Assembly: GCF_900143245.1 (NCBI RefSeq)
Contig: NZ_FRDK01000004.1
Location: 62,001-126,000, forward strand
DNA: 64,000 bases
Direction of reading: 5' to 3'
Source of the DNA: Flavobacterium fryxellicola
Lineage (GTDB): Bacteria > Bacteroidota > Bacteroidia > Flavobacteriales > Flavobacteriaceae
The notes beneath the pieces are model-generated. The model did not search any database. It saw nothing but the letters and a program-made list of their open reading frames with translations, and was not told the origin of the DNA. Below are positions 1 through 64,000 of this stretch, piece by piece. Both the position numbers and the translations under genes were made by a program. Positions within the stretch are counted from its first letter, which is position 1. Every line of letters starts with the position of its first letter.

Positions 1-168
1 AAATAAGAACTAGCTCTGTCTTTTTTTGAAAGGTAATTTTCTTTACCACTTTTCTTCAACTGTGGAACTGTAATTACTTAGTATTATTACCTATGTAATG
101 CCTGATAATCAATACGTTAATAATTAGTTAAAGTGATGTATGTTGGTTATGTATGTCCTAATTAGTTG

Positions 169-319
169 TATATTTGATTATGGTTTTGGTTTATTGTTGA
201 ATATATCCATCTGCAAGGAGAAGAGTATTTAGTGGTTAGTTGTATCGAAAGATAGTAACTGATAGCAACACACCAAAGTACATAATTAGGAGGCCCTTTA
301 ATAAGGCCTCCTTTTTTTT
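169..319 (+). ncRNA. Candidate small RNA ending in a terminator
   Basis: A perfect -7 box TATATTTG (169-176), with TTG at 143-145 (N23 spacing), lies about 110 bases before a strong hairpin-plus-T-run terminator at 288-319. No start codon with a sensible short peptide lies between them. A promoter and terminator bracketing non-coding DNA is the usual signature of a small RNA gene. The spacing is at the long end for Bacteroidota promoters, and I do not recognise the RNA family, so this is only a candidate. Confidence 0.25.
288..319 (+). terminator. Intrinsic terminator
   Basis: An 8-bp perfect stem (AGGAGGCC at 288-295 with GGCCTCCT at 305-312) is followed by eight T residues. No coding gene ends immediately upstream. 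Confidence 0.75.
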
Positions 320-470
320 GTGCTGCTCCTTGAAATAATCCTTTTTCAGATTATTTTTCAAAATAGTTTTTTAAAGCTTATTTTAAAATTTAGTTGCCAA
401 ATCACAGTAATCGAGTGAAAAAAGCCCTTTATGCATCTATAATAAAAATAAATTAAATGACTGATTATCA

Positions 471-563
471 ATTTAATTTATTGCTAAAAATTGTAGCTAT
501 AAATGTGGTTTTGATTAAGTACTAGAGATGGCAATCTCACAATGAAATAGATATCTCATATTC
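471..563 (+). repeat. Diverged direct repeat, copy 1
   Basis: This segment aligns with 741-822. Shared blocks in order are ATTTAATT, TGCTAA, TTTTGATTAA, TACT, ACAAT and GATA. The copies are clearly related but diverged, with small indels. They are non-coding. The second copy runs into a terminator at 876, so the pair may be paralogous small RNA genes or their promoters. Confidence 0.4.
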
Positions 564-740
564 GACTCTACGTGTAATAGTAGCAGTTAATATTACTATT
601 TAACATGGACTATTTTAAAAAATAGATAAGTTTTTTGTGTTTTTCTGTAACGGCTATTTTACTAGGAATTCAAAAGAGTTTCAGTTGCCATATTTAACAC
701 GTTAATTTTTGGTTAAAGAACTATTTTTCAATACTTTTTC

Positions 741-822
741 ATTTAATTAATGCTAATTTTAAGTATGTTTTTGATTAATTACTTGAATATGTCTTTCTTA
801 CAATAGGAATGATAATTCAATA
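741..822 (+). repeat. Diverged direct repeat, copy 2
   Basis: Partner of the repeat at 471-563, with the same order of conserved blocks. It lies 54 bases upstream of an intrinsic terminator with no gene between, so a short transcript is possible. Confidence 0.4.
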
Positions 823-875
823 ATCAGCTATACTATTGACTGTATGAGTTGATAATGGTAAATCAGAATCAGCAA

Positions 876-907
876 CAGGAGGGCAGTAATGGCTCTCCTG
901 TTTATTT
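876..907 (+). terminator. Intrinsic terminator
   Basis: CAGGAG (876-881) pairs with CTCCTG (895-900), extended inward by three more pairs (one G-T), and is followed by TTTATTT. It follows non-coding DNA on the plus strand. Confidence 0.6.
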
Positions 908-957
908 AGTAAAGGTTCTTTTTAAAGCTTCGATACGCTTTTTAAATTGTCAGGAAA

Positions 958-2440
958 TTACAAATCGGCTAAATGAGCAAATTCATCACCACGCATGAAA
1001 ATGTTTATATCTACCTCTTTAAAGCTTTTTTTTCCTGCGGCAGCGAGTAGTTCATTTGCCGAATGTTATGTGTTTTTATGAAAATGAAAAACACGTTCTG
1101 ATTTATCTGTTACAACCAATCCTTTCATTAGCGTTTTTTTCTTGCGTAGCCACTCCTGTAGGGCATGTATTGGTATTTCAATGTAACGTTTGAATACAAC
1201 CTAGAGAAAATACAAAGCCACGAGCGCTGTTGCAAATATATTCATCAAGAGCAACTGCTCTCAGAATTGAATAGCCAGATATCTTTTTGCCCTTGAAAAT
1301 AATACGCATGCTGTCTCTAATTCCAAAACGAACTAAAGTTTTAGTAACAAATATAAGTACAGGTTCAAATGGCATCCCCACACCATCTGCAAATTCTAGT
1401 GGTGCAGCTCCCGTTCCACCTTCAGCACCATCAAGAGTAATGAAATCGGGGAAGCAGTTTTGAGTACTCATTTCTTGGCAAATCATTTCAAATTCTTTAG
1501 TGTCCCCGATGCAAAGTTTGAATCCTATTGGTTTTTACATTGGAAAGTGCTCGTGATTTTGATATAAAAGCAATCGAACCTTTATTATCTTCAAATGCAG
1601 AATGATTGGGTGGTGAAAAAATCGCCGTGTTTGGTAAGACCCCTCTTAGTTTAGCATTTTGTACCGTGTTTTCTGCTGCTGCTAAAACTCCTCCACGGCC
1701 TAGTTTAGCTCCTTGTGATAACTTAATCTCAATCAGCTTTACTTCTGGTAAATTTGCTTTTTCAGTAAATCTACCGCCGTCAAAACCACTTCTATCATCG
1801 CGACAACCAAAATAACCTGTTCCTGCTTTGCCATTTGATTTCATTTCCCTACTTCTGGAATTCAGTTAATTCGCCTTCATCTTTATTGTGATAAAAGTTT
1901 CCTTTTAGCGCTCCTCATTTTTAGAACTGTGATAGCGTTCTCACTTAAAGAACCAAAACTCATTTCAGAAATATTCAATACAGCAACTAAATAAGGCTGT
2001 AGACAATTTTTTTCTCCAATTGATATTCGAGGAAGTTCTTCATTAACAACTGCAGGAAAAATGGAAAGTTTAATGCCTTCACAATGAGGTTCGTTTAAAT
2101 TAAGTTGCGTTCCAAAAGAGGTATTAGAATCGATATTTTTGGTTCTTTGATAAGCGATGAAACGCTCACTTCTTGAAAAAGGTTTTCCATCAGTGGAACG
2201 TTCTATAAAATATTGCTGTAGTTCTGGATCTATCATTTCGAATAAATATATGAACTAACCCAAAACCGGAAAATTTCTTAAAATAGCATGTTTGTGTTGG
2301 ATGCTGTTAGCCAAACCAATTAGAAATAAAATAGCCAAAAGCACTATAAATAGGAGCCCGATTTTGAAGTAAAAATAAATAATAGAGTTGCAAATTAATG
2401 CGGATAGTGCTAAAACGAAAAACTTCTGTCTCATTTTCAA
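958..2440 (-). pseudogene. FMN-binding glutamate synthase family protein, multiply frameshifted
   Basis: Reading the minus strand in several frames reconstructs a glutamate synthase large-subunit-like protein (GltS alpha/beta-barrel family with an N-terminal membrane helix). The pieces are an N-terminal helix ending in ILRNFPVLG (2255-2440), a segment with DGKPFSR and SEMSFGSLSENA (1883-2236), a segment with TGYFGCRDD, IEIKLSQGAK and FSPPNHSAF (1497-1844), and a segment with DFITLDGAEGGTGAAPLEF and RAVALDEYICNSARGF (1178-1486). The tail has GLVVTDKSERVFHFHKNT and DEFAHLADL before a stop at 958-960. At least four frame changes separate the blocks and some internal sequence is missing or scrambled. 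The intact family uses FMN and a barrel resembling the glutamate synthase active-site domain. This copy cannot make it. Confidence 0.9.
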
Positions 2441-2612
2441 AGTTGTTTAAGCTCCTAAAACATTAAGAATAGTAAATAATTCTTACTTTTAACGCTTTTT
2501 ATTGAAAAGGATTTTTTTAATTCACATTCGCTGTCCTCATTTAAGACGTAGTTTGAAAACCACACGATCCTTTTTAACGTAACTATTTTTAATTAATAAT
2601 AATTCACAAACT

Positions 2613-4991
2613 ATGAGTCTAAAAATAGGTAAACCGATTCTTGCAGTTTCAAAATTTTTATTTTTTGTCTTGTTTTTTTCCAATACATATGCACAGTATG
2701 TCTTCCCAAGTGATTCAATTCCTCAAAAAATTTCTTTACACAAATATACCACGATTGCTAATGTAGGTCAAAGAAATTTAGAGGTCAAATTTGTTATGGC
2801 TAATTTTACTACTTTGGATCCGGTACAACTTCAAACTGAAAATGATGATTTAGGTTTTACGCAAAATAATTTCTGGTCAAAAACAGTACTAAAAAACCCG
2901 ACCAATGCTACTCTGATTTACTATTTAGAGACTGCCAGACCTATTACTGATTTAGTCGAATTGTATACAATTGAAGGTGCTAGTGGGAAAATTACAAAAA
3001 AAATAAGTGGTGATGCCATTCCGTATTCAAAACGCAGTTTTGACAATCGTAAAACTATTTTCAAAATTGAAATTGGTCCAAAATCGACTCAGCAGCTGTA
3101 TTTACATTTAACGAGTGATGGTGAAGCTATTAAAATTCCGATTATTCTATATTCAGCAGAAAATTTTATGACCTTGATATCAAATGAACAATTGTTTTTT
3201 GGTATGTTTTATGGAATTTTAGTCATTGCTGCAATAATCTATTTCTTCTTCTTTTTTGCTTTAAGCGATAAGATTTTTTTGTACTACAGTTTGTATGTTT
3301 TTTTTGTGGGTTTGTTACAATTTGCTTTAGATGGATTTTTCTTTAAGTTTATTACGCCAAATGCAGGTTGGTTTTCTAATCATGCCGTACTGTTTATAGC
3401 TATTATTGCTGTTTTTTTATCGGGCAAATACAGTGAGTTATTTTTGAAAATTAAAAACAATAGTCGAAAAATCTACATTCTGTTTAATGTTGCCTATGGC
3501 TTATTGATTGCTTTATTGCTCTGCGTTATTTTCATCCCATCTATTTTGTTGTTTTCTTACATTTTAGTAAATGTACTTACACTCGTGTTTTTAATCTTAA
3601 TAGTTTATTCTATAGCCTATCTCTATTATAAAAGAAAGCCCGTAGATTCTTTTTTTACTGCTGGAATTTTATTTTTAATAACAGGTTTTGGAATTTTTAT
3701 TTTCTACAATTTTGGTTTATTACCCAATACCTTCTTTACTCAAAACAGTTCTAAATTAGGAACTGGATTGGAGGTCATTTTCCTATCCCTTTCGATGTCC
3801 AAGTTAATTAGAAATTTGAAAAACGAAAAAAACGAACTCGATCGAATAGCTTTGGTTCGTTCCGAAGAAATGAACGATTTGAAATCCTATTTTTTATCAA
3901 ATATTAGTCATGAATTGCGGACGCCATTAAATGCTATTGTAAACTTAATTGATTCAATTTCCAGTGAAGTTCAGGACGATAAAATTAGACAAAACTGTCA
4001 GATTATAAAATATTCAGCTCATAGTTTATTGAGTTCTGTTAATGATATTTTAGATTTTTCTAAAATTGAAAAAGGAGAATTGAAGTTGGAAATGAATCAA
4101 TTTGATCCCTTGCAGGTTTTGCAGCATTTAAAAGATAATGCCAATCGAATTGCCACAGAAAAAGGACTGCGGTTTGAATTTTCTACCTCCAGAATTATTC
4201 CTGATTTATATGGGGATGTAACGCGTTTACAGCAGATTGTTAATAATGTCCTGAATAATGCAATAAAATTTACAGCCACAGGTTTTATTAAATTTACTAT
4301 TGATAGTGAACTGAAAGCGAACAATAGAGCCCGTTTGATTTTGACCATTTCTGATTCGGGTGTAGGATTTCAAAAAGAAAAAATAGATCGTATTTTTGAT
4401 TCCTTTTCTCAAAATAATAGTAATAATAAGCGCAAATTTGGCGGGCTTGGATTGGGACTTTATATCGTGAAAACATTGGTCAATATGCAAAATGGAACTA
4501 TTGAAATGAGTAGTACAGTCAACGAAGGAACCACGTGCAAAATAGAATTAGATTTTGATATAGTGATACAGGAAAAAAAAGAAGTAGTTGGAATTGAGCC
4601 TGTGGTTTGCGATTTAGGAGGAAAAACTATTTTGGTAGTGGAAGACAACCCCATTAATCAAATGGTTATTAAAATGATTACTAAAAAATGGTTGAACACC
4701 ACCGTTATTTATGCCAATAATGGACAAGAAGCACTAGAGGCATTCAAAATAAATCAATTTGATATTGTCTTAATGGATCTTCAAATGCCAGTCATGGATG
4801 GATACGAGGCAACAATTGCGATTAGAAATGGGGAAGTAGGAGTAGAGAATGCAAATATACCCATTGTTGCTGTAACCGCTGATGTGATGGAAACCACAAA
4901 ACAGCGGGTTAAGGACATCGGAATGAATCATTATTTATCCAAACCTATACAGAAAGAAACCTTATATGAAACAGTAAAAAAATTAGTTTAG
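2613..4991 (+). CDS. 7TM-DISM hybrid sensor histidine kinase
   Basis: Inner-membrane hybrid kinase of 792 residues. A signal peptide (about 1-28) is followed by an extracytoplasmic 7TMR-DISM sensor domain (about 30-175), a seven-helix membrane block (about 190-395), a short coiled coil, and a HisKA domain whose H-box SNISHELRTPLNAI places the phospho-accepting histidine at residue 433. A HATPase domain follows (N-box NNVLNNAIKF, G-box GGLGLGLY), and then a C-terminal receiver (about 673-790) with acidic pair ED, acceptor Asp722 in LMDLQMPVMDG, and the SKP lysine. DISM sensors are thought to bind carbohydrates or other small ligands. The ligand here is unknown. No separate response regulator is adjacent. 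The gene ends convergently, overlapping the next gene's stop by 4 bp. Confidence 0.9.
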   Translation: MSLKIGKPILAVSKFLFFVLFFSNTYAQYVFPSDSIPQKISLHKYTTIANVGQRNLEVKFVMANFTTLDPVQLQTENDDLGFTQNNFWSKTVLKNPTNATLIYYLETARPITDLVELYTIEGASGKITKKISGDAIPYSKRSFDNRKTIFKIEIGPKSTQQLYLHLTSDGEAIKIPIILYSAENFMTLISNEQLFFGMFYGILVIAAIIYFFFFFALSDKIFLYYSLYVFFVGLLQFALDGFFFKFITPNAGWFSNHAVLFIAIIAVFLSGKYSELFLKIKNNSRKIYILFNVAYGLLIALLLCVIFIPSILLFSYILVNVLTLVFLILIVYSIAYLYYKRKPVDSFFTAGILFLITGFGIFIFYNFGLLPNTFFTQNSSKLGTGLEVIFLSLSMSKLIRNLKNEKNELDRIALVRSEEMNDLKSYFLSNISHELRTPLNAIVNLIDSISSEVQDDKIRQNCQIIKYSAHSLLSSVNDILDFSKIEKGELKLEMNQFDPLQVLQHLKDNANRIATEKGLRFEFSTSRIIPDLYGDVTRLQQIVNNVLNNAIKFTATGFIKFTIDSELKANNRARLILTISDSGVGFQKEKIDRIFDSFSQNNSNNKRKFGGLGLGLYIVKTLVNMQNGTIEMSSTVNEGTTCKIELDFDIVIQEKKEVVGIEPVVCDLGGKTILVVEDNPINQMVIKMITKKWLNTTVIYANNGQEALEAFKINQFDIVLMDLQMPVMDGYEATIAIRNGEVGVENANIPIVAVTADVMETTKQRVKDIGMNHYLSKPIQKETLYETVKKLV

Positions 4992-5785
4992 CTGAAACGC
5001 AATCGTACATAAACATGTTTAATTCCTTTTTTTTCAGATTCTCGTTCGTCTATTTCCAAGATATCAGTTAATGATTTTAGCATTGGAGTTAATTTTACAA
5101 AACCATAATTTCTAGGATCAAATTCTGGTTTTCTCTTTACGATTAGGTTTCCCACATCACCAAGAAATGCCCATCCATCATCATCGCAAATATCTTCTAT
5201 GGTGGTTTCAATCAATTCAATGGTTTCTGTGTCGATTTTGCTTAATGATTTCTCTATCGGTTTTTCAACTGTTTTTCCAGCAGGTTTTCCAGCAGGTTTT
5301 ATAGTATCTGCAGAACGTTTTTTTGCTTTTTTCTGAATAGCGCCATCTAAAACTTCGATATAAATAAATCGGTCGCAAGCAACTATAAAAGAATTGGGCG
5401 TTTTTTTCTCTCCAAGTCCAATAACTTTCATTCCAGATTCTCTCAAACGAATTGCAAGTCGTGTAAAATCAGAATCACTAGAAACAATACAAAAACCGTC
5501 TACTTTATCCGAATATAACAAGTCCATGGCGTCAATAATCATCGCTGAATCCGACGAGTTTTTACCCACTGTGTAGCTGTATTGTTGAATAGGTGTAATG
5601 GCGTGTTCTAATAAAACACTTTTCCACCCACCAGCATTTGGCTTGGTCCAATCGGCATAAATGCGCTTGGTGGTTGGTGTTCCAAATTTGGCTATTTCTT
5701 CCATCATTCCTTTTACATTGCTGTATGGAACATTATCAGCATCAATGAGAACGGCCAATTTTAATTCTTTTGTATCTTGTGACAT
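4988..5785 (-). CDS. NYN-domain protein with C-terminal OST-HTH/LOTUS domain
   Basis: The 265-residue protein has an N-terminal NYN (PIN-like) nuclease fold. Acidic motifs LIDADNV, SDSAMIIDAMDLL and SSDSDFTRL supply the conserved aspartates expected to bind a catalytic metal. After a low-complexity Lys/Pro linker (about 155-185) comes an OST-HTH/LOTUS winged-helix domain (about 190-260, DDGWAFLGDVG and FDPRNYGF), a module that binds RNA, including G-quadruplex RNA in studied cases. The family (LabA/DUF88, MARF1-like architecture) is therefore likely to be an RNA-processing or RNA-degrading enzyme. The target is unknown. The linker contains near-repeats of KPAGK and KPIEK. Confidence 0.85.
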   Translation of the reverse strand: MSQDTKELKLAVLIDADNVPYSNVKGMMEEIAKFGTPTTKRIYADWTKPNAGGWKSVLLEHAITPIQQYSYTVGKNSSDSAMIIDAMDLLYSDKVDGFCIVSSDSDFTRLAIRLRESGMKVIGLGEKKTPNSFIVACDRFIYIEVLDGAIQKKAKKRSADTIKPAGKPAGKTVEKPIEKSLSKIDTETIELIETTIEDICDDDGWAFLGDVGNLIVKRKPEFDPRNYGFVKLTPMLKSLTDILEIDERESEKKGIKHVYVRLRFS

Positions 5786-5848
5786 TTTTTGATTTTGTTG
5801 CGTTTTTCTACTTTAAAGGTAGGAATAATTCTTTTAATTGATATTTCT

Positions 5849-6409
5849 TTACTTTTTGTTAGCTAAATCTTTGATGGAAACCTCGTTGATTCTAACATCT
5901 TTTATAACGGCTTCGCCATTTTTTATCGCAACTAAAGCATAAGTTTGATCCTTCTTATTTAGGGATAAATCCCGATAAATTTTTTCGGCGTCAGAGGCAC
6001 TATTTTCATTCATATAAAACCGATTAAAAGGAAGGTCCAAAGCTATTTTATTCTGGTCAATAGTAAAGGCGATTTTTGATTTAACATAACAATTTTCAGC
6101 AGTGGGCTTATTTCTCGAAATTGAAATTATCTGTGCAAAACCATCTTTATTCGTTTTTATAGTGGCATAAACGGTCTCTCCTATCATCCATTTAGAGGCA
6201 TTTTTAACGGTTATTTCTCGTTCTTTAAAAAAAAGAGTAATGTACTTTCCTCTAAAAGCATCATAAGGATCTACTGGAGCAGTTTGAAACTTGAACTCAG
6301 TTCCAGTTTTCACTACGTCTTCCTGTTTCAATATCATTTGCAACGGAACATACAATTGTACTACAATGAGTAAAATAAATAATAGCACTTGTACTTTCTT
6401 ATTTTTCAT
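5849..6409 (-). CDS. GDYXXLXY domain membrane protein
   Basis: The 186-residue protein has one N-terminal membrane helix (about 5-25) and an extracytoplasmic domain with the signature DPYDAFRGKYITLFF, the local form of the GDYXXLXY motif (PF14345). Its start codon lies inside the end of the DUF2157 gene (11-bp overlap), so the two are translationally coupled. The pair recurs together in many bacteria, and in some genomes the two are fused. The biochemical role is not established. A role in envelope function is inferred from topology alone. Confidence 0.8.
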   Translation of the reverse strand: MKNKKVQVLLFILLIVVQLYVPLQMILKQEDVVKTGTEFKFQTAPVDPYDAFRGKYITLFFKEREITVKNASKWMIGETVYATIKTNKDGFAQIISISRNKPTAENCYVKSKIAFTIDQNKIALDLPFNRFYMNENSASDAEKIYRDLSLNKKDQTYALVAIKNGEAVIKDVRINEVSIKDLANKK

Positions 6410-7682
6410 TTCTATTTCTATTTTTTAGCATGATATAATTAGTCGCGAAAAATCCAAAACCAATGGCAATAAATACGATTCCTCGGATCACAAAACTCAA
6501 ATTGGTATCAAAAAAACGACAAGTAATAAGAATGGTAATTATTACTAAACCAAAATTTAGTATTCCCAAATGTTTTTGGGTATTCCCGCGTTTAATCTCC
6601 GCAATCCCTATTGCTAATACGATTCCATTGGCGACAAGAGAAAATTCGTATCCCGAAATGAAAGGAAGGATATTGGTCAGAAAGACGAAGTCAAAAATGG
6701 TGATTTCTTTGAATTTCGTTTTGGAGTTTTTTGCATAAAATAAGACAGCAGCAAAAAGTGTAAGAAGAAAAGCAGTTAAAAATTCGGTTGAAAAAAAAGT
6801 ATCTTTCGCAGAAATAGTATTATAAATAGACTTATCCCAAAACCACTTAAAGCTATAAAGCAACAGCAGGTAGAGTATTCCTAATTTTCCAATAATCAGA
6901 TAGCTATTATTTTTTAATTTTAAATTTTTAAAAAAGGAGGATTCACCAATAAAATAAAAAATCGTAAACAAACTCATGTAGCTCAAGTACAGCAAATTCT
7001 CATTTCGATGAGCGATAGTGCCCAAACATATTAAAAGAGATAGCGAAACAAACCAGTTATGAAATAGAGTGAAATTGCTTTGTGAATTAGTTCTAAGTAG
7101 TTGTATATAGTGTGGAACTATTCCTAGAATTAGTAACCAATAATAATAAGAATGGGCATTTGGATAACTAAAGTAATTCGTATTACAAGCATAGTAGGTA
7201 ATTCCAATAAGATATAATAGTGCAACTATTGAGGATCGAATAAGATAAACTAATGGCAAGCACAAAAGCATCCAAGTGATTAAAAATGAACTTAAATCTC
7301 CTGGAATATTATAAACCTGAGCAATCAATGAAATTGTGGTTCCAACGGCAAAGAAAAGAAAAACGGCAGAACTTTCTCGCCAAGCATTGTTTTCGGACTT
7401 TCTTAAAAGGGAATAACCACTTGCGAATTGACCAATCAAAAGAGGCAGAAACGATAGGATTATTTTTGAAAGTCGGGATAAATTATCCCAGTTATGCGCA
7501 AAAACTAGTACGACTCCAAGTCCAATAAGAATAGCTCCTAAAACGCCAAAAATTAAATACAGCTTATGCTCACTTCCACTTTCTTTTTGGCTGTAATATG
7601 CCTTAATTTTTTCGGCTGTTTCGGCTGTAATTATGTTGTCTTTCAGCAGATCGTGTAGATCGTTTGTGATTTTGGGAGACAT
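6399..7682 (-). CDS. DUF2157 multi-pass membrane protein
   Basis: The 427-residue protein has a short soluble N-terminus (about 1-40, a helical hairpin typical of DUF2157, with LLKDNIITAETAEKI), then about a dozen hydrophobic helices and a basic tail (KNRNRNEK). It is first in a two-gene operon with the GDYXXLXY protein, whose start lies within its last codons. Function is unknown in the family. The coupling suggests a membrane complex of the two products. Confidence 0.8.
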   Translation of the reverse strand: MSPKITNDLHDLLKDNIITAETAEKIKAYYSQKESGSEHKLYLIFGVLGAILIGLGVVLVFAHNWDNLSRLSKIILSFLPLLIGQFASGYSLLRKSENNAWRESSAVFLFFAVGTTISLIAQVYNIPGDLSSFLITWMLLCLPLVYLIRSSIVALLYLIGITYYACNTNYFSYPNAHSYYYWLLILGIVPHYIQLLRTNSQSNFTLFHNWFVSLSLLICLGTIAHRNENLLYLSYMSLFTIFYFIGESSFFKNLKLKNNSYLIIGKLGILYLLLLYSFKWFWDKSIYNTISAKDTFFSTEFLTAFLLTLFAAVLFYAKNSKTKFKEITIFDFVFLTNILPFISGYEFSLVANGIVLAIGIAEIKRGNTQKHLGILNFGLVIITILITCRFFDTNLSFVIRGIVFIAIGFGFFATNYIMLKNRNRNEK

Positions 7683-7916
7683 AAATTATATTTTGTATGT
7701 CCCAAATATACAAAGATTATTGTTGAAATCATTTTTAAGTCCTAATTCATCCTGATGGTGAGAGGCGTCCTTTTGTACCGTTTTGGCGAGAGATAAAGCT
7801 CTTTTTCTGGACATCATAAATGGTATTATCTGGGAGTGGTATTAGTTTCAAAAAAGTATAAAGTTAAAGCTTGAAAAATAAATTTACTTTCAAGTCCTTT
7901 ATAAAATTTAAATAAT

Positions 7917-7924
7917 TATTTTTG
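7917..7924 (+). promoter_or_regulatory. -7 promoter box upstream of spt-like gene
   Basis: TATTTTTG matches the Bacteroidota -7 consensus TANNTTTG and lies 36 bases before the ATG at 7961. No clear TTG -33 element is visible at the usual distance, so only half the promoter is supported. Confidence 0.45.
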
Positions 7925-7960
7925 CAACTTCTTAAAATTAAAATTATTACTTGATATATT

Positions 7961-9223
7961 ATGGTAAAAGATTTATTCGAAAGGATTCAAAACAATAAAG
8001 GACCGCTAGGGAAATGGGCTTCACAAGCAGAAGGTTATTTTGTTTTTCCAAAATTAGAAGGGGAGCTTGGTCCAAGAATGCAGTTTGGTGGAAAAGATAT
8101 TTTAAATTGGAGTTTGAATGATTATTTAGGGCTAGCCAATCACCCTGAAGTACGTAAGGCTGATACAGAAGCGGCTGCACAATATGGCGCAGCATACCCA
8201 ATGGGAGCGCGCATGATGAGTGGACATACCAAATATCACGAGCAATTAGAAAATGAATTAGCGGCTTTTGTTATGAAAGAATCCGCTTATTTATTGAATT
8301 TTGGATACCAAGGAATTATGTCTACAATTGATGCTCTAGCTACAAAAAATGATGTAATTGTATATGATGTTGATGCTCATGCTTGTATTATTGATGGAGT
8401 TCGTTTGCACATGGGGAAACGTTTTACATACCGACACAATGACCTAGCAAGTATGGAAAAAAACTTGCAACGTGCTACAAAATTAGCGGAAGTAACAGGA
8501 GGAGGAATTCTTTTTATTACCGAAGGTGTTTTTGGAATGCGTGGACAACAAGGGAAATTGAAGGAAATTGTTGCCATGAAGGAAAAATATAATTTCCGTT
8601 TGTTGGTTGATGATGCGCACGGTTTTGGTACACTTGGAAAAACAGGAGCTGGAGCAGGTGAGGAGCAAGGTTGCCAAGATGGTATAGATGTTTATTTCTC
8701 TACTTTTGCAAAATCGATGGCTAATATTGGTGCTTTCATAGCCGCTGATAAAGATATTATTGACTATTTGAAGTATAATTTGCGTTCGCAAATGTTTGCT
8801 AAGGCATTACCAATGATACAAACAATTGGTTCGTTGAAGCGATTAGAATTGTTGCGTAATCACCCAGAATTAAAAGATAAATTGTGGGAAAATGTAAATG
8901 CATTACAAAACGGATTGAGAGAACGTAACTTTAATATTGGAGATACGAATACTTGTGTGACTCCTGTATATCTTGAAGGAAGTGTGCCCGAAGCAATGAT
9001 TATGGTAAACGATTTAAGAGAGAATTACGGTATTTTCTTATCTATTGTAATCTATCCAGTGATACCAAAAGGAATTATCTTGTTGAGAATGATTCCTACC
9101 ACGTCTCATACGTTATCAGATGTAGAGGAAACTCTTACTGCCTTTGAAGCGATTCGTGAAAAATTAGAAAATGGAACTTACAAAGAAATTGCATCTCGAA
9201 CTAAAGTCGATCTAGACGCATAG
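7961..9223 (+). CDS. Serine palmitoyltransferase-like PLP enzyme (alpha-oxoamine synthase)
   Basis: The 420-residue class I/II PLP enzyme belongs to the alpha-oxoamine synthase family (KBL, AONS, ALAS, SPT). It has the family signatures NDYLGLANHPEV near the N-terminus, VDDAHGFGTLG (the aspartate that holds the pyridine nitrogen) and STFAKSMANIG, with Lys251 as the Schiff-base lysine. It condenses an amino acid with a fatty acyl thioester and releases CO2. In Bacteroidota this branch makes 3-ketosphinganine for sphingolipids. In some flavobacteria a close relative uses cysteate to make sulfonolipids. Sequence alone does not separate serine from cysteate use. The gene has its own -7 box upstream and a terminator hairpin downstream, so it looks monocistronic. 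Confidence 0.8.
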   Translation: MVKDLFERIQNNKGPLGKWASQAEGYFVFPKLEGELGPRMQFGGKDILNWSLNDYLGLANHPEVRKADTEAAAQYGAAYPMGARMMSGHTKYHEQLENELAAFVMKESAYLLNFGYQGIMSTIDALATKNDVIVYDVDAHACIIDGVRLHMGKRFTYRHNDLASMEKNLQRATKLAEVTGGGILFITEGVFGMRGQQGKLKEIVAMKEKYNFRLLVDDAHGFGTLGKTGAGAGEEQGCQDGIDVYFSTFAKSMANIGAFIAADKDIIDYLKYNLRSQMFAKALPMIQTIGSLKRLELLRNHPELKDKLWENVNALQNGLRERNFNIGDTNTCVTPVYLEGSVPEAMIMVNDLRENYGIFLSIVIYPVIPKGIILLRMIPTTSHTLSDVEETLTAFEAIREKLENGTYKEIASRTKVDLDA

Positions 9224-9280
9224 TCCACCAATCATTCCTTCGTTCCAAATATCTTTGACGAGAAGAATGAAAATTAAAAT

Positions 9281-9319
9281 AAAAAAAATCTCATTCGTCA
9301 CGGCGACTGAGATTTTTTT
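9281..9319. terminator. Terminator hairpin
   Basis: AATCTCA (9287-9293) pairs with TGAGATT (9308-9314), flanked by an A-run on the left and a T-run on the right. It terminates the PLP enzyme gene and would work in both directions. Confidence 0.7.
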
Positions 9320-9372
9320 GGTTCTAATACAATGGAACTAACTTATATTTATTAAAATTAAAAAAAAGGAGT

Positions 9373-9837
9373 ATGAAAAAAGTAATTGCATTAGGTCTGG
9401 CTATAGTGAGTGTTCTTGTTTCTTGTAAAAAAGAATAAGAAACCGATGTAACTCCAGAAAAAATAGATATTGAAGAAACTGTTTCTCAAGAATGTTACAG
9501 CGGAAATATAAAAAAAGACACCATTTTGATGCAACTGATGGTCAAAGGAAATCAGGTTACCTCAGGAAAATTAAGCTATAATTTTTACGAAAAAGATAAA
9601 AATGAAGGAACACTTATTGGAGTATTAAAAGGCGATACGCTTGTTGCTGACTATACTTTTATGTCTAAAGGTATTTCATCCGTTCGTCAAGTCGTTTTCT
9701 TGAGAAAAGGAAACATATATGTAGAAGGTTATGGAGATGTTGTCGAAGTGGCCTCCGGAAAAGTAATTTTCAAAGATATAAAACAATTAAAATTCGATGG
9801 AAAAAGCGTTTTGTCAAAAGTGGATTGTAAATCCTAA
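9373..9837 (+). pseudogene. Small lipoprotein gene with an in-frame stop
   Basis: From ATG 9373 the frame encodes a lipoprotein signal peptide (MKKVIALGLAIVSVLVSC, lipobox cysteine at residue 18), then KKE and a TAA at 9436-9438. The same frame continues without interruption for about 133 further codons to a stop at 9835-9837, with good coding character (YSGNIKKDTILMQL, TSGKLSYNFYEKD, LVADYTFMSKG). A single GAA to TAA change would explain the break. The reading frame downstream could only restart at an internal ATG, giving a cytoplasmic fragment without a signal. The intact product would be a surface or periplasmic lipoprotein of unknown function. Confidence 0.75.
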
Positions 9838-9891
9838 CCCCAATCCTCTACGAAGGAGAGGGAGCCAAAACCGAGAATAAAGTAGAATAAG

Positions 9892-9917
9892 AAAATCCCA
9901 TTGGTAAATGGGATTTT
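9892..9917. terminator. Bidirectional terminator
   Basis: AAAATCCCA (9892-9900) pairs with TGGGATTTT (9909-9917) over 9 bp. It lies between two convergent genes and can serve both. Confidence 0.7.
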
Positions 9918-9928
9918 ATCTCTAGGAT

Positions 9929-11050
9929 CTACGATAATTCTTTCCGAAAAGTACATCTTCGTTTGTGAATCACGGGATAAAAATGCTTCCATAAGTTGAT
10001 ACTAGCTGCATTATCAGCTAGCTCAGGAGTTCTGAAGCAGTTTATAATTCCCTTTTCAGTGAAGGTCTCGTAGTATTCATTGAAAATTATTGCGGTTACC
10101 GCCTTGTTTTGATAGTCAGGATGAACACCTATTAAATAAAAAATGACACTTTTGCTTTGCTTTTTAGCCTTTAGCAAATGCAAAAATCCAAAAGGAAATA
10201 ATTTTCCTTTCGATTTTTTCAAAGCTTCAGCAAAATCAGGCATCACGATACTAAAAGCTACAATATTATGATCTTTGTCTTCCACGAATTTGACATATTC
10301 GGGATTGATAAAGCTGATATAGTTTTTCTTGAAATATTCTTTTTGGGTATCTGAAATTGCCACAAAAGAGGATAACGAGGCATAAGATTCATTGAATAAA
10401 TCAAACATTTTATCCACATGCGGCATTATTTCTTTGGTAGTTTTAAAATTTAATGGAGCTAATTGATATCTTTTCTTCACTAAATCGTTGGCCTTTTTGA
10501 AAAATTCAGGTTTTACATTGGCGAAGGGAAATTTACTTTCAATATATTCTTTCTCTTTGATGTAACCCAGCTTTTCAAAATGTTCCGCATAATACGGATG
10601 ATTGTACCACGTGATCATGGTTCCAATTTCGTCAAAACCTTCAGTTAGCACACCAACTTTGTCCAAGTTTGAAAACCCCATTGGACCTTCAACATACTCT
10701 AAGTTGTTTTTTCGCCCCAATTCGTATACTTTTTCAAGTAATGCTTTTGTTACCTCAATATCGTCAATGGTATCAAACCAACCAAAACGGACTTTCATTT
10801 TTTGTTGATCTTTTACTTCTTTCCAATTTATTATTGCAGCAATACGCCCTACAATTGAATTGTCTTTGTAGGCTAAGAAAAAATAGGCCTCAGCATCTTC
10901 GAAAGCAGGGTTTTTTGTTTTATCAAAGGTCTCTAATTCGTCTGCAATGATTGGTGATACCCAATATTTGTTGTCTTTGTATAAAGAAAAAGGAAATTTT
11001 ATATACGCTGTTAATTCACTTTTAGTAGTCGCTTCTTTTATTGTAATCAT
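9929..11050 (-). CDS. YghO-like GNAT-superfamily acyltransferase
   Basis: The 373-residue soluble protein resembles the YghO family. The N-terminal half contains an acetyltransferase-like segment with DNSIVGRIAAIIN (beta-4/motif A region), and the second half has a further GNAT-like core (FYLIGVHPDYQNKAVTAIIF). Members are often labelled GTP cyclohydrolase or dATP pyrophosphohydrolase in genome annotations, but I see no motif of those enzymes. The substrate is unknown. It lies 21 bp downstream of the barrel gene on the same strand, so the two are probably co-transcribed. Confidence 0.65.
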   Translation of the reverse strand: MITIKEATTKSELTAYIKFPFSLYKDNKYWVSPIIADELETFDKTKNPAFEDAEAYFFLAYKDNSIVGRIAAIINWKEVKDQQKMKVRFGWFDTIDDIEVTKALLEKVYELGRKNNLEYVEGPMGFSNLDKVGVLTEGFDEIGTMITWYNHPYYAEHFEKLGYIKEKEYIESKFPFANVKPEFFKKANDLVKKRYQLAPLNFKTTKEIMPHVDKMFDLFNESYASLSSFVAISDTQKEYFKKNYISFINPEYVKFVEDKDHNIVAFSIVMPDFAEALKKSKGKLFPFGFLHLLKAKKQSKSVIFYLIGVHPDYQNKAVTAIIFNEYYETFTEKGIINCFRTPELADNAASINLWKHFYPVIHKRRCTFRKELS

Positions 11051-11071
11051 GCTATTTTTTGAAATTCTATA

Positions 11072-12007
11072 TTATCCTTTTTTTGTCTTTTTGGCTCTTT
11101 TCTCTGCTTTTTTACCAGAATCATTATTGTCAATATTTATGCGTATTTCTTTATAATTAGCATCATAGCGCCAAGAAAAACCAATTCCTCCATAAACGAT
11201 AGATGGTGTGTCCTTAAGGCTTGTGCTTATGGACGCATCAATTTGCAGGTCTTTGTTTATTAAATAAGCCGCACCTCCACGAACGATGGCATCGCTGTAA
11301 AAATCACTCTTAAACCCTTGGTTTTCTACAAATCCAGACCATTTGTCATTAAACCCTCGCGTTAACGTTACTACATAGCCATAACTTGGAAAATCGGTCG
11401 TTACATAGTCTGCAATGATGTTAGTCACAAAAACCCATTTGCCATCACCTAAGTGATTTTGGGTGATCAACATGATTTTTGGCGATATGCTGGCTTCTGG
11501 AGAAAAAGCGTACGGATTATCGGCCATCGTAAAATTGGCTCCAGCAAATAAGGAAACGGCAGGGAGTAATTGGCGCCAATTAAATTTTCTATTGGCTTTC
11601 CAGCTGTAAATATTTACTTTTTTCTCATAGTTTTTAAAAGGGTCGTAAATTAAAAACTTAGCTCCTAAAACCGTTTGTTTGAAGTCAGCTATGTTGGAGT
11701 TGTTAAATAATGCGTTGTATTTCTCGTTTTGGTATTGTATGTCTGCTATCAATTCGAGCCTTTCCATGAATAGTCCCCAGCGTAGTGTAGCATCAATTCC
11801 AAAACCATTGGCATCATAATTTAGTAGACTGTGTTTTTGTTTGATTGCATATAAGCCTGTTTCTATTTGAATCACTGATTTCCCAACGGAGTAAGCAGAC
11901 ATAGTTTCACCTGGTCTATTAGAGTTAATTTGATCGGTATGTTGTCCATAAAGAATGCTTGGAATCGCTAAAAGGACGGTTGCAAGTAAGATTTTTATTT
12001 TTTGCAT
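11072..12007 (-). CDS. Outer-membrane beta-barrel transporter (phenol MetA-type)
   Basis: The 311-residue protein has a cleavable signal peptide (about 1-21, ending LYGQ) and alternating amphipathic strands typical of an outer-membrane barrel. The opening INSNRPGETMSAYSVGKSVIQIETG is characteristic of the transporter family related to MetA-pathway phenol degradation proteins (PF13557). The C-terminus is unusual: after the last strand (GIGFSWRYDA) it carries a Lys-rich tail (KKAEKRAKKTKKG) rather than ending on an aromatic residue. The substrate is unknown. Confidence 0.7.
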   Translation of the reverse strand: MQKIKILLATVLLAIPSILYGQHTDQINSNRPGETMSAYSVGKSVIQIETGLYAIKQKHSLLNYDANGFGIDATLRWGLFMERLELIADIQYQNEKYNALFNNSNIADFKQTVLGAKFLIYDPFKNYEKKVNIYSWKANRKFNWRQLLPAVSLFAGANFTMADNPYAFSPEASISPKIMLITQNHLGDGKWVFVTNIIADYVTTDFPSYGYVVTLTRGFNDKWSGFVENQGFKSDFYSDAIVRGGAAYLINKDLQIDASISTSLKDTPSIVYGGIGFSWRYDANYKEIRINIDNNDSGKKAEKRAKKTKKG

Positions 12008-12082
12008 AGTGGTATTTTAATTAAAAAGAGACAACGCTTTTCAAATGTACTATATTTTATTATTTATTTAAGAATGAAATTT

Positions 12083-12090
12083 TAATTTTG
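12083..12090 (+). promoter_or_regulatory. -7 box supporting the DUF4834 start
   Basis: TAATTTTG matches TANNTTTG. Transcription would begin near 12097, downstream of an in-frame TTG at 12088, which rules that TTG out as a start and supports ATG 12130. Confidence 0.4.
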
Positions 12091-12129
12091 AGTGTTGGAT
12101 TTATTAATTTTGAAAAAAATTATACATTT

Positions 12130-12399
12130 ATGCAAACAGCTTCCTTTACTGGTTTTATAAAAGCACTTTTTTATATGATCGCTTTCTACTATATTTTTAG
12201 GTTTTTGGCAAAATTGTTTTTGCCATTAATTGTAAAAAAAGTTGTAGAAAAAGCAGGGCAAAATATGCAACAGCAACAACAGAATACGTGGAATACTAAG
12301 CAAAGTAAAGATGAAATAATATACAATTCGGAGAATGTCAAAAAACCACGTGAAACCAAAAAAGTGGGGGATTATGTTGATTACGAAGAAATAGATTAA
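12130..12399 (+). CDS. DUF4834 family small membrane protein
   Basis: Eighty-nine residues starting at MQTASFTGF. One membrane helix (about 6-30) is followed by a charged, Gln-rich cytoplasmic tail (QQQQQN) and the family's conserved C-terminal signature GDYVDYEEID. DUF4834 proteins are found next to YfhO genes in flavobacteria, as here (49 bp upstream of yfhO). Function is unknown. The ATG at 12130 is preferred over an upstream TTG because a -7 promoter box overlaps the latter. Confidence 0.75.
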   Translation: MQTASFTGFIKALFYMIAFYYIFRFLAKLFLPLIVKKVVEKAGQNMQQQQQNTWNTKQSKDEIIYNSENVKKPRETKKVGDYVDYEEID

Positions 12400-12447
12400 A
12401 TTTGCCGTTATTAACACCCTTTTTACTGTAATCCTAACTTTTTTAAA

Positions 12448-14868
12448 TTGAAAATAATAAATAAGTTCTATCCGCACGCCCTTGCCATCCTTGGTTTTAT
12501 TATCGTTTCTGTTCTTTACTTTTATCCTGTGTTGCAGGGCAAACAAATATTTCAATCGGATATTGTTCAATATACCGGAATGGCTAAAGAGCAAAATGAC
12601 TTTAGAGCCACAAATAACATAGAGCCGTATTGGACTAATTCAGCCTTTGGGGGCATGCCAACCTATCAGTTAGGCGCAAAATATCCACACGATTATATTG
12701 GAGCAATTGATGATGCGTTGCGTTTTTTACCGCGTCCTGCTGACTATTTATTTTTATATTTTCTTGGGTTTTACGGCCTGATGCTAGTTTTAAAAGTTGA
12801 TCCTTTGAAAGCTTTTTTTGGTGCATTAGCCTTTGGACTATCGACCTATTTAATTATTATTCTTGGCGTTGGCCATAATGCAAAAGCTCATGCGATTGCT
12901 TATATGCCGCTAGTTATTGCAGGATTCATTCTAGTTTTTCAAAAAAAATATATTTTAGGAGGATTGCTTACTATGTTTGCTACTGCATTAGAAGTCAATG
13001 CAAATCACTTCCAGATGACCTATTATCTGCTAATTTTCTTGTTGATTCTTTCGGGATATTTTATCTATCGATTAGTGAAAGCGAAGGAATATAAAGCGTT
13101 GTGGTACTCTTTAGGAATACTCGCAATAGCTGGAACTTTAGCGCTTGGGGCAAATGCTACTAATTTATTGGCTACTGCTGAATATGCAGATTTCAGTACT
13201 CGTGGAAAAAGTGAATTGACATACAATCCAGATGGTTCTAAAAACACAAGCAATAGTGCATTAAGTCACGATTACATTACGGAATATAGCTATGGAGTTA
13301 CTGAAAGCTTCAATTTGATAGCTCCCCGACTTTTTGGTGGTTCAAACAATGAGGCAGTTGGGAAAGACAGTCACATGTTTGAATTCATGATTGGTCAAGG
13401 TGTGCCGGAAGATCAGGCAACTGATTTTGTTTCTGGAATGCCAACCTATTGGGGAGATCAGCCTATTGTTGCGGCTCCGGCTTACATTGGCGTGGTCGTT
13501 TTCTTCTTGGGAATTTTAGCTCTATTCATTGATAAACGTAAAATAAAATATGTTTTTCTCTCCGGAGCTGTTGTGGCATTACTACTTTCATGGGGTAAGA
13601 ATTTCCCGGTTTTGACTGACTTTTTTATCGATTTTGTGCCAATGTATAATAAATTTAGAGCAGTTTCATCTATCCAAGTTATTCTTGAATTGTGTTTCCC
13701 TGTTTTGGCGATTATGGGGTTGCAGTCCTTCTTTACATTAGATAAAAAACTACAATGGAAGGCTTTGTACGAAACGGTAATTATAGGTTTGGGAATTATT
13801 GTAATTTTATTTTTAAGTAAAAGTCTGTTCAGTTTTTCAGGAGGTAACGACGCCTATTTCCTAGAAAGCTATGGTCCTCCGTTTGTCGAGGCATTAAAGC
13901 AGGACCGCATGAGTTTGTATAGTGCCGATTTATTGCGTTCTGGTTTTTTTATTTTGGTCACTGCAGGTATCTTGTGGCTTGCTATTAAAGACCGACTTGC
14001 CCAAAAAACAGCAATCATTATAATAGGAATCGTGATGGTTTCTGATTTGTTTTTTGTTGATAAAAATTACGTTTCAGGAAAAGATTTTGTTAGCGGTAGT
14101 CAAGTTGAAGTTCCTTTTCAGGAATCTCCTTCGGATGTTGAGATTCTAAAAGACACTTCCCATTACCGCGTTTTTGAGGTTTCGGGGAATTTATCCAGCG
14201 CCAGAGCCTCTTATTTTCATAAATCAATTGGGGGATACAGTGCTGTGAAACCCAGAAGAATGCAACAGTTATTCGATTATCAAATTGCTAATAACAATAT
14301 GGAAATCTTGAATATGCTTGATGTAAAATATGTGATTCAAACCGATAAAACAGGAAAAGAATTCCCAACATCAAACCCAAATGCTAACGGAAATGCTTGG
14401 TTTGTTAGCCAAGTAAAATTAGTGAATTCTGCTGACCAAGAAATGAAGGCATTAGCAAGTTTGGATTCTAAAAACGTTGCTGTTGTAAATAATAAAGAGT
14501 TTGAACTTAAAAATACGGCTTTCGCCAAAGATACTCTGGCAACAATTGAACTAGAATCCTATAAACCTAATCATTTAGAATATACTTCGAATAACACGAA
14601 TGCAGGTTTGGGCGTTTTCTCCGAAATGTATTATGAAAAAGGCTGGAATTCTTACATTGATGGAAAAAGTGTAGATCATATTAGAGTGAATTATGTTTTA
14701 AGAGGATTGCAAATTCCTGCAGGAAAACACAAGATAGAATTTAAGTTTGAGCCTCAAGTAGTAAAAACAGGAAGTACAATTACCTTGATTAGTTCGGTTG
14801 GCATGTTATTGCTTTTGATTGGAGGAATTTATTTTGAAAGGAAGAATAGATTTAAGAATATTGATTAA
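12448..14868 (+). CDS. YfhO family membrane glycosyltransferase-like protein
   Basis: The 806-residue polytopic protein has about 12 hydrophobic helices and a large C-terminal extracytoplasmic domain (about 540-770) before a final helix. The N-terminal signature (FQSDIVQYTGMAKE, WTNSAFGGMPTYQ) is that of the YfhO family, GT-C-like proteins linked to glycosylation of lipoteichoic acid in Firmicutes and to surface glycans elsewhere. The conserved Asp in QSD on the first loop resembles the GT-C catalytic acid. The start is a TTG; any later start would remove the first helix. It lies in a glycan region with a GT4 and a flippase downstream. Confidence 0.85.
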   Translation: MKIINKFYPHALAILGFIIVSVLYFYPVLQGKQIFQSDIVQYTGMAKEQNDFRATNNIEPYWTNSAFGGMPTYQLGAKYPHDYIGAIDDALRFLPRPADYLFLYFLGFYGLMLVLKVDPLKAFFGALAFGLSTYLIIILGVGHNAKAHAIAYMPLVIAGFILVFQKKYILGGLLTMFATALEVNANHFQMTYYLLIFLLILSGYFIYRLVKAKEYKALWYSLGILAIAGTLALGANATNLLATAEYADFSTRGKSELTYNPDGSKNTSNSALSHDYITEYSYGVTESFNLIAPRLFGGSNNEAVGKDSHMFEFMIGQGVPEDQATDFVSGMPTYWGDQPIVAAPAYIGVVVFFLGILALFIDKRKIKYVFLSGAVVALLLSWGKNFPVLTDFFIDFVPMYNKFRAVSSIQVILELCFPVLAIMGLQSFFTLDKKLQWKALYETVIIGLGIIVILFLSKSLFSFSGGNDAYFLESYGPPFVEALKQDRMSLYSADLLRSGFFILVTAGILWLAIKDRLAQKTAIIIIGIVMVSDLFFVDKNYVSGKDFVSGSQVEVPFQESPSDVEILKDTSHYRVFEVSGNLSSARASYFHKSIGGYSAVKPRRMQQLFDYQIANNNMEILNMLDVKYVIQTDKTGKEFPTSNPNANGNAWFVSQVKLVNSADQEMKALASLDSKNVAVVNNKEFELKNTAFAKDTLATIELESYKPNHLEYTSNNTNAGLGVFSEMYYEKGWNSYIDGKSVDHIRVNYVLRGLQIPAGKHKIEFKFEPQVVKTGSTITLISSVGMLLLLIGGIYFERKNRFKNID

Positions 14869-14940
14869 TGATTTTTGATGTAAGAACTTTAGAAGTAGTC
14901 GTCATGATTTATTCATCTTATTAATTCAATATTCATTTAG

Positions 14941-14948
14941 TATCTTTG
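14941..14948 (+). promoter_or_regulatory. -7 box of the small gene pair
   Basis: TATCTTTG matches TANNTTTG. Transcription would start near 14955, 14 bases before the ATG at 14969. It gives the inserted gene pair its own promoter, separate from yfhO. No TTG element is clear. Confidence 0.4.
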
Positions 14949-14968
14949 TTGTAATCTAAAAAAAAGCA

Positions 14969-15136
14969 ATGATGAAAAAGGTATTTCTTAATTGTGGAGC
15001 TCCAGAGGAGTTAGAAGTTAAAAGAATTGTCGAAATCAAATCGCTTTCTTATCTAGAAAGATTAGAAAGATTAATGGCGATTTTAGAGGTTTCGTATATG
15101 ATTAAAACAGCCAAAAAAATACAATCTAAAAAATAA
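14969..15136 (+). CDS. Small protein paired with a nucleotidyltransferase
   Basis: A 55-residue basic, helical protein (MMKKVFLNCGAPEELEV at the N-terminus, ERLERLMAILEV in the middle, KTAKKIQSKK at the end). I do not recognise a named family. Its stop codon shares one base with the next start (TAATG), so the two genes are translationally coupled. A -7 box just upstream and the tight coupling to a nucleotidyltransferase suggest an accessory or antitoxin-like partner, but no DNA-binding motif is evident. Confidence 0.65.
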   Translation: MMKKVFLNCGAPEELEVKRIVEIKSLSYLERLERLMAILEVSYMIKTAKKIQSKK

Positions 15137-15594
15137 TGAATGAGCAAATAGTTGCCATTTGGAATAGTTTTTTTCAAAACAAAGTTAGATATATAACTAT
15201 TGGTGGTTTTGCCGTAAATATTTATGGTTATAATCGTAATACAGGAGATATTGACATTTATTTAGAAGACACTCTTGAGAATCGAATTAATTTAAGAAAG
15301 GCATTAAAGTCTATTGATTTAGGAGATTTTGAAACCATTGAAACAATGCAATTTATTCCTGGTTGGACAGATTTCACATTGAGTTATGGTTTGCGATTGG
15401 ATATTATGACCGCCGTTAAAGGTTTGGAAAATAAATCATTTGATTCGCTTTTAAATGACGCTACTGTTTTAATGATTAAAGAAACTCCTGTTTATTTTAT
15501 TGATTATGATAATTTGATTATTGCCAAAAAAGCGACAAACAGACCAAAAGACATTCTAGATATCGAGGAATTGGAAAAATTAAATGGAAACTAA
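15136..15594 (+). CDS. Nucleotidyltransferase (AbiEii/MNT-like fold)
   Basis: A 152-residue protein with the minimal nucleotidyltransferase signature: ITIGGFAVNIYGYNRNTGDIDIYLED gives the GG motif and, a few residues later, the paired DxD aspartates, and a third acidic strand follows in LRLDIMTAV. This resembles the DUF6036/AbiEii-type and MNT families, which transfer nucleotides to proteins or tRNA in several toxin-antitoxin systems. It is shorter than AbiEii toxins (about 300 residues), so it may be only the catalytic core. Its start overlaps the stop of a 55-residue gene. Toxin function is a hypothesis. Confidence 0.7.
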   Translation: MNEQIVAIWNSFFQNKVRYITIGGFAVNIYGYNRNTGDIDIYLEDTLENRINLRKALKSIDLGDFETIETMQFIPGWTDFTLSYGLRLDIMTAVKGLENKSFDSLLNDATVLMIKETPVYFIDYDNLIIAKKATNRPKDILDIEELEKLNGN

Positions 15595-15672
15595 ACGTTT
15601 AATTTGTAGAGATCTTAAATCACTAATTTCATTCAAAAATCAATCAATATCAATTGAATATTAAATCATAAA

Positions 15673-16962
15673 TTGGAAAACAAAAAAATCTTAATCATAA
15701 CTTATTATTGGCCGCCAGCTGGAGGTCCAGGCGTGCAACGATGGCTTAAGTTTGTAAAGTACTTGCCAGACTTTGGTGTCCAGCCAATTGTGTATATTCC
15801 AGAAAATCCTACGTATCCCATTGTTGATAAAAATTTGGTAAATGAAGTTTCAGAAAAAGCGATTATTCTGAAACAGAAGATTTTTGAACCGTATCAACTG
15901 GCATCTTTTCTTTCGAAGAATAAAACTAAAAAGATGAATTCTGGAATTATTCCCAACCAGAAAAAGCAATCTTTTTTAGATAAAACGTTTCTTTGGATTC
16001 GCGGGAATCTTTTTATTCCAGATGCGCGTGTTTTTTGGGTGAAATCCTCGGTTGCTTTTTTGGAACACTATATTGTCGCAAATAATATTGACACCATAAT
16101 AACATCTGGACCGCCGCACAGTTTACATCTTATTGGATTAGAATTAAAACAAAAATTAGATCTAAAATGGTTTGCTGATTTTCGGGATCCTTGGACTACT
16201 ATTGGCTATCACAAGTCCTTGCGTTTGTCGAATTATGCTGCTAGAAAACATAAAAAACTGGAGAGTCAGGTTTTAAATGCAGCCGATACTGTTATTGTCA
16301 CTAGTAAAACCACTAAAACGGAATTTGAAGCGATTACGCGCCAGCCTATTGCAGTGATAACAAATGGATATGATACGGAAGAAGTTGAAAAACAGGTTTT
16401 GGACGCTAAGTTTACTATGGCGCATATCGGTTCCTTTCTTTCAGAAAGAAATCCTCTTATTTTATGGGAAAGTTTGGTTGAATTAATACAAGAACTTCCT
16501 GGTTTCAAAGCGCATTTAGAAATAAAATTGATAGGAGCAGTGAGTCAAGAAGTGTTAGAAACGATGCTGCATTTTGGATTGAATCCGTATTTGAATAATT
16601 TAGGATATCTTTCGCATGCAGAAGCAATTGCACACCAAAGGAAATCGCAAGTTTTATTGCTTATCGAAATTGATTCAGAAGACACAAAGAGTATTATTCC
16701 AGGAAAATTATTTGAATATATGGTTTCGAACAGACCTATAATTGCCATTGGCCCAAAGGATTCTGATTTTGCCGAAATCATCACCACCACTAACACCGGC
16801 GTCTTCCTTAAGTATTCCGAAAAAATGAAATTAAAAAGTGTAATTTTGGAATTTTATAATCAATTTTTAGAGGGGAAGTTACAATCAAATGGAGTGGGAT
16901 TACAGCACTATTCGCGAAAGAACTTAACCAAACAATTGGTTTCGTTGCTTAACAAAATGTAA
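15673..16962 (+). CDS. Glycosyltransferase family 4-like protein
   Basis: The 429-residue GT-B fold enzyme has an N-terminal acceptor domain with YYWPPAGGPGVQRWLKF, a conserved opening for this flavobacterial GT4 branch. A C-terminal Rossmann domain carries LFEYMVSNRPIIAIGP, the E-x7-E-like donor-binding region. It probably adds a sugar to a lipid-linked glycan at the cytoplasmic membrane face. The start is a TTG at 15673 (MENKKILIITYYW). A Wzx-like flippase follows 41 bp downstream, which supports a role in surface polysaccharide assembly. Donor and acceptor cannot be read from the sequence. Confidence 0.85.
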   Translation: MENKKILIITYYWPPAGGPGVQRWLKFVKYLPDFGVQPIVYIPENPTYPIVDKNLVNEVSEKAIILKQKIFEPYQLASFLSKNKTKKMNSGIIPNQKKQSFLDKTFLWIRGNLFIPDARVFWVKSSVAFLEHYIVANNIDTIITSGPPHSLHLIGLELKQKLDLKWFADFRDPWTTIGYHKSLRLSNYAARKHKKLESQVLNAADTVIVTSKTTKTEFEAITRQPIAVITNGYDTEEVEKQVLDAKFTMAHIGSFLSERNPLILWESLVELIQELPGFKAHLEIKLIGAVSQEVLETMLHFGLNPYLNNLGYLSHAEAIAHQRKSQVLLLIEIDSEDTKSIIPGKLFEYMVSNRPIIAIGPKDSDFAEIITTTNTGVFLKYSEKMKLKSVILEFYNQFLEGKLQSNGVGLQHYSRKNLTKQLVSLLNKM

Positions 16963-17003
16963 ATTAGAAGTGAGGTTGATTATAACTTCACAAAAAGATA
17001 ATA

Positions 17004-18464
17004 ATGGGAATAGTACTAAATCAATCTTTAAAGAATACAATAATTACCTACTTGGGTTTTGGAATTGGGGCAATAAATACACTTTATTTATATCCAATAT
17101 TTTTAGGTGCTACGTATTATGCTTTAACTAATTATATACTTTCTGTAGCTAATGTAATCATGCCTTTGTTTGCAATAGGAATGCAAAATACATTAGTTAA
17201 ATTCTATTCTCAGTACAACACGGATGAAGAACGGTCTCAGTTTTTGTCGTTTACCGTTTTGTTTCCGTTACTGCTATCCATTCCATTAATTTTTATAGGA
17301 TTTATTTTTTTTGATGATATTTTAATTTTTGTATCAAAGAAAAATCCCGTCGTTAAGGATTTTATTTGGCTTATTCCATTTATCGGACTCTGCATGGCCT
17401 ATTTCGAAATTTTTTACGCTTGGGCCAGGGTGCACATGCATTCGGTTTTTGGTAATTTTATCAAAGAAGTAGGTTTGAGATTGTTTTCCTTAGTTGCCCT
17501 AATTGGGGTGTACTATAATTGGATTACTGTAGTAGATTTTGTCTACATAACCGCTGGAATTTATTTTTTGGCGCTGCTCATTACGATGGCTTACGCATTT
17601 TATATTAAAAGACCCAGTTTTCAAATTGCTGTTCCAAAAAATGCGAAAGGTTTATTGGAATATACTTTCTATATTATTTTATCAGGAAGTGTGGCTAATT
17701 TGCTTTTGGATGGTGACAAAATTATGCTGAACCAATATATGGTTATTGAAAATATTGCCTATTATTCGATAGCAACCTTTATTGCTTTAGTGATATCAGT
17801 TCCAAGCCGCGCAATGCACCAAATTGTATATCCAATTACCGCTAAACTGATGCACGATAATAAATTTAGCGAATTGAATGTGTTATATAAAAAGACATCA
17901 ATCAATTTACAAGTAGTAGGTGGTTTTGTAATGTTAGGAATTTTTGTAAATATTAACCAGCTTTATGAAATTGTACCAAAAGAATACAGCGGTGGAATAT
18001 TAGTTGTTTTTATGATTGGATTATCAAAATATTTTGATTTGATATTAGGAAATAACAATGCAATCATTTTTAATACAAAGTATTACCGTGCTGTTCTATT
18101 TTTAGGCGTTTTTCTAGTGGTTGTAGCGATTAGTTTGAATGCAATATTTATTCCTTTATACGGTATTATGGGATCAGCATTTGCTACTTTGGTGTCGATT
18201 ACGTTGTACAGTATCGCTAAATTACTTTTTGTCGTCAAGAGATTGCATTTGTATCCATTTACAAAGCAAACCCTATATTCGCTCGGAATCACATTCGTAT
18301 TATTCCTTTTATTCTATTTTTGGGAATTTCCCTTTAATCCAATAGTAGCTATAGGTTTAAAATCGGTTTTAGTTACCGTCACTTACATTTATATTAATTA
18401 CAAATTTGTAATTTCAGTTGAAATCAATGAAGCTATTGATGTAGTTATAAAAAAACTAAAATAG
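17004..18464 (+). CDS. Wzx-like oligosaccharide flippase
   Basis: The 486-residue integral membrane protein has about 14 hydrophobic helices of the polysaccharide-transporter/MATE-like (MVF) superfamily. N-terminal features are LGFGIGAINTLYLYPIFL and the loop before QNTLVKFYSQ, typical of flavobacterial Wzx proteins. It would flip undecaprenyl-linked oligosaccharide across the inner membrane. It is directly downstream of a GT4 gene in the same orientation. No polymerase (Wzy) or ligase is visible nearby. Confidence 0.85.
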   Translation: MGIVLNQSLKNTIITYLGFGIGAINTLYLYPIFLGATYYALTNYILSVANVIMPLFAIGMQNTLVKFYSQYNTDEERSQFLSFTVLFPLLLSIPLIFIGFIFFDDILIFVSKKNPVVKDFIWLIPFIGLCMAYFEIFYAWARVHMHSVFGNFIKEVGLRLFSLVALIGVYYNWITVVDFVYITAGIYFLALLITMAYAFYIKRPSFQIAVPKNAKGLLEYTFYIILSGSVANLLLDGDKIMLNQYMVIENIAYYSIATFIALVISVPSRAMHQIVYPITAKLMHDNKFSELNVLYKKTSINLQVVGGFVMLGIFVNINQLYEIVPKEYSGGILVVFMIGLSKYFDLILGNNNAIIFNTKYYRAVLFLGVFLVVVAISLNAIFIPLYGIMGSAFATLVSITLYSIAKLLFVVKRLHLYPFTKQTLYSLGITFVLFLLFYFWEFPFNPIVAIGLKSVLVTVTYIYINYKFVISVEINEAIDVVIKKLK

Positions 18465-18670
18465 CGGATTTGTAATTCTGCAATTAATATGGAATAAAAC
18501 AAACGCTTCATTCTCCTCTATTTATAATTTAATTTTAGTTGCTGTTGTTTGATAATAATTGAAATATCACTAAAAGTGGGTATTGTAAGATTCTAAATTT
18601 GCTATTATTTTTGTCCTTGTTGTTTGCAGAAGCAACAATATACAAATGCGGATTAATTATCTTAAGTAAC

Positions 18671-18970
18671 ATGGAAACCAACAGCACTATCATGGAAGAG
18701 AATTTAATGAAATTTTCGTCGATTCTCGCCAGTAAAACTAGTAACGGATTTGTAGTTGTGGAACGAAATGACAAGTTGCCTTATGCCGTTTTATTAAAAA
18801 AGAAAAAAAAAGTAGACCATTTTTTTAATTTTGTAATTTTTTGTGCGACTCTTGGACTTTGGTCAATTGCTTGGATTTACATCACACAAGTTTCATCAAA
18901 AGCTAAAAAAATCCTAATAGCAATTGATGAAGACGGCAATCCTTTTGAAGAAAAATGTTATATGGGTTAA
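18671..18970 (+). CDS. Small membrane protein, unknown function
   Basis: Ninety-nine residues from ATG 18671 (METNSTIMEEN). A soluble N-terminal domain (about 1-50) is followed by a poly-Lys stretch, one strong membrane helix (VIFCATLGLWSIAWIYI) and a short tail ending FEEKCYMG. I do not recognise the family. The frame is open further upstream, but no better start is present. It ends 5 bp before the convergent stop of uvrA. Confidence 0.6.
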   Translation: METNSTIMEENLMKFSSILASKTSNGFVVVERNDKLPYAVLLKKKKKVDHFFNFVIFCATLGLWSIAWIYITQVSSKAKKILIAIDEDGNPFEEKCYMG

Positions 18971-18975
18971 TACTC

Positions 18976-21759
18976 TTATAATTTATCTTTCAAATAGTGT
19001 CCCGTAACAGATTTTTTTATTTTTGCTACCTGCTCTGGAGTTCCCACTGCCAATAATTTTCCACCATTTTCTCCACCTTCCGGGCCTAAATCAATAATCC
19101 AATCCGCACATTTTATCAGATCCAAGTTGTGTTCGATCACAATTATCGAATGTCCTTTTTCGATTAAGGCATCAAAGGAAGTTAATAGTTTTTTGATATC
19201 GTGAAAATGCAATCCTGTTGTAGGTTCGTCAAAAACGAAAAGTGCTTTGTCTTTTGTAGCTCCTTTTACCAAGAAGGAGGCCAGTTTGATCCGTTGCGCC
19301 TCGCCACCTGAAAGTGTAGAGGAGGATTGTCCTAATTGTACATATCCTAATCCAACATCTTGTAGAGGTTGCAATTTTTGAATGATTTTAGCCTGTTTAT
19401 TTGCTGTAAAGAACGCAATTGCATCATCTACAGTCATGGTGAGAATATCATGGATGTTTTTGCCTTCAAAGGCTACTTCTAGAACTTCTTTTTTAAATCT
19501 TTTTCCGTTGCAGCTTTCACAAGGTAATTGTACATCGGCCATGAAGACCATTTCCACATTAATGGAACCTTCTCCTTTGCAGGTTTCGCATCTTCCACCA
19601 TCAACATTAAAAGAAAAATGTTTGGCCTGATACCCTCTTATTTTTGATAATTTTTCTTTGGCGTATAATTCTCTAATGTCATCATACGCTTTAATATAAG
19701 TAACTGGATTAGAACGAGAACTTCGGCCTATGGGATTTTGATCGACATATTCAATGTGTTTTATTTGTGAAAATGATCCTGACATCTCACTAAATTGTCC
19801 CGCTTTTTCACCTACATTTTCCAGTTTTTTCTGCATGGCTGGGAACAATATTTTCTTGACAAGCGTACTTTTTCCGCTTCCTGAAACTCCTGTGATGACC
19901 GTCAAAACATCCAGTGGAAAGGTGACATCAATATTTTGAAGATTATTTTCTCTGGCACCTTTTATTTCGATGTAATTCTTAAATGGTCTTCGTTTCTTAG
20001 GAACTGAAATCTCTAAATCTCCGTTCAAATATTTCGCGGTAAGCGATGTTGATTTAAGGATTTCATCAAATGTTCCTTGTGCAACTAAATGGCCACCTAA
20101 AGTACCAGCTTCGGGACCAATATCGATGATCATATCCGCTGCCTTCATGATATCCTCATCATGTTCTACAACAATAACAGTGTTCCCTAAATCGCGAAGT
20201 GATAGCAATACTTTTATTAAACGTTCCGTGTCTTTTGGGTGCAAACCGATACTCGGTTCATCAAGAATATACATCGATCCTACTAAGCTGCTTCCTAACG
20301 AAGTCGCTAAATTGATGCGTTGTGATTCTCCACCTGAAAGCGTTGATGAATTTCTGTTTAACGTAAGATAATCCAAACCAACTTCAGTTAAAAAAGCCAG
20401 TCGATTGTTGATCTCAAGTAATAAACGTTTTGCGATTTGCTTTTCGTAAACATCTAAATCAATGCTATCAAAGAAACGAACCAAATGCTTAATAGGTAAA
20501 TCAACTAAATCAGAGACTGTCTTAGAATTAATTTTCACATAGGATGCCTCGATTCGCAGGCGTTTTCCTTTGCAGGAATAACATTTGGTTTTCCCGCGAT
20601 ACCGAGACAGCATTACACGATTTTGTATTTTATAATTTTTCTCTTCTAATTCTTTGAAAAAAGTATTCAGACCTTGAAAATATTCATTTCCGTTCCATAT
20701 CAATTCTTTTTGTCCTTCAGATAATTGAAAGAACGGTTTGTGAATGGGGAAATCAAACTTGTATGCCTTGTTAACTAATTCATCTCTATAATAACTCATA
20801 CTTTCTCCACGCCAAGGGAAAATAGCGTTTTCAAAAACAGATAAAGTAGTATTGGGGACCACTAATTCAGCATCAATTCCTATAATATTACCGTATCCTT
20901 CACACACTGGACAAGCCCCATAAGGATTATTGAAACTAAACAAATGAACGTTCGGTTCCAAGAACGTAATGCCGTCTAATTCAAAATTATTAGAATAAGA
21001 AAATCTTTCATCCGAGCCTATCGCTTGAAGGTAACAAATTCCTTTTCCTTCAAAAAAAGCCGTTTGCACTGCGTCAGCTAATCGATTGTAGAACTCTTCT
21101 TCCTCTTTGACTACAATTCGGTCGATAATTAGAAATAAATCTTTTTTACTGAGTGAATCTGGTAAATCGTCCAAACGAACCATTTCATTATTAACTAAAA
21201 TTCGAGCAAAACCTTGTTGCAAAAGAACTTTTAATTTGTCTTCCAGTTTTCTTCCTTCTTCCAAATGAATGGGAGCGAGGAGGAGCCATTTACTTTCTAA
21301 ATCAAAAGTTTTCACATCAGTAACCACATCAGTTACTGTATTTTTTTTGACTTCTCGCCCGGAAACTGGTGAATACGTTCGTCCTATTCTGGCAAATAAT
21401 AATTTTATATAATCGTAGATTTCTGTTGAAGTACCTACAGTCGATCTGGCATTAGTTGTGTTTACCTTTTGCTCGATAGCAATTGCAGGGGCGATACCCT
21501 TGATGTATTCTACTTTTGGTTTGTCTAATCTTCCAAGAAATTGTCGGGCGTAAGAAGACAAACTTTCTACATAACGTCTTTGTCCTTCGGCGTACAGCGT
21601 ATCAAATGCCAAACTTGATTTTCCAGAACCCGAAAGTCCCGTAATAACCACTAATTTATTTCGGGGAATGGCCACATCTACATTCTTTAGGTTATGTACT
21701 TGTGCTCCTTTTATGATGATATTTTTCTTTGGATCTAATTTTGAAAGGTCAACTTGCAT
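18976..21759 (-). CDS. uvrA: UvrA, excinuclease ABC subunit A
   Basis: DNA-damage recognition ATPase of nucleotide excision repair, 927 residues from [12 protein letters not shown]. It has two ABC ATPase modules: Walker [10 protein letters not shown] and GVSGSGKST, and signatures [12 protein letters not shown] and [12 protein letters not shown]. The zinc-finger cysteines are present (CPVCEGYG and CYSCKGKRL in the first module; CETCKGEG and CESCNGKRF in the second). The loop [12 protein letters not shown]-type region ([17 protein letters not shown]) is typical. An ATG 63 bases upstream is open in frame, but a -7 promoter box lies inside that extension, so the shorter start is chosen. Confidence 0.95.
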
Positions 21760-21776
21760 AAAAATGATAATTTTTA

Positions 21777-21784
21777 CAAAAGTA
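21777..21784 (-). promoter_or_regulatory. -7 box of uvrA
   Basis: On the minus strand the sequence is TACTTTTG (TANNTTTG). Transcription would begin near 21770, just upstream of ATG 21759 and downstream of the longer alternative start. No SOS-type operator was recognised. Confidence 0.4.
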
Positions 21785-21945
21785 ATCAATTTTGAACGGA
21801 CTAAAAGAATTGAACAACTCACAAATAATGATTAAAAAAGAGGCAGCAATAAACTTTTTCTCTGTTGTATCGTTTTATGTTATCTATCCAATAAATAAAT
21901 ACTATTTTTAATTTTATCTTTGGAATAATTAACATCGCCATAACA

Positions 21946-22484
21946 TTGAAAACAAAACTACACATTTTTATTTTTTTAATGTCCTTTACCGCTTTTTGTC
22001 AAGAATTGCCACCAATTGTAAAAATACCGGAAGACCAGTCATGAATGAGCCTGAAAGTGTATTTTGGTCTCATTATATTGATGAAAAGAATACGCCTTTA
22101 TATCCCTTTGGTCATGGACTTAGCTACTCTAAATTTGATTATTCTGATTTGCAAGTATCATCTAGTTCTTTTGCTAAAAACGGTAAAATCGAAGTTTCTG
22201 TAAACCTGAAAAATTCTGGAAAAGTTGCGGGAAAAGAGGTCGTTCAATTGTACATTAGGGATTTGATAGGAAGTGTCACGCGTCCCGTTAAAGAGTTAAA
22301 AGGTTTTGAAATGATTGAATTACAGCCCAACGAAACTAAGAAAGTGGTGTTTACAATCGATGAAAAAACAATTGAGTATTTCACGGCCAATAGAAAATGG
22401 GAAGCAGAAGCGGGTGACTTTAAAGTATTTATCGGCGGAAGTTCCGTTACAAAATTGGAAACCGATTTTAATTATTCTAATTAA
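21946..22484 (+). pseudogene. Glycoside hydrolase family 3 remnant
   Basis: A TTG-started signal peptide (LKTKLHIFIFLMSFTAFCQ, 21946 on) soon runs into a stop. In another frame from about 22014 lies an intact GH3 C-terminal part: KNTGRPVMNEPES, YPFGHGLSYSKFDYSDL and the fibronectin-III-like domain ending GGSSVTKLETDF. GH3 beta-glucosidases are about 750 residues. Here the whole catalytic barrel is gone, and a short secretion signal abuts the tail out of frame, so this is a large internal deletion. The intact enzyme probably released glucose from laminarin oligosaccharides made by the GH16 enzyme just downstream. Confidence 0.85.
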
Positions 22485-22490
22485 ACTGAA

Positions 22491-23246
22491 ATGAAAAAAA
22501 TAGTAATACTAGTACTTGTGATCAATTTTTCTTATGCTCAGCAAACCAAACGAAAACTGGTTTGGGAGGAAAATTTTGAAGGAAAAGAATTAAACGAAAA
22601 GAATTGGAATTTTGAACTTGGCGCTGGTTGTCCTAACTGTGGTTGGGGAAATAACGAGCGACAATTGTACACCAATCAAAACCACAAGCTTGCTAAAAAT
22701 CAGTTAGTAATTACTGCCAAAATAGAAGGAGAGAAATACACTTCGACACGAATCACTACCAAAGGTAAAAAAGAGTTTAAATATGGCCGTTTCGAAGCGA
22801 GAGCAAAGTTGCCTGTTGGTCAGGGAGTTTGGCCTGCTTTCTGGATGTTGGGTTCCAATATTAGTGAAGTGGGATGGCCTAAATGTGGCGAAATCGATAT
22901 TTTAGAATATATTGGAAAAGAACCCAATATGGTCTTTACTTCTTTACATACGCAAGATAGCCACGGAAATACTATAAATACTAAAAAAACAAGATTTGAT
23001 TCAATCGAGGAAGGTTTTCATATCTATGCGATGGAATGGACCAAAGACAAGATTGATTTTTTTGTTGATGATTCTTTAGTCTACACGTTTGAGCCTGAAA
23101 ATAAAACAGAAGCAGTGTGGCCTTTCAATCAGCCGTTTTATATTATTGTGAATATGGCAATAGGAGGTAATTTTGGAGGTCCTGAAGTGGACGATACAAT
23201 TCTTCCGCAAGATTTTACCGTGGATTATATTAAAGTCTATCAATAA
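22491..23246 (+). CDS. GH16 endo-beta-1,3-glucanase (laminarinase)
   Basis: Secreted 251-residue glycoside hydrolase with a signal peptide (about 1-17, cut after YAQ). The GH16 active-site motif EIDILE is present, with nucleophile Glu134, Asp136 and acid/base Glu139. WPAFWMLG and the loop GWGNNERQLYT are typical of bacterial laminarinases. It cleaves beta-1,3-glucan such as laminarin outside the cytoplasm. There is no carbohydrate-binding module or secretion tail. It starts 6 bp after a GH3 remnant, the relic of a laminarin-use operon; no SusC/SusD pair is adjacent. Confidence 0.9.
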   Translation: MKKIVILVLVINFSYAQQTKRKLVWEENFEGKELNEKNWNFELGAGCPNCGWGNNERQLYTNQNHKLAKNQLVITAKIEGEKYTSTRITTKGKKEFKYGRFEARAKLPVGQGVWPAFWMLGSNISEVGWPKCGEIDILEYIGKEPNMVFTSLHTQDSHGNTINTKKTRFDSIEEGFHIYAMEWTKDKIDFFVDDSLVYTFEPENKTEAVWPFNQPFYIIVNMAIGGNFGGPEVDDTILPQDFTVDYIKVYQ

Positions 23247-23286
23247 CTCTTAAAAATCATCTAAAAGAATTGCAACTAAATTAGGT

Positions 23287-23320
23287 TTGATTGTAATCAG
23301 TTAACAATCAAGCTTTATTT
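23287..23320 (+). terminator. Weak terminator after GH16
   Basis: TTGATTGT (23287-23294) pairs with ACAATCAA (23304-23311), followed by a T-rich stretch. It lies about 40 bp after the GH16 stop. Confidence 0.4.
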
Positions 23321-23462
23321 TGGTTCTTTCATTTTTAAGAATTCCTTGACATAAAATTTACTGTATTAATTAAAGGCATACTATTTGTACTGTTAATGTG
23401 AAAAAAAGAAGAAAAATTTTAACAAATTTTATTTCTGATATGTTAATTTTTATTAATTTTAC

Positions 23463-23494
23463 TTGCATGTTAAAATAATAATTGGTTAAATTTG
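23463..23494 (+). promoter_or_regulatory. Promoter of the ECF sigma gene
   Basis: TTG (23463-23465), 21 bases, then TAAATTTG (23487-23494), a full match to the Bacteroidota TTG-N17-23-TANNTTTG promoter. It predicts a leader of about 90 bases before ATG 23590. The rest of the 343-base gap (23247-23589) holds only the weak hairpin at 23287. Confidence 0.65.
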
Positions 23495-23589
23495 AAAACT
23501 TAACAACCTAAACACTCTTTAGCCTATACTAGAAAACTACTTTTTAGAGATAAATCTCCAATTTAAATTAACAACTAAAAAGTATTATT

Positions 23590-24174
23590 ATGGTTAATAT
23601 ACAACTTCCAGACGCGTCATTAGTTAAGGAATATGTCGCAGGTAATGAGGATGCCTTAGCTAAACTAATAAAAAGGCACGAATCAAAAATCTACGGATTT
23701 ATTTATTCTAAAATCCCAGACAGAGATATAACCAATGATATTTTTCAAGATACCTTTATCAAAGTGATTAAGACTTTGAAATCAAACTCTTATAATGAAG
23801 AAGGTAAATTCTTACCGTGGGTAATGCGTATTTCTCATAATCTGGTAGTTGATCATTATCGAAAAACAAAAAAAATGCCTATGTTCAGAGAAACAGAGGA
23901 ATTTTCTATTTTTTCAATCATGTCCGATGATTCGTTGACTATAGAAAATAAAATTATAGCGGATCAGGTCCAAATGGATTTACAAAAATTAATAGAAGAA
24001 CTTCCACCGGATCAAAAAGAAGTGTTGATCATGCGGATGTATCAAGATATGAGTTTTAAGGAAATATCCGAATCTACTGGAGTGAGCATAAATACCGCCT
24101 TAGGAAGAATGCGGTACGCTTTGATGAATTTGAGAAAAGTAATTGATAAACATCAAATTGTTTTAACCAATTAA
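23590..24174 (+). CDS. ECF-type RNA polymerase sigma factor
   Basis: The 194-residue sigma-70 family protein has region 2 (about 25-95; DITNDIFQDTFIKVIKTL is the core-binding helix, and the following segment recognises the -10) and region 4 (about 135-185; LPPDQKEVLIMRMYQDMSF then a helix-turn-helix GVSINTALGRMRYAL). No anti-sigma gene is adjacent; a 47-residue ORF follows instead, so control may be by other means. It has its own well-formed housekeeping-type promoter with a leader of about 90 bases. The regulon is unknown. Confidence 0.88.
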   Translation: MVNIQLPDASLVKEYVAGNEDALAKLIKRHESKIYGFIYSKIPDRDITNDIFQDTFIKVIKTLKSNSYNEEGKFLPWVMRISHNLVVDHYRKTKKMPMFRETEEFSIFSIMSDDSLTIENKIIADQVQMDLQKLIEELPPDQKEVLIMRMYQDMSFKEISESTGVSINTALGRMRYALMNLRKVIDKHQIVLTN

Positions 24175-24226
24175 CAATATCTTGAAAGTTGCTGCGTTGT
24201 AATAGAAAACAAATAGGTATTACTTT

Positions 24227-24370
24227 ATGGCAAAAACTTACTCAAAAAAATCATTAGTTTCCCAAACGATGAAACCAAGTAAAGAAACAATTTCTTTTTT
24301 ATTAGGCTATTCCAAAGCATTAAGCATAATAAAAATAGACAATAAAAGTTTCGAAATTATATCGAATTAG
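24227..24370 (+). CDS. Small protein downstream of the sigma factor
   Basis: A 47-residue basic peptide (MAKTYSKKSLVSQ start; MKPSKETISFLLGYSKALSI in the middle), about 50 bp after the sigma gene stop in the same direction. The PSKETISFLLGYSKAL segment looks like a conserved amphipathic helix. No family is recognised. Position suggests co-transcription and perhaps a link to sigma factor function, but this is inference. Confidence 0.5.
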   Translation: MAKTYSKKSLVSQTMKPSKETISFLLGYSKALSIIKIDNKSFEIISN

Positions 24371-24416
24371 GACTCACCTAATTGAAAAATAAATCATTTT
24401 TCAATTGTAAACAACT

Positions 24417-24460
24417 TAAAAATCCCACCGTATTCTAAATGGAACCCGTGGGATTTTTTA
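24417..24460. terminator. Bidirectional terminator
   Basis: AATCCCAC (24421-24428) pairs with GTGGGATT (24448-24455), with an A-run before and T-run after. It separates the sigma operon from the convergent nth gene and overlaps the nth stop codon. Confidence 0.7.
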
Positions 24461-25123
24461 TTTTTTGCTACTTTGCTTTTTGAGATAAGTATCAAGTACG
24501 GTTTTGCGACCAATGGTTTTGGTAATAATATCTTTGTCCATGTCCCAGCCACGAGCTGGAGAATATTCCCTTCCGTACCAAATAATCTGTAGGTGTAAAT
24601 CATTCCAAATTTCTTCAGGAAAAATACGTTTCGCATCTTTCTCCGTTTGCACTACGTTTTTACCATTGGTCAAATTCCAGCGGTACATTAATCTATGAAT
24701 GTGAGTATCAACAGGAAATGCAGGAACTCCAAACGCCTGAGACATTACCACACTCGCTGTTTTATGTCCCACAGCCGGCAGTTCTTCTAAAAACCCAAAA
24801 CTTTGAGGCACTTCTCCACCATGTTTGTCAATTAATATGTGAGATAATCCATGAATTCCTTTTGATTTCATTGGTGATAAACCACAAGGCCGAATGATTG
24901 CTTTAATTTCCTCCACTGACATTTTAATCATGTCGTATGGATTATCTGCCTTGGCAAAAAGTAAAGGCGTAACTTGATTTACCCGCACATCCGTGCACTG
25001 TGCCGATAGCAAAACGGCAATTAATAAGGTGTAAGGATCTTTGTGATCCAGCGGAATAGGGATCGTTGGATATAATTCTTTTAACGTATTTATAACAAAA
25101 GTTACACGTTCTTGCTTATTCAT
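24458..25123 (-). CDS. nth: Endonuclease III (DNA glycosylase/AP lyase) lacking the Fe-S cluster
   Basis: Base-excision-repair glycosylase of 221 residues that removes oxidised pyrimidines and cuts the AP site. The helix-hairpin-helix ELPAVGHKTASVV contains catalytic Lys121, and Asp139 lies in PVDTHIHRL. In E. coli Nth the C-terminus carries four cysteines for a [4Fe-4S] cluster (C-x6-C-x2-C-x5-C) straight after the equivalent of IWYGREY. Here that region reads SPARGWDMDKD and contains no cysteine, so the cluster must be absent. The enzyme may still be active, as cluster-free members of the superfamily exist. Confidence 0.88.
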   Translation of the reverse strand: MNKQERVTFVINTLKELYPTIPIPLDHKDPYTLLIAVLLSAQCTDVRVNQVTPLLFAKADNPYDMIKMSVEEIKAIIRPCGLSPMKSKGIHGLSHILIDKHGGEVPQSFGFLEELPAVGHKTASVVMSQAFGVPAFPVDTHIHRLMYRWNLTNGKNVVQTEKDAKRIFPEEIWNDLHLQIIWYGREYSPARGWDMDKDIITKTIGRKTVLDTYLKKQSSKK

Positions 25124-25166
25124 TTTTGTATTTTTATCCGTGTAAAAATAGTGTAATTTTTAGTAT

Positions 25167-25312
25167 GTGCCTAATCCAGCTGTACATTGCAAGTCCTCCT
25201 TCAAAAAACTTTTTTTCTAAGGTCATAAAGGAGCTTCCTGCCGGTCGCTCTTTAGAACCAAGAAAAAATAGTTTTTTGCAGTCCGGGCTTTTCACTACCA
25301 TCTGGGGCAGTA
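25167..25312. repeat. Dispersed palindromic element, copy A
   Basis: Copy A of an element of about 145 bp also found at 63512-63655. Shared blocks are CCTAATCCAGCT, TTTCTAAG, TCATAAA, GGAGCTTCC, GGTCGCTCTTT, CAAGAAAAAATA and ATCTGGGG. It folds as a long hairpin: the arm ending GGAGC pairs with GCTCTTTAGAACC onward, around a loop of about 12 bases. The ends TGCC-(TAAT)-CCAG and CTGG-GGCA pair to close the base. The 341-base gap 25124-25464 contains nothing else recognisable. Confidence 0.8.
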
Positions 25313-25464
25313 AATAGTGTATAGCGGTAAAATGCGATACATTTGAGAGTAGTGCTTTTCATGAAAATTAATAAAAACATCAGTAGTAAAAATAGCAGCC
25401 ACCGTATCGTTTAAAAAAGCACTAGCAACGTTGCGAACTTTACGGATAACAAACAAACAAAATT

Positions 25465-25917
25465 ATGACAACATTAAAAAAAGGCGATAAAGCCCCTGAT
25501 TTCTCTGCCTTAGATCAGGACGGACAAGCACATCAATTAGCCGATTACGCTGGAAAAAAACTCGTAGTTTTCTTTTACCCGAAAGCAAGTACACCTGGAT
25601 GTACCGCAGAAGCTTGTGATTTACGAGATAATTTTGAGCGTTTCCAAGCTAATAATTATGCAGTGTTGGGCGTAAGCGCTGATTCAGCCAAAGCACAGGC
25701 CAAGTTTAAGGACAAGTACGAATTCCCTTTTCCTTTATTAGCCGATGAAGATAAAACAGTTATTCAAGCTTTTGGAGTTTGGGGTCCCAAAAAATTCATG
25801 GGCAAAGAATACGATGGCATTCACAGAACTACTTTCGTAATAGATGAAAACGGAATTATTGATGAGGTTATCGAAAAAGTAAAAACCAAAGAACACGCTG
25901 CACAAATATTGAAATAG
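25465..25917 (+). CDS. bcp: Thioredoxin-dependent thiol peroxidase (BCP/PrxQ)
   Basis: Cytoplasmic atypical 2-Cys peroxiredoxin of 150 residues that reduces hydroperoxides with electrons from thioredoxin. The active site YPKASTPGCTAEACDLRD has the peroxidatic Cys46 and, five residues on, the resolving Cys51, the BCP/PrxQ arrangement. The full length matches the family. It is transcribed away from nth with a palindromic repeat between them, and ends at an unusually long perfect terminator hairpin. Confidence 0.93.
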   Translation: MTTLKKGDKAPDFSALDQDGQAHQLADYAGKKLVVFFYPKASTPGCTAEACDLRDNFERFQANNYAVLGVSADSAKAQAKFKDKYEFPFPLLADEDKTVIQAFGVWGPKKFMGKEYDGIHRTTFVIDENGIIDEVIEKVKTKEHAAQILK

Positions 25918-25928
25918 ATTGTTACTTT

Positions 25929-25984
25929 AAAACCTAAAAAAGCCTCGTTTAAAAAAGTTTTAAACGAGGCTTTTTTAGGTTTTT
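25929..25984. terminator. Exceptionally long perfect terminator hairpin
   Basis: A perfect 26-bp stem (25929-25954 with 25958-25983) closes on a 3-base loop (AAG). The upper stem contains AGCCTCGTTTAAAA and the base AAAACCTAAAA. It ends the bcp transcript; T-runs on either strand let it act in both directions. Confidence 0.8.
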
Positions 25985-26009
25985 AGTGTGGCGTAAATCC
26001 AAGGAATTT

Positions 26010-26216
26010 TTACCGCAATTTGATATAATTATCTAGCTTATGCATATCTATCATCCATAGGTTATCATCATTCAACTGGAATAGTTTTAAAATATATTTT
26101 ATATAGTAGTGCTGATCAGTAAACAATCGAATTGCGAAGTATCCCATTGCACAGCAGATTCAAAATTTTCTAAATTCGAATTCCTTGGTTTTCAATTGTT
26201 CTTTTTTTAAGTCCAT
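26010..26216 (-). pseudogene. Possible short gene with an in-frame TGA
   Basis: From ATG 26216 one frame runs for 68 codons to a stop at 26010-26012 with a single internal TGA (26160-26162, codon 19). Before it the frame reads MDLKKEQLKTKEFEFRKF; after it, MGYFAIRLFTDQHYYIKY and WMIDMHKLDNYIKLR. The residue composition looks coding rather than random. The downstream part could itself be a 45-residue ORF. The family is not recognised. Confidence 0.35.
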
Positions 26217-26600
26217 TAGTTATAAAAAGTATTTAAACTTTAGGAGTTTGTAATAAATAACAACCAACGTATTTAATCTATTTAACAAAGGTGCAACAGT
26301 TGTAAATGAAAGCCATGTGAAGTCATTTTCCAATCAAGTTTTACTATCAGTGTAGTAATCGCACCTGATAATTTTATAGGTAAATATGGAAGTGTTTTGA
26401 ACCCAATGCGCACGAGACTATTTTTTAAAATTGAGCTGATGATAAAACTGCTATAAATTTCCTCTTTTTGAATTATTTAAAAAAAGTAAAATGATTCTGT
26501 TGAGAGTACTCTTTTTGGAGTGAAAATAATTTTTAACAATTTGGTTTTTACCTATTTTAAGTTTGTTTTGATCGTGTTGTTCACAAAATCTAAGTATAAA

Positions 26601-26637
26601 AAAATCCTTGACTGTTTTTTACAATCAAGGATTTTAT
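26601..26637 (-). terminator. Terminator of the 486-residue gene
   Basis: AAAATCCTTGA (26601-26611) pairs with TCAAGGATTTT (26625-26635), an 11-bp perfect stem just downstream of the minus-strand stop at 26660. Confidence 0.7.
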
Positions 26638-26659
26638 ATTCAAATTTTTAACTACTCTT

Positions 26660-28120
26660 TTAATTACTTTCTTTCAAAACTTTATTAGGATCATAGCCAA
26701 AGAGTTGGTGTTCTTTTATTATTTCGGCAATACCAGAAGGAAGCATGGTTTCCCAGCCCATTTTCCCCTGATTTATCATGTTTAAAACTTCACGGGAGAA
26801 CACTTCTAAAATAGAAGGATCATAATCATTAATATCAACTACTTTCCCATTGAACTTAAAGAATTTATACAGTTCTTTCATTCTAGGATGTACCTTCAAG
26901 TTTTCTGATGTAATTATTTCACCGTTTTCACCAATCATTGGATACAAGAACACCTTCATATCGCGATAAAATAATTTACCAAAAGCTTCTAGTATTCCAC
27001 CACTTAGATGACGGTAATATTTCTCGTCAAAAATATCCACTAAATTATTCACGCCCATGGCTAATCCCATTCTGGCCTTGGTATAATTAGCAAAATATTC
27101 TACTACTTTATAGTATTCTTGAAAGTTCGAAATCATCACTGTTTGTCCAAGTGAACAGAGTAACTCCGCTCGATCCATAAAATCTCTTTCATCGATTTCT
27201 CCATCGGAACGCAGATTTGATAGTGTAATTTCAAAAATTACAAGTGTATTTTCTTTATTTACCTTGTTTTCATTCAGAAACATTTTCAATGATTTCTCAT
27301 ACATATCCATGTTGACCTTTGTCACTGGGCGAAAACTTCCTCTGAAAGCAAGAATATTTTTTTTGTACAAGATGGCTGCTGGAAGAATGTTCTTACCGTC
27401 AGGATTAAACATTACCGCATCAGTCATTCCATTTTTAACAAGTTGCAGACTCATCAAACGATTATCAACATCGGCAAAACGAGGGCCTGAGAAGTTGATT
27501 GTATCTATTTCTAATTGATCTTTGTCTAAATGATCATACAAATAGCGCAATAAGCGTTTTGGATCGTTGTACTTGTAATACGCTCCATAAATTAAGTTTA
27601 CTCCAAGAATTCCAAGCGTTTCTTGTTGTAAACGAACATCCGTCTCTTTAAAGCGAATGTGAAGTATAATTTCGTTATAATCCTCGTCAGGCTCAATTTG
27701 ATAACTAATACCTACCCAACCATGTCCTTTAAATTGTTTGGCAAAGTCGATTGTGGCAACGGTATTGGCATAACTAAAAAACATTTTATTAGGATGTTTT
27801 TCTCGGCTCAAACGTTTTTCTATTAAATTGACCTCATGAGAAAGCATTTTTTTGAGTCGGCTTTCAGTAACATATCGGCCGTCTTCCTCAATGCCATAAA
27901 CGGCATCACTAAAGTCTTTGTCATAAGCTGACATCGCTTTTGCAATTGTTCCAGAAGATCCACCAGATCTAAAAAAATGTCTTACAGTTTCCTGTCCAGC
28001 TCCAATCTCTGCAAAAGTACCGTAGATATTTTCATTCAAATTGATACGGAGTGCTTTATCTTTTACTGAAGGGATTTGTTCGATGATGCGATCACCTTTT
28101 AATTTTATTTCTGTATCCAT
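26660..28120 (-). CDS. Conserved Bacteroidota protein of unknown function (486 aa)
   Basis: The 486-residue soluble protein is of a type highly conserved in flavobacteria (openings such as KGDRIIEQIPSVKDKALRIN and YGTFAEIGAGQETVRHFF). It is often labelled nicotinate-nucleotide adenylyltransferase in databases, but I see neither the GxFxPxHxGH nucleotidyltransferase motif nor the ISSTxxR motif of NadD, so that name is not supported. The glycine-rich AEIGAGQETVRHFFRSGGSSG is a possible nucleotide-binding loop. No signal peptide or membrane helix is present. It is monocistronic, with its own -7 box and a terminator. Confidence 0.75.
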   Translation of the reverse strand: MDTEIKLKGDRIIEQIPSVKDKALRINLNENIYGTFAEIGAGQETVRHFFRSGGSSGTIAKAMSAYDKDFSDAVYGIEEDGRYVTESRLKKMLSHEVNLIEKRLSREKHPNKMFFSYANTVATIDFAKQFKGHGWVGISYQIEPDEDYNEIILHIRFKETDVRLQQETLGILGVNLIYGAYYKYNDPKRLLRYLYDHLDKDQLEIDTINFSGPRFADVDNRLMSLQLVKNGMTDAVMFNPDGKNILPAAILYKKNILAFRGSFRPVTKVNMDMYEKSLKMFLNENKVNKENTLVIFEITLSNLRSDGEIDERDFMDRAELLCSLGQTVMISNFQEYYKVVEYFANYTKARMGLAMGVNNLVDIFDEKYYRHLSGGILEAFGKLFYRDMKVFLYPMIGENGEIITSENLKVHPRMKELYKFFKFNGKVVDINDYDPSILEVFSREVLNMINQGKMGWETMLPSGIAEIIKEHQLFGYDPNKVLKESN

Positions 28121-28146
28121 TTTCTTTTAATATGGCTAATATTTTG

Positions 28147-28154
28147 CAAAGTTA
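28147..28154 (-). promoter_or_regulatory. -7 box of the 486-residue gene
   Basis: On the minus strand the sequence is TAACTTTG (TANNTTTG), 26 bases before the ATG at 28120. No TTG element is clear. Confidence 0.4.
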
Positions 28155-28188
28155 ATGAAATAGGTTTCTAATGAAAGATAATTAACCC

Positions 28189-28196
28189 TATTTTTG
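28189..28196 (+). promoter_or_regulatory. -7 box of the MBL hydrolase gene
   Basis: TATTTTTG (TANNTTTG) lies 18 bases before the TTG start at 28215, leaving a very short leader. It is divergent from the -7 box at 28147. Confidence 0.4.
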
Positions 28197-28214
28197 TAAA
28201 TAAAATCAAGAAAG

Positions 28215-28979
28215 TTGAAGGTATATTTTTTAGGAACTGGTACGTCACAAGGGATTCCTGTTATTGGGAGCAATCATCCTGTATGTAAAAGCACTGATAG
28301 TAAAGACAAAAGACTCCGTGTTTCTGTTTGGATTTCGTGGGGTAATTATTCTTATGTAATCGATTGCGGACCTGATTTTAGACAACAAATGCTTTCTTCA
28401 CATTGCCAGAAGGTTGATGGGATTTTATTCACCCATGAACATTCAGATCACACGGCAGGAATTGATGATATACGGCCTTTTAACTTTAAACAAGGGGAAA
28501 TACCAATTTATGCGCATCAAAGAGTCATTGATAATCTAAAAAGACGCTTTGAGTATGTTTTTGAAACCGTGAATAAGTATCCTGGAGCACCGTCGATAGA
28601 AACCATTGAAGTGATCAACAATAAGCCCTTCTCCATTGGAAACAAAACAGCAATTCCCGTGAATGTAATGCATGGAAACCTTCAAGTTTTTGGTTACAGA
28701 ATAGACGATTTTGCCTATTTAACAGATGTCAAAACGATTGAAGAGAGCGAAATTTTGAAGCTTAAAAATTTAAAAGTATTGGTTATAAATGCTTTACGCG
28801 AGGAACCACACGATATGCATTTCAATTTGAAAGAAGCATTAGATTTTATAACTTTGGTACAGCCAGAAAAGGCTTATCTCACGCATATTAGTCATATTAT
28901 GGGATTTCATGAAGAGGTGCAAAAAAATCTTCCAAAAAATGTTTTCCTAGCGTATGATAATTTAGAAATTACACTATAA
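28215..28979 (+). CDS. MBL-fold metallo-hydrolase (PhnP-like)
   Basis: The 254-residue cytoplasmic metallo-beta-lactamase-fold phosphodiesterase has the HxHxDH metal motif in THEHSDHTAG, an N-terminal FLGTGTSQGIPVIG strand-loop and further histidines in VMHGNLQ and THISHIMG. This is the PhnP/RNase Z branch. PhnP cleaves cyclic ribose phosphates, but this copy is not in a phosphonate operon, so the substrate is unknown. The start is TTG 28215. A membrane protein gene follows 11 bp later, probably co-transcribed. Confidence 0.85.
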   Translation: MKVYFLGTGTSQGIPVIGSNHPVCKSTDSKDKRLRVSVWISWGNYSYVIDCGPDFRQQMLSSHCQKVDGILFTHEHSDHTAGIDDIRPFNFKQGEIPIYAHQRVIDNLKRRFEYVFETVNKYPGAPSIETIEVINNKPFSIGNKTAIPVNVMHGNLQVFGYRIDDFAYLTDVKTIEESEILKLKNLKVLVINALREEPHDMHFNLKEALDFITLVQPEKAYLTHISHIMGFHEEVQKNLPKNVFLAYDNLEITL

Positions 28980-28990
28980 TACAAGTCCAA

Positions 28991-29497
28991 ATGAAAAAAT
29001 CATTATTTCTCTATTTATCTATTCTTGCCGTACTTTTTGCTGTGTTTACTTATTCTTTCTTGGGTAGCGAGGTCAAATTTGAACAAGAAAGGTACAAAAA
29101 AACGACTACTAAGTTACGGGACAGTATTAATTTACTAACCACTAAATTGGCAGATGCTAACTATTTTTCTTTGGAAAAAAATGAAAATGCTCAAAATTAT
29201 TTTGATTCGGGAAGCTCAGAAAAGGTGATTCAATACGAGAAATTAATTCCTGCTGTTACTGAAAAATTATTGGATTTAAACGCTAATCCAAAAGGAAATC
29301 CTTTTACAGGACAAGATCAAATAGGTGCGAATAAATTTATCATCAATAAAGTAAAAGTGTTGAATCACAGATGGATTATCGCAGATTTTAGTGATGGGGA
29401 TATTTGGGGGGAAGTTTTATTGAAATACTTTGTCAATGATGATGAAAGTTTTTCTTTTGAAGTAAATCAGTCTTTGTTATATCAGAAACAAAACTAG
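28991..29497 (+). CDS. Single-pass membrane protein, unknown function
   Basis: The 168-residue protein has an N-terminal signal-anchor helix (about 4-24), a coiled-coil-prone stretch (about 30-60; RYKKTTTKLRDSINLLTTKL) and a compact C-terminal domain (about 80-165; NRWIIADF-like NHRWIIADFSDGDIWGE). It is anchored with its domain outside the cytoplasm. The family is common in flavobacteria next to MBL hydrolase genes. I know of no function, and the frequent label hydrolase seems to be borrowed from its neighbour. Confidence 0.65.
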   Translation: MKKSLFLYLSILAVLFAVFTYSFLGSEVKFEQERYKKTTTKLRDSINLLTTKLADANYFSLEKNENAQNYFDSGSSEKVIQYEKLIPAVTEKLLDLNANPKGNPFTGQDQIGANKFIINKVKVLNHRWIIADFSDGDIWGEVLLKYFVNDDESFSFEVNQSLLYQKQN

Positions 29498-29595
29498 CCA
29501 TTAGATTAAACGAGAAGAAATCCTTTACGTCAGGCTCTTCAGGATGCGATTTTCTGCTTTCTGAGGTTTTGTACCAGGTTTTACTTGGCTATTTT

Positions 29596-29643
29596 AATTT
29601 TCAATCACAGGTAGGTCACTTAGTGAAACTGCGATTGAAAATT
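29596..29643. terminator. Bidirectional terminator between convergent genes
   Basis: A 15-bp stem with one mismatch (29596-29610 with 29629-29643; AATTTTCAATC pairs with GATTGAAAATT) has a further short stem TCAC/GTGA in its loop. It serves both convergent genes. Confidence 0.7.
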
Positions 29644-29645
29644 AT

Positions 29646-30296
29646 TTATGTATGATCGACAAGCCAATTTTTGAAATCATAAAAATTTTGCGGAGCCACT
29701 CCATGGCCTATTGGATACTCCTTGTACGTTATGTCAATTCCTAAATTCTCTAATATTGCGGGTGTTTTCCTGGCCCAAGCTACAGGGATAACTTGGTCTG
29801 AAGTACCGTGTGAAGCAAATATTTTTAAATTGTTAAAAGTGTTTTTAAGGTAATCATCGCTAACGATTTCTAAATTCAAATAGCCACTCATAGCCACTAC
29901 TTTTTGGACCTTTTCTGGATAGGAGAGCGCCACAGCATAACTTAAAATCGATCCTTGACTAAAGCCAATTAAAGTTACTTTTTCAGGATCAATTGGATAG
30001 GTTTGAATCAATTCATCAATAAATCCGGCAATTAAATCTCTGGAAACTTTAGCTTGATCGTGGTCGGAAAACTTGTTTTGGTCTGCATCAAAATTGATTG
30101 CGTACCAAGCGTAGCTGCCGTATTGCATGTCGTACGGTGCGCGGGCTGAAATAACATAATATTCATCAGGAAGCTCAGCTGCAAATGAAAATAAATCAGC
30201 TTCGTTGCTGCCGTATCCATGAAGTAAAAGCAAAAGTGGATTTTTATCTAATTTTACTTTGGGTTCACGTATTTTATATTCTAAAGATAAATTCAT
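29646..30296 (-). CDS. Alpha/beta-hydrolase, carboxylesterase/phospholipase family
   Basis: The 216-residue soluble esterase of the acyl-protein-thioesterase-like group has oxyanion loop LLLHGYGSNEADLF, nucleophile Ser113 in GFSQGS, Asp167 in HGTSDQVIP and His198 in YPIGHGV, a complete triad. It likely cleaves small esters or acyl groups; the true substrate is unknown. It is last in a minus-strand run with the DUF4870-like, dihydroorotase-like and BatA-like genes. Confidence 0.85.
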   Translation of the reverse strand: MNLSLEYKIREPKVKLDKNPLLLLLHGYGSNEADLFSFAAELPDEYYVISARAPYDMQYGSYAWYAINFDADQNKFSDHDQAKVSRDLIAGFIDELIQTYPIDPEKVTLIGFSQGSILSYAVALSYPEKVQKVVAMSGYLNLEIVSDDYLKNTFNNLKIFASHGTSDQVIPVAWARKTPAILENLGIDITYKEYPIGHGVAPQNFYDFKNWLVDHT

Positions 30297-30371
30297 TTTT
30301 ATTTATTGTTTTAGGAGTCCTTATCAAAGTTTGAAAATAGTGATGAGGGTAAAGCTCTTTGAAATTAAAAT

Positions 30372-30710
30372 TTAGGATATGTTGGATAACCATTTTTGAA
30401 AATAAGCGCCCAATAAGGGAATAGGTTTTGTTTCGCCTTTTATGGCGCTGGTAATGCCATAAGACCATAAAACCAGTACAAAAATCCACATGGGTGCCGA
30501 AATCAGTAAACTATCAAAATTACTGATGATGAGTCCTAAGGATATAAATGTTAAGGTCAGTCCGAGTCCTTGTCTAATGTGGAAGGACGCAAATGCATTT
30601 TTATCTTCTGAATTCATGGACATGGCTATAAAAACACCAATTCCTAAAATATAACTTGTTATAGCAGCAGTTTTTCCTGATTCAGTTGAATTATTATTAT
30701 TATTATTCAT
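30372..30710 (-). CDS. DUF4870-like small membrane protein
   Basis: 112 residues with an Asn-rich start (MNNNNNNSTES, from a run of AAT repeats), then three or four hydrophobic segments. ASFHIRQGLGLTL is the family hallmark (a conserved H-x-R-Q before a helix). Function is unknown. It starts 4 bp downstream of the dihydroorotase-like gene, so it is certainly in the same transcript. The AAT run may vary in length between strains. Confidence 0.7.
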   Translation of the reverse strand: MNNNNNNSTESGKTAAITSYILGIGVFIAMSMNSEDKNAFASFHIRQGLGLTLTFISLGLIISNFDSLLISAPMWIFVLVLWSYGITSAIKGETKPIPLLGAYFQKWLSNIS

Positions 30711-30714
30711 TTTT

Positions 30715-31968
30715 CTATACTAAAATTAATTTTGCTTGATTTACAATCCCATATACTTTTCCTTTTACTTCTGTTCCTAAAAATGCAGAATTTTTAGATT
30801 TAGAAAGAATTGCTTTTTTTGTAAAAATACTTTTTGGTTCTGGATTAAATAAGGTCATATTTGCTTTTGAACCTTCCTCTATAATTGGCATTTCAATGCC
30901 AAATGTTGTTTTTCCGGTGGTCAATTTATCAATTATAATTTCTAATGGCAAGACGGTCATTAAAGCACCAAATGCACTTTCTAGTCCTAATGTTCCATTT
31001 TTGGCTCCATCAAATTCCATTTTTTTATGCTCAATGTCCATTGGATTATGATCGGAGGTAATCATGTCAATCGTTCCATCTTTTATCGCTTCCAGTAATG
31101 CTTTTCTATCCGTTTCCGTTCGAAGTGGCGGTGAAACTTTGTATCTGGTGTCAAAACCTTCTAATTTTTCATCTGTCAAGACTAAATGATGCACGGCGAC
31201 GCTACACGTTACCTGTAGACCATTGGCTTTTGCTTCTTTGATTAATTGAACGGATTTTTTAGTGGAAATTGTAGGTATATGTAATTTCCCACCAGTGTAT
31301 TCTAAGAGGAATAAATTTCTTGCGATTTGTAATTCTTCGGCAAGGTTGGGAATTCCTTTTAATCCTAATCGAGTAGAAACAATACCTTCATTTGCCACTC
31401 CATTTCCTTTTATATTTTCGTCTTGGGAAAAAGCCACGATTAATCCATCAAAATCCTGAACGTATTGTAATGCAATTTTTAGTAAATTAGCATTGTCGAG
31501 ACTTTTATTATAATCTCCAAAAGCGATGGCACCTGATTTTTTCATATCGTATAATTCGGCCATGTCTTTTCCAGCACTTTCTTTGCTTAAAGCGCCAATG
31601 GGATAGAGCTGCGTTGCAAATCCTAATGCTTTATTTAATACAAAATTTACTTGAGACTGATTGTCAATAATGGGGAAGGAGTTGGGTTGTAAAGCTATTG
31701 CTGTAAAACCACTTTTAGCTGCCACGGTAAGTCCATTTGCTATCGTTTCTCGGTCCTCAAAACCCGGTTCTCCCAGGCAAACACTAGAGTCAAACCAACC
31801 TTGGGAGACATGTAAATTATCAAGTTTTATCTCTTCGGCATTGTCAGAATTTGAAAGGGCGGTTCCTATTTTCGTTATTAAACCATCAACAATTAAAATA
31901 TCTACAGTCTTATTGTGAAAAGGACTTTTAGAATCGATAATTTTGGCGCTTCTGATGATAAATTTCAT
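30715..31968 (-). CDS. Dihydroorotase homologue lacking the HxH metal motif
   Basis: The 417-residue amidohydrolase of the dihydroorotase class has the usual beginning (DILIVDGLITKIG) and late motifs (ITSDHNPMD for the usual TDHAPH; LHIPTISTKKSV for the usual HISHVST). However, the normal DxHxHxREPG zinc and substrate motif is GWFDSSVCLGEPG here: His to Ser62, His to Cys64 and Arg to Gly66. Loss of both metal histidines and the substrate arginine predicts no dihydroorotase activity. In pseudomonads such inactive homologues (PyrC-prime) hold aspartate transcarbamoylase together; a structural role is possible here. No pyrB is nearby. Confidence 0.8.
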   Translation of the reverse strand: MKFIIRSAKIIDSKSPFHNKTVDILIVDGLITKIGTALSNSDNAEEIKLDNLHVSQGWFDSSVCLGEPGFEDRETIANGLTVAAKSGFTAIALQPNSFPIIDNQSQVNFVLNKALGFATQLYPIGALSKESAGKDMAELYDMKKSGAIAFGDYNKSLDNANLLKIALQYVQDFDGLIVAFSQDENIKGNGVANEGIVSTRLGLKGIPNLAEELQIARNLFLLEYTGGKLHIPTISTKKSVQLIKEAKANGLQVTCSVAVHHLVLTDEKLEGFDTRYKVSPPLRTETDRKALLEAIKDGTIDMITSDHNPMDIEHKKMEFDGAKNGTLGLESAFGALMTVLPLEIIIDKLTTGKTTFGIEMPIIEEGSKANMTLFNPEPKSIFTKKAILSKSKNSAFLGTEVKGKVYGIVNQAKLILV

Positions 31969-31999
31969 AGGTTTATTTTAATTATTTGAACTTCGTTAA

Positions 32000-33928
32000 C
32001 TATTTTACGAATCTTATAATTGCCATTTCTGTAATGAGAAATAACAGTGCAAAGATAACAAACCATTTCCAGATTTGATTATCTGTTCGATCAGATTGTA
32101 GTGTATCAAAAAACGATTGTATGGATTCTGTTGTTTTAAAGTCTGAAAAAATGCTTTGATTGGCTGTAGCCAAATCACTTTCGGTTCTACCATAATTAAA
32201 ACTTATGTTTTCAATCCATTCTTTTTTACGGAGGATTTTAAAATTTCCCGCCTGTTCCGGGAAATCATTGAAAGTCATTTTGACTTTGTTAGTCAGGATT
32301 TGTTGCAGCGGAATAAATTCTTCGTCGGAACCTTGTACCGTCAAAATAGCGTCTTTATCCAAGGATACTTCAGTCCAATGGGGGGTATTATTCCCTATAT
32401 TCAAAGCATCAATACCATTGTTTTGATTGTACATTGCCATTTTATAAAAAGTAGGGACAATAAGCGGGGATTGTTGAAAATTTGAGTTTTCAAGAGAAAT
32501 CGGAGCTGCAAAGACGGCTACTTTACCGATTGGGTTGTTGGTTGAAGTCAAAAAAATGCTTTGGTCTTCATAGGATAAAACAGCTGGATTTGAACTCGTT
32601 AAAGAAAACGATTTTTTTGTTTTTGGGTATTGAAAATTAACTACTTTTTTCTCAAAAACACTATTGTAAATGGGATGATTAAAGTTGATTTTTGTAATTT
32701 GTTTTTCGGTATTCTCTACGGAATTAAATTTCAGGTTCCCAAAATTGGATACAAAAGTATTCAAATTTGAGAGGGAGCCTAATGCCGAAGGAATCAGAAT
32801 TAAATTCCCGCCTTTTTCTACAAAAGATTTTAAAGTGGTTGTTAAAGCTTGCGGGATTTCATCTAATTCATTCAATACAATAGCATCTTGATCCTCTATC
32901 TTGTTATAATCCAGGGCACTTAAAGTATAGGTATTGAAATTGAATTCTTCAGCAGTATAAATTCGAGAAAGGAAATTGTTTTTTGCCGGTTCACCTATGC
33001 TGATAACGTTTGTTTTTTTTATTTTTGAAATACTAAAATAATACGTATTGTCATAAGTCAAGCCGTTGTCAATAATCGAAACATAGCCATGAAAAGCTTG
33101 TTTTGGAATGGTGAAATTAATATGTTTTTTGGATGTGTCTAATGGTACCGTCGTTTTTGCAACAAGCGTATTGTTGTTGTATAACGAAACTGGAATGGGA
33201 TCGAAATCTGCGCCATATCCACTTAGTTGAATACTAATCTCATAAAAATCATCAAGTGTTTTAGCGATGAAAACGCTGTCAATGGAAACGTTATTTTTTT
33301 GTTCTGCCTTTGGGATTATAAAAATAGGGACCTCTTTTAACGCTACATTTTTCAATTGTTCTTGATCAAGTCCAATTCCGTCAGTAATGATTATAATATC
33401 CTTTTTATAAGGGCTTTTATGGGCTTTTAATTTTGCTATTATATTGTCCAATTGAAAAGTAGAGGCGCTGTGTTTTAGATTTTGTAAAGTAGCTCGAATC
33501 GATTTAATATCCGTATTCCAATAATTTTCTGAATTGGTAAGCAAAGAGAAATTTATGTTTTCAGGGGTTTCTTCCAGCAATTCTTGGACCGCTCGTTTTA
33601 GTAGCTCCCCCTTTTTTCCTTTGGCTTGCATGCTAAAAGAATTATCCAGAATAATATACAATTCATTATTGGCATTTTTATTGTCTTTGGATGGAAAAAA
33701 AGGTTGTGCAAAAGCATTGATAATACAAAAAAGCAATAATAAACGGCACGTTAGAAGCAACCATTTCTTAATTTTAGAGCTTTTTCTAGTTTGAATAGAA
33801 AGTGCTTTTAAGAAGCGAACATTGGTAAAATTTTCTTTTTTGAAACGACGTAATTGAAACAAATGAACCACTATTGGTACGATCAACGCGAACAGAAAGT
33901 ATAGAATTTCGGGATGTTTAAAATGCAT
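32000..33928 (-). CDS. BatA-domain membrane protein with a VWA-like region
   Basis: The 642-residue protein has an N-terminal aerotolerance-regulator (BatA) domain with two helices (FKHPEILYFLFALIVPIVVHLF and about 55-75), followed by a von Willebrand A-like domain with a MIDAS-type start (YIILDNSFSMQ, D-x-S-x-S). A long extracytoplasmic part ends in a C-terminal helix (WFVIFALLFLITEMAII). The family is common in Bacteroidota next to dihydroorotase-like genes, as here (31 bp away). Function is unproven. Envelope stress or protein assembly is inferred from Bat proteins. A TATTTTTG -7 box lies on the minus strand at 33991-33998. Confidence 0.8.
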   Translation of the reverse strand: MHFKHPEILYFLFALIVPIVVHLFQLRRFKKENFTNVRFLKALSIQTRKSSKIKKWLLLTCRLLLLFCIINAFAQPFFPSKDNKNANNELYIILDNSFSMQAKGKKGELLKRAVQELLEETPENINFSLLTNSENYWNTDIKSIRATLQNLKHSASTFQLDNIIAKLKAHKSPYKKDIIIITDGIGLDQEQLKNVALKEVPIFIIPKAEQKNNVSIDSVFIAKTLDDFYEISIQLSGYGADFDPIPVSLYNNNTLVAKTTVPLDTSKKHINFTIPKQAFHGYVSIIDNGLTYDNTYYFSISKIKKTNVISIGEPAKNNFLSRIYTAEEFNFNTYTLSALDYNKIEDQDAIVLNELDEIPQALTTTLKSFVEKGGNLILIPSALGSLSNLNTFVSNFGNLKFNSVENTEKQITKINFNHPIYNSVFEKKVVNFQYPKTKKSFSLTSSNPAVLSYEDQSIFLTSTNNPIGKVAVFAAPISLENSNFQQSPLIVPTFYKMAMYNQNNGIDALNIGNNTPHWTEVSLDKDAILTVQGSDEEFIPLQQILTNKVKMTFNDFPEQAGNFKILRKKEWIENISFNYGRTESDLATANQSIFSDFKTTESIQSFFDTLQSDRTDNQIWKWFVIFALLFLITEMAIIRFVK

Positions 33929-34110
33929 TCTGTGATTAAGTTTACTTCACTAGATTTTTTTTTCAACGATGTTCATTGAATTTTCTGAGTCAAAAATACA
34001 AATTTGTAGACAGTTTTTAGTGAAGTTGTTATAATTTTTCTGAGCAAGAAACAAATGACATTCATTATGAATATAATATGTATTTTAGCTTTTAAATAAA
34101 ATTTACAAAC

Positions 34111-35223
34111 ATGAAAAATCCGTTTGCGATAGTTCTTTTATTTTTTATTTTTTCGAATGTTCAAGCACAAAAAAATAAATTGAATTTACTGATAGGAACC
34201 TATACCCAAAGTTGTGACAGTAAAGGAATTTATGTGTATGAATTTGATTCAACAACCGGTGATTTCAGTTTTAAAAATGCTACTGAAAACGTGATAAATC
34301 CAAGTTATTTATCGGTTTCAAAAGATAATAATTTTGTGTATTCCGTAAATGAATTTGGAGCTGAAAGTACAGTAAGTTCGTTTAGTTACAATCCAGCAAG
34401 CGGAAAATTAGAATTAATCAACAAGCAAAGTTCAAAGGGAGCTGATCCTTGTTACATTATCAATGATGACAAAAATGTGATCCTTGCTAATTATTCTGGA
34501 GGGACTATTTCCGTTTTTGGTAAAAATAATGATGGTAGTCTTGCAGAAGCAAAGCAAGTAGTTTCCCATTACGGAAAAGGAATTAACGCACAAAGGGAAG
34601 AGAGTGCGCATGCACACATGGTCCATTTTTCTCCAGATTATAAATTTGTGCTTGCTACTGATTTGGGTACTGACAAAGTGTATTCTTATGCCTATAATCC
34701 TAATGCTGAACAAACTGTTCTTGAACTGAAAGATAGTGTTTCAGTACAATCCGGCAGTGGTCCAAGACACTTAACCTTCAGCAAAGATGGAAAATTCGTT
34801 TATTTATTGCGCGAATTAGATGGAGCTTTAACGATTTTTAGTTACGCAAACGGACACCTAAAAAAGATTGATGAAACGACCATTTTAGCACAAAACTTCA
34901 AAGGAGAATTCAGCGCGGCAGATATTCATATTTCGCCTGATGGGAAGTTTTTATATGCTTCTAATCGTGGTGAAGCCAATAACATTACAATTTTTAAAAT
35001 TCTAAAAAGCGGAAAATTACTATTGAAAGGCCAAACCAGCACTCTAGGAAAAGGACCAAGAAATTTTGCAATTGATCCAACTGGGAATTTTCTTTTGGTA
35101 GCACATCAATATACAAATGATATCGTAATTTTTAAAAGAAATAAAACTACAGGAGTTCTTATAGATAGTGGAAAAAAGATTGCTTTGTGTTCTCCGGTTT
35201 GCTTGGTTTTTACAAAGAATTAA
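34111..35223 (+). CDS. Secreted lactonase family seven-bladed beta-propeller
   Basis: The 370-residue protein has a signal peptide (about 1-20, ending VQA) and a propeller of the 6-phosphogluconolactonase/YkgB-type lactonase family (PF10282). Typical repeats are LLIGTYTQ, SYLSVSKDNNFVYSVNE, GSGPRHLTFSKDGKFVYLL and GPRNFAIDPTGNFLLVAHQ. Cytoplasmic family members hydrolyse 6-phosphogluconolactone. This one is exported, so it probably acts on other lactones or sugar derivatives, or is non-enzymatic. It is monocistronic with a strong terminator. Confidence 0.8.
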   Translation: MKNPFAIVLLFFIFSNVQAQKNKLNLLIGTYTQSCDSKGIYVYEFDSTTGDFSFKNATENVINPSYLSVSKDNNFVYSVNEFGAESTVSSFSYNPASGKLELINKQSSKGADPCYIINDDKNVILANYSGGTISVFGKNNDGSLAEAKQVVSHYGKGINAQREESAHAHMVHFSPDYKFVLATDLGTDKVYSYAYNPNAEQTVLELKDSVSVQSGSGPRHLTFSKDGKFVYLLRELDGALTIFSYANGHLKKIDETTILAQNFKGEFSAADIHISPDGKFLYASNRGEANNITIFKILKSGKLLLKGQTSTLGKGPRNFAIDPTGNFLLVAHQYTNDIVIFKRNKTTGVLIDSGKKIALCSPVCLVFTKN

Positions 35224-35242
35224 AAACGTATCAATTCAAGAA

Positions 35243-35285
35243 AAAAGGGATGAAAAATGATTTCCATTTTTCATCCCTTTTCTAA
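35243..35285. terminator. Terminator after the lactonase gene
   Basis: A 17-bp stem (35243-35259, AAAAGGGATGAAAAATG, with 35265-35281) and a 5-base loop. It lies between convergent genes and is flanked by an A-run and T-run. Confidence 0.75.
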
Positions 35286-35359
35286 TATGTATTCTTGTTT
35301 TTATTTTGTATCCCCGATAGTCAGAAAGAAATCAGGATTAAGAAACGTAACACTGATAT

Positions 35360-36712
35360 CTATTTATTCTTGTCTTTTCTCTTTTTATCTCTTGTTTTTA
35401 GCATGTTTCTATTTACAGAACCATGTGTTTTTTTCTTAGTTACCCCAGGTCCACCTAAGTTGACTTTCTTATTCTTTTTACTTTTCTCCTGAAAAGCACC
35501 ATCTCCGTCTAGTTTCTGTTTTTTCATCATAAACTTAATCGGCTGTCTGTCTTTTTCAGGTTCGATTAATTTTGAGGAAATTTCAACTGTTTCTGGAAAG
35601 GATTCGATGGCTAATTCCATATTCATCAACACTTCAATTTCTACTTTATATTCCTCTTCACGAGGGGCAATCATGCTTACTGCGGTTCCTTTGGCATCGG
35701 CACGACCTGTTCTACCTATTCGGTGCATATACAATTCAGGTAATTCGGGCATTTCGAAGTTAACAACATGGGTAATATTCGAAATATCCAGACCTCTTGC
35801 CATAATGTCCGTCGTAATTAGACCTCGTAAGTTTCCTTCTTGGAACGAAGCCATCGTGCTCAAACGATAATTTTGAGATTTATTTGAGTGGATTACTCCA
35901 AATTGACCCTCAAAATCTTCCTCGATGCGTTCATGAACCATATCTGAAATCTTCTTATTATTCACAAATACCAAAACACGACTCATGTCTTCGTTGTTTT
36001 GCAGCAGGTGTTTTAGAAGATTTATTTTGGTATTAAAATTGGGAACCTGATAGGCTGTTTGCTTGATGTTCTCTAATGGTGTTCCCGAGGCAGAAAGTGT
36101 CACTTCTTGAGGATAATCAAAATAGTCATTCAAAATAGCATCTACTTCATCCGTCATCGTTGCCGAGAAAAGAATGTTTTGACGTTTTTTAGGCATCATA
36201 GCCAAAATTGATGTAAGCTGAGTACGGAAACCTAAATTTAGCATTTCGTCAAACTCGTCAATTACTAGCTTTTGCATTTCTTCAAAACGAATCACATTAT
36301 CCAATGTTAAATCCATGATTCTTCCTGGAGTACCTACAAGAATGTCGCAGCCTTTGTAAACGGCTGTCTTTTGGGTATTGATATTAACACCTCCAAAAAT
36401 TCCAATTGTTCGCACCGACATGTATTTTGTCAATTTCTCTACTTCTTCCACGACTTGAACTACGAGCTCCCGTGTAGGAACCAGAATCACTATTTTGGGA
36501 GTATGTCCCGGAGTAAATTTGTATAACTTTAGCAATGGCAATAGGTAAGCAAATGTTTTACCCGTACCCGTTTGAGCGATTCCCATCATATCTCTTCCTG
36601 ACATAATCACAGAAAAAGTTTTTTCCTGAATAGGAGTAGGTGTTGTGAATCCTAGATCGTCTATCGCTTTTTGTACGGATTTAGGAAGATTGAATTGCTC
36701 AAAAGTAGTCAT
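35360..36712 (-). CDS. DEAD-box RNA helicase with a DEFD Walker B
   Basis: The 450-residue ATP-dependent RNA helicase has Q-motif F-x-PTPIQ, motif I AQTGTGKT, Ia PTREL, motif II VIDEFDEML (residues 152-155 are Asp-Glu-Phe-Asp instead of DEAD), motif III SAT and motif VI HRIGRTGR. A basic tail (KKSKKNKKVNLG) probably binds RNA. The Asp and Glu needed for catalysis are kept; Ala to Phe is a known kind of variation. The start MTTFEQFNL is supported by a -7 box (36729-36736). The frame is open upstream, but that ATG would lie before the promoter. Confidence 0.9.
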   Translation of the reverse strand: MTTFEQFNLPKSVQKAIDDLGFTTPTPIQEKTFSVIMSGRDMMGIAQTGTGKTFAYLLPLLKLYKFTPGHTPKIVILVPTRELVVQVVEEVEKLTKYMSVRTIGIFGGVNINTQKTAVYKGCDILVGTPGRIMDLTLDNVIRFEEMQKLVIDEFDEMLNLGFRTQLTSILAMMPKKRQNILFSATMTDEVDAILNDYFDYPQEVTLSASGTPLENIKQTAYQVPNFNTKINLLKHLLQNNEDMSRVLVFVNNKKISDMVHERIEEDFEGQFGVIHSNKSQNYRLSTMASFQEGNLRGLITTDIMARGLDISNITHVVNFEMPELPELYMHRIGRTGRADAKGTAVSMIAPREEEYKVEIEVLMNMELAIESFPETVEISSKLIEPEKDRQPIKFMMKKQKLDGDGAFQEKSKKNKKVNLGGPGVTKKKTHGSVNRNMLKTRDKKRKDKNK

Positions 36713-36728
36713 TTGCTTAAATTTTTTG

Positions 36729-36736
36729 CAAAGATA
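36729..36736 (-). promoter_or_regulatory. -7 box of the helicase gene
   Basis: On the minus strand the sequence is TATCTTTG (TANNTTTG), 17 bases before ATG 36712. It makes the helicase separate from the upstream response-regulator module. Confidence 0.4.
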
Positions 36737-36811
36737 GTCTTTTTGAAAGTAATGCGGAAAACCAAGTGGATTCAAACCATTTTTGATTCTATTTTCAACT
36801 TTTTTAGGAAG

Positions 36812-37198
36812 CTAATTATTTAATAATCGCTTTACTCGCAACACTAACTCATTTGGATTAAACGGTTTTGCAATAAAATCATCAGCACCTAGTTTAAATG
36901 CTTCACTAACAGAATTTTTTTCTTCGCCTAAACTGGATAACGCAATTATAGCTTTTTTATCAAAATGACTTCTGACAAAACGGATTACCTCCAAGCCAGA
37001 TTTATAAGGCAATAGCAAATCAGTGATCACCATGTCTGGATTTATGGCATGCAATTGCTCAATAGCGCTCAGTCCGTCTTTTAAGATGGTCAGCTGATAC
37101 CCTTCCTTACTTAAAATGAACAGAAGTATTTTGATCATTAGTTCATCATCTTCAATGATCAGTATTTTTTTGTCGCTATTCATCTTGAGATATTTCAT
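36812..37198 (-). CDS. Single-domain response regulator, module A
   Basis: The 128-residue CheY-like receiver has no output domain: acidic pair EDD (16-18), phospho-acceptor Asp60 in VITDLLLPYKSG, Ser88 and Lys111 in AKPFNPNE. The tail PNELVLRVKRLL is identical to that of the receiver at the other end of the cluster, so the two are paralogues. The ATG overlaps the DUF4838 stop (ATGA), so they are translationally coupled; a second ATG 15 bases on is an alternative start. No histidine kinase is nearby, so the partner kinase is elsewhere. It must work by binding another protein, such as a HEAT protein or glycosyltransferase of the cluster. Confidence 0.85.
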   Translation of the reverse strand: MKYLKMNSDKKILIIEDDELMIKILLFILSKEGYQLTILKDGLSAIEQLHAINPDMVITDLLLPYKSGLEVIRFVRSHFDKKAIIALSSLGEEKNSVSEAFKLGADDFIAKPFNPNELVLRVKRLLNN

Positions 37199-39429
37199 TT
37201 GTTATAAAGCTCAATTTCGTCAATCATTACCATTGGTTTTTTATTTTTTCGCTTTCGCCAAACAGGTAAATCATCTTGGTTGTGTATGACTAATTTAATT
37301 TTGTCAAAAGAATGGAAGCTTGTATCTGTTAGCTCTATTTCGCTAGTTTTTACTTCATAAGTTTCTACTAAATTTACGATTTTTTTTTCAGTTATCAGAT
37401 TCCATTTTTTGTTTTTGTATCCAAATAGGGTGATTTTTTTTGGAAGAAAAATCCAATTCCGTTGGTTATCCAAAAAGTGAAGCTGAATGCGATTAAAATC
37501 TAATCTGTTGGTTATCAATTCTATTTCAGGATTGTTTCCATACCATCCAGTCCAATTGATATTGTAGTCCGTATGCCCTTTAATTCCATCTACTAGTGAG
37601 GAGCTTCCTTTTGCAGAATATTCAATTGCTGGCGGTGTTATAAAATTAACTTCTAGTTTTTCTCCAAGGTGTGTGGCTGTATTTTTAGTAATTTCCAGCC
37701 AGTTTTCATAATATTTATTGGGCGATAATCCCTCCTCGCTCAGTTCATAAATTCCCAATGCGTTGCAGGCTTCTGCAAATTGGAGTACTCTTTCAGTAAG
37801 TCCTGCTTTAACTTCTTTTTTTCCTTCAGTGGTGATCACGAACATTCCGTGTTTATCAGTGCCATAAAACTTAGACTGTTCAAAAAACACATATTCTAGC
37901 GTGAGTCTTAATTTATTTATTCTGGAGTGTAGAACAGGATCTTCACGTACTGACATCGCCGCTTCATTCAGTAATTGGTCATATTGGTCGATCGCTTTTG
38001 GTGATAAAAATGTATTTCTGTTTTGAATTGGACCAGAGTAAATGTCTAAAGGGCGATTTGAATTTTCTTGATTTTTAGTTAGCAAATTGAGATATTCTTT
38101 GACCGCAGAGGAGGCATTACCATAGAATCCTCTTAAGAAATCATCTGTAGTGTCTTCCAAATCTATTTCGGTGTTCCACAATAATTTAGCTAAAAGATAC
38201 TGTCTCAATTCCGAAAAATCTCCGGGAACATCTGCATAACCTTGGACAAATAGTCCTTTCACATTATTTTGTTTGAAAAGTTTATAGTTATCCGAAAAAG
38301 TATGAATGTTTGGAAATGGAGATAAGTAGTTTGAAAACTGAACCGTATAATCCCATAGGTACAAATTAGAAGTAGTTTTTCCCCACGTGTGCAATATGTT
38401 GATAAAAGGTTTGTTCTCAAGATCGGCTGCTATTGATTTTCCTCTATTCAATTCAATTGGACAAAATAAGGTATGAATATTAGGTCGAATTTTTAAATTT
38501 ATTGGGGCTTTATAAGTATGTTGGTATGCCAGAGTGGCTATTTTTGTTTTAGGAAAATGTTTGGCAATTTTGTTGAGAAAAAAGTATAGAGAACCTTGTG
38601 GTCCGCCGTGTTTTTCATTTAATGATTTGCATTGTTCGCACTCACAGTAAACGGCATCGTCATTTTGACTTACCGATATAAATGATGCATTGGGATTTTC
38701 AGCACTAATTTGAGAAATTTTTTTTATGACCTTTTCAACTACAAGTTCACTGGTCATACAAAGCGATTCTGGTCTTCGCTTTCCTTCGTAAAAGGCAAAA
38801 AATTCAGGATTTGTTTTAAAAAATTCTTTTGCAGGTAACAAGGTCTGAAATGAATGTCCCCAGATACTAAAATCATTTAGATGCCAGTCTAATTTATGCC
38901 AATCCCTGAAATCTTCATCAAAGGCATCTGGATAAAATAGGACTCGGTATTCAAAAGAAGGATGGTGTGTTTTATCTGTATTTTTCGGAAAAACAACTTT
39001 TTTTAATTTTGGGAAATATAGGTCTTGTGCAGTGAATTTTCTAAATCCCCAATTTTCAAGTAAAGTATAAATGGCATAACGAAGAAGTTTTTCGTTGGGT
39101 GCAATCAAATAAATATCCTTTTCATCACTTTTGATGCGGAAACTATTTTGGTCTTTTTTATTTTTTAACTTTGAAATAACAAGGTAAATGGAGGAGGCCA
39201 TTTTTTTAGGTTCATCATTTGTTTGTACTAAAAATGGATTTGTAAAACTTTTATCTAAGTAAGTTTTTAAAATTTCCGCAGCAGGTTTGGCAATTTCGTC
39301 GTGAATGATAATCGTATTTTCATTCCCTGTTTCATTCTCAATTATGATATTAGATTGAGCCATAGCTTGCGAGTTAAAAAGAACTATAAAAAATAGCGTA
39401 TAAATTAAGTTCAGACGTATGATAAACAT
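37195..39429 (-). CDS. DUF4838 glycosidase-like protein with C-terminal carbohydrate-binding domain
   Basis: The 744-residue secreted protein has a signal peptide (about 1-24, ending AMAQ). An N-terminal alpha/beta domain like those of GH20/GH67 enzymes (YAIYTLLENWGFRKF) precedes a DUF4838 barrel with the characteristic cysteine motif CECEQCKSL and HTWGKTTSNLYLWDY. A C-terminal galactose-binding-like (F5/8 type C) domain (about 605-740) starts at NINWTGWYGNN. DUF4838 is related to alpha-glucuronidase/hexosaminidase folds, but its reaction is unproven. Synthase-dependent exopolysaccharide systems usually encode a periplasmic hydrolase, and this could fill that place in module A. It overlaps the response regulator start and follows the barrel gene by 4 bp. 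Confidence 0.8.
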   Translation of the reverse strand: MFIIRLNLIYTLFFIVLFNSQAMAQSNIIIENETGNENTIIIHDEIAKPAAEILKTYLDKSFTNPFLVQTNDEPKKMASSIYLVISKLKNKKDQNSFRIKSDEKDIYLIAPNEKLLRYAIYTLLENWGFRKFTAQDLYFPKLKKVVFPKNTDKTHHPSFEYRVLFYPDAFDEDFRDWHKLDWHLNDFSIWGHSFQTLLPAKEFFKTNPEFFAFYEGKRRPESLCMTSELVVEKVIKKISQISAENPNASFISVSQNDDAVYCECEQCKSLNEKHGGPQGSLYFFLNKIAKHFPKTKIATLAYQHTYKAPINLKIRPNIHTLFCPIELNRGKSIAADLENKPFINILHTWGKTTSNLYLWDYTVQFSNYLSPFPNIHTFSDNYKLFKQNNVKGLFVQGYADVPGDFSELRQYLLAKLLWNTEIDLEDTTDDFLRGFYGNASSAVKEYLNLLTKNQENSNRPLDIYSGPIQNRNTFLSPKAIDQYDQLLNEAAMSVREDPVLHSRINKLRLTLEYVFFEQSKFYGTDKHGMFVITTEGKKEVKAGLTERVLQFAEACNALGIYELSEEGLSPNKYYENWLEITKNTATHLGEKLEVNFITPPAIEYSAKGSSSLVDGIKGHTDYNINWTGWYGNNPEIELITNRLDFNRIQLHFLDNQRNWIFLPKKITLFGYKNKKWNLITEKKIVNLVETYEVKTSEIELTDTSFHSFDKIKLVIHNQDDLPVWRKRKNKKPMVMIDEIELYNK

Positions 39430-39433
39430 ATTT

Positions 39434-40702
39434 TTAGAATTTATATTGCAACATTAGCGATAATTCCAATTCATTTTGGGTTAAGTTTCGAACATATTCC
39501 TGCTTGTTGTAAGTAGCTTGAAGGCCCGCTATGTAGTGTTTGTAGAACATTTTGTAATATCCTGCACCCATTCGATATGAATCAAGCGAGATTCTTTCTT
39601 TGAAAAGTCCCAGAGTGGTTCTCTCTTCTGGAGAGGAACCATAACCAGAAGTCAAAGTTACATAATCAAACCGAGTTTCAAAGTAATACCTAATGTTTAG
39701 ACTGACTGTGGGATAGAAATTATTGTTCTCGCTTTGAATAAAAGTTCTCAGATTAATCCAATACGAGCCAATGTATTTTCCCGCCCCAAGAACAACCGTT
39801 GTGAAGTCATTATCTTGGGTTTTTAAATAGCGAATGCCCAAATCGCCTTCCCAACCTTTTTTAAAATTCTGATAAAAGGAATATCCAAGTCTAAATTTGG
39901 GAAAAACAAGATCGTTGCTGTAAGCTGCACCCAAATAGGAGTAGTTGTTTTTGCCAGTAAAAAGATAAGATTCTAATTCATATTGAATGCCATTTGCAAT
40001 ACTTTGTCCAGAGGATAAGCGATCTGCATAATTGATATGACCGGTCAATGATCCCCACTGACGCTCTCTTATATATTGAAAACCTAATAAATGCCATGGG
40101 CCATATCCTTTCCTGTCAAAAGTGGTGTAGCTGTAAGTTGAGCCCATTCGGTCTGATTTTAACTTTGACTCCATTTGAAAAATAAGTTGCCTTACAGCAT
40201 CGTCATTTGGGTTTTTTAATTGTAATTTTTTTAAATATTCATACTCTCTTTTTTGCTCTTTTTGCAATTGTAAGACCGTTAATTTTTTTTGTTCAAAATT
40301 TTTACTTTCTGGATGTAATTCGATTGCTTTGTCAATGATACTTTCAGCTTCTTTGTAATTTTTAGTTTCCAATTCAAGGTTTATTAAATAATTTAAGGCG
40401 TCATCATTGGCTGGACTTTTGCCAATGTAATATTTATAATAAAACCGCGCGCTGTCATTCTTTTTTACTAAATCATAATTACGTCCCAGAAGCAAATAAT
40501 AATCTACATAAGTAGGAGCAATTTTTATTCCTAACAATGCTCTTTGGATGTTTTTTTCATAATTCTTAGTTGTTTGCATGTCCTTTACAATGACCGTGAG
40601 CAAACTATCCGAATCAATTTTTTGTGCGGATAAATTTTGGTGGGACATAAATACTAAAATTAGTATGAAGCTGGCGGTTCTTAGAATTTTGTTTGGGATC
40701 AT
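39434..40702 (-). CDS. TPR-YaiO outer-membrane barrel, module A
   Basis: 422 residues from MIPNKILRT: signal peptide (about 1-25, ending LSA), TPR-like helical repeats (about 30-180; YYLLLGRNYDLVKKN and NYKEAESIIDKAIELHPES), then a YaiO-family barrel (about 190-422) ending in LSLMLQYKF with the terminal aromatic residue. Its start overlaps the glycosyltransferase stop (ATGA). TPR plus barrel is the architecture of PgaA and BcsC, which export polymer through the outer membrane. YaiO barrels are smaller, so a pore or docking role is inferred, not shown. A longer start 81 bases upstream would lack a signal peptide at its N-terminus. Confidence 0.8.
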   Translation of the reverse strand: MIPNKILRTASFILILVFMSHQNLSAQKIDSDSLLTVIVKDMQTTKNYEKNIQRALLGIKIAPTYVDYYLLLGRNYDLVKKNDSARFYYKYYIGKSPANDDALNYLINLELETKNYKEAESIIDKAIELHPESKNFEQKKLTVLQLQKEQKREYEYLKKLQLKNPNDDAVRQLIFQMESKLKSDRMGSTYSYTTFDRKGYGPWHLLGFQYIRERQWGSLTGHINYADRLSSGQSIANGIQYELESYLFTGKNNYSYLGAAYSNDLVFPKFRLGYSFYQNFKKGWEGDLGIRYLKTQDNDFTTVVLGAGKYIGSYWINLRTFIQSENNNFYPTVSLNIRYYFETRFDYVTLTSGYGSSPEERTTLGLFKERISLDSYRMGAGYYKMFYKHYIAGLQATYNKQEYVRNLTQNELELSLMLQYKF

Positions 40703-42141
40703 GATGTTACTTTTTGGGTGGTTACAAATCCTTTTCGAACCATGACGCCCCACTTTTGTTCTGTTTGTCTGATAAACAACCAATATCCCTTCAATGAGGC
40801 ATATACATTTAATGGATGGTAAACAAAGGGCTCTATTATAGCCATAAAAATGAAGATTGCTAATTCTTTATAATTGGCATAACTTTTATACAATAAGTCG
40901 TCTATAAAAATAGAAATCAGCGTAATCAATAAATAAAAAAGATAGACAAACAACGCTACTGAAACAAGATATTCAACATTTACTGAATTGTTTAAAAAAC
41001 CAATAAGTAGCGCAATAATTCCCAGAAATTCTATGATAGGAACTAAGAGTTCGAACACAAAAAAGAAGGGCAAAATTAAAAAAGCTGTTTTTCCATATTT
41101 GGGATTTAAAAACATTTTTCGGTGCAAGTACAGGGTTTGTATCAGTCCTCTTGCCCAGCGAGTCCGTTGTCTGAGTAGTACTTTTCTAGTCTCAGGAACT
41201 TCGGTCCAACACAAGGATTCTGGAATGTATTTGATTAAAAAAGGTTCTTTTTTTTCATGCATGTGTTTTCGCATCCGGGTGATAAGTTCCATATCTTCTC
41301 CTAATGATTTATGCCAGTAACCGCCAACTTTTATCGCTATTTCTTTATCGAACATTCCCAGACCACCTGAGACTAATAACAATCCATTGATTTGACTCCA
41401 AGCCATCCTCCCAAAAAGGAAGGATCGTACATACTCTAATTCCTGAAATCTAGGATACCAGTCCTTAGGAAAATGTACCTGATGCAAAAAGCCTTCTTTC
41501 ACCTCGCAAGAATTTGAAATTCTAATTCCAGCACCTGTTGCGATTACCCGTGTTTCATTTTCCATAAAAGGCTTCGCTAATTTTAAGAGGGTATCAGTTT
41601 TCAAAATGCAATCTACATCCGTGCATAAAAATAAGGGATATTGCGATGAATTGATTCCTGCATTAGAACCGTCTGCTTTACTTTTTCCGTTCACTTTATC
41701 CATCACCATCAACTTTGAATATATGGGGTTGGTCGATTTATAATGTCCTCGAACTGGCATAGTCACGATTCTTTCTTGGTAATAAAAATCAACTTTAACA
41801 AGTTCAAATTCGGTTATCAATTTGGTTAAAGTATCATCTGTACTACCATCATTGACAATAATAATTTCGTACTTAGGATAGGTTAATGACAACAAAGACT
41901 TTACATTATAGACAATACTGACACCTTCATTAAAAGCAGGTGCTACAACTGAAACTCCCAGTAGGTGATTTGATCGTATTAATATATTTTCCGAAATGTA
42001 TTTTTGATATCTGAGATGTTTCAGTATCGCAAAATAGGAGAGAATTGATAAGACGATGTAAATTAAAATATAAGTTAGCGAAAAAAGCGAAATGAAAATT
42101 TCGTAGTAGTAAATAATTTGATGGGTAAAGTTATTTATCAT
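40699..42141 (-). CDS. Processive family-2 glycosyltransferase, module A
   Basis: The 480-residue inner-membrane polymerase of the PgaC/BcsA/NodC type has two N-terminal helices (about 10-40), a GT-A domain with NDG (Asp98), TDVDC (Asp175 and Asp177), GED (Glu282, Asp283) and RQRTRW (Gln325, Trp329), and four C-terminal helices (about 345-440). These are all the D,D,D,QxxRW residues of processive synthases. The acceptor-region motif reads GKSKADGSNAG, one residue longer and different from the GKADALNMG of its module-B paralogue. There is no PilZ domain. It probably polymerises a beta-linked sugar and feeds it to the barrel protein. Confidence 0.85.
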   Translation of the reverse strand: MINNFTHQIIYYYEIFISLFSLTYILIYIVLSILSYFAILKHLRYQKYISENILIRSNHLLGVSVVAPAFNEGVSIVYNVKSLLSLTYPKYEIIIVNDGSTDDTLTKLITEFELVKVDFYYQERIVTMPVRGHYKSTNPIYSKLMVMDKVNGKSKADGSNAGINSSQYPLFLCTDVDCILKTDTLLKLAKPFMENETRVIATGAGIRISNSCEVKEGFLHQVHFPKDWYPRFQELEYVRSFLFGRMAWSQINGLLLVSGGLGMFDKEIAIKVGGYWHKSLGEDMELITRMRKHMHEKKEPFLIKYIPESLCWTEVPETRKVLLRQRTRWARGLIQTLYLHRKMFLNPKYGKTAFLILPFFFVFELLVPIIEFLGIIALLIGFLNNSVNVEYLVSVALFVYLFYLLITLISIFIDDLLYKSYANYKELAIFIFMAIIEPFVYHPLNVYASLKGYWLFIRQTEQKWGVMVRKGFVTTQKVTS

Positions 42142-43202
42142 TAGATATAGATTGCTCTTACATGTTTTGTCATTTTTGAGGTGTCATAATCTTGAGTAGC
42201 TAGAACATCTAGCCCTGTTTTATCTATTTCGTTTAAACAGTCAACTGCTTTTAATTTTAGGTCTTTATTGGTTTCATAGCATATTATATTTTCTAGAAAA
42301 GAGAGTATACTTTCATCGCCGATTACCTTTAATGTTTCTATTATTTCTATTTTGAGCTCAGGTGTTACTTGGTCAAAAATCCGTACTAAATCCTCTTTGG
42401 CTTCAATCAAAAAGAGTTCTCGTATGGCAATAATAGCTTCTTTTTTTATGCTATTGTCCTCTATTTGAATCAATTCAATAATTTCTTTGGCGCTGCTTCT
42501 ATAATTGTAAAAAACCATTATTTTAAGTCCTAAATTTATAACTGAAGCGTTAGTTGTCTTAAGCCACTGGTCAATGTTTTTAGGAATTGGAATTTTTTTT
42601 TCATGCAATATGTCCATAATTTTTATCATATTCAATTGCGAAATTCCTGCTGATAATTCCAGAAAACTTTCCATGTGATTTTCAGACAAGGAGATATAAG
42701 CCATGTTAGCATTTGATTGAATTACAATATTGGGGTGTTTCAAATACGTTTTGATTAACGAACGCCCTTTTTTATATTCTAAAGCTTGGTAGTGAAAAAA
42801 TCCTTCACATTTATAAAAACTTCTAAAATCGCGAATTAATCCTTCAGAATATTTATCAAGATGTAAACCTTGGTAAAAAATTGTGATTTGCTTGGATACC
42901 TTTCCCTTCAAACTTCTCTTAAAACGAATCATGTCGTTAATGATCATTTCCTTACACCAGGATTTATGAAGTGGAATCTCTTTTTTAAAAAGAGATAATT
43001 TTGTTCTGAATTTTTCACTATTCGGTTTGGAGAGAATCATCTCCGTCAAAAACGTCTCCGCCTTATTGCTTATTGATTCTTTAAGGGGTTTATTGCGCTC
43101 ATAGCGTATTCTTTTCAACAACAAAATAAGCGCTAGAAATACGGTCAATAGCACCATAAATGGGATTATGTAATTTTCTAGGTATTTGATGAATAAGGCC
43201 AT
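42141..43202 (-). CDS. Membrane-anchored HEAT-repeat protein, module A
   Basis: 353 residues from MALFIKYLENY: one N-terminal helix (about 10-32) and a cytoplasmic alpha-helical solenoid (about 60-340). Clear HEAT-like units near the end include SIKKEAIIAIRELFLIEAKEDL and LKLKAVDCLNEID. The start shares one base with the glycosyltransferase stop side (TAATG), so expression is coupled. A paralogue sits in module B in the same position relative to its glycosyltransferase. HEAT solenoids are protein-binding scaffolds. Linking the receiver to the polymerase is my inference. A start 72 bases upstream is open but not similar to the paralogue. Confidence 0.75.
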   Translation of the reverse strand: MALFIKYLENYIIPFMVLLTVFLALILLLKRIRYERNKPLKESISNKAETFLTEMILSKPNSEKFRTKLSLFKKEIPLHKSWCKEMIINDMIRFKRSLKGKVSKQITIFYQGLHLDKYSEGLIRDFRSFYKCEGFFHYQALEYKKGRSLIKTYLKHPNIVIQSNANMAYISLSENHMESFLELSAGISQLNMIKIMDILHEKKIPIPKNIDQWLKTTNASVINLGLKIMVFYNYRSSAKEIIELIQIEDNSIKKEAIIAIRELFLIEAKEDLVRIFDQVTPELKIEIIETLKVIGDESILSFLENIICYETNKDLKLKAVDCLNEIDKTGLDVLATQDYDTSKMTKHVRAIYI

Positions 43203-43465
43203 GATTAGCAGTGTTTTATAAGTTAATATTACATATAAAATAAAGCTAAAAAAAATATTTTCGACGTATAACATTTAAATCCTTCAAAAGACATGTTCTA
43301 AAAAAAGACCGGAATAGATTAAATAAGATGTAGTTTTTTGGAATTCATTTTAACAAATCCCGATACTTTTGAAAGGAACTAAGTAGTTTAGTTTTTTTGT
43401 AGTTAAGTGGGAAACGGTACATTTTTTTTAAACATTAACTCCAAATTATGTTTTAATAAGCAACA

Positions 43466-43500
43466 AAAATTCTTCTTTCATGGAGTGAAAGAAGAATTTT
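43466..43500 (-). terminator. Terminator between modules B and A
   Basis: A perfect 15-bp stem (AAAATTCTTCTTTCA at 43466-43480 with 43486-43500) and a 5-base loop. It lies just after the YaiO stop of module B. Module A therefore probably has its own promoter in 43203-43460, though I could not find a convincing one. Confidence 0.75.
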
Positions 43501-43537
43501 ACAAGATTAAAATTGTACTGAAAAAGCGTTGTCTCTT

Positions 43538-44803
43538 TTATTTGAACTTTAAATTCCATGAAACGGTTAGCGAATAAATCCAAAAATAATTGCCAGGGTC
43601 AAAAGCTATTTCTTGATGTGCTATGTCAAATTGTGCACCCCAAGCTTCTTTGTTTTTATCAGTGGTAAAAAAGTAGCCCGCATTAAAGCGCTGTGTTTTT
43701 AGGTTAATAATGGCGGCATCGTTAGCATCAAATATAAATTGATTGGCTTCAGGAGACACTCCCATACTGAATAAAAAACTCAAATAGTTTTCGGCATTGC
43801 TGCGGTATTTTCTATAATTCAAAGCTGCTGATGTACTGGTCCCTCCATCACCTGGAGTAAAATTAGGGCGCAAAGACCAAAAACTGTTTCCCGTGTACCA
43901 GCCAATAGAACCGGTGTAAATTGTAGTTGTTGCACTGTATTTTAAAGTTCTAAAACCAGCCGAAACTTCTAAACTATGGGGCAGGGATTTGTATAGTTCC
44001 CCACCATATCTTAAATCGGGAAAAAGGAAGGTATTGGCAAAACCTACATTTACGTATGCATATAGGCCTTTTGCAATTTTAGGATATAAATCAAATTCTA
44101 TTTGAGAACCATTCTCATTAAAACGGCGGTTGAAATTATATTTTCCAATAATGCTGCCATATTTTGTTTGCTTAGCATAACTCAATGTATAATATTGCAT
44201 TGGGTCAAAGGTTTTTGAGTAAAGATCTACCGCAGCTCGCAAGCCTATATCGTTAGTTCGCAGGGTGCTGTTTAAATCGCTCAGAAACTCTTTTGATTTT
44301 TTATCATCCGGATTTTGCGCAATATACGTTTTAACAGTATTTCGAGCCTCTACCGCGTTGTTTGTATTAGTAAGAGCAGTTGCCTTCAATAAAACAATTT
44401 CTAAATCATTTGGAAATATTTTTAGCGCCTTATTAGCCATTTCTAGCGCTTCATAGTATGAATCACTCCATGATTCGTTTTTAATTGCTGCAATCCAAGT
44501 GTCTTTGTGCTGTAAATCTTTCTCTAAAATACTCGCAAATACTTTTCTTGCTTTTTTATAGTCTCCATCCCAAGAATAAGTTGTTCCCAAAAATAAACGA
44601 ATATCATGATAATCAGGATATTTAGTCAAGATATGTAGTAAGGTATCTTGCGCTTGTTTTCGTTGCTGGTTGAACGCTAAGTTGCGCGCTGTTTCAAAGG
44701 AAGTATCGGGGTTTCCATTATAGGCTTTTTGTTGTCCTTGCATTTGTAAGAAGCCCAACAACGCCATTAAAAAAGTCAGTTTTATAATTATTTTTGGAAT
44801 CAT
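43538..44803 (-). CDS. TPR-YaiO outer-membrane barrel, module B
   Basis: The 421-residue protein has a signal peptide (about 1-23), TPR repeats (about 30-175; YSWDGDYKKARKVFASIL and ALEMANKALKIFPNDLE), then a YaiO barrel (about 185-421) ending WNLKFK. The TPR part is strongly similar to the C-terminal extension of the sulfatase encoded just upstream. The start overlaps the sulfatase stop (ATGA). E. coli yaiO adjoins a family-2 glycosyltransferase gene (yaiP), which supports a link of YaiO with glycan synthesis. Export of the polymer through the outer membrane is inferred. Confidence 0.82.
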   Translation of the reverse strand: MIPKIIIKLTFLMALLGFLQMQGQQKAYNGNPDTSFETARNLAFNQQRKQAQDTLLHILTKYPDYHDIRLFLGTTYSWDGDYKKARKVFASILEKDLQHKDTWIAAIKNESWSDSYYEALEMANKALKIFPNDLEIVLLKATALTNTNNAVEARNTVKTYIAQNPDDKKSKEFLSDLNSTLRTNDIGLRAAVDLYSKTFDPMQYYTLSYAKQTKYGSIIGKYNFNRRFNENGSQIEFDLYPKIAKGLYAYVNVGFANTFLFPDLRYGGELYKSLPHSLEVSAGFRTLKYSATTTIYTGSIGWYTGNSFWSLRPNFTPGDGGTSTSAALNYRKYRSNAENYLSFLFSMGVSPEANQFIFDANDAAIINLKTQRFNAGYFFTTDKNKEAWGAQFDIAHQEIAFDPGNYFWIYSLTVSWNLKFK

Positions 44804-47190
44804 TTTTTTAGGGATTTTTTAAAATTGGAGTATTCTTTATTTTCAGGACTTCTTGCGGTAAGACTGTCAATAGTCTTGTTTGATTCTTTAAAATTATTCA
44901 TTCTTTTATAAGCTTGTGCCAATTTATAGCCTAATTCGGGATCGTTTATTTGATTGCCTAATGCTTTTTTACCAATGTCAATTGCTTTTTTATCTTGTCC
45001 AGACCACCAGTAGACATCCATTAGTGCTAAGTAGGAATCACCATAATAAGGCGTTCTGCGTATAACTTCTTGTAATTCTATTTCAGCATTTTTATAATCG
45101 CCATCCCAAGCTAAGGTTCGGCCTTTTAGCGTTCGCACGTCTCCATAATTGGGAAGTTCATTCAAAATATAATTGCATAATAGTCGTGCTTTTTCACGTT
45201 CTTTTTTGAAAGCTAAATCTCGAGCCAAAAAGAATATATGGTCAGGATCCAATCCTTTAGTTAGTTTTTTAATGATCGATAGCTCCTCTGTTGTAAATTC
45301 ATACGTTGGTTTCTTAAAGCTGGAAGCAATTTTGGTAATTTTGTTCTTTTTTGTTAAGTATGAATTTAGTTTTTTAAAATCATTAAATGAACTGCTTACT
45401 TTTTCGGTCATATCGTTATCTGTTTCGCTAACATTGAAATTTTCATCAATTTTAAACAACGCTCCATCAGAATAAAAATAGTCTTTATAAATATAATCAC
45501 TAATACTTCCTTTGTATCGCATCAACGCAATGTTGTGGATATTTCTAAATTCTCTTACAGTGTCTAGTCCTGTACTGATCCAAGTCGTTTTTTCCGGTTT
45601 ATTGAATTTGTAATTGTTCGTTAGAAAAGAGACTAAACTTGGTGTAACATCAGAATGAGAAGAAATGGATTTAAATTTTGCTGTTTTCTTCAGCATGGGA
45701 CTGTACATGTAAAACGGAACGTGAAAACGAGATAAATTATCTTTTTGAGGAACGGGAATTAAGCGGTGATCTCCAGTTATTATGAAAATGGTATTTGCAT
45801 AATCCGGTCTTTTAGCATACGTTTCCATGAAGGTTTTGATGGAACTATCCGTGTAAAGAAGACATGCAAAAATGTCTTTGTATTCCTTTAGTTTATTTTT
45901 TTCAAAATAGGATTTGGTTTTTAGAATGCGTTCGACTTTTTCCAAATATACTTTTTTTGATGGGAAATCAAAAGGTTCGTGATTGGTTAGCGTCATTATA
46001 ATATCCAATCTAGGTTGTTTGTTGTCTTTTAATTCGGATAGTGTTTTGCGGTATATTTCAGCATCTGGATATCCCCAAGAAAAGCCACCCGAATTTGCTT
46101 TAGTCTTAATATATCCTGGGCCAAATTTATTGATGTCTATAATTTTATCGATACCATTGTATTCTAAAAAAGCACTTTTTCTATCAAATGTAGATTCATC
46201 GCCACAATAATAACTAGTAGCATATCCATTTGATTTTAGAAAACTGATTAGCGAATTGTGTTTCGGTAACGGATTTAATTCCATGAAACCATTTTCTCCA
46301 AACGGCAAGGAGCCCATCAATGAAGGTAGCGCGCCAAAGGTACGTCCTGCATTACTTACAAAATTTTCCCAATAAAGTGATTTCTCTGTCAAAGAATCGA
46401 GGTAAGGCGTGAAGCCTTTATAATCGCCCTCATCAGTAAAATCGCTGCCGAGTCCTTCCACAATGATGAATACAATATTCGGATTGTCCTTACTAATAGT
46501 AAAAAAGGGAGCCAATACATCTTTAGTGTTTTCTGAGGCTTGTTCTAATGGAAATTCTTTATTAAAAGTCATGCTTCCTTCATTTGCAAAAGCTTGATCA
46601 TTTTTAGCTCTTATAATGTCACTCAATAAGAAATTTAGTTTATTCTTGGTAACAGGTTTCTGGTTGCTAGCGACTAAAAAATTCAAACTGCCAAATAATA
46701 AAACGACTACAAGTATAATTTTTGCGTTGGCTTTAGGCCCCTGTTGTTGTAACAATCGGTTTAATCCTAAATAAACAACAGGAAGAATAATAAACGGCAA
46801 AAATAGCAGAAAAGATAGCGATAAAGAGGCAGTAACAGTGGTGTACATATCACTCCAAGAATATCCTAGAAGATCAGCTCCAAGATTGATATGCGTTGTA
46901 AGACTATATCCTATTAATCCAAGTTGGATTAAGGCAATGATGGAAAATAGAATTCGGATAACAATTATTCCTAAAGAATTTTTCACATATTTTAATACTG
47001 CATAAAGCGGGAAAAATAATAAACCAATAAGTATTCCTGTAAAAAAATCATCCAATAATTTGTACAGGAATAACTGTATTTCGAAATTTTTGAAAATTTC
47101 AATCAAGCTTAATAGACAAAATATAAGGATTAATGAAACGGTAGAATAAAGGTATTCCAAACTGTTTTTATAATTAAATTTCATTTTCAT
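44800..47190 (-). CDS. LTA-synthase-like sulfatase fused to YaiO-type TPRs
   Basis: 796 residues from MKMKFNYKNS. Five membrane helices (about 12-175) precede an extracytoplasmic alkaline-phosphatase-superfamily domain (about 235-540) with IVEGLG (metal-binding Glu245), NAGRTFGALPS (nucleophile Thr284) and TGDHR. This is the lipoteichoic-acid synthase/phosphoethanolamine transferase branch. Residues about 653-796 form TPR repeats (LAWDGDYKNAEIEL) that closely match the TPR part of the YaiO protein encoded next. It likely transfers a phosphate-containing group, or cuts one, on the glycan outside the membrane. An ATG 51 bases upstream lies inside the glycosyltransferase gene and is less likely. 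Confidence 0.85.
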   Translation of the reverse strand: MKMKFNYKNSLEYLYSTVSLILIFCLLSLIEIFKNFEIQLFLYKLLDDFFTGILIGLLFFPLYAVLKYVKNSLGIIVIRILFSIIALIQLGLIGYSLTTHINLGADLLGYSWSDMYTTVTASLSLSFLLFLPFIILPVVYLGLNRLLQQQGPKANAKIILVVVLLFGSLNFLVASNQKPVTKNKLNFLLSDIIRAKNDQAFANEGSMTFNKEFPLEQASENTKDVLAPFFTISKDNPNIVFIIVEGLGSDFTDEGDYKGFTPYLDSLTEKSLYWENFVSNAGRTFGALPSLMGSLPFGENGFMELNPLPKHNSLISFLKSNGYATSYYCGDESTFDRKSAFLEYNGIDKIIDINKFGPGYIKTKANSGGFSWGYPDAEIYRKTLSELKDNKQPRLDIIMTLTNHEPFDFPSKKVYLEKVERILKTKSYFEKNKLKEYKDIFACLLYTDSSIKTFMETYAKRPDYANTIFIITGDHRLIPVPQKDNLSRFHVPFYMYSPMLKKTAKFKSISSHSDVTPSLVSFLTNNYKFNKPEKTTWISTGLDTVREFRNIHNIALMRYKGSISDYIYKDYFYSDGALFKIDENFNVSETDNDMTEKVSSSFNDFKKLNSYLTKKNKITKIASSFKKPTYEFTTEELSIIKKLTKGLDPDHIFFLARDLAFKKEREKARLLCNYILNELPNYGDVRTLKGRTLAWDGDYKNAEIELQEVIRRTPYYGDSYLALMDVYWWSGQDKKAIDIGKKALGNQINDPELGYKLAQAYKRMNNFKESNKTIDSLTARSPENKEYSNFKKSLKK

Positions 47191-47201
47191 TGCGCTATAA
47201 T

Positions 47202-48632
47202 TTATGCTTTGGTCATTCCTTTTCGGGTCATCTCTCCCCATTTCTTTTTTTTGTTAAAATAATAATCAAAATTTCCTCGTATTGCGGCATATAAAATGAA
47301 AGGATGATTAACAAAAGGTTCTAAAAAAGCAATTTGTAATAAACGAATACCAGTTCCTTTCTTTTTATACTGATGATAAGTTAACTCTTCTGTAATCAAT
47401 GCTATTAAAGAAAAGAAAACTGTAAATAAATAGGCTAAAATAATCAAAGCAAATGCATAATCCCACCTAATCTTATTAAATACAATGAGAATTCCAAAGT
47501 ACAGTATGCCAATAAATTCAATCACAGGAGCCATTCTTTCGAAAAAGAACCAATAGGGATAACTCACCAATCCCAGTACCCTGTATTTAGGATTAAATCC
47601 AATTTTACGATGTTTTCTTAAGGTCTCGATCGTTCCTCGAGTCCATCTGTTTCTTTGAGAAATAAATATTTTATAGTTGTCAGGAGCTTCTGTCCAACAA
47701 AGTGGATCTGGAATATAGGCTACTTTATATATTTTGTTCTGTTCTTCCATGTAAGCTCTCATCCGCACCACAAGTTCCATATCTTCACCAACCGTATTTC
47801 GATCATAGCCGCCCACCTTAATCGCAATTTTTTTATCAAATAAACCAAAAGCACCTGAAATAACTAACAAACCATTCAGTCTACTCCATGCCATGCGACC
47901 TAACAAAAAAGCGCGAATGTATTCTAAAATTTGCCCTTGTTCGATTAGTTTTTTGGGGAAGTTTACATCGTGTAATTTACCTCCTTTGACCACACATGAA
48001 TTCGCAATTCTAATTACTCCTCCAGCAGCGATAACTTTTCTATCCGTTGTTTCTAGAAATGGTTTGATCATTATTTGGAGGGAGTCTTCTAATAGGAGAC
48101 AGTCTACATCTATACAAGCCACATATTCACTGTTACTAATGTTAAGTCCCATGTTTAAAGCATCGGCTTTTCCTCCATTTTCTTTATCAACTATAATTAG
48201 TTTTTCAAATGCAGGATTCGTTGATTTGTAAATTCCGTTTCTAAGGGGTTGGGTTGGGATTTGTTCGTTGATGAGGTAATCTACTTGGACTAAATTATAT
48301 ACTTCAATTAATTTCTCTAAGCTATCGTCTTTACTGCCGTCATTTATTATAATTACGTCGTAGTTTACATAGTGATTAGACAATAAAGAACGTACATTTT
48401 CAACAATATTTAAACTTTCATTATATGCTGGTGCTATAATTGAAATGGAAGGAGCGCTATCTGAAGACATTATTTCTTTGTAGTTAACATAACTGTTTTT
48501 ACGCTTGTACTCGACAGTCTCTATTACAGAAATAAACGCAAGAACAAGGTAAGACGCTATAGCACTGCCACTAAAAATAAAAAACAAATAGTGAAATAAT
48601 TCAATTATATTTTGGATTATAGGGTCTCCCAT
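47202..48632 (-). CDS. Processive family-2 glycosyltransferase, module B
   Basis: The 476-residue inner-membrane synthase is paralogous to the module-A enzyme across its whole length. It has two N-terminal helices, NDG (Asp98), IDVDC (Asp175, Asp177), GED (Glu283, Asp284), SQRNRW (Gln326, Trp330) and C-terminal helices (about 350-450). The motif GGKADALNMG is the canonical form. It has no PilZ domain, so cyclic-di-GMP control of the bacterial-cellulose type is not seen. It starts 2 bp after the HEAT stop and ends 11 bp before the sulfatase start. Confidence 0.85.
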   Translation of the reverse strand: MGDPIIQNIIELFHYLFFIFSGSAIASYLVLAFISVIETVEYKRKNSYVNYKEIMSSDSAPSISIIAPAYNESLNIVENVRSLLSNHYVNYDVIIINDGSKDDSLEKLIEVYNLVQVDYLINEQIPTQPLRNGIYKSTNPAFEKLIIVDKENGGKADALNMGLNISNSEYVACIDVDCLLLEDSLQIMIKPFLETTDRKVIAAGGVIRIANSCVVKGGKLHDVNFPKKLIEQGQILEYIRAFLLGRMAWSRLNGLLVISGAFGLFDKKIAIKVGGYDRNTVGEDMELVVRMRAYMEEQNKIYKVAYIPDPLCWTEAPDNYKIFISQRNRWTRGTIETLRKHRKIGFNPKYRVLGLVSYPYWFFFERMAPVIEFIGILYFGILIVFNKIRWDYAFALIILAYLFTVFFSLIALITEELTYHQYKKKGTGIRLLQIAFLEPFVNHPFILYAAIRGNFDYYFNKKKKWGEMTRKGMTKA

Positions 48633-48634
48633 AC

Positions 48635-49738
48635 TTAATTGTTTTCTATAAAATTAACGATTCTCAAAAAAGAATCGTCAGAGGATTCCCTTTTTAAAGA
48701 ACAGAATTTTTCTCGATTGATTCTTTTTAAAATTTTCAAGGCTATAATTTTTATTTCAAAAAGGTCATCATAGATATATTTCATTATAAAGGATTCGTCG
48801 TCATTTTCGTATAAATTTTCAATCATTTTAAAAACAGCGATCTGCTCTTCTTGACTGCGTTTTTGTAAATCCGTTTTTAAAATTTCTTTAGCTTCCAATA
48901 CATTTAAATAGCTTAGTACATCAATTGCTTCTAGCCTTACTTTTTTATTAATATGATGTAATAACTGTATGATCTCATTTTTTGCTTCCAATTGATTATA
49001 GATCTTGGCTAATTTTAGCGCAAAAATAATCACGGAGTCATTCGAAGATTGCAACCAAGATGTAATATTAGAAATGTTTTGATTTTCTAATTTTTGCAAA
49101 ATTTCCAGTAGTTGAATTTGATCCCATTCTGAAAGGGGTGTTTCTAATAAATCTAAAAAAGTAAGTCCTTCAAAATAAAATAAATTGACCATATACAATT
49201 GCATTTCCTTTCGAACTTCTGGTCTAGGATGATTTAGGTGGATTATTACCGGATTATAAGCTTCCTTTATCTGAAATTGTTTTAATTCTCGAATTCCTTT
49301 GGCAATCACATACCATTTTTTATGACTTAATCGAGACAAAGCATAATCGACAAGTTCCGTTTGATAATAAAGATTTTGGATAGACTCGGCAACTTCACCA
49401 GAAATTTCATTTTTTAACTTGAGCAAAACTGCAATTAAAATTTTTCTTTTAAAAGGTTCTTTTGCACCGTTTTTTAATAAATCAATAATCGCTTGCTGTT
49501 CTGAGCTGATTTCTTCTTCATCATTTCCGGCATACAAATAAGTGATAAGAGCAGCTTCATATTCTTGCTCATAAGCAACAGTGATGCTTTCTTTTTTTCT
49601 TAAATGGCCTCTTAAATATTTCAAATAAAGAATGAGTCCAAGAATCAATATTGAAAACAAACCAATTACAATCCAAGTGGCTTGAATGATAGTTGGAGAA
49701 TCATTAAAATAATCGATTAAAAAGCGGTAGGTATTCAT
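48635..49738 (-). CDS. Membrane-anchored HEAT-repeat protein, module B
   Basis: The 367-residue protein has an N-terminal helix (about 19-42; ATWIVIGLFSILILGLILYL) and a cytoplasmic helical solenoid. HEAT units include NHPRPEVRKEMQLYMVNLF, INKKVRLEAIDVLSYLNVLE and FEIKIIALKILKRINRE. It is similar in layout to the module-A HEAT protein, with low overall identity by eye. It lies between the receiver gene and the polymerase gene, as expected if it relays the receiver signal to the polymerase (inferred). Confidence 0.78.
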   Translation of the reverse strand: MNTYRFLIDYFNDSPTIIQATWIVIGLFSILILGLILYLKYLRGHLRKKESITVAYEQEYEAALITYLYAGNDEEEISSEQQAIIDLLKNGAKEPFKRKILIAVLLKLKNEISGEVAESIQNLYYQTELVDYALSRLSHKKWYVIAKGIRELKQFQIKEAYNPVIIHLNHPRPEVRKEMQLYMVNLFYFEGLTFLDLLETPLSEWDQIQLLEILQKLENQNISNITSWLQSSNDSVIIFALKLAKIYNQLEAKNEIIQLLHHINKKVRLEAIDVLSYLNVLEAKEILKTDLQKRSQEEQIAVFKMIENLYENDDESFIMKYIYDDLFEIKIIALKILKRINREKFCSLKRESSDDSFLRIVNFIENN

Positions 49739-49769
49739 ATCGAAACTTACGGGTAATTCATTAGGACTT

Positions 49770-50138
49770 TTAACTCAATAAGCGTTTTACTCTAAGTACT
49801 AGCTCGTTTGGACTCAAAGGTTTACTCATGAAATCAGTAGCGCCTAGATCAAATGCTTTGAGAACAATTTGCTCTTGTCCTGCTGCTGAAAAAACGACTA
49901 TAGGAGTTAGGAGATTTAATTTATTTCTTACATGGCTGATTACTTCTAATCCGCTTACAAAAGGCATCATAATGTCTGTTAATATTAACTCTGGATTATG
50001 TTCTTCTATTAATTCAATTGTTTTCTTACCATTGTCTGCGATAAAAAGAGAATATCCCTCTTTTTCTAATTTGAATTTAAGTAACTTCGAAAGCATCGAA
50101 TTATCTTCAGCGAGAACAATTTTTTTAGCACCATTCAT
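49770..50138 (-). CDS. Single-domain response regulator, module B
   Basis: The 122-residue receiver has no output domain: Glu11 and Asp12, phospho-acceptor Asp55 in LILTDIMMPFVSG, Ser84 and Lys106 in SKPLSPNE. The tail PNELVLRVKRLL matches the module-A receiver. It is the first gene of the ten-gene run and has a TATTTTTG -7 box 28 bases upstream. No kinase is nearby. It may bind the HEAT protein encoded next. Confidence 0.87.
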   Translation of the reverse strand: MNGAKKIVLAEDNSMLSKLLKFKLEKEGYSLFIADNGKKTIELIEEHNPELILTDIMMPFVSGLEVISHVRNKLNLLTPIVVFSAAGQEQIVLKAFDLGATDFMSKPLSPNELVLRVKRLLS

Positions 50139-50166
50139 AGTAGATTAGCTTTGTTTTTTGCGAAAG

Positions 50167-50174
50167 CAAAAATA
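50167..50174 (-). promoter_or_regulatory. -7 box of module B
   Basis: On the minus strand the sequence is TATTTTTG (TANNTTTG). Transcription would start near 50160 and lead into the receiver ATG at 50138. No TTG element is evident. Confidence 0.45.
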
Positions 50175-50889
50175 TTAATTTTCGTTGGATGTTGGTAAAA
50201 GCTTGTGGCTTTCTACCATTTGTATTTTGATTTTTATCAAAGTAAATGTTTACCATAGCTTTGACTACTGCCATTTTTGTATTTTATTACCGAGCACTGC
50301 AATTAAATTAAAGGAAACACTCTATTTACGTGAAATTATCTATGTTGGTTTTAACGATTTGATTTCTGTAATTTAACACCAAACTTTATAGTAAGCGAAT
50401 TTGGGTTTTAGTACGAACTGTTTCTTCATTTTATAAATAGTTATACGCTATCCATCATACTGTTATTGTTCGTTTTGTGCATTTTTTAAAGGGCTTCACA
50501 CAAAATAAATAATATTCAATATAGTGAGATGGCTATTTATTTTCACCAACAGGATTCATAAATAATGGTAGATTATTAAAATGTACTAGAGAAAAAAGGA
50601 AAAGAAGTTTTATGCATTTCGTCCTTAGATTATCGGGAAGATCGAACCGATAAATTGCATCTTTCAATCCCATTTGAAAGTGATTTGATTGGGGTTGAAA
50701 ATGACTATTAAACGCAATACTATTTAGCAGCAAAAGACAAAAGTAGGTTTTCATGTTTTTGTTAAATTTAAGTTGAAATTTGTAAGTACATATATCACAA
50801 TTACAGTAGTGGGGACTATTGTATCGCAACTATATGGAATAAAGATAGATATAATAGTAATATAAAAACTAAAATATCCCTGTAGAGTA
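50175..50889. other. Long spacer upstream of module B
   Basis: About 700 bases separate module B from the TIGR02757 gene. The only candidate gene is a 73-residue secreted peptide on the minus strand (50533-50754). I see no repeat, tRNA or strong hairpin. It could hold regulatory sites for the cluster. Confidence 0.5.
50533..50754 (-). CDS. Putative small exported peptide
   Basis: Seventy-three residues from MKTYFCLLLLNSIAF, which looks like a signal peptide, followed by a short Phe/Asn-rich mature part (LPDNLRTKCIKLLF; ending NPVGENK). No family is recognised and the mature part could be non-coding. It is on the same strand as module B and about 400 bases upstream. A fragment of a degraded gene is an equally good reading. 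Confidence 0.3.
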   Translation of the reverse strand: MKTYFCLLLLNSIAFNSHFQPQSNHFQMGLKDAIYRFDLPDNLRTKCIKLLFLFSLVHFNNLPLFMNPVGENK

Positions 50890-51657
50890 CTAAAAACCCT
50901 CAAAAACACCCAAACCAAACAAAGCAAAGTCGTATTTAACAGGATCTATACTATCTAATTTTCGAAGTTGCACGTCTAATTCTTTGACAGCTTTTCCATC
51001 GTTCTGCTTCCGAGTCAGTATCCCTAATTTTCGTGCCACTTTTCCAGAATGTACATCTAATGGGCAGGACAAGGAAGCCGGTGAAATGCTTCCCCATATC
51101 CCTAAATCGACCCCTTTATTATCTTGTCGAATCATCCATCTCAGGTACATGTTAATTCGTTTTGCCGCCGAATTATTAAGTGGATCTGATAGGTGTTTTT
51201 GAGTTCGGTATGGATGTGGAATTTCGAAAAATATTTTCTTGAATTCATGGATGCTTTTTTGCATAGAGTGGGCTTCCTGATACTTACTAAAGACTGCCTC
51301 TAAGCCACCATGATTTGTATAAATATGTTTTAAACTTCTAATAAAACTGGATAAATCAACTCCATTAAAAGTCCTATGTACAAAAGATTCCAGTTGCGCC
51401 AAATCATTTTCGCTGTGTGACAGGACAAAATCATACGGAGCGTTTCCCATTAAATCCATCATGCGATGCGAATTTTTTATGATCATTTTGCGATTTCCCC
51501 AAGCAATAGTCGCACTTAAAAAACCAGCAATTTCAATATCTTCTTTTTGTGAAAATAAATGCGGGATTTGTACCGGATCACTTTCTATGAAATCGAGTGT
51601 ATTGTATTGAAGCACTTTTTCGTCAAGAAAATCTTTAAGTTCTGAGTTTGTCATCAT
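50890..51657 (-). CDS. TIGR02757 (DUF2400) family protein
   Basis: The 255-residue cytoplasmic protein has the family features LKDFLDEKV, IAGFLSATIAWGNRKMIIKN, FNGVDLSSFIRSL and KRINMYLRWMIRQDNKGVDLGIW. CPLDVHSGKVARKLGIL is the conserved second half; it resembles the helix-hairpin-helix glycosylase fold, with DVH at the place of the catalytic Asp. DNA binding or glycosylase-like activity is suggested by the fold only. Two adjacent ATGs give the same product less one residue. Confidence 0.85.
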   Translation of the reverse strand: MMTNSELKDFLDEKVLQYNTLDFIESDPVQIPHLFSQKEDIEIAGFLSATIAWGNRKMIIKNSHRMMDLMGNAPYDFVLSHSENDLAQLESFVHRTFNGVDLSSFIRSLKHIYTNHGGLEAVFSKYQEAHSMQKSIHEFKKIFFEIPHPYRTQKHLSDPLNNSAAKRINMYLRWMIRQDNKGVDLGIWGSISPASLSCPLDVHSGKVARKLGILTRKQNDGKAVKELDVQLRKLDSIDPVKYDFALFGLGVFEGF

Positions 51658-51841
51658 TGGAGCGTCCTTGGTGGCGAAGTAGAAAATTTAATAAGAATGA
51701 TAGTACCATCAACAAGAGGAAGCGGAAAGAATTAAAAATCTGCTTTAAGGGATACCAAAAGTACCTCTCGTAAATTTTAATTAATGTTCAATAAACTTCA
51801 TGTTTAAATGAGAGTTGGTGCTGCTAATAAATAGAATATAC

Positions 51842-52504
51842 CTAGTTGCTAATTTGTCCATCTACCATCACTAATTTCCTATCTGCCATATTGGCTAACT
51901 CTTCATTGTGAGTAACAATGACAAAAGTTTGTCCTAGTTCATCTCGTAATTTAAAGAACAATTGATGTAAATTTTCCGCAGAAGCGGTATCTAGATTTCC
52001 TGAAGGCTCATCAGCAAAAATGATTGCTGGTTTGTTGATTAATGCTCTAGCAACGGCTACGCGCTGCTGTTCTCCTCCAGAAAGCTCATTGGGTTTATGG
52101 TTAATTCGATGCGAGAGTCCCAGATAGGCCAGTAATTTTTTGGCTTCGGTTTCGGTTTCCTGTTTGGATTTATTGGCAATAAATGCAGGAATACAAACAT
52201 TTTCTAGCGCTGTGAATTCCGGTAATAACTGGTGAAATTGGAATATAAAACCTAAATTCAAATTTCTAAACTTGGATAAGGTTTTGTCATTCATGTTGAG
52301 GATGTCTTCATTGTTGATGCGCAATTCAATTCCATTTTCAGCTGTTGGTTGGTCCAAAGTACCAAGAATTTGCAAAAGCGTAGTTTTTCCAGCACCAGAA
52401 GCGCCAACTATGGAGACTATTTCTCCCTGTTTAATGTGTAAATCTACTCCTTTTAAAACATGAAGTTGATCGTAATATTTATGTAAATTTTTGGCTTGTA
52501 TCAT
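51842..52504 (-). CDS. LolD-like ABC transporter ATPase
   Basis: The 220-residue ATPase starts at [13 protein letters not shown]. It has Walker [10 protein letters not shown], the Q-loop in [13 protein letters not shown], signature [15 protein letters not shown] and Walker [13 protein letters not shown]. The MacB/LolD type (short ATPase, SGNLD) works with separate permeases, for lipoprotein release or peptide export. No permease gene is adjacent, so the partner is elsewhere. An upstream ATG (27 bases) is less likely. Confidence 0.85.
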
Positions 52505-52651
52505 TTTGAAACTATTTTCACAAAGAAACAAAGATTTTAATGATTATTAAATGCAACGCCTATTATTTTTGGCTTGACAAAGTATAAACTTTAGTTAATA
52601 GGCTCTATTTGTTGCTATTTTTTAAATAAATTTGATTTTAATTGACATATT

Positions 52652-53299
52652 ATGAAAAAAGTAATTGGGTTTTTTTTGGCACTATTGCCTTTTTCATTTT
52701 ATGCAAAAGAAAAGGATATAATGGTGCCAAAAAGTATAGAGACAAAAAATATGGAAATACAAAACGGAAAAGAAGTAGCTACTTTCGCAGGAGGCTGTTT
52801 CTGGTGTACAGAAGCAGTTTTTTTAGAATTAGATGGGGTAAGTAAGGTGGTTTCGGGGTATATTGGTGGGCATACGGTGAACCCTAAGTATAGCGCAGTT
52901 TGTGATGGGGTTACAGGCCATGCAGAAGCGATAGAAATTACATTTGACCCATCCAAAATAGGATTTGGTGAATTAGTAGAAATATTCTTTGCTACACATG
53001 ATCCTACAACATTAAACCGTCAAGGAAATGATGTTGGAACACAATATAGAAGTGAGATATTTTACCACAATCCAACTCAGAAACAAGTATCCGAGGATTA
53101 TATTACTTTGATGATAACTGAGAAAACGTTTGAAAAACCAATTGTGACTAAAATTTCGGAAGCAACAATCTTTTATGTCGCTGAGGATTACCATCAAAAT
53201 TATTACAATTTGAATAAAACACAAGGATATTGCAGTTTCGTGATTACGCCTAAAGTTGATAAATTGAAAAAAATATACCAAGATAAACTTAAAAATTAA
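52652..53299 (+). CDS. msrA: Exported peptide-methionine (S)-S-oxide reductase
   Basis: The 215-residue protein has a signal peptide (about 1-18) followed by the MsrA domain. Catalytic Cys49 lies in GGCFWCTEAVF with a second Cys52. GHAEAIEITFDP and THDPTTLNRQGNDVGTQYRS bind the substrate methionine. It reduces (S)-methionine sulfoxide in proteins in the periplasm or at the envelope, repairing oxidised proteins there. A resolving cysteine is available in YCSFVITPK. There is no MsrB nearby. A TATTTTTG -7 box lies at 52564-52571. Confidence 0.92.
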   Translation: MKKVIGFFLALLPFSFYAKEKDIMVPKSIETKNMEIQNGKEVATFAGGCFWCTEAVFLELDGVSKVVSGYIGGHTVNPKYSAVCDGVTGHAEAIEITFDPSKIGFGELVEIFFATHDPTTLNRQGNDVGTQYRSEIFYHNPTQKQVSEDYITLMITEKTFEKPIVTKISEATIFYVAEDYHQNYYNLNKTQGYCSFVITPKVDKLKKIYQDKLKN

Positions 53300-53345
53300 T
53301 TGGCATTAGATTTGTACGTGTTTTGGAAATGATAATCTTAATACT

Positions 53346-53645
53346 ATGACAGAACAAGTTTCTATTACCACAACTGCTAACAAAACTAGAAACCTCATTT
53401 TAGGAATTGTATTTGATGGCATTGGAATGCTCTCGTTTACTGTTCCTCTAATTGGTGAGTTTTCAGATGTAATATGGGCTCCATTAGCAGGTTTTTTAAT
53501 GACTTGGATGTATAAAGGAACGATTGGGAAGGTAGGAGGAGTGGTTACTTTTTTAGAAGAAATTTTACCGTTCTCGGATTTTATTCCAACATTTACCTTA
53601 ACCTGGATTTATAATTATGTAATTAAAAACAAAGATGCCTCGTAA
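53346..53645 (+). CDS. Small membrane protein, unknown function
   Basis: Ninety-nine residues with two or three hydrophobic helices (LILGIVFDGIGMLSFTVPLI; VIWAPLAGFLMTWMY; TFTLTWIYNYVI) and a GGVVTFLEEILPFSDFIPT segment typical of a conserved flavobacterial family without an assigned role. Its stop codon lies in the loop of a terminator hairpin. A -7 box TAGATTTG at 53307-53314 gives it a possible own promoter, or it follows msrA. Confidence 0.65.
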   Translation: MTEQVSITTTANKTRNLILGIVFDGIGMLSFTVPLIGEFSDVIWAPLAGFLMTWMYKGTIGKVGGVVTFLEEILPFSDFIPTFTLTWIYNYVIKNKDAS

Positions 53646-53660
53646 TTCGAGGCATCTTTT
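53631..53660. terminator. Terminator with the stop codon in its loop
   Basis: A 12-bp perfect stem (AAAGATGCCTCG at 53631-53642 with CGAGGCATCTTT at 53648-53659) and a 5-base loop that contains the TAA of the upstream gene. It serves two convergent genes. Confidence 0.8.
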
Positions 53661-53661
53661 G

Positions 53662-53964
53662 TTAGTCGTTAAAAAGAAATCCTAGTCCCAAGCGTTTAAG
53701 CATTTTTTTTTCGAAAGCCCAAAAGAATTTAAACTGGCCAAACAAAAAGCCAATTAGCACTAAAAGCACTTGGTAGATTGGAAATATTAAAAGTAGTCTT
53801 ACTGGTGTAAACCAATAGCCTAAATCTTCTTTCGTAATTCCAAGCCAAAAGCAAAAAGGTGTTGAGAGCCATGCCGAGGCAGATCCAGTTATCGCAAAAA
53901 CAATAAATATAATAGTAAGTTGGAAATTAGTTTCAATGCCCCAACGTTTTTTTAGTTTGTTCAT
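53662..53964 (-). CDS. DUF6787-like membrane protein
   Basis: The 100-residue protein has two membrane helices (LTIIFIVFAITGSASAWL; LLLIFPIYQVLLVLIGFLFG) and conserved flanks (KLKKRWGIETNFQ; EKKMLKRLGLGF). It is a common flavobacterial family (DUF6787) of unknown function, sometimes mislabelled as prolipoprotein diacylglyceryl transferase; it is far too short for that. Confidence 0.7.
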   Translation of the reverse strand: MNKLKKRWGIETNFQLTIIFIVFAITGSASAWLSTPFCFWLGITKEDLGYWFTPVRLLLIFPIYQVLLVLIGFLFGQFKFFWAFEKKMLKRLGLGFLFND

Positions 53965-54104
53965 TTTTATTTATAATCAGTACAAAGGTAGTGATACTGT
54001 TTGTTATTAGGTACTAGCGCATTAAAAATTGGACGATAGAAGTTCTGAAATGGCCTTTGACCAGAAAATGAAAGAATAAATTTCAAAAACAAAAAATCTC
54101 AATC

Positions 54105-54539
54105 TTATCTGATGGGTACAAAACCAAAAAGTATTTGATTGTACGTATTCTGAAAATAAATCATATAATTATAAATCAAGTAATTCACTTCGTATCCGTA
54201 ATTAATTGTTGGATCATAATTAATAGTCATTTCATATAAATTAGGATCATACCGTTGCGGTTGCAAAACACGGCTGTTCCATTCCATAACATAAAGCTGA
54301 TTTTTAGCCGCAAGAAAGGCTTGAGAATGATAACCCCGTTGAAATGCTCTTGAATTGAGCCACATATTAAATCCTGGATCAATTATAATTACTTCATATT
54401 CAAGTTCGTCATTGGCAATACGGACCGTGTCACCTTGAGCCGCAACCGATTTTTCAGTAGTGGGAAAATTAGACTTCGATGTGTTACAGCTAATAATGAA
54501 CACTAGAATAATTGCTAAGAAATAAACACTATTTTTCAT
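54105..54539 (-). CDS. DUF6146 family lipoprotein
   Basis: 144 residues from MKNSVYFLAI, with lipobox cysteine in VFIISCNTS. The mature domain has YEVIIIDPGFNMWLNSRAF and LYVMEWNSRVLQPQRYDPNLYE, then a Tyr/Asn-rich C-terminus, all features of DUF6146. It is probably anchored to the outer membrane. Function is unknown. Confidence 0.75.
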   Translation of the reverse strand: MKNSVYFLAIILVFIISCNTSKSNFPTTEKSVAAQGDTVRIANDELEYEVIIIDPGFNMWLNSRAFQRGYHSQAFLAAKNQLYVMEWNSRVLQPQRYDPNLYEMTINYDPTINYGYEVNYLIYNYMIYFQNTYNQILFGFVPIR

Positions 54540-54595
54540 AATCAAAAATTGAATACTAAAATTACAATATTAAATCATTTGTTAGTAGCGTTTTA

Positions 54596-54632
54596 ACAAA
54601 AAAGAGAGGTTGTCTTTTAGGGACAACCTCTC
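54596..54632 (-). terminator. Terminator of the serine cluster
   Basis: GAGAGGTTGTC (54604-54614) pairs with GACAACCTCTC (54622-54632), followed on the minus strand by a T-run. It ends the acyl-CoA reductase, serC, serA-like run. Confidence 0.8.
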
Positions 54633-54655
54633 TCGAATATTTAAATAGTGTAGGA

Positions 54656-55606
54656 CTAGCTTAATAAATTAATTATCTGTGATGCTAATTCAGTACCAAT
54701 TCTATCTTGTGCTTCTCCTGTTGCAGCCCCAATATGTGGAGTCAAAGAGATTTTATGATTCATCAAAATAGCCATTTCTGGAGTGGGTTCGTTTTCAAAA
54801 ACGTCTAATCCTGCAAATAATACTTTGCCGCTTTCTAATGCCTTTACAAGTGCCACTTCATCAATAACACCACCACGAGCGCAGTTTACAATACCTACAC
54901 CGTCTTTCATGATTGCTAATGCTGCCTCATTGATAATGTAGCCGTCTTGAGCAGGAACATGTAACGTAATGAAGTCAGCTTCTTTGAATACCGATTCCAA
55001 TGATTGTGAAACGATGGTAGTTGTGATAGCTTGTCCATCAAAAAATACAACTTTGATGTCAACTTGAGGGATAAAACTATCGGCAGCGATCACCTTCATT
55101 CCTAAACCCAATGCCATTTTAGCAGTAGCCTGACCAATGCGGCCAATTCCTACTACTCCAAGAGTTTTTCCTCTTAATTCAACTCCATTTGCATACGCTT
55201 TCTTCAAACCTTCAAAGTTTGTATCTCCTTCTAGAGGCATATTTCTATTGGAGTCATGTAAAAAACGAACTCCAGAAAATAAATGTGCAAAAACTAATTC
55301 TGCCACTGATTCTGAAGATGAAGCCGGAGTATTGATTACGTGAATTCCTTTACTTTTAGCATAATCCACATCGATATTGTCCATTCCTACACCACCACGT
55401 CCTATAATTTTCAATCCTGGGCAAGCGTCAATAATGTCTTTGCGAACTTTGGTAGCGCTACGAACTAAAACGACACTTACATTATTTTCATTAACAAAGT
55501 TAGCGACTTGCTCCTGCGCCACTTTTGTTGTTATTACTTCAAATCCACCTTTTTCTAAAGCTAAAATTCCACTTTTAGAAATTCCGTCATTGGCTAATAC
55601 TTTCAT
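54656..55606 (-). CDS. serA: D-3-phosphoglycerate dehydrogenase-like protein (short form)
   Basis: The 316-residue NAD-dependent D-2-hydroxyacid dehydrogenase has nucleotide loop GVVGIGRIGQATAKM, catalytic Arg in NCARGGVIDE, Glu in VFENEP and His in TPHIGAATGEAQ. It lacks the ACT regulatory domain of long SerA forms, so it is unlikely to be inhibited by serine in the same way. It is next to serC, which strongly supports 3-phosphoglycerate as substrate and the first step of serine synthesis. Confidence 0.88.
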   Translation of the reverse strand: MKVLANDGISKSGILALEKGGFEVITTKVAQEQVANFVNENNVSVVLVRSATKVRKDIIDACPGLKIIGRGGVGMDNIDVDYAKSKGIHVINTPASSSESVAELVFAHLFSGVRFLHDSNRNMPLEGDTNFEGLKKAYANGVELRGKTLGVVGIGRIGQATAKMALGLGMKVIAADSFIPQVDIKVVFFDGQAITTTIVSQSLESVFKEADFITLHVPAQDGYIINEAALAIMKDGVGIVNCARGGVIDEVALVKALESGKVLFAGLDVFENEPTPEMAILMNHKISLTPHIGAATGEAQDRIGTELASQIINLLS

Positions 55607-55731
55607 TTATTTTTTATTTAAAAATTGAATCATTTAAAAATTAAAAGATTCAATATGGATTATTATACTGTATAAATTAAATGTTTAAAAATTGCTTTTT
55701 CAAATCTTTAAATCTTTAAATCATTTGATTT

Positions 55732-56802
55732 TTAAATCTTTGTTTCCAATTCTTTCATAACATCAACCAATACTTGAACGCTTTCTAAAGGAAGCGCATT
55801 GTACATAGAAGCTCTGTAACCACCTACGGAACGGTGACCTGGTAAACCTGAAATTCCCGCTGCTTTCCACATTGCATCAAATGTTGCCGCATGCGCTTCA
55901 TCATGCAATAAGAAAGTAGCATTCATATTCGAACGATCTTCCACTGCAGCTGCTCCTTTAAATAATGGATTTCTGTCTATTTCGGTATAAAGTAATGTTG
56001 CTTTAGCATTGTTTATTTTCTCAATAGCAGCAATTCCTCCAAGATTTTTTAACCATTGTAAGGTCAATAAAGAGGCATATATAGGGAAAACAGGAGGCGT
56101 ATTGTACATGCTTTCTGCTTTAATATGTTTGGCATAATCCAACATGCTTGGGATAACGCGACCGTTTTTACCTAGAATTTCTTCTTTAATAACAACTAAG
56201 GTCGTTCCTGCTGGACCCATATTTTTTTGTGCTCCAGCATAAATAATATCAAACTTAGAAAAGTCTAATTCTCTAGAAAATATATCAGAACTCATGTCGC
56301 ACACTAATGGCATATCAACTGAAGGAAATTCCTTCATTTGTGTTCCAAAAATAGTGTTATTACTCGTGCAGTGAAAATAATCAGCATCTGCTGGTACCGT
56401 GTATCCTTTTGGAATATGATTGTAGTTTTGCTCTTTCGAAGAAGCTACGGTAACAGTTTCTCCAAAAAGTTGTGCTTCTTTTATTGCTCCTGCAGCCCAT
56501 GTTCCGGTATCCAGATAAGCCGCTTTTCCGCCTTCTTTCATTAAATTGTAAGGAACCATTAAGAATTCTAAACTTGCTCCGCCAGCAAGAAATAAGGCGC
56601 TGTATCCTTTTCCCTCTAGACCCAAAAGTTCAAGTGAAAGTGCTCTAGCCTCATCCATAACGGCTACAAAGTCTTTACTTCTGTGCGAAATTTCTAAAAG
56701 CGATAATCCCGAATCATTAAAATTTAATAGTGCTTGTGCTGATTTTTCAAAAACTTCTTGCGGTAAAATACAAGGTCCTGCGCTGTAGTTGTGTTTTTTC
56801 AT
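55732..56802 (-). CDS. serC: Phosphoserine aminotransferase
   Basis: The 356-residue PLP enzyme starts at MKKHNYSAGPCILPQEV, the family's typical opening. It converts 3-phosphohydroxypyruvate and glutamate to phosphoserine. It has FHCTSNNTIFGTQ and AGAQKNMGPAG, with the Schiff-base lysine in that loop, and the C-terminal HRSVGGYRASMYNA that binds the phosphate. It lies between the acyl-CoA reductase and serA-like genes. An ATG 33 bases upstream is less likely. Confidence 0.94.
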   Translation of the reverse strand: MKKHNYSAGPCILPQEVFEKSAQALLNFNDSGLSLLEISHRSKDFVAVMDEARALSLELLGLEGKGYSALFLAGGASLEFLMVPYNLMKEGGKAAYLDTGTWAAGAIKEAQLFGETVTVASSKEQNYNHIPKGYTVPADADYFHCTSNNTIFGTQMKEFPSVDMPLVCDMSSDIFSRELDFSKFDIIYAGAQKNMGPAGTTLVVIKEEILGKNGRVIPSMLDYAKHIKAESMYNTPPVFPIYASLLTLQWLKNLGGIAAIEKINNAKATLLYTEIDRNPLFKGAAAVEDRSNMNATFLLHDEAHAATFDAMWKAAGISGLPGHRSVGGYRASMYNALPLESVQVLVDVMKELETKI

Positions 56803-56895
56803 GGTGTAGTTTAAGTCCAAAAAATTAAAGAGCAAATTTCGGGAATAGGAATTTAAAAGGCGTTAATTATTTCGGAATTATTAAACTTATTTTGA

Positions 56896-57954
56896 CTATG
56901 TTGTTAACAAAAACGAAATTGTATCGATGTTATCTGCGTAATTCCACAATTTAGGTTTTTGGGTTTGCCCAAAACCAATGCTATTTTCGATGCTGCTGTC
57001 ACTCACTATACACTGAATATGCTCACTTTCTGATTGCAATCTGGTTTTTAAAGCATCTATGTTATCGTAGGTTTCATAAAATACACTCGAAATAGGGGAG
57101 GCGTGGCTTTTATCTTCTTTTAACGTTAAAAAACCATTGTCTAATAATTTAAAATTACTCATTAAAAAGACGGCTTTATTGTAGTCATAATTATTAGCAT
57201 ATTTTTCATAATGAATTACATCCTGATATTCAAAAATAGCTTCAAAAAAAGCAACAAACGAATAGCCCACTGGAACAAATAGTTTAGAAACGTTGCGACA
57301 TCCTAATCCAAAATACCGAAAGATATCTTCGCCTAGAGCGCTAAGTTCTTCTCCAGTTTCATCACCCGTCAAAACGGCAACAGAGTTTCTGCTTTTGCGA
57401 ATTATAGAAGGTTTATCTTTAAAGTAATATTCAAAATAGCGGGCTGTATTATTGCTGCCAGTTGCGATAACTGCATCAAAATTTTCAAGTTTTCCCGTTA
57501 CAAAATTTATACTATTCCCAAGTTCTGGGTCAGCAGCAATCATATATTTTGCTAAAAACGGTAATAAATGTTGGTCATTCGATGACGTTTTCACTACTAC
57601 ATTATTTCCTGTGATTAAAACGGATAAGAAATCGTGAAAACCAACTAGCGGAATGTTTCCAGCCAGAATTAGGGCGATGTTTTTAGATTTTTTATTCTGT
57701 AAATCATAATCAGAAAGCCATTGAGTCAAATTTTCTTCCGTTAGGGCTTCTGCCCAAGAGTGTATGGAGAAATAGACGTTGTCCGCAGTGTACCAACCGT
57801 TGTGTGACTGGGATAGATTTATCAAGGCGATAAAAGCGTCAAAAAATGTTTCGTTATGCAAAACAGCTGGATTTTTTACCGTGTTATCCTTGGAAAACTG
57901 ACCTAGAAATTTCCCTAATTCAACAAAAACACTTTTTTTTGTTTCTAATGTCAT
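56896..57954 (-). CDS. Acyl-CoA reductase (LuxC-like)
   Basis: The 352-residue protein has an aldehyde-dehydrogenase-like fold: LILAGNIPLVGFHDFLSVL, KTSSNDQHLLPFLAKYM, IATGSNNTARYFEYYF and FGLGCRNVSKLFVP, where the Cys is the likely thioester-forming nucleophile. LuxC-like enzymes reduce acyl groups to aldehydes. The conserved position in front of serC in flavobacteria is not explained. It is divergent from the ferredoxin gene, with a shared promoter region. Confidence 0.8.
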   Translation of the reverse strand: MTLETKKSVFVELGKFLGQFSKDNTVKNPAVLHNETFFDAFIALINLSQSHNGWYTADNVYFSIHSWAEALTEENLTQWLSDYDLQNKKSKNIALILAGNIPLVGFHDFLSVLITGNNVVVKTSSNDQHLLPFLAKYMIAADPELGNSINFVTGKLENFDAVIATGSNNTARYFEYYFKDKPSIIRKSRNSVAVLTGDETGEELSALGEDIFRYFGLGCRNVSKLFVPVGYSFVAFFEAIFEYQDVIHYEKYANNYDYNKAVFLMSNFKLLDNGFLTLKEDKSHASPISSVFYETYDNIDALKTRLQSESEHIQCIVSDSSIENSIGFGQTQKPKLWNYADNIDTISFLLTT

Positions 57955-57958
57955 TATG

Positions 57959-57990
57959 TTTGCTTATGAATAGTTTAGATTGTAATTTTG
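57959..57990 (+). promoter_or_regulatory. Promoter of the ferredoxin gene
   Basis: TTTG (57959-57962), 20 bases, then TAATTTTG (57983-57990), a full match to the Bacteroidota promoter. A divergent -7 box (TATTTTTG on the minus strand, 57993-58000) lies right next to it, so the two promoters of this divergent pair are interleaved. Confidence 0.6.
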
Positions 57991-58088
57991 CACAAAAATA
58001 AGGATAAAGTATTTAGGCATTGTTAAAAAAACTGAAGTTTTAAAAACAAACTACATTCCTAAAAACCGATCCTTTTAAACATAGAACA

Positions 58089-58439
58089 ATGGCAATTATT
58101 ATAACAGACGAATGTATCAATTGCGGCGCTTGCGAACCCGAGTGCCCAAATACAGCAATATATGAAGGAGCAGACGATTGGAGATATAAGGACGGAACTA
58201 AACTTAAAGGAAAAGTCATTTTACCTGATGGTACTGAAATTGACTCTGATGAGGCTCAAACTCCAATTTCTGATGAAGTATACTACATTGTACCTGGAAA
58301 ATGTACAGAGTGTAAAGGTTTTCATGATGAACCACAATGTGCAGCTGTATGTCCTGTAGATTGTTGTATTCCAGATGACAATCATGTAGAAAGTGAAGAA
58401 ACGTTATTGAATAGACAATCTTTTTTGCATAATGAATAG
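58089..58439 (+). CDS. 2[4Fe-4S] ferredoxin
   Basis: The 116-residue electron carrier has two cluster motifs. The first is Cys9, Cys12, Cys15 and Cys19 in CINCGACEPECP. The second is Cys72, Cys75, Cys84 and Cys88 in CTECKGFHDEPQCAAVCP, with an enlarged Cys-to-Cys spacing as in Alvin-type ferredoxins. The C-terminal tail is acidic. The leader is about 90 bases. It is divergent from the acyl-CoA reductase gene and could serve it or another reductase (inference). Confidence 0.9.
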   Translation: MAIIITDECINCGACEPECPNTAIYEGADDWRYKDGTKLKGKVILPDGTEIDSDEAQTPISDEVYYIVPGKCTECKGFHDEPQCAAVCPVDCCIPDDNHVESEETLLNRQSFLHNE

Positions 58440-58465
58440 CAATATGCTGACAGCATTAAAAAAGG

Positions 58466-58494
58466 AATCCTGAGTTTTTGCTCAGGATTTTTTG
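58466..58494. terminator. Terminator after the ferredoxin gene
   Basis: AATCCTGAG (58466-58474) pairs with CTCAGGATT (58481-58489), then a T-run. The convergent methyltransferase stop follows at once. Confidence 0.8.
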
Positions 58495-58495
58495 T

Positions 58496-59236
58496 TTATT
58501 TTTTTCTTGCGATAATTACAAACGTGTCAAAGGCATAGGTTTTTCGATCGATTGTTTGTATGATTTCAAATTTATTTAGATACAAAAATAATTGTATTTC
58601 ATTTAGAGTAAAAACGCGAACGGTAGAAAAATCATCTGCAATTATTTCCTTTTTATTATTTTGAAAAGTATAGTACTGCGCGCTCCATTCCAGTAAAAAA
58701 GTTTCTGACGTAGTTGTTCTCCAGTTGCTAGATCGATAGTAGATTAAATCTTCAAATGGGGCCTCATGGAGAATAGCACTATTATCTTTAGTAAATGGAA
58801 TAAACCTATTGGCATCTATAAAATCAAAAATAAGAATTCCTTCTTTGTTTAGGTTTTTATATATGGATTGAAATGTGTTATGTAGATCTTCATTTGTAAT
58901 TAAATAGCTGGTTGAGCGTCCTGTAATTAAAATAGTATCTACTGGTTGTTCTAACTTAAAATCCCGCATGTCTCCATGCAAGAAAATCCCTTTTTTGTTT
59001 TGCTCTTGCGCAATAGCAAGCATGCTTTCGCTATAATCTAGACCAAAGTAAGTAGTATTAGTAGCTAAAAATCGTTGCGAAAGGTTGCCTGTTCCGCTAC
59101 CAATTTCTAAAACTGTTTTACATTGATACCCCTGAATCAAATTGTTGTAGAAGTTAAACTCCTTCTCGTAATCTATAAAAGTTTGGTACATGGCATCATA
59201 AATTGCCGCCATTTTTCCGTTGTAAAGATTTGCCAT
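58496..59236 (-). CDS. Class I SAM-dependent methyltransferase
   Basis: The 246-residue protein has SAM-binding motif I VLEIGSGTGNLSQRF, motif II region YFGLDYSESMLAIA and FLHGDMRDFKL. The C-terminal half has antiparallel strands as in small-molecule methyltransferases (NWRTTTSETFLLEWSAQYY). The substrate is unknown. It has no operon partner; a terminator follows at 58466. Confidence 0.85.
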   Translation of the reverse strand: MANLYNGKMAAIYDAMYQTFIDYEKEFNFYNNLIQGYQCKTVLEIGSGTGNLSQRFLATNTTYFGLDYSESMLAIAQEQNKKGIFLHGDMRDFKLEQPVDTILITGRSTSYLITNEDLHNTFQSIYKNLNKEGILIFDFIDANRFIPFTKDNSAILHEAPFEDLIYYRSSNWRTTTSETFLLEWSAQYYTFQNNKKEIIADDFSTVRVFTLNEIQLFLYLNKFEIIQTIDRKTYAFDTFVIIARKK

Positions 59237-59281
59237 GCTGCTTCTTGTTTAACGTAAAATTTTAAAGAAAATATACGAAAT

Positions 59282-59316
59282 AAAAAAGGACTGTCGAATG
59301 AGACAGCCCTTTTTTA
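59282..59316. terminator. Terminator downstream of the TonB receptor gene
   Basis: AAAAAAGG-A-CTGTC (from 59282) pairs with GACAG-C-CCTTTTTT (to 59316), with one mismatch. It lies 17 bases after the receptor stop on the minus strand. Confidence 0.65.
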
Positions 59317-59333
59317 GTGATTCGATAACCAAA

Positions 59334-62039
59334 TTAGAATTTATAGTTTAAAGATAAATTAAACATAGTTCCCAATTGGCTAAAGTGATATCCATCATAA
59401 GTCATTTGAGAATAACGACCATTGAAAGTAACTAAATTAAATTGAGCTCTAGTTTGAGCTGGATCGTTTAAAATAGCTGTACCGGCTGCGTTTTCAGCTT
59501 TAAATTTCCATTCAGGTAATACATTTAATAAGTTATTTACATTTAAGGCTAGTGTTAGTTTGTCACTAGCAGCGTAATTAACACCTAAATCAGTAACCAT
59601 TTTTGTTAAAAATTCTACTTTTAAATCATTTGACATACCAGCATTCTTAAATTTTGTAGGTCCGAATACAGTATTGTTCAAAGTGAATCCAAATTTTCCA
59701 AGTTCATATTCTGCACCACCAATAATTTTAAATTGTGGTCTTGAAGTAAACAATAGTGCTTCTTGTGTTTGATCAATTACTGATTGGTTAACTGCTGCTA
59801 CACTTGCTGGGTTTTTTACAGGTCCATCAATTTCATTTTTTAAAGTATAGTTACCAGATATATTAAAGCCCATTTTTCCAGACCCTACGATTAGATTTTT
59901 GTATCCTGTAACAAGATCAATACCCGATGTTCTAGAATCAATACCGTTCACAAAAAATGCTGATGTGTTAGTAGGAGAAAATGTAATAGGGTTTCCTAAA
60001 ACAATTCTATCTTCAACCTTTATATCGTAATAATCTATTGTAAGATTAAAATTCTTATTTGGTTTCAAACCTATTCCAGCGGTAAAATTAGTAGACTTTT
60101 CTGAGTCTAATTTTGGAACACCACTTGCTCTAGCAGCTGATGATACATTATTTATTAAACCTTGCACAACAATACCTTGTCCTGGAACAAATGATGATTG
60201 TGATTTTTGAGTATAAATCTGGTGTAAAGATGGAGCTCTAAAACCTGTTGATAAAGAAGCTCTTAATGTAATTTTATCGTCAGAAAATTTATATCTTGTG
60301 CTTGCTTTCCATACAGTTGCACTACCGAAATCACTGTAGTCTTCATATCTAACAGTACCATTAACTAAGAAATCTTCTGTTATATCTAATGCAACATCTA
60401 AATAAAGACCTAGGTTATATCTGTTAAATTTTCCAGAATTTTCTGGAGTATTACCTTGAAATGAATCGGCTCCACTTCTGTTTCCAATATATGAAGCTAG
60501 ATCTCCTTCGAAAATTTCAAAATTTTCAGTTCTAAATTCAGATCCAAAACCTAAGCTTAATTGATCACTTAAATTTTTGGAAATATCGATATTCCCTACA
60601 TAATGATTGAATGAAGTTCCACCTGGTTTGAAAGTAATTGGAGTTGATATACCATATAAAAAGTCCTCTCCTGGATCTTTACTATCATTACCATTAGCAT
60701 CATTAAATGATCTGTTCTGAGAATTTGAAACTGTATATATTTGAGTATTTCCTCCAGTAGTTAAACTTACATCTGTATTCCAACCATTTTTTGTTGATTT
60801 GTAACCGATTGTCGCATTGTAATCATTTAGATCACCTTCGAATGTTGGCACATAACCTTGGTATGATGCAGGAGTCCCATCGCCAAATAATGTTGCTAAA
60901 TAAGGCATATCAGCTACTGATCTCCAGTATGGAGTTCTGTAATTAGCAAACGAATTTACTTTCTTGTAAACGTATGCTGCATTATAATACATTTGATTGT
61001 TTTCATTGTAATCAACCCCACCATTTACTAAAAATTTAGCTGCTGCCGTTTCTGGAGATCCATTTACGTTCCCAGCATCAGGTTTTAAAGCTAAGAAAGC
61101 ATTCACATCTGCAGGATTAGCACCAAAATCAGCGATTTCGCCATCTGCATTTACTCTTCCAGGTCTATTTGCTAATGCTACTTTTGAAAAGTCAACAGTA
61201 TAATTGATAAATCCTTTTTCACCAATAGTAGAACCATTATTTAAACTTACACCATACATTTCTCCATCGCCTTCACTAGTTATCCCTGTTCTCAACGTTA
61301 AAGATCCTAGAGAAGCGTTCTTTTTTAAAATGATGTTCATTACACCAGCAATGGCATCAGATCCATATTGAGCAGATGCACCATCACGAAGAATTTCAAC
61401 TCTTTCAATAGCATCAGTAGGAATCGCTGAGATATCCGAACCTGTTTCTCCACGTCCTGGAGAAGTTTGCGTATACACAAGTGAACTCATGTTTTTTCTC
61501 TTTCCATTGATAAGGATTAACGTTCTACTTGGTCCCATATTTCTTATTTCATAAGGGTCTAATAATGAAGTTGCATCATTTACTGGAGTTTGAACCGTGT
61601 TGAAAGATGGAATTTTGTATTGTAGTGCTTTGTCAAATGAAGCTTGTCCTGTTGATGTCAAGTCTTTTGAAGATAAAACATCTATTGGTAGTGCTGATGT
61701 CGTATTACTTCTTGGCGCCGTTCTTGTTCCAGTAACTACAACTTCATCTAAGTTTTGTCCTCCTTCTTCTGACAAAACCACGTTCAGGGTTGCACCAGTG
61801 ACTGCTTTTTCTAATTTAGAAAAGCCTACATAACTAAAAACCAAAGTAGCTCCTTCTTTTACCTTAATCTTGTAAGCTCCATCCATGTCAGTAGAAACTC
61901 CGTTTTGCGTTCCTTTTTCTACAATGTTGACTCCTGGCAATGCATTGCCTGTGTTGTCTTTTACTACCCCCGAGACTTGTTGTTGCGCAAAAACAAACGA
62001 CACGTTTAACAGGATTAATAATAATGCAAATTTTTTCAT
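59334..62039 (-). CDS. TonB-dependent outer-membrane receptor
   Basis: The 901-residue receptor has a signal peptide (about 1-19) and an N-terminal carboxypeptidase-regulatory-like domain (about 20-100; VSGVVKDNTGNALPGVNIVE). A plug domain (about 120-245; RTLILINGKRKNMSSLVYT, RVEILRDGASAQYGSDAIAG) and a 22-strand barrel follow, ending MFNLSLNYKF. It takes up a bound ligand with energy from TonB. No SusD gene is adjacent, so it is not a standard polysaccharide SusCD pair. The ligand is unknown. It is monocistronic. Confidence 0.9.
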   Translation of the reverse strand: MKKFALLLILLNVSFVFAQQQVSGVVKDNTGNALPGVNIVEKGTQNGVSTDMDGAYKIKVKEGATLVFSYVGFSKLEKAVTGATLNVVLSEEGGQNLDEVVVTGTRTAPRSNTTSALPIDVLSSKDLTSTGQASFDKALQYKIPSFNTVQTPVNDATSLLDPYEIRNMGPSRTLILINGKRKNMSSLVYTQTSPGRGETGSDISAIPTDAIERVEILRDGASAQYGSDAIAGVMNIILKKNASLGSLTLRTGITSEGDGEMYGVSLNNGSTIGEKGFINYTVDFSKVALANRPGRVNADGEIADFGANPADVNAFLALKPDAGNVNGSPETAAAKFLVNGGVDYNENNQMYYNAAYVYKKVNSFANYRTPYWRSVADMPYLATLFGDGTPASYQGYVPTFEGDLNDYNATIGYKSTKNGWNTDVSLTTGGNTQIYTVSNSQNRSFNDANGNDSKDPGEDFLYGISTPITFKPGGTSFNHYVGNIDISKNLSDQLSLGFGSEFRTENFEIFEGDLASYIGNRSGADSFQGNTPENSGKFNRYNLGLYLDVALDITEDFLVNGTVRYEDYSDFGSATVWKASTRYKFSDDKITLRASLSTGFRAPSLHQIYTQKSQSSFVPGQGIVVQGLINNVSSAARASGVPKLDSEKSTNFTAGIGLKPNKNFNLTIDYYDIKVEDRIVLGNPITFSPTNTSAFFVNGIDSRTSGIDLVTGYKNLIVGSGKMGFNISGNYTLKNEIDGPVKNPASVAAVNQSVIDQTQEALLFTSRPQFKIIGGAEYELGKFGFTLNNTVFGPTKFKNAGMSNDLKVEFLTKMVTDLGVNYAASDKLTLALNVNNLLNVLPEWKFKAENAAGTAILNDPAQTRAQFNLVTFNGRYSQMTYDGYHFSQLGTMFNLSLNYKF

Positions 62040-62342
62040 AATAAGTTGTATTAAATTTTTTGGTTTGGTTTAAAATCAGTTGCAATATAATTTTTTTTAA
62101 CATAATTGTAACACATTTTTAAAATTTTTGTAAAAAACATTTCAGACTTTTTTAATGACTAATTTTTAATTATTTAAAATATTTTTAAAATGGTATATTT
62201 GCAAACTTTTAGCGCCCATACCTTATCTTAATTTTAATATCGTAGCAGTTATAAAAGCAGCATGTATTCGTACTGAATTCTATCTTTAAAATAGAAAAGG
62301 GACGATGCAATATTCCATTAAAAAACAAAATAGTATCTACCG
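62040..62342. other. Divergent intergenic region
   Basis: The 303 bases between the TonB receptor and ychF hold a -7 box for ychF (62194-62201). I found no convincing promoter for the receptor and nothing else recognisable. Confidence 0.5.
62194..62201 (+). promoter_or_regulatory. -7 box upstream of ychF
   Basis: TATATTTG (TANNTTTG). It predicts a leader of about 135 bases before ATG 62343. No TTG element is seen. Confidence 0.4.
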
Positions 62343-63437
62343 ATGAAAGCAGGAATTGTAGGATTACCAAATGTTGGAAAATCAACATTGTTTAATTGTT
62401 TGTCAAATGCAAAAGCGCAAAGTGCCAACTTTCCTTTTTGTACAATCGAACCTAATATAGGTGTAGTAAATGTTCCTGATTCCAGAATTGAAAAACTGGA
62501 AGAATTGGTTAAACCAGAACGCGTACAAATGGCAACAGTAGATATTGTTGATATTGCAGGTTTAGTTAAAGGAGCCAGCAAAGGCGAAGGCTTAGGAAAT
62601 CAGTTTCTTGGTAATATTAGAGAATGTAATGCGATTATTCACGTATTGCGTTGTTTTGATAATGATAACATTGTTCACGTTGATGGAAATGTAAATCCCA
62701 TTCGTGACAAAGAAACTATCGATATTGAGTTGCAATTGAAAGATTTAGAGAATGTTGAAAAACGTTTGGAAAAAGTAAATCGTGCCGCCAAAACAGGAAA
62801 CAAAGAAGCGCAAACCGAAAAAGCACTTTTAGACCGAATTAGAGAAACGTTGCTGCAAGCAAAATCTGCAAGAACGGTAGCTCCGCAAAACAATGATGAG
62901 GAAGTTTTAATGGAATCTTTTCAACTGATTACTGCAAAACCAGTTCTGTACGTTTGTAATGTAGATGAGAATTCAGCAGTAAACGGAAATGCATACGTAG
63001 ATCAGATTCGAGAACTAGTAAAAGATGAAGATGCCGAAGTGATCATTCTTTCCGTAGGAGCTGAGGCTGATATTACCGAATTAGAAAGTTATGAAGAGCG
63101 TCAAGTTTTTCTTGAAGATATGGGATTAACGGAGCCTGGAGCATCCGTTTTGATTCGTGCAGCTTACAAATTATTAAAACAGCAAACCTATTTTACGGCT
63201 GGTGTCAAAGAAGTTCGCGCCTGGACGATCAATATTGGAGCAACTGCACCACAAGCAGCTGGGGTTATCCACACGGATTTTGAAAAAGGTTTCATCCGCG
63301 CCGAAGTTATTGCTTATGAAGATTTTGTGCATTACGGTTCTGAAGCCAAATGCAAAGAGGCTGGAAAATTCAAAGTAGAAGGAAAAGAATATGTGGTTAA
63401 AGATGGTGATGTGATGCATTTCCGTTTTAACGTCTAA
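62343..63437 (+). CDS. ychF: Redox-regulated ATPase YchF
   Basis: The 364-residue Obg-like P-loop ATPase has G1 GLPNVGKSTLFN, G3 VDIAGLVKGASKGEGLG and a G4 motif of NVDE in place of NKxD, the change that gives ATP over GTP preference. A coiled-coil domain (about 120-190) and a C-terminal TGS domain follow (about 280-363; AWTINIGATAPQAAGVIHTD; ending VMHFRFNV). It binds ribosomes and affects translation of leaderless mRNA and stress responses in E. coli. Confidence 0.96.
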   Translation: MKAGIVGLPNVGKSTLFNCLSNAKAQSANFPFCTIEPNIGVVNVPDSRIEKLEELVKPERVQMATVDIVDIAGLVKGASKGEGLGNQFLGNIRECNAIIHVLRCFDNDNIVHVDGNVNPIRDKETIDIELQLKDLENVEKRLEKVNRAAKTGNKEAQTEKALLDRIRETLLQAKSARTVAPQNNDEEVLMESFQLITAKPVLYVCNVDENSAVNGNAYVDQIRELVKDEDAEVIILSVGAEADITELESYEERQVFLEDMGLTEPGASVLIRAAYKLLKQQTYFTAGVKEVRAWTINIGATAPQAAGVIHTDFEKGFIRAEVIAYEDFVHYGSEAKCKEAGKFKVEGKEYVVKDGDVMHFRFNV

Positions 63438-63481
63438 GTTATTGCGAGGAACGAAGCAACCTTATTAAATAAATTTGAAAG

Positions 63482-63511
63482 CCTGCAGAAGAAATTTTGC
63501 AGGTTTTTTTT
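63482..63511 (+). terminator. Terminator of ychF
   Basis: CCTGCA (63482-63487) pairs with TGCAGG (63498-63503), then eight T residues. Palindromic element B begins on the next base. Confidence 0.75.
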
Positions 63512-63655
63512 GTACCTAATCCAGCTTTACACTTCAAGATTTTCCCATCAATCTCTTTTTTCTAAGTCATAAAAGGAGCTTCCGTTGGTCGCTCTTTTAT
63601 GACAAGAAAAAATAAGATTGATTTGAAAAATGCTTTCCGTTTCAATCTGGGGTAA
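63512..63655. repeat. Dispersed palindromic element, copy B
   Basis: Copy B of the element at 25167-25312. It forms a hairpin: the arm from AATCTCTTTTTTCTAAG to AAAAGGAGC pairs with GCTCTTTTATGAC to AATAAGATT. The basal pairs TACC and GGTA replace TGCC and GGCA of copy A, preserving pairing. It sits right after the ychF terminator; the 337-base gap 63438-63774 holds nothing else recognised. Confidence 0.8.
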
Positions 63656-63774
63656 AAGTGATGCAGATAAAAATAAAGACTCGTTTTTACTTATTTATTT
63701 TGTAATCTGTGAATCAGTGGCTAATTATTTTATTACTGTTTTATTTTTACTACTTTTAACAAAAACGAACTATC

Positions 63775-64000
63775 ATGAAAATAATCGCCTTTGGCGCAAG
63801 CCCTAGTAAGAATTCTATCAATAAGAAATTAGCGACCTACGCGGCTCATTTATTTGAAAATGGGGAAGTTGAAGTTTTGGATTTAAATGATTTCCAAATG
63901 CCAATTTATAGCGTGGATATCGAAGAAGAAATAGGACAGCATGCATTGGCGCAAGCGTTTTTAGATAAAATTGCTACTGCTGATATTGTAGTGGTTTCCA
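63775..64000 (+). CDS. NADPH-dependent FMN reductase family protein (partial)
   Basis: The first 75 residues of a flavodoxin-fold oxidoreductase, cut by the window end. MKIIAFGASPSKNSINKKLA has the conserved strand and phosphate-binding loop (SPSKNSIN); VLDLNDFQMPIYSVDIE and ATADIVVVS are also typical of NAD(P)H-dependent FMN reductases. It transfers electrons from NAD(P)H to flavin or quinone substrates. Confidence 0.85.
   Translation, partial: MKIIAFGASPSKNSINKKLATYAAHLFENGEVEVLDLNDFQMPIYSVDIEEEIGQHALAQAFLDKIATADIVVVS

What the first reader, a model, noticed from the sequence alone, without database searches (positions are those of the whole stretch)
36812..50138. Duplicated ten-gene cluster: candidate exopolysaccharide export system with HEAT protein and receivers
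Seen: ten consecutive minus-strand genes form two modules that share four parts: CheY-like receiver, membrane-anchored HEAT protein, processive family-2 glycosyltransferase and TPR-YaiO barrel. Each module adds one periplasmic enzyme (LTA-synthase-like sulfatase in B, DUF4838 protein in A). Genes overlap by ATGA/TAATG or are separated by a few bases. Known: Pga and Bcs systems pair a family-2 synthase with a TPR-plus-barrel exporter and a periplasmic enzyme, under cyclic-di-GMP control. Inference: this is a related synthase-dependent system with no PilZ or GGDEF part, controlled by receiver plus HEAT proteins, duplicated and diverged for two polymers. I know of no described system with this gene set.
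Basis: partly seen in the sequence, partly recalled or inferred. Interest (0 to 1): 0.88.

Follow-up and report, generated by a model that had tools for sequence, protein, structure and literature searches.

The report
Receiver-HEAT-controlled exopolysaccharide synthase modules in Flavobacterium
Two neighbouring gene sets of a Flavobacterium each look like a machine that makes and exports a sugar polymer, and their core (a signal receiver, a membrane-anchored HEAT protein and the polymer synthase) recurs in many Bacteroidota that mostly lack the usual cyclic-di-GMP control, so it may be how they switch such polymers on and off.

Summary
The ten genes are there, but as two tandem five-gene modules separated by 263 bp with a terminator-like hairpin. 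The HEAT + family-2 glycosyltransferase pair is conserved: of 57 HEAT loci fetched from 395 Bacteroidota genomes, 56 have the glycosyltransferase directly downstream; of 80 loci found by the glycosyltransferase, 76 have HEAT directly upstream. A lone receiver lies nearby in 47 of 57 and 71 of 80; hybrid-kinase-like genes lie near 27 and 40. The own genome has no GGDEF or PilZ match; GGDEF is absent from 46 of 53 and PilZ from 53 of 53 HEAT-bearing genomes. Trees speak against duplication in place: modules A and B belong to two separate lineages, each found alone elsewhere, that share one chromosomal site in Flavobacterium where contents are swapped and fused. Best reading: a c-di-GMP-independent synthase-dependent exopolysaccharide system whose synthase is gated by a phosphorylated receiver through a membrane-anchored HEAT scaffold. 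Polymer, phosphorylation and binding are inferred. New variant of a known kind; ten searches of open-licence papers found no description.

The parts
49770..50138 (-). RR_B: stand-alone CheY-like receiver of module B, phospho-acceptor Asp55 and Lys106 present
   Evidence: Response_reg; phospho-Asp in 110 of 112 module receivers, Lys in 112 of 112
48635..49738 (-). HEAT_B: one N-terminal membrane helix, then a HEAT solenoid, read as cytoplasmic
   Evidence: HEAT_2; AlphaFold2 pLDDT 93; hydrophobic stretch 21-39, followed in the sequence by basic residues; HEAT/armadillo-type matches
47202..48632 (-). GT_B: membrane family-2 glycosyltransferase, best NCBIfam model PgaC/IcaA (132 bits, cut-off 422)
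   Evidence: catalytic motifs invariant in 23 aligned
44800..47241 (-). SULF: LTA-synthase/OpgB-like alkaline-phosphatase-superfamily protein with five predicted membrane stretches and C-terminal TPR
   Evidence: 3lxq; E262, T301, D491, H492
43538..44803 (-). YaiO_B: TPR + YaiO outer-membrane barrel
   Evidence: PF19413 E 2.7e-60; TIGR04390
43466..43500 (-). terminator-like hairpin between module B and module A
42141..43274 (-). HEAT_A: membrane-anchored HEAT protein of module A (likely start at codon 25)
40699..42141 (-). GT_A: family-2 synthase of module A
39434..40711 (-). YaiO_A: TPR + YaiO barrel (likely ATG near 40702)
37195..39429 (-). DUF4838: probably exported protein, distantly like beta-N-acetylhexosaminidases
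   Evidence: weak structural agreement
36812..37198 (-). RR_A: stand-alone receiver of module A, encoded at its far end

Best explanation
Each module is a synthase-dependent exopolysaccharide machine whose synthase is controlled by a two-component receiver instead of c-di-GMP. A histidine kinase (often a hybrid kinase encoded next door in relatives; elsewhere in this genome) phosphorylates the lone CheY-like receiver; the receiver docks on the cytoplasmic HEAT solenoid, which is tied to the inner membrane beside the synthase; this switches the PgaC-like GT2, which polymerises and pushes a glycan (likely HexNAc-containing) through the membrane. In the periplasm an LtaS/OpgB-like transferase (module B) decorates the chain, or a hexosaminidase-like DUF4838 protein (module A) trims or binds it, and the TPR + YaiO barrel exports it. 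Shown by sequence: the parts, their conserved linkage, their lineage by module, the receiver phospho-site, absence of GGDEF/PilZ matches. Inferred: phosphorylation, receiver-HEAT-GT contact, the polymer, the direction of control.
For: HEAT followed by GT2 in 56 of 57 fetched HEAT loci, in 10 family codes; HEAT just upstream in 76 of 80 GT loci. Lone receiver within 6-7 genes in 47 of 57 and 71 of 80, directly upstream of HEAT in 28 of 57 and 52 of 80, against 50 receiver matches in the whole own genome. Large receiver-bearing ORFs (400 aa or more) near 27 of 57 and 40 of 80; the four examined are all HisKA-HATPase-receiver, three with an HPt match, one of these under its cut-off. Phospho-Asp in 110 of 112 receivers. 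In 3 of 3 genomes with two modules and a receiver in each, receiver, HEAT and GT have their nearest relatives in other genomes, not in the sister module; in 2 of the 3 (G000, G245) all three parts also match one module type (G273 is the exception for its A-type module's receiver). Trees separate winA from winB in all four parts. HEAT model pLDDT 93. Relatives with LysM-like or SPOR-like parts ahead of the membrane helix place HEAT in the cytoplasm (both matches under cut-off). GGDEF absent in 46 of 53, PilZ in 53 of 53. Best GT model is PgaC/IcaA; DUF4838's only solved-structure matches are hexosaminidases.
Against: No wet data. A lone receiver was not found near 10 of 57 and 9 of 80 loci (some at contig ends), and the chimeric loci L055, L063, L064 have none. 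One GT locus, L157, has 1.7 kb upstream and no HEAT match in its 5-kb contig. No natural receiver-HEAT or HEAT-GT fusion appears. None of eight flanking window proteins is a kinase. YaiO was not near 11 of 57 and 12 of 80. 7 of 53 genomes have GGDEF. At the site where the matched hexosaminidase has Asp-Glu, DUF4838 has Asn-Asp (N256-D257, invariant in 5 rows) and its model is poor (pLDDT 54.6), so enzyme activity is unsure. The receiver of L065 (G273) is nearest to receivers of non-A modules, and L056's receiver is outside the A clade. The identity correlations partly reflect shared species history.
Confidence: 0.58

Rival explanations
1. Receiver and HEAT form a localisation or assembly scaffold: HEAT, anchored in the membrane and in some relatives perhaps to peptidoglycan, positions the synthase and the receiver steers placement, not catalytic activity.
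For: HEAT solenoids are generic protein-binding scaffolds (one search matches are HEAT/armadillo binders); LysM-like and SPOR-like N-terminal parts in L059 and L065; HEAT is even more constant beside GT than the receiver is.
Against: HEAT_B and HEAT_A of the window have no peptidoglycan-binding part. The receiver's full phospho-site suits either role.
Confidence: 0.2
2. The receiver acts elsewhere, for example in a phosphorelay to a transcription factor, and merely travels in the operon; HEAT is a constitutive synthase subunit like PgaD or IcaD.
For: Some loci lack the receiver but keep HEAT-GT; chimeras L055, L063, L064 keep HEAT_A-GT_A without a receiver nearby; L065's receiver does not follow its HEAT and GT.
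Against: Receiver ancestry follows HEAT and GT by module in G000 and G245 and for winA and winB in the trees.
Confidence: 0.17
3. The modules make a non-secreted or envelope-bound glycan (an OPG-like periplasmic glucan or a lipid-linked glycan) rather than an exported exopolysaccharide.
For: SULF is closest to LtaS/OpgB-type models, which act on lipid-linked or periplasmic glycans (recalled).
Against: TPR + YaiO outer-membrane barrel near 46 of 57 and 68 of 80 loci.
Confidence: 0.12
4. One reading: one five-gene module duplicated in place and diverged.
For: Tandem order, four shared parts, 45% GT identity.
Against: Each module's nearest relatives are modules in other genomes, in four trees; both kinds stand alone at the same site in other Flavobacterium. 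No AU test was run.
Confidence: 0.05

Closest known systems
Pga (PNAG) system, PgaABCD
   Same: GT2 synthase with PgaC/IcaA as best model; TPR + barrel exporter; a hexosaminidase-like protein in module A (PgaB also carries a hydrolase domain, recalled)
   Different: PgaC and PgaA models far under cut-off; no PgaD or deacetylase match in the ten proteins; receiver + HEAT instead
Bcs cellulose system
   Same: GT2 synthase, TPR + outer-membrane barrel export, an alkaline-phosphatase-superfamily transferase (BcsG, recalled) like SULF
   Different: No PilZ domain and no BcsB match; CelA model 24-40 bits against 699; no PilZ match in the genome
E. coli yaiO-yaiX-yaiP-yaiS cluster
   Same: YaiO barrel close to a GT2 gene
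   Different: YaiP and GT_B 26% over 239 columns; E. coli YaiO and YaiO_B align only marginally by BLAST, E 0.024; no HEAT or receiver annotated there, but acyltransferase remnants and a deacetylase
LtaS / OpgB phosphoglycerol transferases
   Same: Membrane stretches then an alkaline-phosphatase-superfamily domain; metal/nucleophile residues E, T, D, H kept (roles recalled)
   Different: All such models far under cut-off; extra C-terminal TPR; fused to the GT in a number of relatives
PorX (T9SS response regulator)
   Same: Receiver of RR_B matches the PorX model's receiver part (60 bits, cut-off 300)
   Different: PorX joins receiver and PglZ domain in one protein (recalled); here a lone receiver

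Membership tests
Pga/PNAG synthase system | GT2 over the PgaC/IcaA equivalog cut-off | tested here: not met
   132.1 and 113.8 bits against 422.3
Pga/PNAG synthase system | PgaD partner and PgaB polysaccharide deacetylase | tested here: not met
   no such Pfam domain in the ten proteins
Pga/PNAG synthase system | TPR + outer-membrane barrel exporter of PgaA type | tested here: inconclusive
   TPR + YaiO barrel present, but PgaA model 18.6, 19.3 and (SULF's TPR) 34 bits against 366.65
Pga/PNAG synthase system | product is poly-N-acetylglucosamine | not testable with these tools
   needs glycan chemistry
Bcs cellulose synthase system | PilZ-bearing c-di-GMP-activated synthase | tested here: not met
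   no PilZ in the ten proteins or in G000
Bcs cellulose synthase system | CelA/BcsA equivalog | tested here: not met
   23.8 and 40.1 bits against 699.1
Synthase-dependent exopolysaccharide systems (broad kind) | membrane GT2 with catalytic motifs | tested here: met
   D98, DxD 175-177, ED 283-284 and QxxRW 326-330 invariant in 23 of 23 aligned GTs; processivity not testable
Synthase-dependent exopolysaccharide systems (broad kind) | TPR scaffold and outer-membrane barrel | tested here: met
   both YaiO proteins over curated cut-offs
Synthase-dependent exopolysaccharide systems (broad kind) | a secreted polymer made by the synthase | not testable with these tools
   needs deletion strains and glycan analysis
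Two-component receiver | acidic pair, phospho-Asp, S/T, Lys | tested here: met
   both window receivers by sequence; family counts
LtaS-type transferase | LTA synthase equivalog | tested here: not met
   45.9 bits against 970
GH20/GH84 hexosaminidase | catalytic Asp-Glu or Asp-Asp pair | tested here: inconclusive
   remote match E 1.7e-4; Asn-Asp (N256-D257) stands at the aligned Asp-Glu, both invariant in 5 rows while D258 is not; model poor

The most novel reading that the evidence does not exclude
A Bacteroidota-wide class of polysaccharide synthases in which a phosphorylated CheY-like receiver, bound to a membrane-anchored HEAT solenoid, directly gates the GT2 enzyme: post-translational, c-di-GMP-free control of exopolysaccharide secretion, with swappable periplasmic tailoring enzymes that give different polymers from one chromosomal site.
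Probability: 0.43. Interest if true: 0.78.

Novelty: new variant of a known kind. Interest (0 to 1): 0.6.

Why it matters
The best-known synthase-dependent exopolysaccharide systems are targets of c-di-GMP (established knowledge), yet the genome studied here and 46 of 53 genomes with this system have no GGDEF match, and none of the 53 a PilZ match. A conserved receiver-HEAT-synthase triad gives a concrete, testable answer to how such bacteria could regulate matrix polymers, and names genes that can be deleted in laboratory strains; a Flavobacterium johnsoniae strain carries a related locus (L151).

Tried and rejected
In-place duplication of a five-gene block: disfavoured by four trees; no AU test was run. 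Membership of Pga or Bcs: rejected on cut-offs and missing parts. DUF4838 structure: the 5-sequence model was poor (pLDDT 54.6), so its GH115/GH20/GH84 matches (also xylose isomerases and others) count only as agreeing with the remote sequence match. A HEAT profile search gave 150 of 395 genomes at E <= 1e-5, but the weak matches are largely partial ones that fit HEAT repeats in general, so I kept the single-sequence count of 53 of 395. Promoters of the Flavobacterium type (TTG-17/23-TAnnTTTG, recalled): no full match directly upstream of either module; the TAnnTTTG half alone occurs at 50167, 29 bases before RR_B, one of 59 on that strand of the window. The ~390-aa neighbour of YaiO in other families gave no family and only a chance-like PDB match. 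Papers: three were opened for passages only (PMC12419801, PMC7807042, PMC10434189) and do not describe this system there; the rest were seen as listings.

Rows left out: one search lists 61 match places; 57 were fetched (not fetched apart: the two in the window, the second of G142, which lies inside L037, and G377:C21). L092, the weakest match, is the one of 57 without GT. Of the four GT loci without HEAT directly upstream, L110 and L173 begin at a contig end, L158 has HEAT with one ORF between, and L157 is a true miss in a 5-kb contig. Trees used 77 of 134 GT, 50 of 134 HEAT, 49 of 109 YaiO and 41 of 112 RR rows, chosen for spread; receivers of L037/L094 were left out. Fused GT-SULF rows were cut to their GT or SULF part. 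Trees are quick searches with SH-aLRT support only.
Full report
What is there. The window is part of a 3.71-Mb genome (G000) close to Flavobacterium omnivorum (L094, GT 96% identical). Ten minus-strand genes lie at the stated place. In transcription order: module B is receiver, HEAT, GT2, LtaS-like protein with C-terminal TPR, TPR-YaiO barrel; module A is HEAT, GT2, TPR-YaiO barrel, DUF4838, receiver. Within modules the ORFs overlap or lie within 31 bases; between modules there is a 263-bp gap with a 15-pair terminator-like hairpin just after YaiO_B. I therefore read two tandem operons; this is not tested.

Is it more than chance? Yes. A search of 395 Bacteroidota genomes with HEAT_B matched 53 genomes, 30 of 170 genera. 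I fetched 57 of the 61 match places: 56 of 57 have the GT2 gene directly downstream on the same strand, across 10 family codes; 47 of 57 have a lone receiver within six genes, 46 a YaiO barrel, 26 the LtaS-like part, 10 DUF4838, 27 a large receiver-bearing (kinase-like) ORF. HEAT is directly upstream in 76 of 80. The misses: L110 and L173 begin at a contig end, L158 has HEAT with one ORF between, L157 has no HEAT match in its 5-kb contig. Receiver 71, YaiO 68, LtaS-like 48, kinase-like 40, DUF4838 4 of 80. These loci are related to one another, so the counts are not independent trials; the spread over families is the safer measure.

Two lineages, not a duplication. In the GT tree winA sits in a 10-row clade (SH-aLRT 100) of A-type modules from family codes f1 and f8, more widely with f3 and f4; winB sits in an 11-row Flavobacteriaceae B-type clade (100). 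HEAT, YaiO and receiver trees also part winA from winB, though L056's receiver and the HEATs of L056, L073 and L051 lie outside the A clade there. At one chromosomal site in Flavobacterium, after a DUF2400 gene and, where the locus reaches it, before a DEAD-box helicase gene, different genomes carry B alone (L095, L101, L103, L104, L106), B plus a DUF4838 in two ORFs (L097), A alone (L076, L084, L085), a chimera HEAT_A-GT_A fused to SULF, then YaiO_B, with or without DUF4838 (L055, L063, L064), or both (window, L037 = L094). Other Flavobacterium modules, such as that of F. johnsoniae (L151), are not at this site. HEAT and GT stay together through these swaps while transferase and exporter change sides, which is what a fixed synthase core with exchangeable tailoring and export parts would show.

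Control. The own genome has no GGDEF and no PilZ match; over the 53 HEAT-bearing genomes GGDEF is absent in 46 and PilZ in 53 (control genomes such as E. coli ring for both). The receivers keep the phospho-Asp in 110 of 112 and the Lys in 112 of 112. Large receiver-bearing genes sit near many loci; the four examined (L040, L067, L068, L146) are hybrid kinases, three with an HPt match, that of L040 under its cut-off. None of eight flanking window proteins is a kinase. In the three genomes with two modules and a receiver in each (G000, G273, G245), the receiver, HEAT and GT of a module all have their nearest relatives outside the genome; in G000 and G245 these are of the same module type, but in G273 the A-type module L065 has a receiver nearest to those of L062/L061. 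Pairwise identities of the parts correlate (GT-HEAT 0.63, HEAT-RR 0.52, GT-RR 0.43; 0 of 200 permutations reached each), which shared species history alone could partly explain.

Topology and structure. HEAT_B is predicted at pLDDT 93 as a long N-terminal helix (16-70) followed by an alpha solenoid that matches designed and natural HEAT and armadillo proteins in the PDB. The hydrophobic stretch 21-39 is followed by KYLRGHLRKK (sequence; positive-inside rule, established knowledge), placing the solenoid in the cytoplasm with the GT active site and the receiver. Relatives with LysM-like (L059) or SPOR-like (L065) N-terminal parts before the membrane helix agree (both below Pfam cut-offs).

Product. 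The GTs' best NCBIfam model is PgaC/IcaA, far under its cut-off. DUF4838 gives remote matches to a beta-N-acetylhexosaminidase (8qk1, E 1.7e-4) and, in its C-terminal part, to a beta-hexosaminidase entry (6q63, E 4e-4); the poor model points to GH115, GH20 and GH84 enzymes. But where 8qk1 has Asp-Glu, DUF4838 has Asn-Asp, invariant in the 5 rows aligned, so it may bind rather than cut. A HexNAc-containing polymer is my inference. SULF keeps the E, T, D, H residues expected of LtaS-like transferases in 69, 64, 68 and 72 of 73 sequences (residue roles recalled), so it may add phosphoglycerol or phosphoethanolamine.

Known relatives. Pga and Bcs share the plan (GT2, periplasmic enzyme, TPR + barrel) but fail membership tests here. 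E. coli K-12 has yaiO near yaiP (GT2) and yaiS (deacetylase), a looser cousin: GT_B and YaiP align at 26% over 239 columns. Ten paper searches turned up no description of a receiver-HEAT-GT2 system; I saw listings, and passages of three papers. Subscription papers and preprints were not searchable.

Verdict. A real, widely conserved Bacteroidota gene system, best read as a c-di-GMP-independent synthase-dependent exopolysaccharide system with receiver-HEAT control. The parts and linkage are shown; the mechanism is inferred.

Noticed in passing
L114:9534-10700 (-), L125:9976-11148 (+), L061:5035-6222 (-): A ~390-aa protein beside YaiO in a number of loci outside Flavobacteriaceae (L114's begins with a membrane anchor) has no Pfam or NCBIfam match in the three examined; similar neighbours elsewhere were judged by length only. 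Possibly a further part of the machine.
   Followed up: partly
L059:8908-10353, L065:8125-10038, L040:8944-11523: HEAT proteins with extra parts: LysM-like or SPOR-like N-termini before the membrane helix, or long acidic C-terminal extensions.
   Followed up: partly
window 35360-51657; L055, L063, L064, L076, L084, L085, L095, L097, L101, L103, L104, L106: In Flavobacterium the site between DUF2400 and a DEAD-box helicase holds A, B, both or chimeric modules, a small hot spot for exchange of these genes.
   Followed up: yes
L045, L048, L100, L140, L163 and others: GT and LtaS-like part are fused in one protein of about 1,140-1,300 aa, suggesting that decoration is coupled to synthesis.
   Followed up: no
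L097:15204-17437: DUF4838 of F. salmonis lies in two ORFs, possibly a pseudogene left beside a B module.
   Followed up: no
L143:11438-12658, L079, L080: A DUF763 gene follows the HEAT-GT pair in L143; L079 and L080 have a neighbour of the same length, not identified.
   Followed up: no
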